A DNA stretch of 64,000 nt from Homalodisca vitripennis (lineage: Eukaryota; Arthropoda; Insecta; Hemiptera; Cicadellidae): contig NC_060211.1 of NCBI RefSeq assembly GCF_021130785.1, positions 21,561,001 to 21,625,000 of the forward strand, given 5' to 3'. Below are positions 1 to 64,000 of the stretch, piece by piece (the first letter of the stretch is position 1; the number at the start of each line of letters is the position of its first letter). Both the position numbers and the translations under genes were made by a program. The notes under the pieces are model-generated. The model was not told where the DNA came from. It made no database searches and saw only the letters and a list, made by a program, of their open reading frames with translations.

Positions 1-233
1 TTGCCCATTGTTTCAAAAATGTATTAAAATTGTTATAATATATTAATAAGAATATTAACTCTATTTACTAAGATTCCAAGTTAGCTCTTTCAATTCAAAG
101 TCTAAAACGGATTTAATTATTTCTTAATTTATTTTATCCTAAACGAACTATATTACTGAAAACCAATTTGTGAACACTTCAGGAATATGTTTCCACATAG
201 CCTGTTTAATTACTAAAATATCAATAAATATGA

Positions 234-238
234 TTTAT

Positions 239-274
<36 letters not shown>
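234..274. repeat. (TA)n microsatellite
   Basis: Nearly uninterrupted TA dinucleotides. It directly precedes the first SINE copy. Simple repeat with no coding content. Confidence 0.95.
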
Positions 275-279
275 ATTAT

Positions 280-460
280 CATATGTTGGTTTGCTTATTA
301 AACGCGTATGTGACAGATACGGCCAAATACAAAATAATTGAATCGGAAAAAGTAGGCGCTCTGTGGTGTAATGGTACCACATTCACCCGGCAAGTGAGAG
401 ATCCGGGTTCGACTCCCGACGGAGCAAGTACTTTTTTGTGATTCAATGTTTATTGAAATT
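280..460 (+). repeat. tRNA-derived SINE-like repeat, copy 1
   Basis: About 78 bases of unique leader precede a tRNA-like head at 358-426. The 7-bp acceptor stem pairs (GCTCTGT with ACGGAGC), the D-arm resembles TGTAATGGTACCACA, the 5-bp anticodon stem closes on a CCGGCAA loop, and a GGTTCGA box B is present. The loop would read GGC (alanine) but lacks the usual T33, and leader and trailer are shared with copy 2. I therefore call it a SINE or tRNA pseudogene and not a functional tRNA gene. The A and B box sequences are close to internal Pol III promoter consensus. Confidence 0.65.
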
Positions 461-530
461 AAATAATACTATTCCCATTTATACAATTTAATATCAATAA
501 AAGTCGTTTGAAAGATATTTGGTCTTCCGA

Positions 531-705
531 TCATATGTTAGTTTGCTTTTTTAAACGCATATGTGACAGATACGGCCAAATACAAAATAATTGAATCGGA
601 AAAAGTAAGCGCTCTGCGGTGTAATGGTAGCACATTCACCCGGCAAGTGAGAGATCCGGGTTCGACTCCCGGCAGTACTTTTTGCGATTCAAAGTTTATT
701 GAAAT
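531..705 (+). repeat. tRNA-derived SINE-like repeat, copy 2
   Basis: Direct repeat of the 280-460 element starting at the same TCATATGTT leader. The tRNA-like head is at 611-674. The T stem is perfect here (CCGGG with CCCGG), but the 3' acceptor strand is lost, so it cannot fold as a full tRNA. The shared leader and trailer show the whole unit was duplicated, not just the tRNA part. Confidence 0.65.
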
Positions 706-2672
706 ATATATATCTGAGTTTACTAAGGTATAACCTTGCCGTATGGTATAGAGAACGTAATTCTCTAAAATTAAATTAATGTAACTCGCCAACAGTCGGC
801 GCTGCAAAAGATAAGTTTTAAAATCGCCTGCACATTATAAATTGCAATGACGAGATAGTTACGTACATTAAATAGCCAAACAATATTTGAAGGCGCTAAG
901 TTTTGACGTATATTTGTCTTTTAAATAATGTTTTTTTTTTAACTTAAAGCTTGAGTGTTAGACCACTTTATAACAAAAGTACATGTACGTGTACAATGGC
1001 TACAAACGTACAGTTTTGACAGATTTTCTTGATCTTGGCAACAAGACAAACTTTACATCGGCGCTGGAAATATAATTCATATACGGGCGAAGCTGACGAA
1101 AAGCGTGCGAAGCCGCGGGAAACAGCTAGTAGGTAAATAAAAATATTATGAGAGGAAATGTGACATTGATGTAAGTCAGCAACATAAACTGTCAACGGGT
1201 TACCACTTAACCAATCAAGCTTGTAAAAATATTTTTAACCATAAGTTCAAGAGATCTTTTTTCGGTTCTAGCTGAGTTAGAAAAAAAGTATAACCTTGCC
1301 GTAAGGTCTTTCAATAGCATGATGCCTTCCATTAAACATACCAGATTCTCAAAAGTCGTTCCTCCATTTGTAGTAAGTACTTCTCCCGTTTTAAGTACCA
1401 AGCTCACTGGGTAAGCAAGTATATAATCAACCAAGGTATTAAACAATCCTGACAGACAGGATCTTCTTGTATAATTCAACTTATACAAGAACATTTTAGG
1501 AGGAAACTGTGTTGTTGTTAACTCAGAATGTCTACGAACATTGTTTAACGAAATATTGTTTCTGTACCAAGTGTGTGTCACCTGAATAAATAAGAAACGG
1601 CGAGAATCCCGTTGGGGAAACAGTGGATCTCAGTAAGGTCACTCGCGTTGGTGTTCCTTCAAAAAAGCTATACCGTGTAAAACAAAGGTAACAAAACCGT
1701 ATTTCACTTTGCCATTTCGATTACCAAATCCGTCCTAAATTAATTCTTCTTGAATTATTTAATCGGGTATGGCAGTATCTCAAAGTATTAATTGGTAATT
1801 GGCAAATCCAAATATTTTTCTGTTTTTGTTAATGCATTTTCAATATGACAATTTGAACATTTTTACGTTACAATGTTGTTTTTTCTGTTTTATGTAATTC
1901 TATTCATCTTTATTCTTGGTATTGTGGATTGCTACATCAACGACCACCAGTTTGCAGTAGCAATCAAGGAGCTTCATCTGCTAAGCTCTAGGATTACGTC
2001 AATAGACCTACTACATAAACTTTACCGAAATTCGTTTTGTTTGTTTTTTACCAGCATGATAGAAATCCACAAAAAAATTATTTTCTGTGTCCAGTAGGGT
2101 TAACCTTAGAAACCTTAATAGATTCCCTAATTCAAATAATAATGACCTTAGGTCTCAAAAGCAAGATGTCATCCCAAAGGGTTCCGGCCAGGGGTCCGCA
2201 AGGGAGTCCCACACTCCGTGCGCAAATGCATTCCCCTTACGTAAAAAAAAATAAATAAAAAAAGGTCTCAAAAACATTATTGCCCGGAGATTATCCAAAT
2301 TACTTCTGTAGGCAACTCTATATGAATGGAAAACGAAATGTGCAACAGGGGTAATAATACATGCAAAGTAATTTCTATGAAATTTGTTAATATAGATATT
2401 TGGAGACAATTAAGCCTAGCTTTAAACATAAATTCTAGAAAATTTTATACTCTACCCTTTGTTAATATTACCAATATCATTTGAAAGAAAAGTAATTCAT
2501 TATTTATAGCTTTCCGCTAATTAAAGTTTTGATAAAACTATCTTTGTGATGTTCGTATACTATTTTTGACTCGTTAGCAGTAGTAGTAGTAGTAGTAATA
2601 GACACGTTGCTTCCTTTTTAGACACCAGACTATAAAACTTCACACAGAGCTAATCGTTATACACTATATTAT
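706..2672. other. intergenic, no gene seen
   Basis: AT-rich sequence with only spurious short ORFs. The motif GTATAACCTTGCCGTA occurs at about 728 and 1289, and a related form lies near 36017, suggesting an old dispersed repeat. At about 1085-1130 a GC-rich tail (GCGAAGCCGCGGGAAACAGC followed by TAGT) resembles the 3' hairpin and CTRRT end of Helitron-type elements. No 5' end was found, so that is only a suggestion. Confidence 0.4.
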
Positions 2673-2922
2673 CAAGAGCGTAGCCAGTAAGGGGTCCAAG
2701 GGGTCTGGATACCCCCAAAATTTTCAAACTTTTCAATTACTCTTTTAGTAAACGAATACTATTATTTAAATAACTCAGTATTACTGATATGTACTGCTGA
2801 AAGATCGTTCTAAACAAAGTAACGTGTCGAGAATGATTTAAGGAACAAAATACTTTCTGTTCACTACGAGAGAATATCAGTTGTCTGGACCCCCTCCAAA
2901 ACTTTTCCTGGCTACGTTCTTA
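2673..2922. mobile_element. small hAT-like MITE
   Basis: A 250-bp non-coding element with terminal inverted repeats: CAAGAGCGTAGCCAG at the left and CTGGCTACGTTCTTA at the right, whose reverse complement is TAAGAACGTAGCCAG. Just inside lie GGGGTCC-type and GGACCCC-type G/C runs. Flanks carry ATATTA on both sides, consistent with a mutated 8-bp target duplication (TATATTAT and GATATTAC). The inner terminal sequence resembles the larger foldback element at 21840-23710, so both may use the same hAT transposase. Confidence 0.65.
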
Positions 2923-3640
2923 GATATTACAGTGAAAAAGTTTGAATGTTTCAAACACCTACGCTTTGTTTTTTGTAGAATTTTATTTTAAAAGTACATA
3001 TTTGGTTTATGTTTATCAGCTGAATACACTTTCCAAAAAAAAAACTAAATTGGGAACTCTATAACAAATAAAGAAAGTATTATATTTACAATCATAATTT
3101 TTGTAAAATGGTGAGTGCAAATAGTGTAAATAATTTAACCGTCAACTTTCCTTAAAGCTGTAAAAATATTCCAATTCTTTTTTTGTAAAATGTTGTGAAA
3201 ATAACAATGAAATTTAATTGAACTTTAAACTTCTATAAATAACAAAGTACAGGATAACTAATATTTGATAACAAACCTGTAGATCAAATAACATTAATGA
3301 GACGAACCACTTACGTTTCTAATTTAAAAATTTTTTTAGATTGGACATCAATCTTATTATTAGAAGTATCATGTTATAAGAAATATACTTGAGTATAAAT
3401 ATGTAGAATCGAAAATAGAATATTTCAGTTTTCACAATTCTTGAATTTACTTTCTCACATAGATCAAGTTCAATACTTGCCCCAAACTTACACCACAGAA
3501 CAAGGAAAATATATGCCGAGTGCACCCAAAAATCAGAGATCGCTGCAAGAAGTTTCAGAGAAAATTGCACAGACGGACACAAAGAACGCGGCGGCATCTC
3601 GAGGTCGCACACAAATCAAGTAGGAGCACATCGTCTCGGA
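2923..3640. other. intergenic, no gene seen
   Basis: AT-rich with scattered homopolymer runs. Short ORFs at 3319-3623 overlap on both strands, match no family I recognise and have no convincing splice context. Confidence 0.4.
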
Positions 3641-5870
3641 CTCGAGCCTGGTGAGTCTACAATTACATGGCTCGTTGGTCTTGTAGATTAATACCATACC
3701 CCACGCGGAGGGGGGGAGTCAGTATCATTGTACACCGCTATATTATACATTCTCCTTGCAGTTGGCCTTGCTGATTAATACCTTGCTTGGGGTAAGTTGG
3801 CAGCATTGTGTAGTATGACTTTATTCTGGCAGTTGACCTAGATCATTGTATCCTGCGCGAAGTGTCCATCTAAACATTGTGACATTCTTTATACGACAGT
3901 TTATCTTTAATACCTTCCAAATACTCAGGCGAGGGATTCTTCAGAATGGTACACTACGACAGAACGATACCGATACAGTTGGCCTTTCTGATCAATACCT
4001 TTCTTGAGTAGAGTTGGCAGCATTGTGCAGTTTGACTTACATGTGGCAGTTGACTTAGACGATTCTATCATGCACGAAGTGAATTGTCATCATAAATGCT
4101 GTGGCATAATTGTGATCAGGTCGGTCTTCAATTCCTTCTGATTACTACAGGTGGGTTACTGAGTTGTCTGAAATGTATATTGTTATGCGACAGAACGGTG
4201 CCCATACAGTTGCCCTTGTTGATCAATCCCTTTCTTGAGTAGAGTTGGCAGCATTGTGCAGTGTGACTTACATCTGGCAGTTGACTTAGACGAGTCTATC
4301 ATGCACGAAGTGAATTGTCATAATAAATGCTGTGGCATAATTTTGATCAGGTCGGTCTTCAATTCCTTCTGATTACTACAGGTGGGTTAGTGAGTTGTCT
4401 GCAATGTATATTGTTATACAACAGAATGGTGCCCATACAGTTGCCCTTGTTGATCAATCCCTTTCTTGAGTAGAGTTGGCTGCATTGTGCAGTGTGACTT
4501 ACATCTGGCAGTTGACAGACGATTCTATCATGCACGAAGTGAATTGTCATCATAAATGCTGTGGCATAATTTTGATCAGGTCGGTCTTCAATTCCTTCTG
4601 ATTACTACAGGTGGGTTAGTGAGTTGTCTGCAATGTATATTGTTATACGACAGAATGGTGCCCATACCCAGTTGCCCTTGTTGATCAATCCCTTTCTTGA
4701 GTAGAGTTGGCTGCATTGTGCAGTGTGACTTACATCTGGCAGTTGACAGACGATTCTATCATGCACGAAGTGAATTGTCATCATAAATGCTGTGGTAATT
4801 GTAATCAGGTCGGTCTTCAATTCCTTCTGATTACTACAGGTGGGTTAGTGAGTTGTCTGCAATGTATATTGTTATACAACAGAATGGTGCCCATACAGTT
4901 GCCCTTGTTGATCAATCCCTTTCTTGAGTAGAGTTGGCTGCATTGTGCAGTGTGACTTACATCTGACAGTTGACAGACGATTCTATCATGCACGAAGTGA
5001 ATTGTCATCATAAATGCTGTGGCATAAGTTGTAATCAGGTCGGTCTTCAATTCCTTCTGATTACTTACAGGTGGGTTAGTGAGTTATCTGCAATGATATT
5101 GTATCGACAGAATGGTGCCCATACAGTTGCCCTTGTTGTCAATCCCTTTCTTGAGTAGAGTTGGCTGCATTGTGCAGTGTGACTTACATCTGGCAGTTGA
5201 CAGACGATTCTATCATGACGAAGTGAATTGTCATCATAAAAAATTGTAATCAGGTCGGTCTCTAATATGATTACTACAGGTGGGTTAGTGAGTTGTCTCA
5301 ATGTATATTGTTATACGACAGAATGGTGCCCATACAATTTGCCCTTGTTGATCAATTTGGAGTAGAGTTGGCTGCATTGTGCAGTGTGACTTACATCTGG
5401 CAGTTGACAGACGATTCACACATGCACGAAGTGAATTGTCATCATAAATGCTGTGGCATAATTTTGATCAGGTCGGTCTTCAATTCCTTCTGATTACTAC
5501 AGGTGGGTTAGTGAGTTGTCTGCAATGTATATTGTTGTCTGTAAACCATATTGACAGTATGGTACCCTTACCCATGTCCTTATTGATTTATTCCATAATT
5601 GGGATAAGTCAACAGCATTGTAGTACTATGACTCTCTTCTGCAAGTAGAACTAGATGGTTGTATCCTGCACCAATTAATTGTCTTTATATAACATTTTAA
5701 CATTCTTTGTACGACGGTTTGCCTTCAATGCCTTCTTAATACTCAGTTGAGTGAGTTGCCAGACATGTAGGTATACAATGACAGGTTACAGTTGGACTTG
5801 TGAATAATTCCTTGCGTTGGGAAAGTCCGTACATTGTGTATTATGACTTCTGGTAGGTGACATAGGTTAT
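3640..5870. repeat. satellite-like tandem array, about 230-bp unit
   Basis: The landmark TTGATCAATCCCTTTCTTGA or a variant recurs at about 3986, 4219, 4450, 4681, 4908, 5134 and 5346 (spacing 212-233). More diverged units extend the array to about 3640 and 5870. Central copies are well over 90 percent identical by eye and the edges decay, as expected for unequal exchange. Short ORFs on both strands recur once per unit with the same peptide and are frame artefacts. Confidence 0.93.
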
Positions 5871-5879
5871 TGAGTTTAT

Positions 5880-8085
5880 TGTATCAATGATTTAGTGTCG
5901 TGTACGTGTATCACTTTTGAGGTATATAAATAGAAGATATTATAAATATATCATTCAAAAAAGTACGATTATGTGCATTTGGAATATGCTGTCTGTTTTA
6001 GTATTGTATCTCTTGAAGGATTGCTCGTGTATCGCGAGTGCTCGAACGTGAGGCCCGCTGATAATTATTTAGTTTACAATATATTTACTAAACCAATGGT
6101 TTCGGTTAGTTTATTAATTATGCGTATACAGCTGGCAAAAAAGTTTCATTAATTTTAAGGCGCATTTCAATGATATTTTTACTTATTCTTGTAGTTGTGT
6201 TTTAATTGGTTGTCCGTTAATTTAATTTAATAACGTATATAATACATACAGAATGAACTGAATAAATCTTTAATAACAAATCAATTTTTAAACTTTTTGT
6301 TAATGTTTCCTATTGCTGATCTTTCAATTTTTCTTAATCCGCTTATGAAGAATTTAAGTATTACGTCAAAACTATGATAGCAACGATAAACAGTGTAATA
6401 TAAACGTTTAAGTTTATTGACTGAAACACATAGAAATTTATCAATTTTAATCAGCCTCAAACCAACAATTTACATTTTAAATTTGATATTTCTCTTTTAG
6501 ACTTCCTGTAGACACCAGGAAAATTCTGCAAAACTACTACTTATAATTTTTTACCTCATTTTTATGAGAACACAATTTAGTATTTTTTGGATTTTTTAGC
6601 AGAGCCCGATCTCCTTTTAAGCGTTTTCTACCCGCTCATGTGCTACTGGCCTGTATCAAACAATAAGAGGGAGAGTCGTTACAGTACAGCGTCGATGGTA
6701 CTGATAAAAAGTGCTACAGTCACTACAGGATTTGAATTTGCGCTATTTCTAAGTTAGATCTAAAGTTCTACATTTTAGACCGCTCGACTGTCGGCTTTCC
6801 CGAAGCATACTTACCCAAACTGTGTTAATCTTATTGGTATTAAATGATGATTAAGCAATGCCATCTCATCATTATAAGTCTATTGTCACCATTGTGGCCA
6901 GGCCTGGATCAGGGATCTTAGGAAGCTAAAGAGTGCACACGTGGTATACAAGTTTTAAATATAATTAAAATGCCTTTATTTGGCATGTCTGTGTACTACT
7001 ATTTGAACTTTAAATAAATATTTATTTTAAAATAAATAAATAATAAATAAAAATGTCCTTATTAAGAGCGTTTCGCGCTATACCAAAAAATAGATAGGAA
7101 CACAGTGGCCTATATCTTGCCGACATTGCTTCCTTTTGGGAGGCAGAAAACAAGAACCCACCACCATAATGACGTGTAATTTTCACAGTAAGTCAAATGA
7201 AGTCTGTTCTTAAAATAGTAGCTTTTTTCGTCATCAGTAGGATAAACTGTTAAAAAATAATGGCCTCCAGATAGTACAAAAAAATGTGCATAAAATCCCA
7301 AATGAGTATGAATTAATTGCAAAACTAAGTGTAACTTACTGTGGCTAGCGTAATGAAAACTCATATATTCTATTTTATTCAAATTTTATTGTATATCTGT
7401 GTGTAATTTGTAGATTATCAATTATGCTCAAACGTTCATATACACGGTTTAAATTTTAATAAATCTATTCCAAAATCTCTCAGTCGTTTTGTAACGGTTT
7501 TGAAAAATGAAGAATGTTTGTGAAAAAAATTATTTTTCTTTAGACTTCCTGTAACCATAGTATTATTATAGCTATTATGGTTATTGTTGTATTCTGCAAA
7601 ACTACCCCTGGAGAAAGGTAAAGTTATAATTCTTTCCTCAATTTATTTCGAAATCTCTCTCAGTCGTTACGTGACAGGACAAGTTTTGAAAAATGGAGAG
7701 TATTTGAAAAAATGATGTACTGACCAAGTTTTATATGTAAATGGAATGTTCTCGGGGTTATTTACAACCCCGCGCGTGTTTACTTTTGTTATTAGTTGGG
7801 CGAGTGTTTATTTCCGAGTTTCCGTGTTGCCGCACTACTTGGGTGTGGCCGCGAGTGTCATGCGAGGGTGCCGGACGTTCATAGAGAACAAACACCACAA
7901 TTATCACGCTATAAATTTGTTCACGTTCCGTATGAGAGGTGTCGTGACGGAAAAATTACTTTGCACTTTCAAAGTGATGACTGGTTACCGGAAGTGTAAC
8001 ATTTTGCACTAAGTAAAGGTAATGTAATACTGTGTCACAAATGCTGTGTAGCGTATACACATGACTGAGTATCGAGGGGTCAGAC
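5880..8085. other. intergenic, old repeats, no gene seen
   Basis: AT-rich. The segments around 6500-6560 and 7545-7640 share TTTAGACTTCCTGTA and TTCTGCAAAACTAC blocks, so they are copies of one old dispersed repeat. A more GC- and CpG-rich patch at about 7740-7990 holds overlapping ORFs in two frames without recognisable domains. Confidence 0.4.
6722..6800 (-). repeat. tRNA-Leu-like SINE or pseudogene fragment
   Basis: On the minus strand, CGAGCGGTCTAAAATGTAGA followed by ACTTTAGATCTAA and a GCGCAAATTCAAATCCTGT box B-like end matches the layout of a leucine tRNA (GGTCTAA D-loop, anticodon arm, extra arm, TTCAAATCC). Box B is mutated (TTCAAAT for TTCGAAT) and the stems are imperfect, so it is more likely a SINE relic than a gene. 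Confidence 0.4.
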
Positions 8086-8087
8086 AG

Positions 8088-8632
8088 AACTGACTGTACC
8101 TTTTTTTTCGATTAGTGGAAATTGGTGATCAATAGGTCGAACTGTTCTATTGCCATGCTCATGAACTGTGGAATGTTTTAGGTCACACCTATGAAATGAA
8201 CAAAAATAATTACGAGAATGACTGGCAGTGGTGGTTGCATGTACTGATTGACCTATCTTCTGACAAAACTGACTGTACTTTTTTCTCGCATCAGTAAAAA
8301 ATTGGTGACCGATACGTTAAAATGTTCTTTTTTCATGCTTTTTTGATGTTTCAGGTTAACCCATGAAATGAACACAAAAGTGATGAGACTGACTGGCAGT
8401 GGTGTTTGCATATACTGACTGACCTAACTTGTAACAAAACTGGCTGTACCTTTTTCTCAGATTAGTGGAAATCGATTATCGATAGATCAAACTATTGTAT
8501 TTTTCAGGCTCATGAACTGTGGAATTTTTCAGGTCACAACCATGAAATGAACACAAAAAGTGACGAGACTGACTGGCAGTGGTGGTTGCATGTACTGCCT
8601 GATCTAACTTCTAACAAAACTGACTGTAAATT
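8088..8632. repeat. tandem repeat, about 178-bp unit, three copies plus
   Basis: The landmark ACTGACTGTAC recurs at about 8089, 8268, 8439 (as CTGGCTGTACC) and 8619. Each unit also has ATTAGTGGAAAT or similar, CATGCTCATGAACTGTGGAA and GACTGGCAGTGGTGGTTGCA. Copies are diverged, so the array is old. Confidence 0.9.
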
Positions 8633-11600
8633 TACTGCCCTTTGACCTTTTGACCCATAAAGCAATTGATTTCTTCCTTGCCCCAAGAGGAACCTATGTG
8701 CCAAGTTTCAAGTTTCTAGTACCTTTCTATCTATATTTATCGCACTTACGAGAAGATAGACAAGGACACGATTTAAAAAAAGATATGATGGAACCGTAAT
8801 AATACGCGTTATTGCTAATTTTTTGTCATTAATAATGGAGATTGGTAGCCCTGATTCTTCTTCCTCTCTCCTCCATAAGACTGATTACACACACAGCAGT
8901 TAACGAGAGTAATTACCATGTACTTAATCCGGAACGTGACTCAAGAGTTTGTGGGTTTCGTTATGAAAATCTGGAGGGGCGCACCTGATCTTCCTCTAAA
9001 TAAAGAATATATTCCCATGTTCTTGAAATGTATACCCAATTAACTTTATGTTTTAATGTTATATTAACATTCTCGTTCACTGTACGAAATAATTAAATAC
9101 AAATTATTTTGAATCTGTATATCCATGTCGGCAGGAATTCGTTGATAAAGCTAAAAAGAATGATCATTACTATAGCCTTTATTTCTCTAACACCGTCGTG
9201 CATTCCTAAATCAGACTCCTATTCGTCGTTTTCCTATTGTAGTATTAGGGAGTTTACTGTGGAAAATTAAGCTATAGCTCCCCAGGCAGAAACTATTAAA
9301 TTATCGAAATATCCTAATTGCTATTCTGACTATGCAATAGTTTACAAAGGGCATCCAACCTTAAATACCGAATCATTTACTGCCGTTTACAATGTTGGCA
9401 AGAATTGCTGGACAATGTTGTTTGTTTTTCATGGTTTGCTTACAGATGCTTATTAAGATGTAATAGAAATAGTAGGGAATTCTGGTAAGTTTGTAACCAA
9501 ACCCAAATATAAATGTCTAATGTTAAATATTTGAACTTTTACAGTGCATATATGATTGCAGGAAGTGGCCTCTTGTTATTTTTGTTCACTTAAGTAAATG
9601 AAATGGTCTAAATAAAATATTATTAAGGAAAAATAAATAAAAAACATATTATTCTCTCTAGTTAGTATCCATATTGATAGTGTAAACATCTCATATCCGT
9701 ATCTTCTACAGATTTTTTTTTTTTTTTTTTTGGGGGGGGGAGGGCTGATTACAAGATGCCATTAAGTGATATTTTACAAGCCCACTATCTCTCGTTGTAC
9801 GCACATAGTTTCTCCTCGTTGAATAATAAAAAATTTAATGTTATGGCAAAGGACCTTCCTGTCTTTGGCAGAAAATGAGTTATCTGAATGGCTTTAACTT
9901 AACAGTTTGGCCTGAAATGTTTGATTGGATCCCTGACGCCACGAATCTTTGAAAGAATAAAAACCAATGTTGTAGTTTTTTTGTTTTATAGACGTATAAA
10001 TTGAAGTTTTATCAATTATTATGACAAATGTAATATTTATTTTCCTGAATACCATTGGTGGTACTTATGGCTTGTGGCTGCAACTCAGTCTTATAGAAAT
10101 TGTATAATTGTTATAAAACTAATCCATGAATTGGACTGAGGCCCTTTTTCTTTCCGGGCATTCATTTATAATTTCATCTTTAAGCTGCTTTCACCTCCTG
10201 TCACATATTATTGGGGAAGGACAACGTGTGGATACGCGTAATTTGAGGATTATTTCAATTAGGGATTTGAGGATAGTCCATGATTGAGGTTCCTATCTTT
10301 TATGTCTACTGTTTCCTGGAGGAGTCAACTGTCGTGTACTCTAATACACTTGATGACTCAGCTTTGCTTTTTTTAAATTTTGCTAAATTATTTAAGATTT
10401 TTTCCATAATAAGCAGCAGTAAAAGTTTTTCCTCATAAAATTTACTTTATTAGCAAAATAAAGAAATAAGAAAGCTTATTAATTACAAAATTGATACAAA
10501 AACAATACAAAATTATTATTGGAATATAAAATTAAACATAGAATTTCTTTGAAAATAAAGTCCTACTTCACTGCAAAGGTTATGGAAAAGTAAATTTGCC
10601 GTTCGCTGCTCACTTTATAGAGTAAAAAAAAACATTCTCTGGGCAGAAATGCAGACTGCATACATTTCCCTGTTGCACACCTGTATATTTGAAGAGCATT
10701 GTTAACTAATGTCGTATATAATCATTATTGTTGATACCTGCCATAATATTATAACATGAAGTTTAATCTGACTCATTCAGTAACACTAGCAAACGAACAC
10801 TTAATTTATAACACACCTTACACAATCAGATGCTAACCATATGATTATAACAGCTTATTAAAATATTACCAGGCATGCCAGTGAAACAAAAAGGTGCTTT
10901 GTTAAGGCAAAGGAAGGGTAATTTTGATTATATATAATCGATTTGGAATATGCTTGCAAAAAATCATGATAAATAGATAGTTTTGGGATTTACTATATAA
11001 AAAATGAAGAAACTGTAAACTTGAATGGTCTGTTTAGTAACTCAACTAATAACATGAACATAATACTTTCACATTTCTGTTCGATTAGCAAACAAATATT
11101 TACAATACAGCGCTTGCCCCTCTTCACAAACTGTTGCAGAAGAACCACAGATTCTATTGGGCCTATGAATATGAGAAGAGTTTTCAAAGAATCAAATTGT
11201 TCATGATATATATCTATTGTAAAATGGTGTAATCCGTTGGGAAATAAATAAATAAATGATGATCAACTAGACCACTTCAAATTTGATCTACCCTTGGGTC
11301 TCGCAGGGGAAGCTTCTCCAGTTGGGTTAAGAGCATTGCAGCCGCACAGATATCAGGATGGGTTAGAAAGCCATATCGCTTTCGCTTATAGGATTTTAAA
11401 CACAGTGTGAAATCGATATAGTCAAATCAACAGAGTTCAAGAGAAAACTTATCAGAATTCATTTTTATTTCAACCCTTTATTGAGAAAATGTGAGTACCA
11501 CTTATGTTACTCATGGTCTCCTTTTGAATACGGTTCAGTACCACATAATGAAGGTGAATTGGAGCTAAACTCAACACTCAAATTGAATAAACCCTTTCTA

Positions 11601-12050
11601 CCCTGGCTGCGTTAAGTGTGGAAAAACTCGGTTGCTCCACCGTAGTTAGAGATCGTGTCAGAGACATCAGAGACAATGCATTCAATTTTGCACCTGATGA
11701 GACAACGAGACCCACACTGCATCTACTTATACGTGTCTCTGATAGCGAAACGATGTAAAGGTCGTGTTTAGCTTCTTCGTCACTGATTTTCTTTGTATCT
11801 CTTCAGACGAACATGACTCCAGATTCCAGGAGTCAAGACTGAGACAGCGTTAAATACCAGACGATACAATGAAAGGAAGGGAACTGGAGCTAAACTCAAC
11901 ATTTAAACTATATTGGTATTGGAACAGGAGTCATAACCTGTTCAATGTTCAATAAAAAAATTCCAATGAAAACTGAAGATTTTTATAAAGAATTAAAATT
12001 AAAGAAAACATTATTAAATACATAGCCCAAAATAATGGATAAAAACCGAG
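8633..12050. other. intergenic, no gene seen
   Basis: AT-rich sequence with a T-run then G-run at about 9714-9740 and A-rich blocks. At 11548 and 11880 the block GGAGCTAAACTCAACA repeats, about 330 bases apart, in a somewhat GC-richer stretch (11270-11900). That stretch could be the decayed upstream part of the Penelope-like element that follows, but no coding similarity is legible. Confidence 0.35.
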
Positions 12051-12051
12051 C

Positions 12052-12621
12052 ATGATTGATGTATTATCGAAGAACTACACAAAGAAAGAAAATAAGAAGA
12101 AAGAAGAAAGAGATATCAAATACATTCAATCAGACTACCTTGGTAAACGTTGTCACAAAATTAACAAATCATTTTATAAACAAGGATATCAATTGGCTTT
12201 TAAAACCTCGAACAACGTCGGACTTTTAATAAAAAACAAAAGCAATTCAACAAACCAAAATCAAAATTCAATATTCAACAATAGTGGAGTATAAAAATTT
12301 AATTGCAACGATTGTCAATCCCACTATATTGGACAAACCGGCCGATTCCTTCAAAATTAGATTTAATGAACACATAAAAGCATTGAAAACATCATCGAAT
12401 TCAAAATATGCAGACCATTTAAATAACACCGGCCATACATACACTAACATCGAAAACAATCTTAAAATTTTACACACAAGCAAAAAAGTCGCTTATTATC
12501 TAATTTAGAACATTTTGAAATTTACAAAAGTGCCAAAATTAATCATAATATATTATTAAATGACAAAGATTTTCTAACAAAAAATTTATTATTCGATAGA
12601 CTTTTAAACAATATACATTGA
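12052..12621 (+). pseudogene. Penelope-like element, C-terminal GIY-YIG endonuclease, frameshifted
   Basis: Penelope-like retroelements carry a C-terminal GIY-YIG nuclease. Here the first frame (12052-12294) ends at the position of the expected Tyr. The frame starting at 12301 reads a Cys-x2-Cys cluster (NCNDC) followed by HYIGQTGRF, the core nuclease motif, until a stop at 12358-12360. A third frame resumes with RFNEHIKAL and a His-rich HLNNTGHTY segment, and the tail (12541-12621) ends in NNIH and a stop. Three frames for one domain means it is dead. Downstream CTGAAGATG and TTTCGAAATGT (about 12730-12760) match the usual 3' region of these elements. Confidence 0.8.
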
Positions 12622-12800
12622 TCACGCATAGAATTATATACAACAAACTTAGCCACCAAGGTAGTGAAAAAATACATGAAAATTTGGTTTTAATTATTTA
12701 TTTTCATAATTAACTTAACCTTAGTACCTGAAGATGAAATCCCAGATTTCGAAATGTACATAGTATGAAAATAACAGTTTAAAAAAGTGTTAAAAGGTTT
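12622..12800 (+). mobile_element. 3' tail of the Penelope-like element
   Basis: Non-coding tail after the nuclease stop. It includes a CTGAAGATGAAATCCC block and TTCGAAATGTACATAGTATG, typical in style of Penelope 3' regions. The exact 3' end is not determined. Confidence 0.55.
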
Positions 12801-14795
12801 ATACATATTTCCAATACCGTGTGACCCACCCGTGTGGGTCAAAAACACTGTGTGGCAGCCAACCTGTTTTATTTATTTATTTTTTTTTTTCAAAAAGCTT
12901 TTAAAATGTTTAAACAGGTTAAAGCACTATCCTAACCGCTTGAGGTTGCACCAACTTAAGCGTACTATACATGCAAATTTTGCGAATAACCTGACACACC
13001 TCAAAACACTTATTAGCGTAGTTACATATTGTTACTCACATGAGACATAGTTTTATACAGCCTGACGGAAGACAGCAAAGCGTGTAGCCTTACTTGTTGA
13101 GTAAATAAATAATTAACCGAATCTATTCTTATCGAGGCGAAGATTGCGGGAATCAATATGTCGGGTCAGCCCCCAACAACCTTCGCTCTCTACTTGTACT
13201 GGATCTAGATTATGATCGATAACACCTAGAACGTGTATTGAAAGAATACTTATCACCACAGTAACAGTCAATGAGGCCTTTATTACTAACACTTTATTAA
13301 TTCTTAAAAATAAACATGACTTATCGTAAATGTCTACATTAGTAAACAGTAATTGTACACATTCTTGTTACCTCTTTACATCGCCTTCGTCAGTAATTAA
13401 CTTCAAACAATTAATTAGTTATAAAATATAAATAGTAAAATTGAGATTTTGTAAATAAATATTACTATTTTACAAATATGGAATTCAATTTTCTAGTGGC
13501 TTTATATGAAAAAAATATTTTTACATTCCTAAACTTACGTAAATTACTTAATACTGTTGATATTTAAAAATTATTTGATATTTTTCGAAATGTAATCACT
13601 CTTAATATAATATTAATATTAAAATTAAAGTCTTCGTTATTAATTAATTAACTATTGCCATTAATTGAAATGTATCTACAAATTAACAAATAAGTAATTA
13701 ATGTTATATAAAAATAATTATAAACAATGTTTTATAATTTTAGTAAATTATATTATTTACCTACGATTTAATTAACTTTTAATACTTATTTCACACTTCA
13801 AAAGGAGTAGTAGTAAAATATTTGATATAAATAAATGTTTATTACTATTAAAATTTCAGTTTGTATGATGAATAGCTTGTGCTATGATTGTGTTCTAAAT
13901 ACACATATTATTGAACGTGTAATAAAAGAAAAATCAAATTGTTAATTTATATTATTATGAAAGATTGCCTAGGAGAATTCAGTTTTACCCACTTTCACAA
14001 GAAAAGTTACAATAACTTATTAACTCATTAAGTAAAATAGTGCTTGCATTGTGTTTTCTCGACAAAATTCTATATTCATAATATTCAATATTCTATAATA
14101 TTTTGTTCAATTTGACAACACCAGTCAAACAGATGAATTGTAAGAATGTCAATTAATCTTTGTTTGAAACGTGAGTCTATCATTTAGAGTTTTTCTTCAT
14201 AAATCGTATTAATCATAATGAACCTCTTCATATTCAAGAATGAGGATAGAAGCAGACCGTATGAACTCGCATAATCAGGTATTAATTTCAAAAAAGAGTT
14301 AACAGTGAAGATAACTCATTTTATCAGCTGATGTTTTAATTAATGTAAAACAATTAGCTATAATAAATGTATACGATTTTATACTTTACCGTTTTTTTAA
14401 TAGCTGTTAGCGTGATTAACGTTGCTATACTGGTTTCACATTTTTATTGAACGCTATAAGTGTTGCGGGGTATTATAACATGCATTTGGAAATTAATTGC
14501 TCAGGAGAATATGGTGTTTAGATTTAAACATACGTCATAACTCGTAGATATTTTTACCATTCAAATAAGGGAGCTCTAAACTTTATATTTCGCAAAATTG
14601 TTTATCTAAACAATATTATGACTGTAGGAAATAATATGCTACAATTCTTTTCCTCAGAACTTAGGAATATGCTAAACAATCGATCCGCTGAACGGAAACC
14701 TGGAGAAAGAAATATTGCGTTATTATTTGTTCCAGTGTGAATTAATTTGTGACTAGTCTAATGGTTTATTTACAAGAACTCTCTATAAACCCTCA
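12801..14795. other. intergenic, AT-rich, no gene seen
   Basis: A short perfect hairpin (TGACCCAC, then GTGGGTCA) sits at about 12820-12842. From 13300 to 14400 the sequence is extremely AT-rich with no ORF of interest. Confidence 0.4.
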
Positions 14796-15311
14796 CAAAC
14801 TTCATTTTCTAGTCTTTATTTGCCTTCCAGGAAATTATCAAGATGGGATTACAGTGGCTTATTCGAGTCCAAAAGTAGATACGGCATAATGTTTTTGGGT
14901 TTTTGTAATGCCAATTTGTTCAATAGAGTCTCCTGTCTCCAAAAGAGAGCTCTGAGAATAGTTTTAGGATTGGACCAACGGAAAAATTATAGGCAGTTCT
15001 TCAGATCACGTGGTACTCTAACATTGGCAGGCCTTTTAATTTACCAATCCATGTTATACATTTTTCAAAACAGAAGTAATTTTGATATTTTGGATCACTT
15101 TTACAATACAAGACACAAGCAAAACCTTGTATTCAATAAATTCAGACTGTTCCTGTTCAAAAATTATAGAATTTTTAACTTTGGTCCAACATTATTTAAT
15201 TCTCTTCCTCTGTATATTAAAAATAAAAATATTTTAAGATCATTTGTAGTTCATTTAAAGAGCCACTTTGCCGGTAGAGCTTTATATAGTATACAAGAGG
15301 ACATCGGATAG
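14796..15311 (+). pseudogene. 5'-truncated LINE, C-terminal end of reverse transcriptase ORF
   Basis: An open frame of about 165 residues reads like the C-terminal tail of a Jockey/CR1-type reverse transcriptase. SGLFESKSRYGIMF corresponds to the usual FES-x-L-x-YGI-x-x-WG segment, then LQKRALRIVLGL, a LTLAGLLIYQSMLYIF block, NTRHKQNL, FGPTLFNSLPLYIK and a final FVVHLKSHF. The catalytic palm (YADD box) would lie upstream and is absent, so this is a dead-on-arrival 5' truncation. The frame ends at the stop at 15309-15311 and is followed by a LINE 3' UTR. Confidence 0.8.
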
Positions 15312-15563
15312 ATCCTGATGTGATGCAGCAGGTCCAATCGCATTCTTAGGTTGCTTATTAGTTAATATTATTATTTGTTGTTGCTTTTTCTGTTGTGTTA
15401 TACCATATACTCGCACATTATTGTGTTATTTTACGTTTTAGGTATTTTATTTAATAGTTTTAAGTTTATTACTATGTTAACTTATTATTAAATTATATGT
15501 ATTAACTTGTACAAAAAACCGAATGTTCAACAATGAGAATAAAGATTCAATTCAATTCAAAGG
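15312..15563 (+). mobile_element. LINE 3' UTR with (ATTCA)n tail
   Basis: Follows the LINE ORF directly and ends in AATAAAGATTCAATTCAATTCAAA. This gives a polyadenylation-like hexamer plus a short pentamer tail typical of non-LTR elements that lack poly(A). It marks the 3' boundary of the insertion. Confidence 0.7.
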
Positions 15564-16532
<969 letters not shown>

Positions 16533-16534
16533 CC

Positions 16535-19192
16535 TGCAGGGGAGATGACCGGCTGTTAGTCACCTAGAGCATTCTTCAATCAAATCCAGACTTTTTCTAT
16601 TTGTAATTTTATTTTAAAAATGATTAATATAATATATACGAGATAAACATCATAACAAGTAAAATTATGCAAAAAAAATATAATACACTGAAATTGTCAC
16701 AGAATATTGCACAGAAAACAGCACGTGCTGGTGACGGGCTGGCTCCAACACTGCGCTCGTGAGTGTGGGAGTGCGTGCGTCCGAGGAAACAACCTCGCTC
16801 TTCATCCGAAATCCCGAATATGCTAATACTGCAGTTCGGCTTTTACTGCAGTTAAGTTGGCAACTACTGTATTTTATGATACGTGTCAACTCTATACCTT
16901 ATCTACAGTGATATAAATGCAATTTTCTTCGATGCAGTGGTTCACATAGACATAAGATAGTGGTTGGAAAAGAAATAGGGTAGGCATTTCTCTGCAAAAA
17001 TCAGTGTCATCATTATTATTTCATGATACCGTTACAGTTGTTTGTACATGTAATATGTTTATGTACACCCCACATGATTCTTTGGGACTATGCCGTTGGG
17101 AAACTAAGATATCTCAACCAATGTTTATAAAAATCCAAGTAATCCACAGCCAAATAAAATTCTTGGAAATTGTGTTTAAGATACAACCACGACATTTTTG
17201 TGAAACATGTTTGAAGTTTTACAGAATTCTTTCACTTTGTTCTTTGTAAAAATTCATCACTATCATATGATATCTTAATTTTTTGGGATATGACTAAAAT
17301 TAAACTGTTTTGAAACAATTGTAAGTATTTTATTCATGGTTTGAAGTTGTATAAGGAAATGTAATTCTATCCAGCCCGAGGCAATACATTGCTCTTCGCA
17401 ACGTGCTGAAAGTTGAAGATTCTTTAAAAGTACTTAGAGCGCTCTTAAAATGCCTCTTACATAGCAAACGTATTATTCACTTAGTGTATATTGAATGTGT
17501 GACTAATTATAACAGTAAACATATTTAATGTAGTATTAAAATGCTTACAATAAATACTTCAAAGTTTACATGGACTTGATCTTCTAGTAGTAAACTTTGT
17601 GAAATAAAAATAAGTGAATAGATTAGGTTCCTTTTAAGTTGACCAGATTTCTTACAGTATGTAATGTACTGACAAAATAAGATATATTTTACAGAATAAA
17701 CTTATGGCCTTAAACTGATTTTGGAGTGAGACAACGTCAACACGTAATTTGCAGAATTTTTATGAGAGAAACCTCTTCCAATGCTAAGAAGAAAGGGTTG
17801 CCTGTCAAAGCTGATTATCATTGCTTTTACAATCAGTCAAATAACGATAAAATGTTAGTTTTCTTGAGAAGAGAGAAAGGTTGCAACATTTCCTAAAATC
17901 TATGCACCGGCGTATTATGTACATGCATTAATACATAATATGCATTATATTAAAATCAAAATTATCAGTACGAATACAGTTTGAATACGCTACATAAAGA
18001 CAGTGTATTGTAACAGGTTTTGCTAACGTTAAAATTTAAAGTCTAAATCTCATTTTCGAAATGTCCAGAATGCGAAAATGAAGACAATACAAAAAAGATA
18101 TTTTTATATCACCCGGTAGAAAAAATAGGAATTTTGTCAGCATCATAAGTGATATGATTCAATGACGGTCATTAAAATCCCATGGTTGGAAATGCACCAT
18201 CATAAAACTCATTCTTGTCCATGTAGAAATGAAGTGTTGTGCTAAATTTAAAGATGAAATGTTTCTTGAGTTATCTAGCGGACATGGAACCTACACATGT
18301 CACATGTTAAGATGTCATAAGATTCTCCTTAGTTTGTTTAACAAATTATTTACTCCGCGATTTTCTTGTTGTCATCTTGAGTACCCATGAGGCAAATGTA
18401 AAAAAGGTTTATTACCGATCAGCCAAATCCCATGGGATGACATGTTCCACCACCATTCTTAATGCTGCCTTTATAGAAATTAGGCTTCATGCAAACATAT
18501 AATACCATACGTAAATTCTTTCTCGAGTTATCGTGCTGAAAGAATCAACTTTTACCAGTCTCCTCAGGTCATAGGTGTTAACGCTCGGCCAAGTCTAGTT
18601 ACATAAATAACATCTGAAAAGTAAAATATTCCACAATAAATGTTTGTTTATCAAAAATAAATACAAAGACACAGGTCTTTTTGGTAATAAAAAGTACCAT
18701 ATGGCTGTAATCCCTTCCAATACATACAAAAATATTTTGGAAGAGGGTTAAACAATACAAATATTATAATCGGATTAAACTATTTAATGATATATTTAAG
18801 AATATTGCCTTAGTGGTATACATGGATTTCATATTATTTCTTCAGTCTTTTCAGAAATAATTTATAAGGTAGTAGAAATATTATTTAATGGACACATTTG
18901 GGACTAATATTTTTGCATCACTTCTTAAATGTTAATAGCCAAGTAGAGTTGAAATGTCATGAATAAACTGTTTACTAGCCATATGGAGCTACGTTTTCTT
19001 TCTTGTCGATTAGTGTTCTGACCTTTACATCGGAATTTTGTGTACAGTATAAAACGTTCTATCTTCAGTCTAATATACTTCAACAATGTCCTGAGTGAAT
19101 AAAACCGACACCGTAGTGCGACCACACATATTTGACCTGCTAATAAAGTTCTTAAGCCATTAGAGACCCTAAAATTACAATTTCTGTTCCAG
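16535..19192. other. upstream of the first recognised MINDY4 exon, no exon identified
   Basis: A GC-richer patch at about 16715-16830 (CACGTGCTGG, GCGCTCGTGAG) could be promoter or repeat sequence. The rest is AT-rich. The missing N-terminal MINDY4 exon should end one base into a codon; I found no convincing candidate here. Confidence 0.35.
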
Positions 19193-20214
19193 GCAGATTC
19201 AGAAATGCAGACAGAGACGAAAATGGTGACTACAAAGACCCAAGAGAAGAGTACAATGAAACCTTACAAGTGGCTATGGAATACAACCGGACTCACCCGA
19301 AAAAATATCCTCCTATATTATCAAAAAATGCCCTCAAGGACAAGGAGAATGTACTTTTGGACTCTATAAAAGCATTTAGATCTCATACAGCGTACGATAA
19401 TAGAACTAGACTGGGACCAGATAAAGAAAATACGTTCCAAAACTTGAAACGGTCGAGGAGTACAAGTGCAATGGAACAAGCCTCATCACTGCCTTCAAGT
19501 GCTTCTCATTCGACCCTTTCAGAACCAATTTCTGATTCGCCCCTTAAAACGAAGTCCAACTCCATTAGTTTGCCCCATAACCAAAGTGAAGTGGCAAAGA
19601 CACCAGAAGCAGAGGGTGGCACCAATCCTGACAATTTGCCAAACTTCTTAAGTAGCAGCCCAACCAGAAATGAAGAATGTAATAGTACCTTAGTAGAAAA
19701 TTTAGAAACAAGCAGATCTTTTGATACAAGTAGCCATGAAATAGAAGAGTCTAGTGATAGTAATGAATTGTTAGATCTCGATAGCAATGGAATTTGTGAT
19801 AATTTTATTACTGCAACTAGTGAAATATTAGGCAAAAATTTCGACCAATCAAGTACAAATTCACAGAGTAGTAAAACAGTGATGATTAATAATTTAGATA
19901 GTGTCACTAGTAGATCTAATAAAGACAAAGAAAGCAAAAGCTCTCTTACTGAGGACCAGGAAAAGCTATTGTTGTCATTAAAGCAGAGAATAAAAACAAA
20001 CCCAATTGATAAAGACGAGGGATTAGAAGACTGTGATGATGGAAGTCAGGGCCTTGAGGAGGTTGAATTTATTCCTTTAAGATTATCAAGTGCAGTTGCG
20101 TTGAAGAAGTTGATTTTGGGATCGGCCATCAGATCGTTTAATCTTCAGTGGATGGGTCAGAGTTTTGTGTGGAGTTCGAATCCGAAACTGCGCTATGGAT
20201 TTTCCCAAAATAAG
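19193..20214 (+). CDS. MINDY4: MINDY4 exon, linker and start of catalytic domain
   Basis: A 1022-nt exon; acceptor TTCTGTTCCAG, donor AAG|GTCAGT, entering after the first base of a codon and leaving in phase 0. The first roughly 270 codons form a Ser/Asn/Glu-rich, low-complexity, probably disordered linker (opening [17 protein letters not shown]), as in the family. The last 60 codons begin the catalytic domain with a hydrophobic [20 protein letters not shown] segment, then WMGQSFVW and YGFSQNK. The Gln of that block is the expected oxyanion-hole residue. Confidence 0.9.
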
Positions 20215-23200
20215 GTCAGTATATAAATTACACGGAAGCAATTCAGTTTTCTAGATCTAAATAAATAAGGTACCAAGTCATATTCATTCATATTTATTTT
20301 CTTTTTTATGTGTAATCAACTACCCAGCATGATACTAAAGAATAAAGTATCATACCTTCTTACAAGAAAAAACATTTGTATATACAAGAAAGCCTTAAAC
20401 TTCACCAAATTTATATATTCAGAATAGTAAATAAAAACAAAATTCATTGCATGGCGTATTATTAATACTCGTATTCTAATGAGTATGTAAGTTATGTATG
20501 TGTAACACTTAATGAGTATTTATTACATATATTTATTTACAATAGTAATTATTTGTGTGACGCTTTATGTCAAATTAGACCAAAGAAGAGTTTTGTAGCA
20601 AGGGATACATTTGTATTTCTACCATTAAATAGAGAAAAAGTAGTATTATGTTTGAAATTGTCGGATCATTTACAACAGTTTTGATTCATATTGAGGTTTT
20701 TATTTCTTACGGGGTTTAAACACGATGACCTTAAAAAATGTCAGTGTTCAATTATACAACAAAAATAAAAGTTTACACACATAATTCATGTAATAATTGC
20801 AAGGTCATTAGCCAATCTCATTGATTAAAAATGTTTTAATGGCCACACATTTAGCTTACATTAAAGCTAAATGTTTGGATATTAAAAAGTATACAATTAT
20901 TTTTATACATTGTTAATTCAATAAAAATTTTTGAAACGATATGGCTAAAATAAGCTAAATGTTTTTAACACTTGGGATATTTACAAATTTGTCGAAACAC
21001 ATATTTCAATACCTTATAAGGTTTGGAGATGGCTTCTTCTCGTCCATTACTGTCCATTTCCACTTATTATTTATACTTGACTCCATTAAATATGTTTGAA
21101 TGATTAGTAAATTTTGCTGGTGTTGCCCTAAGAGAATTGACTACTTTATTTTTTATCAAAATTGTACATAGTAAAAAGAAATTTTTCATGTTTCGCTTCA
21201 TGGGTTAAACTGAAACAATTCATAAAAATATATAAGCTCTATTAAAAACTGATTAAGCCGGCTGTGAAATAAACAATGTCAAGTCCTTTTATTTGTAAAA
21301 CGTATATATGTCACAGGGAGGAGCCTGTGGTGTCTTAGCGTCAGTCCAAGGGTTCGTCTTGAAATCTTTACTCTTTCACCCAAATCTAGCGACGAGTGAG
21401 TTGAATCCCTTTCGTCCCACGAGACAAGAAGTGCGGCGAGCTTTAGTACAGGCTCTAACAGAGATCCTCTGGAGAGCAGGAGACTGCAGGCAGGCGGCCA
21501 TTGTCAGGTTTGATTGTTTGATCTTTGTAAACTTTGCACGTGTATTATTTACTTTGTGATCTCCAAGAGTACTAGTGTGTAATTGTCTCTAAGATTATTC
21601 ACTTATGTGAAATACCTCTTATGAGGTGGTGCGAATTGATTTTTCTTGTACCATAGTCATAATTTTAGTTACGTCGGTATTTCTACAATTTTAGTAATTT
21701 CTCTTACGACACAAATATATTGTAACATATTTTTATGTCTCCTACACAATTCATAAGCATTCCATATCTATGAGTTTGCAGCAATTTTGTAGTCGGACCT
21801 AAAAATAAATGGTTGAAGATAAGAATGTTATTCCAACAGCAGTGGCGTAGCGAAGGGGGGGGGTCCAGGGGGTCCGGACCCCCCCCGAAATTTTAAGACA
21901 TATTAAAAAATAAAGCATGGAGCAGGAGAAAAAAAGGAGAGTTGTCATTACTCGTCTACAAACATTAAATTGATTGATTTAATTGATTAAAGTGACCGTT
22001 GTTAAAAATATAATTGTCCTTTCGTTTAAATCATAAAGTATCAAACGATACTTTTGGGCTCGGCCTTTCGGATAGTGTAGTGTAATCACGGTATTTCTAT
22101 AGGGCGCGGTCACGTGACGTCGCAAAGTAACCTGAACCGTAACACGGCGAACAGTTTAAGTTAGCGACCACTTCGTTCAAATTCGTCTTGAGGACGTAAA
22201 ATGACTGCTTAGAATTAAGTTACGACGTTGATTTTAGGTGTCATTAAACTTTAGACGTGTATATAATTATCGAAATAAATATAAAAACCACTTTCGGTCG
22301 GAAAATACACTTGAAAAACTTTACTGGTTAGAACTTCAACTAATTTGGACTTCAGTGATTGAGGTAAATGTGGTGTTTTCGACTGAGTTAGGACGACGAT
22401 TTTTGTTATCATTAAACTTTACACTGTATCTACATAATTATCGAGAAAAAATTCACTTCCGGTCGGTAAATACCGAAGAAAAGCTCTCTACAGATTCAAG
22501 TTTTGACGATTTGGGAATTCACTGGTTGAGTGGTTGAGGTAAAAGTGGTACTTATAATTATTATGAGGACGTTTATTTTAGGTAATAATTCAACGTCGAC
22601 TAGTACATATATAATTATCGAGAAACAAAACAATAAAATCACTTCCGGTCGGATAATACACAGGAAAATACTCTACTGATAAGAAGTTCCGACTACTTTG
22701 GATTTCACTGACTGAGGTATTATTTCATTTTCCTTAGTATATTCCGATGGGAAGTGATTTTTTTTCTCGATAATTATATATTTATTAGTTGGCGTTGAAT
22801 TCATACCAAAAATTAATGTCCTAACATAATTATAAGTACCACTTTACCTCAACCACTCAACCAGTGAAATCCAAAATCGTCAAAACCTGAATCTGTAGAG
22901 AGTTTTTCTTCGGTATTTACCGACCGAAAGTGATTTTTTTTTCTCGGTAATTGTATAGGTAGTCGAGTACAGTTTAATGATAACAAAAATCGTCGTCCTA
23001 ACTCAATCAAAAATACCACGTTTACCTCAATAACTGAAGTCTGCAATAGTTGAAGTTCTAATCATTAGAGTTTTTCAGGTGTATTTTATTTCCGACCGAA
23101 AGTGATTTTTTTCCCGATAATTATATACTCGTCCACAGTGTAATGATACAAAAAATCGTCATTATAACTCATTCATAAATACCTAAATCAGTGAAATCCA

Positions 23201-23923
23201 AAGTAGCCGAACTTCTAATCAGTAAAGTTTTTCCGGTGCATTTTCCGACCGTTAGTTTGATCTGTACCCGAGCAACGCTCGAAAATTGCCCTCCTTTTCT
23301 AAAGGGTTTTCGGCCGTCAGTGGCCCAATGTCCCCGAAGGGGTATTTCATTTTCTCCACAGAAAATAGTTGTGTCAATTATACGCTTGAGTGAACCTCTG
23401 TTTTGTTCTTTTTCTTTCTTATCCAGTGAATCCAACATCACTTTGGTGCCAGAATTGAACTTCGTAAAGTTTCTGTAGCTGTACAAGAAGATTTTTGTGG
23501 TACTAGAGTTGCTGTGAGAGTTGAATTTGCCTATTACACCTTTCCACTTTCTATAAGGCGTAGTTACTAAAGCTCCATATTTTTGGTATTTACCTTTTAC
23601 CAGTGAACTCATTGGCAAATAACACACAAAACGTCCCCCGGATCCCCCGGTTTCGGACCCAAATTTTCGGACCCCCCCCCCCCCGAACGAAATTTCTGGC
23701 TACGCTACTGTCCAACAGTTATGACATTTATAATCCATATCTTATACAAATATACCATATGTTATATGCAGTTATGACGTCAAAGAGTGATATTTCTTTC
23801 AATGATTTATGACTTAAGGAAAATTATTTTTGAGTGCAATGTAATAATATGAGGAAATCACATGCTTTTATTAACATGAAAAATATATATTGTAAATAAA
23901 AAATTGTTTCCTTTGTAATAATT

Positions 23924-23983
<60 letters not shown>

Positions 23984-26853
23984 AAAAAAGTGTATTCTTA
24001 TCTTGAGCAGTTTTCCTTTAGACCAAAAAAATGGTACCCTCAAATATGACTTTAAATGCATTAAAGTACTTAGATATTTTCTTCTCATCAGGAAAGGTAT
24101 TATAAAGGACTGTGAGTAAAGACTTGTCAAATCCCTAACACTTTTCCCAAATAGGTACTGGTTGCGCCACCTAAGTCAAAATTAATGACTGTCAATACTG
24201 ATCAAATAAATCTAGGCGTTATTATTAGTGTATTTTTATTCGTTCCATCTAATCTAATTTCTCCATGAAAGAATCCGTAAAATCCCATACAGAATCATAT
24301 TTTTATAACAGGACTACTTGACTCAAAGTTTCTTTTAAAATAGTGATAAAGGAATAATTTATAAATACTATGTACTGACACGTGACACTATATTCGAAGC
24401 AAACTTTTATTTATATTTTTAACCCCAACATTTGTCTGTCCGGGTCTCTAATTTATTTCAAAATGAAGTAGGTTTAACTGAACGTCCACGTTATGTATCA
24501 TGTTAAAATGTGAATGATCGGATAAAGCACCTTCTGGACGCTACATCCCAACCTAACACTGAAGGAAAAACCCTTTTTGACAGATTTTCGATTTGAGTGC
24601 TTAGTCGAATACAATGCTTTCTCTATGCGGAATGGAAATAAATAAATCCTCTGCTCCTTTTTACCTTTTAAATAGTAGAAATAAAGCAACAAGGTTAATA
24701 AAATGTTCGTTAGACGACTTACAGTTTTGTAAATTTTTTATAGTTTTTGCTGTTTTTTCAGTTGAAGGGTAGATCCCAGTTCAAAAATCTTCGCAGACCC
24801 CACAAATAACGCATTAAGTAAAAGAAAAATCACACTCTCTAGTTAATATCGTTATATTATTTAAGTAAACCATGATAACGTGATTGATAATAGTTGATAA
24901 TATGAAAATGAAGTATTGTAGGCCAAATATATATATTTATTCTTTCCCAAAGTATTAAGTTAATCAAAACTAAACAAACTTGGGATGCATAAGGTTGAAC
25001 GTCTTCATGTTGTTTTGATGTATACTTTGAACCATCCTCTGTTCCCAAAGTTGGTGTTATTAGGCGAAAGGATATTGAATATATTCTAAGTACCTTTATA
25101 AAACAGTTTTATCTTTTCACAACACCATTATGTTCGTATTTAATGCTTTTATATTCTATAATTTGCGTACAACAAACTTTGAGAACTTATTAAAATAAAC
25201 AAAACATTATCAATATGTATCATACAGTTTAGTTTTATCAGTATCACTTCTTGAAGTGAACAGTTCAAATTTTAGAAATCACTATTAGGAGTAGGTATAT
25301 TTAACGTTTGACATGCCAAACTCTTTCGTCACCGAAGCAAATGCTAATGTACCGTAGCGCTTACGGCATGGCTTCCTCTTGGGAACGCTTTCTGCAGCAC
25401 TTCAAAAGAAAGCCTTTGACGCCTTAAGAGGACTTCTACTCTGACTTGCTCCATCGTAAAGGTCAATATCTATGCCATATTATATTTGACCTGCTTTCTT
25501 TATCTTCATAATCATCACCGTATGTCAATCATAGATCATTTTCCTCCATTTTTCAGTGAAGTCAGGTGAGATTTTACCGAAGGCTTTTATAATTATCGCC
25601 TGCTTTGCCATTGCTAAGGTGAAGAAGGTGTAGTTAGTGTTGTCATGATTAGAGTTCGGTCAAACGTGTAATCCTTGTATTTATCATGCCGGTAAAGAAC
25701 TGTGGTCAGGAAAACATCCATCTTCATATTCCCCGCTACAGCCCCATCTCTAATCTAATAACAATCAGCTTTCCTCTACGCTGCGGTTATCTTGTGATTG
25801 TGGCATTGTTCCCGCAGTGCGTTCGTCAGAATCTCGCACCCGTGCTGTGAAATACATAAGTATCCTCTGCTACTCGCTACAGGTCGCCAATGTTTTTCAT
25901 TAGACGGCTCAAAGATTTATTGATTCTTACCTCTTCGCGGGGTTCTTATATGCACAACCTTGGAAGGCAACAACAAGATAATGGAAAAGCTTAACTCACT
26001 GTGAAATACGTGTAACACCAATCTTTGCGGTTTTCATACTAGCCCCTGACTACTACGAGTCTCTAATGACTCGTAACTTGCGAAGGATTGGGTGCAATTG
26101 TCTGCCTTTTTGAATTTGTCATAACTTTTGCTGAATTAATAATATTATTTTCTTAGAAATAATCCAACAGTGGCTGAGATCAAGTATTACATTCTCATAA
26201 CCTGTAGAATACAGTTCTTTGCATTAAATATAGAACGCATTATTCACAATCAAAGCGATGTATTCATTATCGTAATGGTAAGGGTGCGGATCTCTAACGC
26301 AGAGGTCATGGGTTCGATTCTCGGATAGTACATACAAATTTGAAAATGGATGATTTTTCCCGCAAAAAAATTTAGTATAATAAATTAAAATGCCACTGAT
26401 ATAATATGTAATCATCTTAAAAAGTATGATAAGAAGATACCAGTTAAAAATAATTCGATTTCAGTAGATCTTTGCGGCTGATTAGGAAAATGTCAGTAAG
26501 AATGTTGAATGTATTAATTTATTTGTATGTATTATTGCAGGAGTGATCAAGAAAGTCATTTGGAAGAGTGCTTGGTATATCGACCAGATGGACTTACAGA
26601 AGTTTTATCCTGGAGAAAATTCCTGAGAGAAAAGGATCTACATGAGGCTGTAGAAAAACACTTGGATGAGTTTATTTCCCCACACGGAAAAGGATGCCTG
26701 CGCTTTGTTATCTCAGTAATACTGTCTCGAGGAATCCAGAGGTAATATAAAAAATTATGTTGTACATAAAGTTCTTTACTTCACTGGTTAAAATAAGCTT
26801 TAATCATATAAAAATAATATAATATGCATATATAACATATATTTATTATATAT

Positions 26854-26907
<54 letters not shown>

Positions 26908-29900
26908 ATATATGTGTGTACCAACTGAGGAGTTTTTTATGTATGAAAATTTTTGCCCCCCACCCCCCACAAATGAGTTACTTTGGGAGTACGTCAAAAT
27001 TTAAAATAGGAACCTCTAGCAAGTGATGCATCATTTTAAACGTATTACACAAAGAAGAAGAACGGGAATTAAAGGTCTGCAATGTACTCTATTAAGTTTT
27101 TGCATCAAATCAAAGTTTGGGTTGTTTTATAAAACCCCATTACAATATAAAAATTGAATGTCAAAGTGACTGTGTTACCTTTACAGTTTGTAATCGTTAA
27201 CGTGGTGTGTTACATTTACTTTATACTGCCAAGTGAAGAGTTAAGTAATTTTACGATATAATTAACTCTTCCAGTAGATTTAGATTAGCTTTGTACGTTT
27301 ACTAAACGAAATCACTTTATAATTGTTATCAATGAATGTGGTTAATACTCCAGCAGAGGTTGTGAACAAGTTTCAAAGTTCTTTTCTATTTTATAAGCAA
27401 GTAAATATTTCTCACTCTTCCACGTGGAGGGTAATAAAACATCGTGTCTTAACAAGTATTATTTGTATGGAGAAAATGTGTGAATACGCGTATAAAGATA
27501 TTACTCCCAATTAGAAGGGAAACTGCAAGTTTATGTATAATAGTGTTAACATTTGAGAGATCCATCCATGAAATTATAAGCATTTTTAGATAAGGAGATA
27601 CTTGAAATAATAAGTAAATCGTCAGACTGTAATCTCAGTTACTCGACTTGTTACACAAGCAATTTTTAATTTTTATATAACCTCAAGGAAACAGTACGGT
27701 TTTCAACTGTGATAAACCTCACAAACCTAAAATACTGAGAGCTTCTAGCCTCCCAAAATTGGTAACGCAGTTTTTATTAAAACTTTCAATGATATTACAT
27801 TCCTTAAAACTTTGTAATACAGGTTCTATTAGATCAAGAATAAAAATACATTGAATTAAAGCAGATTTCAGTATGAATACAAATGATAAAGGGGTTTACT
27901 CTTCCAACCCTTTAGTTCTTGCCAATATCATTAGTGCTAGGTAATTCTGAAGTTTACATAAATCGTTACGTTTGCTTTCAAATAGTTATCTTTCAATATT
28001 GTAATCTTGATTGCATTATTTTAACTTAAATCAAAGTAATAATAAACTTATCACAGGAAAAAATAAAACATCAACAAACATTTAACAAATATTTTAATTA
28101 ATAGTACTTGTTTGAAGAAAATAATTGATGTTGTAATAGAAAATATAAAGGCAATTAAGAAAGGGAAAGAATCTATTGATAAAATATAATGAAATGTTTA
28201 TATTTTGAGCAGCACTGGTGTTAAGGGAAGTACTAGGGCTTTTATTTATGACTAATGTTATGATACATGATATATCACTACATCCTAGAGAATTAATTGT
28301 GGAAGTTAACATAGGGGTATTAAATAGTTTCGTAATTATAGCTAAATCGCGTGATTATGGCTACTTCACGTGATTATCACTAAATCAAGTGATTTGTGGC
28401 TAGATCGCGTGATTATCTCTAAAATACGTGAATATCGCTAAATAGCGTGATTATGGCTAAATCACGCGATAATCGCTAAATAACTTGCTTATGGCTGCAA
28501 CAAGAGATTATCGCTAAATCACATTGTTATGCCTAAGTCAATAACGAGACAGACACCCCTTAATGTCAAGCGTGATTATTATTTTACATATATTTAAATA
28601 TGACAATCACGAGACAAGCAAGACCAGGGACGGAGTTAAGGGAGGGGGGGGGTTGGAGGGAACGGCCGCTCCTCTATAATTGTGTAACATCGCGACTGGG
28701 TGGCCACCCAACCGGGAAAGCCGGATGTAAGCCGGGAATCTGTTGTGGAATCGGGAAAATCTAAAAACCAATACTTCTGTCTTAAAGAGTTGATAAAACC
28801 TAGAAATTATTTGTACAGCCTTTTAAACCCAGTATTGATTGATCCCGTATTTTGCGCAGTTTGATTGTGAATGAATATACATCGTGAGGGCGATGGTGTT
28901 GTTACAGCGCAGCGCCTGGTTGCTACGGATGGGCCAAGGGATCTGAGCGCGCGGCCGAGGCTGTACTACTAGCCATCCACGAAACATTGACCTTACCTAC
29001 GCGCTTTAATCCTGTGATTGGTGTTAAAGAATTGAACTATCGGAACACCTTTTATTTGAGTATATCCACAAGAAAATTTAATAAATCAGTAAATATTCCA
29101 ATTCTTGCCATAGGAGTGTTTGAAGAAACATTGAAAAATGGATTTACGATTATGTTTGAAAAGGGCTGTGGTACCTTTTTTAGGCCCAATAAACCTTTTG
29201 CTTCTAAAATCTTACATATTAAAAGCACTAGCAATGTCTCTGTTGCAGCGTCATTGCGGACATGGATGACGAAACATCGCCTCTGATAGGCCCGAGTGGC
29301 ACCTGCTCTGTGGAACTGGTGAACCTGCTCCTTACAGGCCAAGCTGTGTCCAACGTGTTTGATAACGACCTGCAGCTCGACTCCTGCCTATTACGAGGCG
29401 TTTCGAAACGAGCGGAAATAGGTTTTTTGTCCATCTTTGAACACTTTAATTCATGTCAGGTAAATGTTTGTGTCTTAATAATTCAAAGTAAATGCTATAA
29501 CCTATATTATAATTGATATAATAGTAATCGCAGGTGCTTTCTTGACATTCTGGTGGAGGATAAAAGTATCGTTTTAAACAAATAGGGTAAAGTTTTCAAA
29601 ATGTTTCTAAAATGGTACTTAATTATAACAGTTTACTTTTGTATGTAGTATATATCCCTGGTAAAATCATCATTAATAAAATTATGTAAAGTACGAATTT
29701 CCAAATAAAACTATCCCCAACATCATTTAAAACAGGCTATTTTAGCTTATCGGCCAATAAAAAGGTAAATTGATGTTATAGTACACAATATCTAGCGTTT
29801 GTAAACCTAAGCATACTTCAGAATGTATTGCCTCAGAAAGCCTCTAGACATAACCTCTAAGAAGCCATTGCTTTGCCTTATGGTTACGGTGTATTAGACT

Positions 29901-32900
29901 TGCTCATCCTATGTTCTAATAGGATTTAAGTATCAAACAGCTTTATTCATTAATAGTCTTTTCCCCTGAGAGAACTAGTTTGTAATATCTGAATGTGTTT
30001 CAACTAAACTTCTATCTGTACCTGTTTTTATTCAAATTTAGAGTTAGCATTTTATAGACTATAGTCATTGGTAACTTCCAGCTCTGCTTATGAGAACTAG
30101 CTTATAATATAAGTATCTGTTTGTACTTAAACTATTAGAACTTGCATCTTCTAGGCTGTAGTTATTGGTAACTTCCAGCTCTGCTTATGAGAACTAGCTT
30201 ATAATATCAGTTTCTGTTTGTACTTAAACTATTAGAACTTGCATCTTCTAGGCTGTAGTTGTTGGTAACTTCCAGCTCTGCTTATGAGAACTAGCTTATA
30301 ATATCAGTTTCTGTTTGTACTTAAACTATTAGAACTTGCATCTTCTAGGCTGTAGTTGTTGGTAACTTCCATCTCTGCTTATGAGAACTAGCTTATAATA
30401 TCAGTTTCTGTTTGTACTTAAACTATTAGAACTTGCATCTTCTAGGCTGTAGTTGTTGGTAACTTCCAGCTCTGCTTATGAGAACTAGCTTATAATATCA
30501 GTTTCTGTTTGTACTTAAACTATTAGAACTTGCATCTTCTAGGCTGTAGTTATTGGTAACTTCCAGCTCTGCTTATGAGAACTAGCTTATAATATCAGTT
30601 TCTGTTTGTACTTAAACTATTAGAACTTGCATCTTCTAGGCTGTAGTTATTGGTAAACTTCCAGCTCTGCTTATGAGAACTAGCTTATAATATCAGTTTC
30701 TGTTTGTACTTAAACTCTTAGAGCTTGCATCCTCTAGGCTGTAGTTATTGGTACCTTCTAGCTCTGCCCGAGAGAACTAGCTTGCAATATCAGTATATGT
30801 TTCTACCTAAACTCTTAGAGCTTGCATCCTCTAGGCTGTAGTTATTGGTAACTTCTAGCTCTGCCCGAGAGAACTAGCTTGTAATATCAGTATGTGTTTC
30901 TACCTAAACTCTTAGAGCTTGCATCCTCTAGGCTGTAGTCATTGGTAACTTCCAGCTCTCCCTGACAAAACTAGCTTGTAATATCAGTATCTGTTTCTAC
31001 TTAAACTATTAGAGCTTGCATCCTCTAGGCTGTAGTTATTGGTAACTTCTAGCTCTGGCCGAGAGAACTAGCTTGTAATATCAGTATCTGTTTCTACTTA
31101 AACTCTTAGAGCTTGCATCCTCTAAGCTGTAGTTATTGGTAACTTCCAGCTCTCCCTCACAAAAGTAGGTTGTAATATCTGAATGTGTTTGACTAAACCT
31201 TAGAGCTAGCATCTTATAGTTTCTGGTCATTGGTAACTTCCAGCTCTCCCTGAGGAAACTAGTTTGTAATATACGTTTCTGTTTCTAATAAAACTCTTAG
31301 AGGTAGTATCTTCTATATTGTAGTCATTGGTAATTTCGAACTCCCTGAGAAAAATGGATTATAATATCTGTAAATGTTTCTACTAGACCTCTTAGTGCTA
31401 GTAGAATTCATATTTAGTGTAAATTCAGTGCCAGCATCTTATATCTCCTAGTCATTAGTACCTTCTAGCTCTTCCTGAGAGAACTAGCTGGTATACGTTT
31501 CTACTAAACCTCTTAGAGGTAGCATCTTCTAGATTGTAGTCATTGGTAATTTCGAGCTATCACTGAGAAAAATAACTTGTAATATCAGTATCTGTTTCTA
31601 CCTGTAGGAGCTAGAACCCTTTAACTTCCAGTAAGTAACGCGTTCCAGCTTGTGGAAGCTCTCGGAGCCTAGGAGGTATTGAGGTCAGAAAGTTCATTTG
31701 AGAATCTGGAACTAGATCCAAGACTCTGAAGTAGTAAAAGTTGTTATTAATACTTGGAATCGAGTTTAAATTACTTTACATTGCACAATGCTCTACTACT
31801 TTTTCAGGTAGGATCAAACTTGAAGACGCCCCGATATCCAATTTGGTTGGTAAACAGTGACAATCACTACAGTGTTGTGTTTTCCCCCTGCAAGCAGCTA
31901 GTGAGTGACTGGCGTGCTGAGAGACAATTCCATCTGTACCATTATGACGGATTGGGGGGCCAGGCTGAGGAGACAGTCCTCAGTGTAGGTGAGATCACTA
32001 GAATAGTCACTGTAATGTTTGTGCACCCATACCAACAACTGGAGAGTGACTGTCTCACTGAGGGAATATTCCCTATATAACAATAACTATAACAATACGA
32101 GGGACCGGTATGTCACAATGAGGATACAATCGAGGGGGTAAGTAAAGATACTATAATAATAAATATAGTGTTGTGGGTACCCATGCAAGCAACAGATAAG
32201 TGAGTGGCGCTCTGAAAAAAACCCATCTGTAACACTACGACGGATTGGTAGATTAGACTGAGGATACAATCGAGAGGGTAAGTAAAGATACTATAATAAT
32301 AAATATAGTGTTGTGGGTACCCATGCAAGCAACAGATAAGTGAGTGGCGCTCTGAAAAAAACCCATCTGTAACACTACGACGGATTGGTAGATTAGACTG
32401 AGGATACAATCGAGAGGGTAAGTAAAGATACTATAATAATAAATATAGTGTTGTGGGTAACCAGGCAAGCAACAGATAACTGACTGGCGCTCTGAAAAAA
32501 CCCCATCTGTAACACTACGACGGATTGGTAGATGAGACTGAGGATACAATCGAGAGGGTAAGTAAAGATACTATAATAATAAATATAGTGTTGTGGGTAC
32601 CCAGGCAAGCAACAGATAACTGACTGGCGCTCTGAAGAAAAATTCATCTGTAACACTACGCTGGATTGGTAGATTCAGACTGAGGATACAGTCGTGAGTG
32701 TAAGAAAGAATACTAAAATAATTAGTATAACGCTGTGTGTACCCATGTAGGGAACTCATAAATGACTGGAGCCTTAAGAAAATCCCATCTGTAACACTAC
32801 GCTGGATTGGTAGATTATACTGAGGATACAATCGTGAGTGTAGGTAAGAATATTAAAATAAATAGTATAACGCTGTGTGTACCCATGTAGGGAACTCATA

Positions 32901-34299
32901 AGTGACTGGAGCCTGAAGTAAACCTCATCTGTAACACTACGCTGGATTGGTAGATTAGACTGAGGATACAATCGTGAGTGTAGGTAAGGATACTAAAATA
33001 ATTAGTATAACGCTGTGTGTACCCATGTAGGGAACTCATAAATGACTGGAGCACTTAAGAAAATCCCACCTGTAACACTACGCTGGATTGGTAGATTATA
33101 CAGAGGAATACAATCGTGAGTGTAGGTAAGGATATTAAAATAAATAGTATAACGCTGTGTGTACCCATGTAGGGAACTCATAAGTGACTGGAGCACTTAA
33201 GAAAATCCCACCTGTAACACTACGCTGGATTGGTAGATTATACAGAGAATACAATCGTGAGTGTAGGTAAGGATATTAAAATAAATAGTATAACGCTGTG
33301 TGTACCCATGTAGGGAACTCATAAGTGACTGGAGCCTGAAGTAAACCTCATTTGTAACACTACGCTGGAATGGTAGATCAGACTGAGAATTCAAACGTGA
33401 GTGTGTCAGAATACTATAATAATAAATATAATGTTGTGTGTGTACCCATGCCACTCATAAGTGACTGCCGCACTGAAAACTCCCATCTGTAACACTACAA
33501 TGAATTGGTAAGTCAGACTCGTTTTATAATTTTGATAATTACTGTGATGTTAGTAATAATATAAGACTAGAGTCTATATAGTGTACATGTAATACCTATA
33601 GCTTCTTGTTTCTATTGACTCTTAATAGAAAAACTTGAGCCTTGAGTCAAACGTCTTGAGTTATAAGGGGTTACAAATAATATCGAGTCACTTTTTCTGT
33701 TGACTTGCAGAAGTAAATATCTTTCTGTTGCCATTTTGTACTGTTGTTCTCCGAAGAAATAGTAGTATTTAATACAAACATGATAAGGTATAGATGGTAA
33801 CTGATAACATTTATATCCCCTTCTTTCTGTTGACCTTAAACAACCAAACAGATCTCTGAAAGTACAGATTCTTGAAGTAGTATTTTCTTTCTTCCTAGAT
33901 CTTGCCGTATATTAAGTTCAGTAGAATCTCGTATTCATCTATTTCATGTTTAAATTTGGCATACATGTTTGCATTTAATTCAATTCTGTCTAAAACATTA
34001 CTTACAATTATACTATTTGGCTATCCATCCCTTGATAAAGATTATCGTACATGTTACCTAATTTCAAACATACGCCTTGATATTTGTAAGAGGCCTAATT
34101 CAATTGATTGTGGCTGTTCTGATTAAAAATTGTTTTCGTTTGACTGTCATTAGATGTATTTAACATCTATTCTTTTTCAGATACAACCGGATTCTCAGCA
34201 AAGGAGGAAAGCAAAAGAGATGAAGTACCTTCACTAGAACTCTGCATAAAAACAAAATGGAAAGATGCAGTGGTTCATTGGAACTCAAATTTCTCGTAA
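19193..34299 (+). CDS. MINDY4: MINDY4 (FAM188B) deubiquitinase gene, six exons, N-terminus missing
   Basis: Spliced gene for a MINDY-family cysteine protease, which trims ubiquitin (K48-linked) chains in the cytosol. Exons 19193-20214, 21317-21507, 26541-26741, 29249-29459, 31808-31988 and 34181-34299 have GT-AG borders, and all five junctions keep one frame to a TAA stop (about 640 residues; the human protein is about 757). Recognised by [18 protein letters not shown] plus [83 protein letters not shown] and [10 protein letters not shown]. The active-site Gln, Cys and His are all present, so it looks functional. The first exon starts two bases into a codon, so at least one upstream coding exon exists. 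Introns are large (1.1-5.0 kb) and filled with repeats. MINDY3 is the alternative, but the C-terminal LELCIxTKWK end fits MINDY4. Confidence 0.93.
20215..21316 (+). other. MINDY4 intron, no other feature
   Basis: AT-rich intron of 1.1 kb between phase-0 exons. No repeat array or second gene seen. Confidence 0.6.
21317..21507 (+). CDS. MINDY4: MINDY4 exon with catalytic cysteine
   Basis: 191-nt exon; acceptor TATGTCACAG, donor CAG|GTTTGA, phase 0 in and phase 2 out. It opens with [11 protein letters not shown]. The Cys codon at 21326-21328 is the nucleophile by family comparison. Vertebrate MINDY4 has Pro where this protein has Ala just before the Cys. The remainder ([20 protein letters not shown]) is the helix found after the nucleophile in the family. 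Confidence 0.93.
21840..23710. mobile_element. 1.87-kb non-autonomous hAT foldback element
   Basis: Lies in the MINDY4 intron 21508-26540. Termini are CAGTGGCGTAGC at the left and GCTACGCTACTG at the right (one mismatch as inverted repeats). It is flanked by the perfect 8-bp duplication TCCAACAG (21832-21839 and 23711-23718). CAGTGGCGTAGC ends plus an 8-bp duplication indicate the hAT superfamily. Next to the ends are G-run and C-run blocks around GGTCCGGACC. No transposase is present, so movement would need a helper. The exact target duplication suggests a recent insertion. Internal ORFs are by-products of its repeats. Confidence 0.9.
22215..23185. repeat. inverted set of about 175-bp repeats inside the hAT element
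   Basis: Three units on the left (ATAATTATCGA followed by CACTTTCGGTCGG or CACTTCCGGTCGG at about 22263, 22436, 22613) face three on the right in reverse complement (CCGATGGGAAGTGA, CCGACCGAAAGTGA twice, at about 22746, 22921, 23093). The symmetry centre is near 22728. A transcript through it would form a roughly 450-bp imperfect hairpin. Confidence 0.85.
23926..23982. repeat. (TA)n microsatellite
   Basis: About 28 uninterrupted TA units in a MINDY4 intron. Confidence 0.97.
25250..26110. other. GC-richer patch in MINDY4 intron, unidentified
   Basis: Base composition is clearly less AT-rich than its surroundings (TCACCGAAGCAAATGC, GTACCGTAGCGCTTACGGC). No open frame or motif I can name; probably an old inserted repeat. 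Confidence 0.3.
26262..26335 (+). repeat. tRNA-like SINE fragment
   Basis: TCGTAATGGTAAGGGTGCGG (A box-like) followed by CTCTAACGCAGAGGTC (anticodon-arm-like hairpin) and GGGTTCGATTCTCGG (B box and T arm). There is no matching acceptor stem. Read as protein on the minus strand it gives the [15 protein letters not shown] phrase that such repeats commonly produce. Confidence 0.55.
26541..26741 (+). CDS. MINDY4: MINDY4 exon, middle of catalytic domain
   Basis: 201-nt exon; acceptor TATTATTGCAG, donor AG|GTAATA, phase 2 in and out. The split codon with the previous exon gives AGG (Arg) and with the next AGC (Ser). It encodes [12 protein letters not shown] through [18 protein letters not shown], matching the family segment that ends in a hydrophobic LSRS-type helix. 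Confidence 0.9.
26862..26904. repeat. (TA)n microsatellite
   Basis: TA run just downstream of a MINDY4 exon. Confidence 0.95.
28341..28531. repeat. 19-bp minisatellite, about ten copies
   Basis: Unit near GCTAAATCGCGTGATTATG, diverged between copies, in the MINDY4 intron 26742-29248. The ATC-CG-TGAT core is close to its own reverse complement, so single units can form small hairpins. Copies alternate between ending in TATG and TATC, hinting at a 38-bp higher-order unit. Confidence 0.9.
29249..29459 (+). CDS. MINDY4: MINDY4 exon with LVNLLLTG motif
   Basis: 211-nt exon; acceptor TCTCTGTTGCAG, donor CAG|GTAAAT, leaving in phase 0. Reads [36 protein letters not shown], then [20 protein letters not shown]. 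This is the most conserved block of the family after the catalytic Cys. Confidence 0.93.
29940..31615. repeat. 97-bp tandem array, about 17 copies
   Basis: In the MINDY4 intron 29460-31807. The landmark GGCTGTAGTTATTGGTAACT recurs every 97 bases (for example about 30153, 30250, 30347). Copies between 30060 and 30720 are almost identical; those after 30720 are diverged (CTCTGCCCGAGAGAACTAGC variants) and the two ends decay. Confidence 0.93.
31808..31988 (+). CDS. MINDY4: MINDY4 exon with catalytic histidine
   Basis: 181-nt exon; acceptor ACTTTTTCAG, donor TGTAG|GTGAGA, phase 0 in and phase 1 out. The His codon at 31865-31867 in [11 protein letters not shown] is the expected catalytic His. Ends with [20 protein letters not shown]. 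Its last 118 bases and the splice donor are the source of the tandem array just downstream, and a 97-bp array lies just upstream. Confidence 0.93.
31989..33515 (+). repeat. 140-bp tandem array derived from the MINDY4 exon end and its 5' splice site
   Basis: Eleven copies (TGTTGTG landmark at about 32012, 32164, 32304, 32444, 32584, 32725, 32865, 33005, 33147, 33289, 33429) continue in register from the exon position 31871. Each unit matches about 112 exon bases: AGTGTTGTG, GCAAGCA, GTGAGTG-CG-CTGA, CCATCTGTA, TAC-ACGGATTGG and GACTGAGGA-ACA-TC. Each then has a donor-like TGTAGGTAAG or GGGTAAGT and about 28 intron-like bases. The exon reading frame is broken by stops in every copy. Antisense ORFs that recur each 140 bases are artefacts. 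Confidence 0.88.
33516..34180 (+). other. rest of last MINDY4 intron, no feature
   Basis: AT-rich, ends in a T-rich tract and TTTTTCAG before the last exon. Nothing else seen. Confidence 0.6.
34181..34299 (+). CDS. MINDY4: MINDY4 last coding exon
   Basis: 119-nt coding part; acceptor ATTCTTTTTCAG. The single G from the previous exon plus AT gives Asp. Reads [18 protein letters not shown], then [16 protein letters not shown] and ends NSNFS with TAA at 34297-34299. The LELCIRTKWK-type ending is a hallmark of MINDY4. Confidence 0.93.
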
Positions 34300-34475
34300 A
34301 TTTCTCGAAGTACAAGCTTATAAATGATACACATTTTATTTAGCTGTACACTGCAAAAAGTATTTTAATTTATTATTTAAGTGTAGTTTTTAAGCGTACC
34401 ACAATCTAGTTTACTAATTTAGCTCAAAATAATTTAAAATTGAAATTAGTGTTTATAATCGTTGAAATATTTTAT

Positions 34476-34481
34476 AATAAA
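34476..34481 (+). terminator. AATAAA polyadenylation signal of MINDY4
   Basis: First AATAAA after the MINDY4 stop, 177 bases downstream. It is followed by a TTTTCTA stretch that could serve as the downstream element. No other gene claims it. Confidence 0.6.
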
Positions 34482-34499
34482 AGATTGTAAGTTTTCTAC

Positions 34500-35205
34500 T
34501 AAATTAAATTTAGAAGATACTTTTAGTTTTCATAACAAGGAAAATATGTTAGTAGAATTTATTTTATTTGAAGCAGGCGTACAAAGAAATATAGTTTAGG
34601 TTAAGTTGTTGATCTCAAGTAATGTACAATGTTGTACAAACCAATAAAACCACAGAAAATTTTAAACACAGAAGTCTCAGTGGAACACAGTTACAGCGCT
34701 CCCCTACGGCCAGACCTAGGACTACAATTGACGGGATATAACGAACTCCGAAGTGCCGAGCGTTGTGCTGCGGGTGAGACCTTGTTCGTAATATCTGGAA
34801 GTGGTGCTATAATCGTAATATAGACTATTACAGCTATTATATACAGCTGGAATGTAATTGGAGGTATTATTACAGAAGGCCATTGTTCATGTTCAAGTGC
34901 CTCCACACTGGGAAAACAGCTACGAACATGTTCGCCAAACATACTATTATTCATCAAACTAAATGTTTTGTAAACAAATGTTTTCCGAGCATTTATTTAG
35001 ATTTTTATCAAACAAATTATGGTTTTCGCTGTGAATTCAATTTTGCGTTGTCATTGAACATGGATGTTGGTGTGCGTCGGTCACTTTGTTGTACTGTTAT
35101 CAGGCTGCACAGTTGGTAGCAAAGTCAGTTATTAAGAAGACCAATATAGTATTGCAATTTAAAAACAAAATAGGAATTTTCGAGAATCCATAAGTGCGAA
35201 GAATT
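34500..35205. other. downstream of MINDY4, no gene seen
   Basis: Contains a GC-richer stretch at about 34690-34790 (CGCTCCCCTACGGCCAGACC) with no recognised domain on either strand, possibly an old repeat. Confidence 0.35.
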
Positions 35206-35209
35206 GACT

Positions 35210-35625
35210 GAGTGGTAGTTACATTGAGACTTTTGAATAACGTTTATATTGAGACTTTTGAATAGCAGTTGCATTGAAACTTTCGACTAACAGTTACATT
35301 GAGACTTGACTAGCAGTTACATTGAAACTTTCACTAACAGTTACATTGAGACTTTTGGCTAGCAGCTATATTGAGACTTTTAACTAGCAGTTACATTGAA
35401 ACTTTCGACTAACAGTTACATTGAGACTTTTGGCTAGCAGCTATATTGAGACTTTTGACTAGCAACTATATTGAGACTTTTGACTAGCAGCTATATTGAG
35501 ACTTTTGAACTAGCAGTTACATTGAGACTTTTGACTAGCAGTTACATTGAGACTTTTGACTAGCAGCTATATTGAGACTTTTGACTAGCATTTACACTAA
35601 CGGTTACATTGAAACTTTTGGCGAG
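35210..35625. repeat. 25-bp minisatellite, about 16 copies
   Basis: Unit AGCAGTTACATTGAGACTTT followed by TGACT, with variants (AGCTATATTGAGAC, TTGAAACTTTCGACTAAC). Some copies have lost a few bases, giving a 22-26 bp period. Confidence 0.93.
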
Positions 35626-38600
35626 TTTTTACTCTTATCATTCCCTAATATTTTTTCCCAAAATCTCACTATAAACACAAAATCTTGGCAAGAAACGGAC
35701 TGCAATGGATTCTCCAGAGGGCTGTTTCACAGAACTAAACAAAGGTTTGCCTATAGAACGAACTGTTTGGCCAAACAAAAATGGCGGCGCACTACCTCCA
35801 CTGATATTTCAAGAATGTTGGTCAAAGCGTTGACACTTACCGAACACCATACATTCGCCGGCGAAAATTGAAATGAACACTGAAAGTGTTCGACGAAGAA
35901 TGGTCATCCAGTGTGGGCACCTTTCGATTACGGAATTTAAGTGTCCATCTTATTTCTTGTATTCTTCCCAACCTAGTAAATACTAGTACCTTCATGTGCA
36001 ATGCTAACTAACTAGTAAGGTTATACTTGCCGTAACTGGCTTTGCGATGTTACGCGATCGGCGCCTGTAGGAGCACTTCTGATTCGAATACATGATATTT
36101 CTGGAGTCATTTTTGAGTTTGTCTTGTTACCCGGATCAAGACACCATATACGTGGGTGCAAAAAGCCTACTTCGTTCAAAAGGCGTCTACTTCAGGATTT
36201 AAAGATCTACTTCCGGTCAAAGGGATAGAGAAAGATAGACGTCAAACCATTCTTGAGACAATCACAGACGTAACCATTCTAAAAAATTTGATCCACTTTT
36301 TCTGAAAACTCTATATCATGAGTTGAACTCTTTATTGAGTTCTTTCTATTAATATAGTGTACCTAGAATTTAAAAGTGATCACTCTACTCCCTCCCCACG
36401 GTATATGAGGTTATATAATTGTTCTCCCTCCCCCAATCTTGGATACCACTGGTCACAGGTTTAGATTTTGGTATTATAGGAACCTGAGTTAGTTTATTCG
36501 GACCTGCGAATAAAAACCGGGTCATCAAAAATATATTTGGGTGTATAAAGCTGTTTTTGTAGGCCAACAAAAAGATTTCAGTTGTATTCTAATATTCTCA
36601 ATATTAGGGTTATTTGGGCTTATTTTGTTTCAATTAAACCCACTCTACTGCATTTAGTGCCAACTAAGCCCTGGGAAAAGAGTATAATTGACCTCCCCCA
36701 CCTACCACCCCATTCGATTGAATACTGTTTTAAAGTATCCTTATAATAACTGTCTGTTGATATTTTAAAGTTATATATCTAAAATTGTATGTTACCTAAG
36801 ACTTACACAAGCCCAAAAATAGAATTTAAATGGTTTTTGTAAATATAAACATAAGAAATATTTATATCACACATGTAAAACTGCATGCTCTTGAAACACA
36901 CTGCAGTTTATAATGAGTATTTTTCAATAAAGTTATAAACTTCAATTTATGAATTTATTTTATTGTTTTACTCATTACATAGGATAACAAGAACTTTATG
37001 TGATTTACTATACTCATGTTCTTGTACTTCGGCATAAATAATAATTCCGGTAATTGTATTCATGTAAACAAGTAAACAAATGACTGAAGTGTTTGTTACC
37101 TAAAACGAGTGCTGTGTGATTGTATATTTTTGTTAGTTATTTATTATCTCTTTTAAACTTCGTATAGCATTCTTGTTAAGCAACAATTAAAACTTTTAGT
37201 GATATATCTTTTTTAGTAACTCGAAACAAACTTATGCCTGTTGGAAAATTTACACACGCATGTATAACTGTGACGAAACTAATTTACTCTTTATTTTATT
37301 ATTACCAAACTTCTCCAACGCGTGTGAGTTATATATTATAATGAGGTATATTATTTAATAATTGCTAAATTCTTTGTTACAATATTAAACTTTAAATATG
37401 AGTTTTTCGTAAAAGTAAATTTTAAAAAATCTATAACTAATGGTTATGATCTAAAATTTACTTTTTTATCGCTTATTAGATTCTTGAATAGCACATAATG
37501 TATATTTATAAAACGTCTATTAAAGATTGAATTTATATTCTGTGTGAAAGAAATAAAACGATATTTGCTATACAGATTATTCTACTAATTGAATTCAGAA
37601 TGCAAGACTAATTTTGAATTATATTTAGATAAGCTTAGTTTTTTTGTTTAAACTTATAAAATTAAAACAAATGAGTTCATTAATAGTGTTTTAAAACAAC
37701 AAAACTATTGTACCTTTGGTCCAAAATTGTTTTAATTGCTTTAACGATTTAAGACTTTTTACTACAAGCAAAGTACCATGTCAGTTACATCGTAGGGGCG
37801 CAGTTGTACCATTCTGTGCCACTTTTTATTTTACAAATGTCTTTGTATTATTAATTTGTTTAATCCAATGTAAGTCCTTGTGTACCTTCCAAGGCTGCTT
37901 TCATCGTACGGTACACGTTCTGTCGTCCTCTGTTACACTATACTATATAGCCCCCATCTAATTACTACTTTATAATACGTATTTAATTGCAGTAATAAAC
38001 ATTGCAGTAGCAAACGTAACTAACAACTAAAACCATTCTGTGAAACAAATCCATTATTCTTCAATCTAATTATATTTCAAAATCCCCAGTTGTACTAAAC
38101 CCCATATCACCCCCATCTTGATACAACCCTTTCCTGTTCTAGCTCTTAATGCAATGTGTGCGATATATAAATTACTTATATTTAAATGTATCTTAGACAA
38201 AATAACTGTAATGAGTGTAACAGGTTGATTGCACTCAAAGTGTTTTGAGATTTATCACGAGTTGAGCGGGATCTTAACACGTGTTTTAAATTATCGTCGT
38301 GTTTTTTACTATATAAACCATATAAAATAAGATGTATATATTTAACCCTATAGTGGCTAACAGCTGCATCTACTTAATAAGTTACCAGTAATAAATTACC
38401 AATGGTTATAACTCCAATGATAGTAAGTAGGTTTATAAAGTACAGTACCTGTATAATTAAGAAATCCATTAAGATTGAAAATTATAACTGTATATCGTCG
38501 ATGTTCGTGGTTTGTGTTCATATTTTATATGATTTTAAATGCAGATGTATTTTATTTTTGTATATTCAATGTCTATATTTACGGTGTGACAGAGTGTTAA

Positions 38601-41600
38601 AAAATGTTTTTTAATATAATAGTATATTTTAACTATAAGAGAATTATATTATACTATTGATGTTACTAATATTATAACCAATGAAAGCTATAACTAAAAT
38701 ACTACATAGTTATTGAATGTTATTAAAGTGTACAGAGGAATCGTTTTATGTGATTTATTATTTTATTGTCATGTAATAAATTTATTTGTGTCCCTCATTC
38801 TCCCTTTCTCAGCACTATTTCCAATATTGGGTAATAGTCTGGATTATACAACCTTCTGGAGATAAACTTTCCTATGATAAAAGTTGAAATTTCTCGATGT
38901 ATGTTCCATCTAGCGGATAACGGCAGAAATACTCGCCATCAATGAACTGTGAGCAGCGCCGAGCGGAGTGTAATGGAACTAAATCAGCGCGCGCAACTTA
39001 CAGTCTACCGACTGAGTATATAAATAAATTACATAATTTTGACAAACTGTGTTTTCAGTAAGTTATTAAAACCATGTAGCTTCAACATACACTTATGGGA
39101 GCTTACATTAACACAATTGCATAACTTTTCTGTAATTGCAATCCGCTGATCAACAAACTAGCTGCATTTAGAACCTTGTCTGATACAAGAAGAACATATT
39201 AACTGCAGCAGAAGGTTGTATCATCCAGGGTAAGCAACCACCATAAAATCAACCAAATAACAGCAATAAAACCATCTATAAGCCAAAACTAAAGTTTTAA
39301 ATGCGTTTAGTTAGCATATTATAGATTTATGTTCCTCACCCATACTTACCTGTACGTCATAAGTAGGATATAATACTGCAGTGGTCCAAAACTTAAGTAT
39401 TTGTTTTCAGTGGAAATGCCCATTTCAAAAACGCACAAGTAAAATTATAATTTCACAAAATTGTCCATGTTTTTATAACTATTGACTGGTTGGCCGCAGT
39501 CAAATTTAAACTTAATTCGACTAGCAGGAATAGTTCAAAAGACCTGGACAAGATCTGTTAGTTTTTAAGTTATATTTTAATTATAACTACGCTTTAGTTG
39601 GAAAATCAAAATTTCATTACATTATTCGTGTTTTTTCTTCTGCGAAGAATGACAACATAAAAGTATAGTTTATTTCTCAGAATAGAAATACATACATTTA
39701 TAAAACCACAAAACAAGTAAACACACAAAGCATTTGGATTAGACAACCATACACTTTTTAAATTTTATAATTGTTCAATTTGGATTCCATTAAGAAATTT
39801 TACGTCTGGGAGTTTTACAAATGAAATGCTACAAAAGCCAATCCTATATGCTTATGTCACACAGTCATTCAGTAATCACTATTGTGAATAATACACGAAT
39901 TTTACATTATACTGATGGCGAGAAAAAAGAAGAGACCTGGATTCTGGCCTATCTGAAAATTGTAGGCGCTAATACTAGTATGTTGCCGCGCCTTGTTTCG
40001 TAATTCCATTATTGTTTCACTGTTTTGATTGATTTGCGGCCTAATTGTTATGTTTTATAAGATAATTTAAATGACGGTACTGTTTTGATCAATTAAAATT
40101 GAGCAAAATTTATGTTACCTTACTGACTAACACAATATTGAATATACAGTAAACAAAAAACCTCTTACGCAAAAAAATAGGAACATTTGTAATTGGATAA
40201 AAAACATTTGCTTCAACAGCTTTACAAATACCACGTCAAAAGAAAATTATTACATTTTGCTAAAGTTGTAAATTGTTGAATATGAAACCGAGAGAACACA
40301 GTTTAATCCTCCAATGGCAAGCATGTTCGGAAGATAACATAAAAAACTTACTGTTAGGAATGTTGAAATTAACAACCCATTATTTTACATTTAAAATTAA
40401 ACAAGTGTGTTCACATTCATTTAGAAAACATTTTGTTCTCTGTGCTTGTATCAGTGTCCATCGGCAATGGTACTGCTAATTCTTCATCAGACTCAGGGTC
40501 ACTAGGGTCATCCGAACTGTCAGAGCTGGAACTATCATCGTCATCTGCTAGGATAAACAATTCGCAGGGTTGGCTGTGGGGCGAAGCGCCTGAAATTACC
40601 GCGCGGCAACACACTAGTACACAGCTGTGCGCCGGCACGGGCCAGGTCTCTTCTTTTCTCTCGCCACCAGTAGTTGAGGTTTAAATAGTAACGTATTTAA
40701 TATTTCAGCTCTTTATCTGATTTTATCTTTGTGGGAAGGTCTTTTTATTAAGAAAATAAAAATTACAATCTATGTTTAAAACGTAAAAAGATTATCCCTT
40801 ATCATGCTGTTATAAATCAATGTCCAAATTGTGGGGGTATTTGTCAAAAATAGTGCAATTTAAAATGGTGTGTAGCTATGGTGAGAAAGATTGATTCAAT
40901 GCGAATAATATATTTCACCTCCCCATAGAGCAGCATCTGAAGTCTGACAGTGGTACTAATTGACTCCTGGAATATGGAGTCTAAGTCTATGTGAAGCTAT
41001 CAATAAAAGGTCGGTGATGAAGACGTTCAAAGCGATCTCTTTGCTTAGACACCTAGGCTTCAAAGGGGCTCTCAGTATGGTTACCCAGCAGCTATCCATT
41101 GTAACCTAGATGGAGACGTTAAATCTTAATGCATCATTTTACTCAGACACATAAAACACTTTTCTTCTATATCAAACTACAGTTTAGATGAGTTATGATA
41201 ACCGAGTATTAACATAATTAGTGATCAAGTAACAATAACTATTAATCAAGTAACTATTTAAAGTAAAGTTTAAATTATCCCAATGTTGTCATATTACCAT
41301 ATCACGTTTCAATATGAAGGATGGTGAAATTTTTTAAAGTCTTTTACCGTAAAAACTAATAAGATTAGATTATGACATTTGGATACCTATATCATAAAAG
41401 TGGATTTTGTACACGTTCATACCATCATTCCACCTTTTGTATGTGCCAAATTGTATAATGAGTTTTAAAATATACATCGCAGACAAAAATATATAAAAAA
41501 TGATCAACAAATTTACTTTTTAAAAGCAGTGTTTTAAAACAATTATTTAAGAGCGCTTCAACGGGTATTTTTTTAACCCATGCTACAATTTGTAGATAGG

Positions 41601-42400
41601 CTTTCTTATATAAAAATCAAGATTCTACCTACAACAAAACTGTATTTATCACTGTTCCCAGTTTATATAAAACTATAATTTTCGATAAACGGCCTTTAAA
41701 TTTATAATGAAATTTAAAAAAAAATGCAACACTTATTTTATTTCGAAATACATTACCGTATAACATGTTATTTCTTGTACGAGTATATATCGTATATCTA
41801 AATGTTCATGAAGTGACGTCAAACAAATTTATACCAGAAAAGATGGAAAATATTATAGTTTTTCATTTTTTCAGTGGGCTATGTTGGGTCCTTTGATTAA
41901 ATATTAGAATAATTTAATGATATATTATATAGTCTTTAATAGAGTGAAACCTTTTACCTACAGAGCTGCAGGTATAATTCGTGGTATGAATTATACCAGT
42001 ACATTAATTATTATTTATCAAGGAATTAACTTTATTCAAGTAGTTAAGGGAATGTTATGATAATCAGTTCCATAACTAGTTATGGTTAGTTATCTCTTCC
42101 TGACTATTTTAATTCCATTTCCATTTTAATTTTTTCTAAGAATAATTTCTTTCCTTCTTATCTCACTTTCGATCAGTTTGTATTGTTGACAACGTCACAA
42201 TATATTCAGTTCCAATGTGTAATTCTTTTTTAAAGCACCGTAAAAAGCCATCAGTCCCGAAAGAAAAACAACGATATTACACGTTGTTATTTATGTAAAG
42301 TTGTTTTTGTTTATAAACAACGACAAATTATTAAATTTTAACGCCAATGACGCATATAACTTGGCACGATTTCGTGATACGTGTGATGGTATGATCACGA
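35626..42400. other. intergenic, mostly AT-rich, no gene supported
   Basis: Patches of higher GC at 35690-35870, 36010-36260 and 38900-39000 look like old inserted repeats (GAGCAGCGCCGAGCGGAGTG at 38950). Many AATAAA-like hexamers and A/T runs. No conserved domain or consistent exon chain found on either strand, apart from the weak candidate at 40433-40638. Confidence 0.4.
40433..40638 (-). other. possible acidic exon on the minus strand, unconfirmed
   Basis: Minus-strand frame ends ADDDDSSSSDSSDDPSDPES, then DEELAVPLPMDTDTSTENKM and a stop. A TTTATCCTAG that could be a splice acceptor sits just before the acidic stretch. The composition is unusually biased for this AT-rich region and contains GC-rich codons, so a real terminal exon or a transposon-protein fragment is possible. 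No neighbouring exon was found. Confidence 0.25.
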
Positions 42401-42415
42401 AAACCGTGAAGAACC

Positions 42416-42422
42416 TGAGTCA
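42416..42422 (+). promoter_or_regulatory. AP-1-like TGAGTCA site
   Basis: Perfect TGAGTCA palindromic core 35 bases upstream of the TATA box of the micro-exon gene. Position is plausible for an activator site, but a 7-mer can occur by chance. Confidence 0.3.
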
Positions 42423-42450
42423 TGTCCCTTTATTTTATTATCTAAAGTTG

Positions 42451-42458
42451 TATAAAAG
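42451..42458 (+). promoter_or_regulatory. TATA box of the micro-exon gene
   Basis: TATAAAAG, an excellent TATA match. ATCACTT about 30 bases downstream (42481-42487) is in the right place for an initiator, giving a 5' UTR of roughly 25 bases before the ATG at 42506. A strong TATA box suits a highly expressed, tissue-specific secreted protein. Confidence 0.6.
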
Positions 42459-42505
42459 TGGGATCATAACGCTTTTTTATATCACTTCTCCTAGTTTCCC
42501 AAATC

Positions 42506-42559
42506 ATGTCGGGTTTAAGAATATCTTTGCTCTGCGTCATCGCCCTAATTTGTTATCAG
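42506..42559 (+). CDS. micro-exon gene exon 1, signal peptide
   Basis: 18 codons, ATG in AATCATGTC context, donor CAG|GTAATT, phase 0 out. Residues 6-16 form a hydrophobic core (ISLLCVIALIC) after an Arg at position 5, a textbook short signal peptide. Cleavage is likely near the exon junction. Confidence 0.75.
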
Positions 42560-45500
42560 GTAATTTGAAATCAAAAATATTTTTATCTATGAGATAAACT
42601 GATTTATTTTAGTATAATCATGGTTTAATTCAGTATATTATTTTTGTTTCTAAGAAAAGTTTCCAAGTTCCTTGAGACATATTATTATTTAACAAATTTA
42701 TAATTTATCGATATGATTTACGGGTGTATGTACCTACGTCTAAAACTTTTTTATCCGAAGTGATTGTTATAGCACATAATATTTTATGTAGTTGAAACAT
42801 GTCTTTAAAAACATGTTTCCGTCCCTTACCAAAAATTTTATATATCGTTACAATTGTAAATAGTTTTGAGTGCTATTTGTAGTTCTGGCTTATGTTTTTT
42901 TTTCTCTTAGGACAAGAAGCTTAGAAAATTGCACCTAGTCCTATAAGGATCTTTGCGCTGCTCCCGGAGTGATACGAGATTCTGGATGGGTAACGTTGGT
43001 GGTACAGGCCGCCTCTTGTCAAGTTTAGTGAGGAAAAGTTTAAGGGTCTAATCTCAAATCATGTCCCCTCTGAAGAAGTAGAAGTCAGCTCTGAAACAGC
43101 CTCTTAGGTCAAAGAAGGCAGGGGGTGGCACACCCTTATGTTTAGGATGGCAAGCAAGACTATTTGACTCTTAGAGAACAAACCCACCAACTCCAACAGT
43201 CATATCCCGCAGTAGACTAGACCTATCGAATTATCCTTGCGCCCCAAAATCTCGCTCGTCATTTTCTGTTAGTGATGTGCCGCTCCTGGACATCCATAAG
43301 GTTGCCCATATTTAAGTAACACATCGGTATTTCCTGTGCCTAGTGGCAGGTTCAACTGGAAGGTATAAACCATCCAGAAGTGAACCCTCCTGAGGAATTT
43401 GCTTATGTTACAGAGAGGTATTTTTATTTAGAAAAGGAAGGGATATGGTTCAAAGATAAGGCAATTTTATAGTCACCCCCTCTGATCTCAGGGATGATTG
43501 TGCATATTTACTGTTCCATGCAATGGTTCAAGATGACGCTCACAAGGATGATAGGAACTCCCGGCAATATCCATTTGGGTTGTTCTTTCAATGACTGTCA
43601 CTTATTGACTCAGATATACACAAGGTCTCTAATTAAACCAATAAGACTGGTTCCATAACATGTCTTATTTACAGTATATTTATATATTAACTCTATCTCC
43701 TTTAATAGTTTCCTTTGAAAGCTACGCACCGCTTCATTCGCTTTCCCCACTTCTCGAAGCGTTGCTGAATGTCCGAAACTGGAATGTCCTTCAGTTAGTC
43801 GGTCACATTTTATTTTATTTTTTTATTGCTCCAAAATGATTCTCTTTTAGTTGGCTTTTTAGCTTAGAGAACAGGAAAAAGTGGCCAATAGAGAGTACAG
43901 TGTGGCAAGGTGCATTGCCATGATGCAGCAAACGTATTGATTTAAAGTGTCCTGCAAGGTAAAAACTTGTAATGGACAATTCCATTGGAATCAAACAAAG
44001 AAGTCAGCAAGGTTTACATTTTGGATTTGCTCATTCTTGCCTTTTTCGGATAAAGGTGAATTGGAAGTTAGTCATTCTTTACTCTGCGTTTTGTTTCTGG
44101 GTCGTACTAAAAATCAAAGATTCGATACCAAAGGAGACGCGTTTTAGAAAATCATCATCTCTTTCAACAAATTGAAAGATCTTCGTGAATTAAAAGATCT
44201 CGACAAACTTCCATTATTCTGTCGACTTTCTCATTTTTAGAACGAACAAAAAACTTGTTTTGCTACAAGTTTGGTTACAGCTTTCATGGTAATAATAGAC
44301 TAATAAATTAATACTCAATGTTGATCAGCCTTTTGGCCAAACACATGACTACTTGTCAGAGTTACAGAGTTGCCAGTATGGTAGCAAAGACATCAGTCTC
44401 ATTAATTTATTTACAGGCCTCGTATATTAACTACAACAGCCTTCTGAAATAAAGGATTAATAGAGAGAACATCATAGAAACCACGTTAAAAAAGTGGTAA
44501 TAAAGAAGATAGAAGAAAACATCAATAATACCTTTTTTACACGTTCAATACGGAATGAATCACCGGTGACTCATAATACAATTTTATTTAGGATTCTTAA
44601 TGGATTTTACCAAAACCTACTCTTTTTGAGGTACGCATTTCTTTACACGTTTTCACTGATTTAATTGAGCTTACGAGGAGAGAAGTATATTTTATAATTA
44701 TTACAATGAAGAGTAGTATTTCGTATGAGTCACGGATGGCTCATGCCGCACACGAACAATATTGTTTACACTGTTATTTCTCACGTGCGAAAGTTTTGAG
44801 TCAGACATGCACAATTGTTGCCCTTGTTAGCGCTGATTTCAGCTGCTATCATTGTCTCCTACTTTATTGAATCAACATCCTAGCTACTGTTGTCAAGTTT
44901 TTGAATTGTTTTTTAATAATACAACATTACTCTCTGTGACCAGTTTGCGGAAATCACGGGTAATTCATGGCAGTTAAAAGTATATACCGATCACGGTGGC
45001 GCTATCTAATGTAATACAATCTGGTTCCTCCAATTTCACCTAGAGTTTAGTTTAAGTTAGCGCTAGGTTAAGGTTAAGGTTAGGCTTAGGTTAATCCTAT
45101 TTTTTTAGGTTTAGGTTAAGCGATGACTACCGTGAGTACCGCACAGATATAATGATTCTGTTTGAGTCACCGGTGATATACTCGGAATATGCGAAAGAAA
45201 TAAAGACAATTTGATACCGCTATTAATGTTTACACAATTTTTTCAACATTATTTTTAATTCTTACGTGGCCTTTTGAAATGAAAGGTTTTATTATCAGGT
45301 GACTCCAGATATACATCTACATTTACATGTTTCAAAAAGATAAATATTAAAATAACATATTTTATGGTAGAAGATTTGTAAATACGGTAAGCCAGTTAAA
45401 AAAATTAAGATAGAGGTAGAACAGAATTTTCAATCGGTCCGTCTACATTATTTATAAATTTTCTTAACGTTTGTTTATGAAAAATGTTACCCAAGCAATC

Positions 45501-48500
45501 AAGTGTATTGGATTTGGAACTTTTTTATAATGGTAAATTTGTATTAGAAGTAATATGTCCAGTTTTATTTAAGAATTCATGATTTTACCTGGCTCTGTTC
45601 AGTGGTAATAAAGTACTTTAAATTATGTACGATTACAGTTACCACTTAGAAGCTACTATAATGCCAATATGACAATAATGTGACCCTCAACAGGTCACAT
45701 TACGAACACAGATTTTATTGCATCAGATAGTATTGGTGTTATAAGGGCTGGAACATCGCTAAACATTCAGTACAGAGAGTCACATCCCCCAACCCCCTCC
45801 TTACGACTCCCTACTAATCATCGCCATCGATCAATGAATCAATGTACTACCAGAATAATTTCTCTCCTAGTCTACTGATCTGAGAAGTTCAAAGTGGAAA
45901 TCTTAAACGTAACTTCAGAGTATGGTGCGGGAACTTCATTTTGTTGGTTGATAAATGTGGTCTCAATTAAATTCAATTTAATGTTTTATTGCATAACATA
46001 CATTATAAATTGCATCACAAAAATCATTCAATTTAAAAGCTAAAATTTTGCATTCTTCATTACAGTAGCTCTCATTCAGAGTTACAATTTTTCATTCACC
46101 CAAATTCTCATCCATTACATAATTTTCCCAATCTAACCACATGGTCAGTCAGCCAATTATGTAGTCTCCCAATCGTGTGCTATGAACTCGTCTGTACTAT
46201 AAAAACCTTCAGAGACCTACGCGATTTTCAGACGAATTTTAAATGCCTTGGATATTGTGGGATTTTTTATTGAATTTGGCAATTTGTTGACGAACTGAAC
46301 TCCTGCCTGCGAAGGCAATCGTTCATAAGCTACCGTCCTGTGTCTTCCAGTATGTTAGTTATTCCTGCCTCTATTGTCATAAGAGTGTACGTAACTACCT
46401 CTTATAACCTCGCATTTTGATTTGAAAACAAGAGATAATTCCAGAATTCTATTAGCTATTAATCATGGGTAATTTATTAAACATCTAATAGAGTATTCAA
46501 ATAATACTATTGCATTTTAATAAACTAAGTTAGTATCAAAGAATATGATGAGCAACCAAATTCAAATATAGGAAATAAAATTACTTTAATTTATTTCCTG
46601 GTATTTTGGTATTATGCAGAGGCCACTCTGTCCTTATCTACTACTTGTTATTAAGTCGCTAAAGTAAGTTTAGATTAGGTTATCATAAATTATGTAAGTA
46701 GTATTACCGAAGTTAAAGATAGCCTTTACAAGGGCTCTTGAGCTTGAATTTGGGTACTATCACGAGGGATTTTGCTCCTTTTTTCGCTAGAAGTGCTGGG
46801 TGGCTACGAAAGCGCTGATCGGTACTTTCCTAACCTCAGATCGTCCAACGTGATCTGACGTCGGAAAATCCCATCTGTGGGTTTCGGCGCTACCCAGCAG
46901 TTCTGGCGAGAAAGAAAAAGCCTCTTGACAGTACCTAAATTCAGGCTCAGATCACTGAAGCACTCGTAAATGTTAAATGTATTTGTCTATAATTCGTTCG
47001 CTAGTATTTACCTACCTATAACCTAATAATAAATAGCAGATCGAGACCGGGTGGCCTCCGAATTATATATAACAAAGTACCTATTTCCTAAATGATAAGA
47101 AATAAGCATTGGTTCGGAGTTTATTTATAAGAGACTTTGGTCCAGTCATTTTGTTCAGAGTTAAACTGAGTATTTTGTTTACAGGGGGTGTACTCGAAGC
47201 CTTTTAAGTTTGGTAAGTTATGACATTTGTATATTTATTTGAACTATCATGTCCACTTGGAATATTTTGTTTCCATGACGTTCTCTCAAAATCCAACATT
47301 ACAGTCACTTATAACTAGTATCTATGGTGGAAAGACAGAAGACTGCTCTATAGCAGACCTTTCCGCATACGACGGATCTGCAAATAGTGTGCTAGGAAAG
47401 TTTACAACCCGCAAACTTTACTGCTTTAGCATAAATTTTTACTTCACATTAAAGTTTGCAATTTTATAGTATCTAATAATCTAGCAATGTTTCTTATTGA
47501 TGGAGCCAAATTAAGATGTCTTCTTTTGTCGAAATGTTACAACCAAACGAACATTGTAATTCGTTCTCCAGTAACATACAAAAAGATAGGTATAAGGTAC
47601 TTTCTTACCATCCACATCCTGTCCTAAGGTGTGTGTGTTGCAGCGAAAATCTGCTGCTTCTACGCACGCACTTCTTAGCTGAAGAGACGAATCGACCTTG
47701 CAGAGCCCGGTCACCCTTTTGGGATCCGTTACTCCATTACAGCCAAAACGCTTTTGGATTGTGTGTCAATGCAAACTTATTCTTTGAGCTAACGCTCTTG
47801 ATATATTTGCGGATTTTCTGTTTCGACTTCGATTCGTCTCTTCAGCTAAAGAGTTCGTGCTTAGAAGCAGCTGATTTTCGCTGCAACACACACACCTTAG
47901 GACGGGATGAGCATGGTAAGAAAATACCTTTTAACTAAACTAATACCGCATGCCTGGCACACAATAAGCTCAGGTTGACGTGTGAGGATCTGTGAATCCA
48001 CCCCAATACCCTAAATACCGCATGCCTTACCGTCTTTGACTTTGTAAAAACAAAAGGATTATGTACGGTACTCCTATTATTCCTATTGTCATACAATAAC
48101 TATGTAGCGTAATAAAGATCTAAAGACTCCTAAAATCCAACGTCTTTTTATCTTGATCTTTTCATTTTTTAATAAATTGTTCAACACATTTTGTGAAATT
48201 TATTAAAGCAAAATTTTTCAGCAATGTAAATTTTATTACCATTGCAAAAATAATGTTTTGATAGTCACTATAAGAAAGAAATACTCTTAGATTATAAAAG
48301 CTATTTATTATAATTATATACAATATAAGCTGAAATTTTGCCATGTTCAGTTACAACAAATGTATTTAAACTAAACTTATAGTAAATTATTTATTAAAAT
48401 TATCAAAACTATGGCATCTCTAGCCATTTTTCTTTTTTAATTTATTTTCCTACACAAGTGCAACGAAACGTTTTTTAGGATGATGCAACGATCATTCGCA

Positions 48501-51500
48501 TTTAACCGTTTGACGATTATTTTCCAAAATGTCAATACAAGATCGACTTTTAGTTTAGTTTTAGCCCAGAGTCTCTCTCTATTACTTGGTGTTTAAGAAG
48601 TTGAAACCCACGAAATTTGTTACAAATTTAATGAGCATAACAGCTAAAAAGTACATAATCTAACTTAAGTTTAATTTTAAATATTGTTAAAATCAAAGAC
48701 TAATAAATGTTTCCACAGTTAAAATTCACTTGGTTTTGGCACCAATACAAAATACTTCTGTTGAATCTTTCAAGATGGATAATCTTACAATTAATCTTAG
48801 TGTCTTTATTTCTGTCCATTATAAAATTAATCTGACCAGGAGAAACAAAGCCTGATTTGTTGACCTCTTAAATGCTCTATATTTTTAAAAGTTGCAGGAT
48901 AGTAGTACTGTTTTCTGTCCTTCAAGAACAATTTTTAAGGTGGATTTGTATTTAAACCCTATCCAGTAGCAAGGGATTGCAACAGATTGTCATATTTCTT
49001 CAATAAAGCCCTAATGGTGCCTAGGTAGTAAACATGTAAGTGGATCACATTCTAAAATGTAAGAGTGGATTAATCTTAAAATTTAAACGTTTACTTGTAA
49101 CATTCGTGTCTTTGATTATATACGAAGTTGCGTTTTTTCTCGAACGTTAAATCACTAGATGCGCCATGTCTCTACTTCTGTGAAGTCCCAATCAACCTGC
49201 TCGTTTTCGAAAGGAAGCGGGCATACGAAGGGAACGGTGTGGTAACTCGAACATAGGCTCGAAAACAACCCTTGAAGGACTTGCAGGAACGATGGCTGGT
49301 AGAGAGCAGAGGACTTGGACTGCCAAGCTGATTAGAGACATGAGAGAATGGGTGGATGTACAACACGGGGAGGTAAATTCTACCTGACCCAGTTCCTCAC
49401 CTATCATGGCACCTTTCAAGCGTACTAGTTTAAGATGGGTAGTTTAAAGGCTCGGATTGTACCTATGGGGGGTGCGAAGCACAACGTCACCAACCTCGCG
49501 CTCTTCTTCTGCATACGGTGGGAAAACGAAATAAGAGGATTCGAGATTGCCATAGACCAACTCTCAATAGTCACCATTGTTCGGAAAATAGTTTCTGACA
49601 GACATACTTGGAGTATTGTCTCTGCTTATGTAGAGGGGGTGCTGAAAACTAAGAAATTATAAGAAGGGTAGTACAGCTCCGGTGTTGCCCAATCTATAGC
49701 CTGACGTTGTAGGAACCCACTGTTGGGCTTAAGTTGGCACCCTCTTGAATGCGGAAGTAGCCCCGAGAGGGAGTGATGCCTGGGTGGGCCGGTGGGGTTC
49801 TAGTCAGTCTCACTCATCAGCGATTTTCGCTGACGTTGCATTAGCGTTTTCCCCATATAAAAAAAACTAGGCGGGTGGGGCCATCATGCTTAAGAGCACA
49901 CAAGTGATGAAATATTCAAGTATATTTTATAATTCCAAAGGTTCTTCCAATACCTTATGAGTTAATCTAATGAGTATGCATCAAAATAATTCAAAACTTT
50001 TGAGCAGCCCGGAGTGACCGAACTATTATTCGATCACTAGTTCCACCAATTATTGGAATGTTTTCGTTTAATATTCTCCACAATTAACTAAATCTGTTTT
50101 AGGCATTATGAACTATTAAAGTAATAATTAGAGAATTATTTATAACCCCTAATTGTGGATGTATCGTCCAAATAAAAATTAATAGTTACATTAAGTTTTA
50201 TTCTTTTTTATATTTTACATTATATAAACAAAAGAATACATATACAATTTGTCAACTTAAAATGATTTTTTTAATTGAAAATATCACACGGTACTTGTAC
50301 AACTGTATGTTTTAAGTGACCCATTATTTTTCAGGTGTGAAGGATCCATTTGGATTTGGATCAGCAGTATTAAATATTGGCAGTGATGGTGAGTAATTGT
50401 TAAAACTACGCAGGAAACAGTTATGATCTAACATGCCACTTTGTACAATTTATTTACCGATTTGAAGAGTTTTCTGCAATATACTGAAAGAAGTAAAATT
50501 TCTTTTCAATTTTCAATTTAGAATGTTTTATGGCTGGTTTTACATATTTGTGATACAATCACGTTATTAATTATTACTGTATGTAATCCGTGGTGTTGGC
50601 ATATTGAAAGTTAATTTTTTTGTTGCAATGTCACAAAAATACGTTAAAGACTATTTCCATACTATCTTAAAATCAGAACAGTTTCGTAATATTGAACATG
50701 AAAATTAAAAAAATCCTCAGGTTCTAAATTATATTTCGAATGTTTTCCTTAGTTGTGATAAAAACGTGTTTCAGAAGCAAAAAATATATGTATAAGTCGC
50801 CACGCACAATATACTGAAGGGTGGATTTTGAGAATATTAGAACCTCATGTACATCACGCAAGTCTTGGAAAAATCATGATAACTATTCAAATATAATGCA
50901 ATTAAAAATGTCATCGTTATTTTGTTACAAATAATAGTTGTTCTTCACATAATTAGCTATTTTCTAAAACTTAGTCGTCACTAATAGGTACGCACGTGAT
51001 ATATAATAATGTTTTTTTAAATAATTTTAAATAATAATATTGTTAAAGCCCATGATTATACTTGAGAAAATGTTAAAGAGCACTTTGTAATCCAAGTCCT
51101 TTTCAGTAGTATTAAAAGAATAAACGACTAGTTTTGAACAGTCCACTGTTGTATATCCTATAAGTGCAATATTAATATACATATATTTTTAGATTCGAGT
51201 GATCAATCCGATTCTTAAGCTTTCTCGATTTTAGATATCGTCTCTGATTATGGCGAGTAGTACCTTTGATTGTAAGAGATAACTCCATTGTACGTTGTAA
51301 ACTAAGGCACGTCAAAAGTGGGCGTTCGGACTGCCATCTGTGGAGTGAGAAGTCAACTAGCAAATATTTGAAAGGTAACAATCAAGTTGCGTGGCGCAGC
51401 CCTAGTGTCTGACGGCGGAACTAACTGAAATAAACCCTCGGACTCCAGCACACCTCGTCAGTATGAATGATTTATCTTCTGTGTAAGTAATTGGCTCGGC

Positions 51501-54500
51501 GTTAGCGAAGCCTGTCACTAGAGGGGCTAGAAAAAATGTCTTCCTGTCCGTCCATACAATATCTAAAAAACGAAAAGAGTAGGCTTAAAATTTTCATAAA
51601 GCTACATTTCTATAAAGCCAACACTGAGTTCGATGGTGGTGAATGTCATTCCATAGGATTTGGCTAAGCTTTAGCGAATATTTTCCCATGAGTCTTATAG
51701 ATAACCATAACGGCAACAAGGAAAAAGTATAATTAATAAATTTATAAACAAACGTAGTTCAAACGTAGGAGTTTTTTTAAATGTGTCATTTCTACTCATA
51801 GAGTAAACAGAAAACATAATAGAGTGGAAGTCAATGTTAAAAGTCTGTGAAAGATTTTGCTATGAAATCTTGCTTAATGAAGAAAAATGTGAATTTATCA
51901 TGTTGCAAAATATCTTGATCAAGATATAATAGCCTATATAGACTTTAAATTTTGTATGACACCTCATTTCTTTACTTTCAAGAATGAGTTCTGTTATGGT
52001 GCATGTGCAAACATGGAATTTTGCTAAAAACGTCATTGAAGGCTATCACTCATTAGGGTAACTTAATTTATCTTTTGTCTGCCGGCGGGGGATTTAGAAA
52101 GTTCTATTCTGTATGTTTGTCTGTGTGCCTATCTGTCCCTAGGACATCTCGAGAATGAAATAGCTAGCTTTAATATTTTATTAAATTAATTAATTAATAA
52201 TATAGCTTTAATATTTTGCAAGCAACGTCATCGAAACCTGTTACGCAACACTTGGTGTGGCGTAGGCCTAGTGATAGGAGAATCGATTACTTAAGAGAAT
52301 CGAATACAATGAATTCGAATGCACCCCTAATTCGAATATGTATTCGAATACTCATATACCTTTGCTTTTTGTGACTTTGGCTTTTGGTGCCTCGTACAAA
52401 AAAGTCATACCCATGATATACGAACTTCAGAAGAAATATCTTTGTTTACCTCCTACTTCAATTCCGTCTGAAAGACTATTTTCCACAGCAGGTCTTGTCG
52501 TCACTAATTACCGTAGAAATAGACTAAAGCCAGAAAACCTCAATAATATTTTGTTTTTACACAACAATATGAAATAAACATTCATATTTGTCTTTATTGC
52601 TTACAACTGTAACTATTAAATAATATGTATTTTTAAATTTAATAATTATACAATTATAAATTTTTTCAAGTATTAAAATTTGTAATTATTTTTTCAAATT
52701 ATGAATCTTCCCTAAATTATTCTTTTCAAAGTCTCCATATATGTATTCATTTTAAACCTCATATGAATACGAATACAGCTCTTGGATATTTTATTTGAAT
52801 ACTATTTGTCAGAATAAACGAATACTCCAGGTTTGAATTCAATTCTTTCAGAGAAATTGTATTCATTTCAAAAGTATTCTAATTCATTTTGATGTATTCG
52901 AATATGTGAATACTCTGGCTGTACTCGAATACTATTCGATTCTGTATTCGATTCTCCCATCACTACGTAGGCCTACTCATGCCTCTAAATAACCACAGCA
53001 CTTACTCAATATTGGGAACAGAATAATTCATTGATTTAATATATGTTCGTGCGTGAAAAATATCGTGTTCCAAGAATGCCATATTATGAATTGTTCATTC
53101 AAGTAACTGTTGTTAGTAATCTACATGTACTAATTATTAATATTTTTTTAGCTATCAGTGACAAAATTGATGCCGGAGAAGCCTTAATTGTTGATATCGT
53201 ATCTGATGTCGGTGAGTATTTCTTTGTCTACTAAGTAAAGCCATCACAATGATGATGTCATATTTTAATTTTCAATGTAAATGTAATATCGACTAAAGTT
53301 TTGTAAATAAGATTTTTATCATATGACTTATAAAACTGATATAAAACAAATATTATATTATAAATATGTGGATGAACCCTGAAACCTTTTATTTATTATT
53401 CTTCGAACCACTTATAAACTCTTTATTGCCGGCCTAAAGATGTGCACTAACCCAATTTTATAATACATCTATAGTATACCCTTGCTCGTACAAGGGTTAG
53501 GTTTGATCTATAATCAAAATCCAAAATGCAATAAAAAGTAAAAGTAATTATTTTGTATATTTTGTAACAAATTAGACCTCGTAAGTGTATGATTTTCTAC
53601 ATAATTTACCCAAACAGTTAATTATTCTGTCACTAAAATGCCACAATATAATAATAAAGATAATTTACAGGTGATACCGTTGAGACTGTCGCAGACGTGA
53701 TTATTGATATAGCATTTGATCAAGGTGAGTATCTTTAGGTAAATTACTAATGGCCGAAAGATTCTCTAATTCTGATACTTTCAATGGACTAGAATATCTA
53801 AGTAATAATTTGCAGTTGTTCCTAATTTTATAGAAGCTGGGAGCTTCTAATCTTAAGAGCCCTTAGAAGTCATGACTTCTATTTAAGAAACATCTTGTAC
53901 AGTTATGAAACTGCTTTGAGGTTATAAGACTTTTTCAGAGGATACAATCATCAGATGCCTTGAATTCCAAGATTTGGATTCGAAAAGACTAAACGATGAC
54001 ATTTTTTTGTAATTTTATAGATGTCGTCCGAGTTTGGCATCCAGATACTTTTGATAGATATCTGACACTTATTCCTCAAAGGAACTTCTTAAATCTCCCT
54101 TTAAGAAAGTGGGATCATTTAGAAGTGAGGTTAATAGCCCTTTAAGTCGGAAAATCTCACAAGCAAACACTTTATAGAGGTCGAGAAAATCTATAGGGTG
54201 GAAACTCCTACAGACCTGGACCTAGATCTTGAAAACTTCCAGAGGACTGGAGTTCAAACAACTGGAGTACCTTAGAAACTTTATTACGCCCGAGAAAATC
54301 CAGAGAGAATGGTATCATAGTCGGAACTTTTAGAGGCTGAAAATTATGAGAAGCTAGAAGCTCTGATGCCAAAAGTTAATAGAAGATATTAGCGTGTATG
54401 AATACGTATAGTCATTGACGAAAAGTCATAAAAACGTCTCACAAGATAAAAATTGGCTAGAAGTGAAAATTAATAAGATTTTTCACTGATTTATGGCTTT

Positions 54501-57500
54501 TTGCTTCCAACACCAATCCCAGATTTTAACAGTTAACAATTTTAAAAACAGTTTAATCCGTAAAAGTTTGCTCAAAATATCTAGATAAACGGTGCACGGT
54601 TCGACATCATGTCACATTTTACTGGATCACTTTACCTACGGAAAAAGGTATTTACAATTTATTAATTCCAGACACTAGAATCTACTCTGATCAGAGGAAG
54701 CGTCTCATTGATGCCCCGGTTAAGAAAACGTAAAATAAATTAGTTTTAAAGTGTACTTTAGTAACCTTTTCCGGTAATTGTAATTTACTTCTGATCTAAA
54801 GTATTTTTGATGCTGGTGTAGCGTTAGCCTTACTGTCCACTTCCAGAAAATATATACATGCATAGGTCTAAATTTCAAATGTTATAAAAATCAACTAATT
54901 CCGCCCATTGAAATCTACTTCCTTTCCAAGGTATTTCCGGTGCCTATTGTTGTTTTTTATCAAAAATACACATATGTGTTAAACTTCAACCATCTAATAA
55001 AGTAGCAGTTAAAAAAACATAGTTTATTTTATAGAAGCTGAAACTACATTTAAACATGTATAAGTTTTGTTAATACTAGAAAATGTGTCTTTATTCAATG
55101 CAAGTTATGTGGCACGTGTGTGTATCAAATTTCTTGTTTCTAGGTTATCTGGAGTATTTAAAAACCAAACATTTTTCCATAATTACTAATAAGAACTAAA
55201 TCCCTAGTTTTTCTAGGGTTTAAAAATCCTCTTCAACCCTTACTGGTAATGTATTTTCATGAGAAACCCCCTTTTGTTTATTTTTTTGAAAATAGAAATT
55301 GTTTGTGTCAAAACTCATCTTCCTACAAAATTGGACGATATAAAAAAATACAGTATTTCTAGGTTTTATCACCGAATTTCTACTTTTGTTGATATTTTAT
55401 TTTCATAAAATACTTTGGTTTTTCTATAAAAGTTATGAGGCATTGATGTGCCAAGTTTCAACTGGAATAATAAGAAATTGGAGGAATAGTAATGAGTGAG
55501 TTAGAACTTTATATTTAGAGTTAGCGATACCAGAAACCGCTAGTAAATTTAAAACTTTTGTAAATGCTTGATTTTTTAATTTTTATATAAACTACCATAT
55601 GATACACACACAAAAACACGCAAAAAATACAATAATTAATCTTCAATTTATCTCTAAATTAAACACAAACAAGAATTTTCACTCTACTTATTCAAGCTGC
55701 AATGTTACTGTGCATTTTCCCCAAAAAAATCTAAATTTTCAGGTTAGGGCGAAAATGTAGATTCTGAAGCACACTCTACTAATAATACGTCTTCTGAGCA
55801 AAGTAGGTATTCCTTTGCATTCGGAAACTGTACATTTTGTAAGGCTAGAAAAAAAAATATATATTTATTAAATATTAAATATATTTAAATAAACTCTGTA
55901 CTTCTCATTCAAGCTACAATGTTACTGTGCATTTTCAATATATAAAATATACAAAATAATATACATATTTTTTATTTATAATTATAACAAAATAAGTCAG
56001 AGTAGCGAGAACATTTGTATTTTGCACAGCAGATGTATATTGCAGATTAATTTTGTCTGCTGGTATTGTTTTGGTGGAGGATTTGGTATCAGTAACTTTT
56101 AGTGAACAAAAGGTTTCTTGACTTAAGCTCTTTATTAAGTTTTCAATTAGTTCGTGATCTAAAATTTGACTAAAAAATCTGAATTTTCAGATGAGGATGA
56201 AAGTGCAGATTCTGAAGCAGAATCGACTAGTGATACTACTAATGAGCAAAGTAGGTATATCACTGAAATCTAAAACTCTACATTTTATGAGGCTAAAGAA
56301 ATAATAGATACATTTTTATTAATAATTATAACAGAATAAGTCAGGGTAGCAAGAACATTTGGGTAGTTGTTTTGAAATACAGTCATTTTTCATTATTCTA
56401 TAAGAACGCTGCATTCTGTTGCCAATATTCTGGCACTTGGTATTATAGAGCATACTGATTGTTTTGCATGTAATAATAGCCTAAGTGTAACTGGTAAGAA
56501 AGTAACTACCCTATATTGCAATCGGTTGACAGAGATACGAACTAGGTGCAGCAATCATAGAAACGCTTCTTGTTGTCTGGGACAGTGTCCGATTTCCGAA
56601 TCTGCAATAAGAGGAAGTCGGACTGTATCAAAATAAGACATTCTCATTAATAAATTTATAGCGTGATAACGTCTTATCTACACTGAACATCTAAAGCGTT
56701 TCGATTGAAAAAGTTACAACTGCCAGTCGGCTGCGCGGCAGATGTGTTTTGCTGAATAATTTTGTCAGCTGGTATTGTTTAGGTGGAGTAATTGGTATCA
56801 TTAACTTTTAGAGAATAAAATGTTTGTTGAATTCAGCTCTTTATTAAGTTTTCACTTAGTTTGTGATCTAAAACTTGACAAAAAAATCTAAATTTTCAGA
56901 TGAGGATGAAAACACAGAAGCTGTAGCAGAATCGACTAGTGATACTACTAATGAGCAAAGTAGGTATATCTCTGCATTCTGAAACTCTACATTTTATAAG
57001 GCTAAAAAAATAATAGATCCATTTTTATTTATAAATATAATTGAAAAAGTCAGGGTAGCGAGAATATTTGGGTAGTTGTTTTGAAGTACGGTCATTTTTC
57101 ATTATTCTACAAGAACACTGTATTCTGTTGCCAATATTCTGGCACTTGGTATTATAGAGCATAGTGATTGTTTTGCATGTAATAATGGCCTAAGTGTAAC
57201 TGGTAAGAAGGTAATTGTCCTATACTGCAATCGGTTGACAGAGATACGAACTTGGTGCAGCAATGATAGGAATGGTTCTTGTTGTCTGGGACAGTGTTCG
57301 ATTTCTAAAGCTGCAATAAGAGGAAGGTGGACTGTTGCAAAATTCGACATTCTCATTAATAAACTTATAGCGTGATAACTTCTTATCTACACTGAACATC
57401 TAAAGCGTTTGGATTGAAAAAGTTACAACTGCCAGTCGGCTGCGCGGCAGATGTGTTTTGCTGATTAATTTTGTCAGCTGGTATTGATGTAGTGGAGTAA

Positions 57501-60500
57501 TTGGTATCAGTAACTTTTAGTGAACAAAATGTTTGTTGACTTCAGCTCTTTGAAGGTTTTCACTTAGTTCGTGATCTAAAATTTGACTAAAAAATCTAAA
57601 TTTTCAGATGAGGATGAAAATGCAGAATCTGAAGAAGAATCGACTAGTGATACTACTAATGAGCAAAGTAGGTATATCTCTGCATTCTGAAACTCTACAT
57701 TTTATAAGGCTAAAAATAATAATAGATCCATTTTTATTTATAAATATAATTGAAAAAGTCAGGGTAGCGAGAATATTTGGGTAGTTGTTTTGAAGTACGG
57801 TCATTTTTCATTATTCTACAAGAACACTGTATTCTGTTGCCAATATTCTGGCACTTGGTATTATAGAGCATAGTGATTGTTTTGCATGTAATAATGGCCT
57901 AAGTGTAACTGGTAAGAAGGTAATTGTCCTATACTGCAATCGGTTGACAGAGATACGAACTTGGTGCAGCAATGATAGGAATGGTTCTTGTTGTCTGGGA
58001 CAGTGTTCGATTTCTAAAGCTGCAATAAGAGGAAGGTGGACTGTTGCAAAATTCGACATTCTCATTAATAAACTTATAGCGTGATAACTTCTTATCTACA
58101 CTGAACATCTAAAGCGTTTGGATTGAAAAAGTTACAACTGCCAGTCGGCTGCGCGGCAGATGTGTTTTGCTGATTAATTTTGTCAGCTGGTATTGATGTA
58201 GTGGAGTAATTGGTATCAGTAACTTTTAGTGAACAAAATGTTTGTTGACTTCAGCTCTTTGAAGGTTTTCACTTAGTTCGTGATCTAAAATTTGACTAAA
58301 AAATCTAAATTTTCAGATGAGGATGAAAATGCAGAATCTGAAGAAGAATCGACTAGTGATACTACTAATGAGCAAAGTAGGTATATCTCTGCATTCTGAA
58401 ACTCTACATTTTATAAGGCTAAAAAAATAATAGATCCATTTTTATTTATAAATATAATTGAAAAAGTCAGGGTAGCGAGAATATTTGGGTAGTTGTTTTG
58501 AAGTACGGTCATTTTTCATTATTCTACAAGAACACTGTATTCTGTTGCCAATATTCTGGCACTTGGTATTATAGAGCATAGTGATTGTTTTGCATGTAAT
58601 AATGGCCTAAGTGTAACTGGTAAGAAGGTAATTGTCCTATACTGCAATCGGTTGACAGAGATACGAACTTGGTGCAGCAATGATAGGAATGGTTCTTGTT
58701 GTCTGGGACAGTGTTCGATTTCTAAAGCTGCAATAAGAGGAAGGTGGACTGTTGCAAAATTCGACATTCTCATTAATAAACTTATAGCGTGATAACTTCT
58801 TATCTACACTGAACATCTAAAGCGTTTGGATTGAAAAAGTTACAACTGCCAGTCGGCTGCGCGGCAGATGTGTTTTGCTGATTAATTTTGTCAGCTGGTA
58901 TTGATGTAGTGGAGTAATTGGTATCAGTAACTTTTAGTGAACAAAATGTTTGTTGACTTCAGCTCTTTGAAGGTTTTCACTTAGTTCGTGAGTTGAAATC
59001 TGACTTGTCACAGGCTTGACTCATGGAAAATGCTACGTCCATCTTAAGGTAAAAAAAGATGGGCTAGTAATAATTTCCAAGTGAAGTGTGTGTAGTTTCA
59101 TGAGTTGACCTTCGTGAAAATGTTACTTTTTTAAATGTACGTTTTGGAACAAGCCTTTGTATAAAATGTGATGTTCCTATGAAATCGGGCATTTTGAAAA
59201 ACCAAAGGATAGTTTTTCTATTGATTAAAATTCCAACTCAACCCTTATGGGTAATGTATTTTCTTGAGAAATCCTTTGCGTCCTTTACTACAACATAAAA
59301 AATGTTTGTGTAGAAATTCGTCTTCCTAAGACATTAATAAGATTTAAAGCAAAATACAGTTCTTAAGGGTATGCCACCCAATTTAAACTGCTCTTGATAT
59401 TTTATATGTTTAAAAACTGTGTTAATTCTTTATACCCAGTGAGGCATTAGTGTGCTTTTTTGAACAGGGATATAAGGAAGTTCAAAAATAGTAATGATGC
59501 TGTGAGTGTTTAGAAAATTATCTTTAACATGTACAGATACCAGAAACCGCTTATAAATTTAAAAACTTTATTAATGCTTAATTTTTTAATTTATTTTATC
59601 ATTGACCTACCATATGATCATAAACATAAATACATAGGCTATATTTTTAATATTTATAATATTGTAAATAGACTAAAATGTTTTCGTAAATATATAGAAA
59701 CAAGCCAAAATGGAATTTTTAATAAACATATTTAACACAATCATATATATCATATAAGTTTACTTTGTTCTTAAGTAAAAGACGAATATCAATAACTGGT
59801 AAACGCCATTTTCAATGAAAAATATGTTTTAGTTGGCCAAGGTCCTTTTAACTTTAAATGTTCTTAATTTAACTCTGAACATCTATTTAAGCTACAATGT
59901 TATTGTACATTTATCAATAAAAAATCTAAATTTTCAGATGAGGATGAAAATGCAGAATCTGAAGAAGAATCGACTAGTGATACTACTAATGAGCAAAGTA
60001 GGTATATCTCTGCATTCTGAAACTCTACATTTTATAAGGCTAAAAAAATAATAGATCCATTTTTATTTATAAATATAATTGAAAAAGTCAGGGTAGCGAG
60101 AATATTTGGGTAGTTGTTTTGAAGTACGGTCATTTTTCATTATTCTACAAGAACACTGTATTCTGTTGCCAATATTCTGGCACTTGGTATTATAGAGCAT
60201 AGTGATTGTTTTGCATGTAATAATGGCCTAAGTGTAACTGGTAAGAAGGTAATTGTCCTATACTGCAATCGGTTGACAGAGATACGAACTTGGTGCAGCA
60301 ATGATAGGAATGGTTCTTGTTGTCTGGGACAGTGTTCGATTTCTAAAGCTGCAATAAGAGGAAGGTGGACTGTTGCAAAATTCGACATTTTCATTAATAA
60401 ACTTATAGCGTGATAACTTCTTATCTACACTGAACATCTAAAGCGTTTGGATTGAAAAAGTTACAACTGCCAGTCGGCTGCGCGGCAGATGTGTTTTGCT

Positions 60501-63500
60501 GATTAATTTTGTCAGCTGGTATTGATGTAGTGGAGTAATTGGTATCAGTAACTTTTAGTGAACAAAATGTTTGTTGACTTCAGCTCTTTGAAGGTTTTCA
60601 CTTAGTTTGCGATCTGAAATCTTACTTGTCACAGGCTTGACTACTGGAAAATGCTACGTCCATCTTATTAAGGTAAAAAAAGACAGGCTAGTAAGAATTT
60701 CCAAGTGAGGTGTGTGTAGTTTCATGAGTTGATCTTCGTGAAAATGTTACTTTATTAAATTACGTTTTGGCATTTAATAAAAACCTATAACATTGGGCAT
60801 TTAAAAAAACCAAAGTACGGATTTTCTATAGATTAAAATACTAATTCAACCCTTATAGGTAATGTATTTTCTTGAGAAATCCTTTGCTTCCTTTACTACA
60901 ACATGAAAAATATTTGTGTCGAAATTCGTCTTCCTAAGACATTAATAAGATTTAAAGCAAAATACAGTTCTTAAGGGTATGCCACCCAATTTAAACTGCT
61001 CCTAATATTTTACATGTTTAAAAACTGTGTTAATTCTTTATACCCAGTGGGGCATTAGTGTGCTTTTTTGAACAGGGATATAAGGAAGTTGAAAAATAGT
61101 AATGATGCAGTGAGTGATTTAGAAGTTTATCTTTAATATGTACAGATACCAGAAACCGCGTGGAAATTTAAAACTGTTTTAATGCTTAATTTTTAGTTTA
61201 TTTTATCATTGACCTACTATTTGATCATAAACATAAATACATAGGCTATATTTTAATATTTATAATATTGTAAATAGACTAAAATGTTTTCATAAATATA
61301 TAGAAACAAGCCAAAATAGACTTTTTAATAAACATATTTAACACAATCTTGGACTTAGTTTTTAAGTAAAAGATTAAATTCATTAACTGGTAAACGCCAT
61401 TTTCAATGAAAAATATGTCTTAGTTAATCAAAATCAATTTAACTTTAAATATTCTTAATAATACTCTAAATATCTATTTAAGCTACAATGTTATTATGCA
61501 TTTCTCGATAAGAAATGTAAATTTTTAGATGAGGATGAAAATGCAGAATCTGAAGAAGAATCGACTAGTGATACTACTAATGAGCAAAGTAGGTATATCT
61601 CTGCATTCTGAAACTCTACATTTTATAAGGCTAAAATAATAATAGATCCATTTTTATTTATAAATATAATTGAAAAAGTCAGGGTAGCGAGAATATTTGG
61701 GTAGTTGTTTTGAAGTACGGTCATTTTTCATTATTCTACAAGAACACTGTATTCTGTTGCCAATATTCTGGCACTTGGTATTATAGAGCATAGTGATTGT
61801 TTTGCATGTAATAATGGCCTAAGTGTAACTGGTAAGAAGGTAATTGTCCTATACTGCAATCGGTTGACAGAGATACGAACTTGGTGCAGCAATGATAGGA
61901 ATGGTTCTTGTTGTCTGGGACAGTGTTCGATTTCTAAAGCTGCAATAAGAGGAAGGTGGACTGTTTGCAAAATTCGACATTCTCATTAATAAACTTATAG
62001 CGTGATAACTTCTTATCTACACTGAACATCTAAAGCGTTTGGATTGAAAAAGTTACAACTGCCAGTCGGCTGCGCGGCAGATGTGTTTTGCTGATTAATT
62101 TTGTCAGCTGGTATTGATGTAGTGGAGTAATTGGTATCAGTAACTTTTAGTGAACAAAATGTTTGTTGACTTCAGCTCTTTGAAGGTTTTCACTTAGTTC
62201 GTGATCTAAAATTTGACTAAAAAATCTAAATTTTCAGATGAGGATGAAAATGCAGAATCTGAAGAAGAATCGACTAGTGATACTACTAATGAGCAAAGTA
62301 GGTATATCTCTGCATTCTGAAACTCTACATTTTATAAGGCTAAAAAAAAATAATAGATCCATTTTTATTTATAAATATAATTGAAAAAGTCAGGGTAGCG
62401 AGAATATTTGGGTAGTTGTTTTGAAGTACGGTCATTTTTCATTATTCTACAAGAACACTGTATTCTGTTGCCAATATTCTGGCACTTGGTATTATAGAGC
62501 ATAGTGATTGTTTTGCATGTAATAATGGCCTAAGTGTAACTGGTAAGAAGGTAATTGTCCTATACTGCAATCGGTTGACAGAGATACGAACTTGGTGCAG
62601 CAATGATAGGAATGGTTCTTGTTGTCTGGGACAGTGTTCGATTTCTAAAGCTGCAATAAGAGGAAGGTGGACTGTTGCAAAATTCGACATTCTCATTAAT
62701 AAACTTATAGCGTGATAACTTCTTATCTACACTGAACATCTAAAGCGTTTGGATTGAAAAAGTTACAACTGCCAGTCGGCTGCGCGGCAGATGTGTTTTG
62801 CTGATTAATTTTGTCAGCTGGTATTGATGTAGTGGAGTAATTGGTATCAGTAACTTTTAGTGAACAAAATGTTTGTTGACTTCAGCTCTTTGAAGGTTTT
62901 CACTTAGTTCGTGATCTAAAATTTGACTAAAAAATCTAAATTTTCAGATGAGGATGAAAATGCAGAATCTGAAGAAGAATCGACTAGTGATACTACTAAT
63001 GAGCAAAGTAGGTATATCTCTGCATTCTGAAACTCTACATTTTATAAGGCTAAAATAATAATAGATCCATTTTTATTTATAAATATAATTGAAAAACCAA
63101 AGGATAGTTTATTGATTAAAATTCCACAACCCTTATGGGTAATGTATTTTCTTGAGAAATCCTTTGCGTCCTTTACTACAACATGAAAAATGTTTGTGTA
63201 GAAATTCGTCTTCCTAAGACATTTAATAAGATTTAAAGCAAAATACAGTTCTTAAGGGTATGCCACCCCAATATTAAACATGCTCCTTGATATTTTATAT
63301 GTTTAAAAAACTGTGTTAATTCTTTACCAGTGAGGCATTAGTGTGCTTTTTTGAACAGGGATATAAGGAAGTTCAAAAATAGTAATGATGCTGTGAGTGT
63401 TTAGAAAATTATCTTTAACATGTACAGATACCAGAAACCGCTTATAAATTTAAAACTTAATGCTTAATTTTTAATTTATTGTATCATTGACCTACCATAT

Positions 63501-63885
63501 GATCATAAACATAAATACATAGGCAATATTTTAATATTTATAATATTGTAAATAGACTAAAATGTTTTCGTAAATATATAGAAACAAGCCAAAATGGAAT
63601 TTTTAATAAAATAAACATATTTAAACATCATATATATCATATATATTTTACTTTGTTCTTAAGTAAAGACGAATATCAATAACTGGTAAACGCCATTTTC
63701 AATGAAAAATATGTTTTAGTTGGTCAAGGTCCTTTTAACTTTAAATGTTCTTAATTTAACTCTGAACATCTATTTAAGCTACAATGTTATTGTTACATTT
63801 ATCAATAAAAAATCTAAATTTTCAGATGAGGATGAAAATGCAGAATCTGAAGAAGAATCGACTAGTGATACTACTAATGAGCAAA
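42506..63885 (+). CDS. secreted acidic repeat protein, micro-exon gene, 3' end beyond window
   Basis: Unrecognised gene deduced from splice sites. Exons: 42506-42559, 47185-47212, 50335-50388, 53152-53211, 53671-53724, then nine 60-nt exons (56191, 56900, 57608, 58317, 59938, 61529, 62238, 62948, 63826). All junctions keep one frame. The product begins MSGLRISLLCVIALICYQ, a signal peptide, then GVYSKPFKFG, then VKDPFGFGSAVLNIGSD and two related Val/Ile/Asp-rich exons. It ends in 20-residue repeats NEDENAESEEESTSDTTNEQ (9 acidic, no basic residues). After the 28-nt second exon every exon is 54 or 60 nt, phase 1 on both sides, so any can be skipped in frame. The mature part seen has no Cys. Homology unknown; extracellular or salivary-type role is inference. 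The layout resembles schistosome micro-exon genes in style only. Confidence 0.75.
42560..43684 (+). other. 5' part of micro-exon gene intron 1
   Basis: First 400 bases AT-rich. From about 42960 to 43600 base composition is more GC-rich with no open frame; it looks like a degraded transposon, unidentified. Confidence 0.4.
43685..44180 (-). pseudogene. dead mariner-like transposase fragment
   Basis: Minus-strand reading in several frames gives the C-terminal half of a mariner transposase. In order it shows RMTNFQFTF near QKQNAE, then KGIVHHE-like IPMELSIT, then LLHHGNAPCHTVLSIGHF, FLFSKLKSQLKENHFGAI and KGDRVNI. The second catalytic Asp of the usual HHDNA motif is Gly here (HHGNA), and there are multiple stops and frameshifts, so it is inactive. 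It lies antisense in intron 1 of the micro-exon gene. Confidence 0.7.
44181..45964. other. intron 1 middle part, repeated TGAGTCAC motifs
   Basis: ATCACCGGTGACTC at 44559-44572 and its reverse complement GAGTCACCGGTGAT at 45164-45177 bracket about 600 bp, with a related TGAGTCACGGATGGCTCATG at about 44725. A TTAAGG/TTAGG-rich stretch lies at 45058-45122. Possibly a decayed inverted-repeat element; no gene. Confidence 0.35.
45965..46440 (-). pseudogene. LINE fragment, C-terminal end of reverse transcriptase ORF
   Basis: On the minus strand the frame reads GRHRTVAYERLPSQAGVQFV, NKLPNSIKNPTISKAFKIRL, an in-frame stop, then EGFYSTDEFIAHDWETT. This is the NKLP and FYS-DEF ending common to Jockey/CR1-type LINEs. 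Its 3' side (low coordinates) ends in an ATTAAATTGAATTTAATTG tail. 5' truncated and carrying a stop. In intron 1 of the micro-exon gene. Confidence 0.65.
46733..46956. mobile_element. foldback MITE, about 224 bp
   Basis: Left arm GAGCTTGAATTTGGGTACTA, CTCCTTTTTTCGC and GTGCTGGGT pair with right-arm CAGTACCTAAATTCAGGCTC, GCGAGAAAG and ACCCAGCAG in reverse complement. The centre CAGATCGTCCAACGTGATCTG is itself nearly palindromic. No coding capacity and no clear target duplication. Confidence 0.7.
47185..47212 (+). CDS. micro-exon gene exon 2
   Basis: 28-nt exon; acceptor TATTTTGTTTACAG, donor TTTG|GTAAGT. Phase 0 in, phase 1 out, which sets the phase for all following exons. Encodes GVYSKPFKF plus the first base of Gly. 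Confidence 0.7.
47595..47930. repeat. inverted repeat with about 100-bp arms
   Basis: Arm 47595-47693 and arm 47830-47930 are reverse complements at roughly 88 percent identity by eye, including GTCCTAAGGTGTGTGTGTTG and CAGCGAAAATC-GCTGCTTCTA. The 136-bp spacer is unique. Either arm read outward from the centre stays open and gives near-identical peptides (AADFRCNTHTLG). Confidence 0.8.
49200..49870 (+). pseudogene. R1-type LINE remnant, RNase H-like C-terminus and 3' UTR
   Basis: Reads TWTAKLIRDMREWVDVQHGE, then after a frameshift YLTQFLTYHGTFQAY, a stop, FKMGSLKAR and a final frame ending EGVLKTKKL at 49662. The order LI-x-D-x-x-x-W, HGEV, LTQFL-x-x-HG-F-x-x-YL is the signature of the region after the reverse transcriptase in R1/LOA-type LINEs. 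GC-rich 3' UTR continues to an A-run at about 49860. Broken by a frameshift and stop, so inactive. Confidence 0.72.
50335..50388 (+). CDS. micro-exon gene exon 3
   Basis: 54 nt; acceptor CCATTATTTTTCAG, donor GATG|GTGAGT, phase 1 in and out. Encodes GVKDPFGFGSAVLNIGSD. Confidence 0.75.
52269..52965 (+). mobile_element. 697-bp internally deleted hAT transposon
   Basis: Ends TAGTGATAGGAGAATCGA at the left and its counterpart TCGATTCTCCCATCACTA-like sequence at the right (read outward TAGTGATGGGAGAATCGAAT). A perfect 8-bp target duplication CGTAGGCC flanks it at 52261-52268 and 52966-52973. Subterminal regions are full of TATTCGAATA-type repeats, candidate transposase-binding sites. It keeps only the last part of the transposase gene. 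Confidence 0.92.
52380..52577 (+). pseudogene. hAT transposase C-terminal dimerisation domain, remnant
   Basis: Open frame of about 66 residues ending at a stop. It contains LQKKYLCLPPTSIPSERLFS, TAGLVVTNYRRNRLKPENLN and ILFLHNN, which is the hATC signature (Y-L-x-x-P-x-TS-x-PSER-x-FS-x-AG ... R-x-x-L-x-P-x-x). The DNA-binding BED finger and the RNase H catalytic core are deleted. Intact frame suggests a recent origin or chance; not an active enzyme. Confidence 0.88.
53152..53211 (+). CDS. micro-exon gene exon 4
   Basis: 60 nt; acceptor TATTTTTTTAG, donor GTCG|GTGAGT, phase 1 in and out. Encodes AISDKIDAGEALIVDIVSDV. A second AG seven bases downstream is less likely because it lacks phase match. 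Confidence 0.75.
53212..53670 (+). other. intron 4 of the micro-exon gene
   Basis: 459-bp AT-rich intron with clean GT-AG ends; nothing else seen. Confidence 0.6.
53671..53724 (+). CDS. micro-exon gene exon 5
   Basis: 54 nt; acceptor AGATAATTTACAG, donor CAAG|GTGAGT, phase 1 in and out. Encodes GDTVETVADVIIDIAFDQ, similar in pattern (V-x-D-V/I, I-x-D-I) to exon 4, suggesting an older exon duplication. Confidence 0.75.
53725..55742 (+). other. intron 5, proximal part
   Basis: 53800-54400 is rich in GAAGCT, AACTTC and CTAGAAG words, a degenerate low-order repeat. From about 55180 the sequence is a diverged copy of the long-intron part of the exon array, leading to the pseudoexon. Confidence 0.55.
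55743..55802 (+). pseudogene. decayed copy of the repeat exon with an early stop
   Basis: 60 nt between the same acceptor (CTAAATTTTCAG) and donor (CAAA|GTAGGT) as the functional copies. In the phase of the gene its second codon is TAG. Later codons still resemble the repeat (GCA CAC TCT ACT AAT AAT). Both splice sites look usable, so inclusion would truncate the protein. Confidence 0.75.
56191..56250 (+). CDS. repeat exon copy 1 (diverged)
   Basis: Acceptor GAATTTTCAG, donor CAAA|GTAGGT, phase 1. With the G of exon 5 it reads DEDESADSEAESTSDTTNEQ. Differs from the later copies at several residues, so it predates the homogenised block. Confidence 0.8.
56900..56959 (+). CDS. repeat exon copy 2
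   Basis: Reads NEDENTEAVAESTSDTTNEQ. The junction codon is AAT because the previous exon ends in A. Intermediate in sequence between copy 1 and copies 3-9. Confidence 0.8.
57608..57667 (+). CDS. repeat exon copy 3
   Basis: First copy of the homogenised type: NEDENAESEEESTSDTTNEQ. Acceptor CTAAATTTTCAG, donor CAAA|GTAGGT. Confidence 0.8.
58317..58376 (+). CDS. repeat exon copy 4
   Basis: Identical in sequence to copy 3 including synonymous sites. Followed by the first long intron (58377-59937). Confidence 0.8.
59938..59997 (+). CDS. repeat exon copy 5
   Basis: Identical to copy 3. Preceded by a long intron with a 3' part unlike that of the short introns but the same CTAAATTTTCAG acceptor. 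Confidence 0.8.
61529..61588 (+). CDS. repeat exon copy 6
   Basis: Exon identical to copy 3, but the acceptor is changed to GTAAATTTTTAG, so it may be spliced less efficiently. Confidence 0.78.
62238..62297 (+). CDS. repeat exon copy 7
   Basis: Identical to copy 3; short-intron type on both sides. Confidence 0.8.
62948..63007 (+). CDS. repeat exon copy 8
   Basis: Identical to copy 3. The following intron (63008-63825) is a deletion hybrid of short- and long-type sequence. Confidence 0.8.
63826..63885 (+). CDS. repeat exon copy 9, last in window
   Basis: Identical to copy 3. Intron sequence after it is again of the short type to the window edge, so more copies probably follow. Confidence 0.8.
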
Positions 63886-64000
63886 GTAGGTATATCTCTG
63901 CATTCTGAAACTCTACATTTTATAAGGCTAAAATAATAATAGATCCATTTTTATTTATAAATATAATTGAAAAAGTCAGGGTAGCGAGAATATTTGGGTA

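Follow-up and report, generated by a model that had tools for sequence, protein, structure and literature searches.

A predicted micro-exon gene with a tandem array of acidic exons in the glassy-winged sharpshooter

Organization of the locus

The window analyzed here is a stretch of 64,000 nucleotides from the glassy-winged sharpshooter Homalodisca vitripennis, a vector of Pierce's disease of grapevine. It covers positions 21561001-21625000 of its contig, and was extended by 12 further stretches to give 181.9 kb of unbroken sequence, in which the extended coordinates continue the window numbering beyond 64,000. A predicted gene made of very small exons runs along the + strand from window position 42506 to about 79.4 kb (extended). 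It thus occupies ~37 kb, rather than the 21 kb assigned to it in the first-pass annotation. We regard the feature as real and probably coding, and as larger than first noted.

Upstream of the micro-exon locus, and on the same + strand, lies a MINDY-4 gene with exons at window 19156-32080. In a Pfam search two of its three pieces were above the cut-off for the MINDY-3/4 domain, and the third lay below. The joined pieces, used as a protein query, matched a MINDY-4 assigned to H. vitripennis, with 99% identity over 72% of the query. The window also contains minisatellites at 3955-5536, 30038-31337, 32119-33510 and 35217-35596, with periods of 231, 97, 140 and 25 nt respectively, and a (CA)100 run at 16332-16531.

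The putative promoter region contains, as reported earlier, a TATA-like box (TATAAAAG, 42451-42458, + strand), which we place 55 nt upstream of the ATG; it is read as a motif only. The first exon, E1 (42506-42559, 54 nt), provides the ATG and the hydrophobic core of a putative signal peptide in 18 codons, and ends in phase 0. E2 (47185-47212) is just 28 nt long and carries the frame from phase 0 to phase 1. Both assignments are readings of the sequence. A putative signal cleavage site follows GVYS in E2, which we take to be its position by the -3,-1 rule. The gene product is probably secreted.

Three further exons lie on the + strand before the array, each with phase 1 at both borders. E3 (50335-50388, 54 nt) encodes a helix-like peptide with no significant likeness to the other modules. 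E4 (53152-53211, 60 nt) and E5 (53671-53724, 54 nt) are module exons. The former resembles three exons located beyond the array (D45, D54 and D60), and the latter has a weak acceptor that fails our acceptor filter. The E2-E3 intron contains a MITE-like inverted repeat (47587-47937) with 109-nt arms that are 90% complementary, and a fragment of a hAT transposase C-terminal dimerization region (52278-52577) lies inside the E3-E4 intron.

All fourteen small exons of the first model (E1-E5 and the array exons A1-A9) are present as described, with internal borders that are invariably AG/GT and a single frame that is translated with no stop. By direct reading and by script, every exon downstream of E2 has phase 1 on both sides.

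A tandem array of acidic exons

Beyond E5 the + strand carries tandem copies of a 60-nt exon that encodes an acidic repeat of 20 residues. The nine copies within the window were recognized in the first-pass annotation, and are located at 56191-56250 (A1), 56900-56959 (A2), 57608-57667 (A3), 58317-58376 (A4), 59938-59997 (A5), 61529-61588 (A6), 62238-62297 (A7), 62948-63007 (A8) and 63826-63885 (A9). Six more intact copies lie past the window on the same strand, starting at 64534, 65243, 65951, 66659, 67367 and 68075 (extended), giving 15 frame-open copies from 56191 to 68134 (extended). One unit of the array, comprising intron and exon, is 709 nt long (for example 57668-58376). The spacing of the copies is 708-710 nt, with exceptions of 878, 1591 and 1621 nt that correspond to introns of other length; the long introns preceding A5 and A6 are of 1,561 and 1,531 nt respectively.

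Taking A3 as the core sequence, the exons A4 to A9 are the same as A3. A1 differs from it at three of 60 nt, and its surrounding unit is ~90% identical to the core, while A2 differs at five of 60 nt. Over full-length matches the short core units are 98.9-100% identical, and the long introns 92-95% alike. Not one of the 60 exon columns varies from A3 to A15. When A8 is left out, the remaining twelve introns of this group differ pairwise at 0-24 alignment columns, with a few pairs identical over the aligned stretch (A3 with A10, and A4 with A12). The A8 intron is rearranged, and has ~300 differing columns. Because the introns are also near-identical, the conservation of the exons within the array cannot by itself demonstrate selection, and we have rejected that reading of it.

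A damaged copy is found at each edge of the array. On the upstream side, ps0 (55743-55802, + strand) is ~80% identical to the core unit and has intact AG/GT borders, with an in-frame TAG just after its first (split) codon. It is possibly a relic, a skipped exon or a poison exon. This exon-like, stop-bearing segment had been omitted from the earlier tally, the listed exons of which are correct. On the downstream side a relic copy at 70200 (extended, + strand) is ~79-80% identical to the core unit and has lost its acceptor AG. The core appears to be a recently homogenized tandem array, with old edges and a homogenized center, as unequal exchange predicts. Its description in the first-pass annotation as growing is suggested by the near-identity of the units, but the two relic copies show loss besides gain.

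The comparison of A2 with A3 reveals five differences in 60 exon nucleotides, as against four in 599 flanking nucleotides, the latter mostly in the downstream flank. The mismatch excess in A2 probably marks the edge of the homogenized block, and positive selection on this exon was set aside in favor of that reading.

Bases 326-406 of the unit (for example window 57993-58073, and likewise in other array introns) match a dispersed repeat. When the 709-nt unit was searched against the genome, 42 of the 66 matches listed lay outside the locus, all of them in unit bases 323-408, with 40 of 94 candidates scored. A search of phage records with the array unit gave no match.

Module exons beyond the array and the 3' end

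Past the array, three module exons are found on the + strand in extended coordinates, each with phase 1 at both borders. These are D45 (73195-73239, 45 nt), D54 (74990-75043, 54 nt) and D60 (79302-79361, 60 nt). D45 and D54 are tandem duplicates, including their intron flanks, with 79% identity over 193 columns with 20 gaps. Three substitutions and a single in-frame gap of 9 nt separate the two exons themselves. A further candidate exon of 48 nt, D48 (72042-72089), was rejected; it has a weak acceptor, no module likeness and a hydrophobic moment with P = 0.88.

An in-frame TAA lies downstream of D60 at 79367-79369, followed by AATAAA at 79449 and ATTAAA at 79469. D60 also has a good donor, GTGAGT. 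On this sequence D60 may be a terminal exon with a compact 3' end, or else the gene may be longer, with D60 internal to it. The end of such a longer model was not found in the 102 kb past D60. A candidate terminal exon at 118008 stood high when 444 candidates were ranked by composition, and was rejected because it was absent from the best 25 of the module ranking.

Evidence that the modules are probably coding

The signal for coding is strongest outside the array, in two exons before it and three after it that encode related helix-like modules of 15-20 residues. We searched for exons with a rule specifying a YAG acceptor with at least seven pyrimidines in 12, a GTRRGT donor, a length of 42-63 nt and an open frame. 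Five phase-1 candidates were found in the 22.7 kb of the locus outside the array, and none in phase 0 or phase 2 within the locus. By the same rule the background was three distinct donors in ~326 kb, made up of the forward strand outside the locus and the whole reverse strand. The Poisson probability of five candidates is 2.8e-6, or 6.7e-5 with the duplicates D45 and D54 counted once; these values are indicative only, since E3-E5 and the downstream exons were already known when the rule was drawn up, and E5 does not pass it. The earlier judgment that the arrangement is very unlikely to arise by chance agrees with these counts, within the indicative character of the P values.

The likeness between modules is better evidence than the enrichment by the exon rule. 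Peptide alignment scores were 46 for E4 with D54, 42 for D54 with D60, 40 for E4 with D45 and 38 for E5 with D54, each with a shuffle P ≤ 0.001. Nine of the ten pairs that can be formed from E4, E5, D45, D54 and D60 had a shuffle P < 0.05, the remaining pair being E4 with E5 (P = 0.09). By the same test neither E3 nor the rejected D48 has significant similarity to any module.

In 158 aligned codon pairs the first, second and third positions differ 61, 50 and 79 times respectively, and 32 of 64 conserved residues are encoded by different codons. The difference between positions 2 and 3 has a Fisher P of 0.0013, which is indicative, since the module pairs overlap and are not independent. As read from these alignments, the excess at the third position is what selection acting at the protein level leaves behind.

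In E3, E4, E5, D45, D54 and D60 the hydrophobic moment peaks at 95-105 degrees, corresponding to an alpha helix. Compared with shuffled sequences, P lies between 0.0008 and 0.08; it is below 0.05 for D45, D54 and D60, and 0.05-0.08 for E3, E4 and E5. The acidic repeat of the array is devoid of helix periodicity by the same measure (shuffle P = 0.33).

Searches for relatives

A 212-residue query gave no match at E ≤ 1 among 544 candidates of ~117-371 residues in the protein collection. Similarly, a 454-residue query, of which residues 1-145 were scored, gave none at E ≤ 1 among 1533 candidates of 250-794 residues. Both queries also held the D48 peptide. Proteins shorter than ~117 residues fall outside the candidate range, and a short fragment comprising E1-E5 only would escape. 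The contig itself is represented in the collection by at least one protein, the H. vitripennis MINDY-4.

Within the insect's own genome (2.3 Gb) the protein query gave six matches, all of them inside the micro-exon locus. At the DNA level E3 matched itself only, as did E1 with its promoter, and the D54 region matched itself and its tandem duplicate D45 only. These searches were seeded on shared words, and distant paralogues may escape them. No Pfam family was above threshold; CobT was found below threshold at E = 0.036, and was taken as noise arising from acidic composition. There was no relative among PDB sequences (best E = 0.47), and Rfam gave only one sub-threshold match over 42000-64000. 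At the sensitivity used, the first-pass statement that no family with this sequence was known holds for Pfam, the PDB, the protein collection and the remainder of the genome. In a literature search limited to open-licence PMC papers, none of the titles and abstract openings listed named a leafhopper micro-exon gene, and we make no claim of absence in print.

Discussion

The explanation that we favor, with a probability of roughly 60%, is that H. vitripennis has a gene of ~37 kb for a modular, secreted micro-exon protein with a 15-copy acidic array. Splicing would join E1-E5, the 15 array exons, D45, D54 and D60, skipping ps0. The predicted chain has 438 residues, ending at the TAA of D60, with a net charge of about -152 at pH 7 and a pI of about 4.05. 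In the counted mature part there are 106 Glu, 60 Ser, 53 Thr, 50 Asp, 46 Asn, 11 Gly, three Pro and no Tyr, and cysteine is absent from the predicted mature chain. The protein would have a disordered, strongly acidic middle flanked by helical ends.

As each exon after E2 has phase 1 on both sides, the gain, loss or skipping of an exon keeps the frame. The length of the protein would shift in steps of 20 residues if near-identical units exchanged unequally or were skipped. The earlier proposal of a modular, frame-preserving protein, the length of which can change by whole exons, is in keeping with the likeness of the modules, the third-position excess, the near-identical units and the decayed edges of the array.

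Some features count against this model. The splice sites of the first array copy, ps0, are good, and its inclusion would terminate the protein. Some acceptors are weak, that of E5 among them, and the terminal exon is uncertain. In addition, the protein searches gave no match at E ≤ 1 in a collection that includes MINDY-4 from this contig, where a well-expressed gene might already be annotated.

The position of ps0 suggests a shorter product, which we consider unlikely. Its acceptor and donor are of the same kind as those of the intact copies, it is the first copy after E5, and its stop comes right after its first codon. If it were spliced after E5 the product would be a short secreted protein ending at 84 residues, and the array would be non-coding downstream DNA or part of a regulated poison-exon switch. 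Yet three module exons past the array stay open, in the same phase and with peptide likeness to E4 and E5, and this is hard to explain if translation always ends at ps0.

The same stop, taken together with the acceptor lost at 70200 and the failure to find a protein match in the collection, could also indicate a decaying pseudogene, once active and now silent, with an array still turning over as tandem DNA. We think this improbable. Borders and frame are intact in five exons before the array, in 15 array copies and in three module exons after it, and the damage found is in the two outermost array copies, where decay would be expected of any tandem array.

It is a good deal less probable than the favored reading that the 709-nt array is satellite-like DNA within an intron, its exon-like segment unused, the real gene consisting of E1-E5 with D45, D54 and D60. 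The core units are near-identical in intron and exon alike, so that exon conservation there proves nothing, and the acidic repeat differs from the modules in composition and in having no helix periodicity. However, AG/GT borders are retained in each of the 15 intact copies, as is an open phase-1 frame that fits both neighbors, and even the more diverged A1 and A2 are unchanged in frame and length and remain acidic. Finally, near-identical tandem units such as these are difficult to assemble, and the true number may not be 15, which we hold to be very unlikely. The units are told apart by spacing (708-710, 878, 1591 and 1621 nt) and by small differences, although a few pairs are identical over the aligned stretch. 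Such an effect would alter the copy number alone and is compatible with the favored model.

The favored gene has counterparts in architecture, and the first-pass annotation had pointed to the micro-exon genes (MEGs) of schistosomes and to aphid effector genes. That likeness is one of exon organization; no sequence relative was found, and with no cysteine in the predicted mature chain there can be no CYC motif. In the portions consulted of Stern and Han (2022; PMC9168663), many bicycle genes have N-terminal signal sequences and many micro-exons, and nearly all internal exons begin at codon position 2, equivalent to phase 1 here. The same portions describe variation in length through repeats of a unit (unicycle to tetracycle), genes that are poorly findable by sequence, and some homologs that have no clear CYC motifs; bicycle genes are reported there in aphids, phylloxerids and coccids, with none in three more basal outgroups (PMC9168663). 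On that partial account, the present locus has in common with them predicted micro-exons starting at codon position 2, a length that could change by unit repeats, poor findability by sequence and a hemipteran host, and their N-terminal signal may have a counterpart in the hydrophobic E1 and plausible cleavage site read from the sequence here. In contrast, bicycle genes are described as having CYC motifs and hundreds of loci, whereas the mature chain here has no Cys and one locus was found.

Schistosome MEGs are described, in the part consulted of PMC10526429, as having a signal peptide and 10-20 short exons, the majority of them a multiple of three in length, separated by introns that range from 100 to almost 5000 bp, and as difficult to annotate automatically. 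Short exons divisible by three and long introns are common to both, as far as that text goes. The exons described there are mostly of 15 nt, whereas those after E2 here are 45-60 nt, and the host here is an insect, of another phylum. The reported Cys motifs and N-terminal Trp motif likewise have no Cys or Trp to correspond to them in the highly acidic chain predicted here, and homology is not indicated. Tandemly repeated exons in Schistosoma mansoni reportedly encode 81-base repeats, according to the title of a 1988 paper in the reference list of PMC10526429, which on that title is a precedent. Assignment to the bicycle genes or to the schistosome MEGs is not supported, the likeness being architectural only.

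H. vitripennis is known to have lineage-restricted secreted proteins, the brochosomins and brochosome-associated proteins, and the part consulted of PMC10607721 describes brochosomes as rich in Gly, Tyr and Pro. What the predicted protein would share with brochosomins on that description is lineage-restricted secretion in the same species; its composition differs, being rich in Glu, Ser, Thr, Asp and Asn, and Tyr is missing from the mature part that was counted. The vertebrate secretory calcium-binding phosphoproteins are secreted, disordered proteins of variable length with acidic Ser-rich repeats, encoded by small symmetric exons with mostly phase-0 introns. The general style is alike; these are vertebrate proteins and their phase differs, and we do not claim homology.

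The protein might act outside the cell as a polyanion, binding cations or surfaces in saliva or another gland product. This is a suggestion that we hold weakly and would put at well under an even chance, and saliva or another gland product as the site is a guess. Also held weakly is the idea that sharpshooters possess a separate class of secreted micro-exon genes, using the phase-1 grammar of the bicycle type through a hemipteran origin older than reported or independent invention. Protein length at this locus would be set by the copy number of a cassette that is still expanding and contracting, so that individuals may differ in the length of the protein they secrete.

The locus would represent a known architectural kind in a place from which we found no report of it, with an unusual tandem exon cassette. 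It is a possible component of a secretion of an important vector of crop disease, for which the protein searches gave no record. If the gene is transcribed, the micro-exon design of secreted proteins would extend to leafhoppers, outside the groups named for bicycle genes in the consulted portions of the account above, and this raises the question of whether the exon grammar arose once in Hemiptera or repeatedly. In that case the number of copies of a near-identical exon-intron unit would determine how long the protein is.
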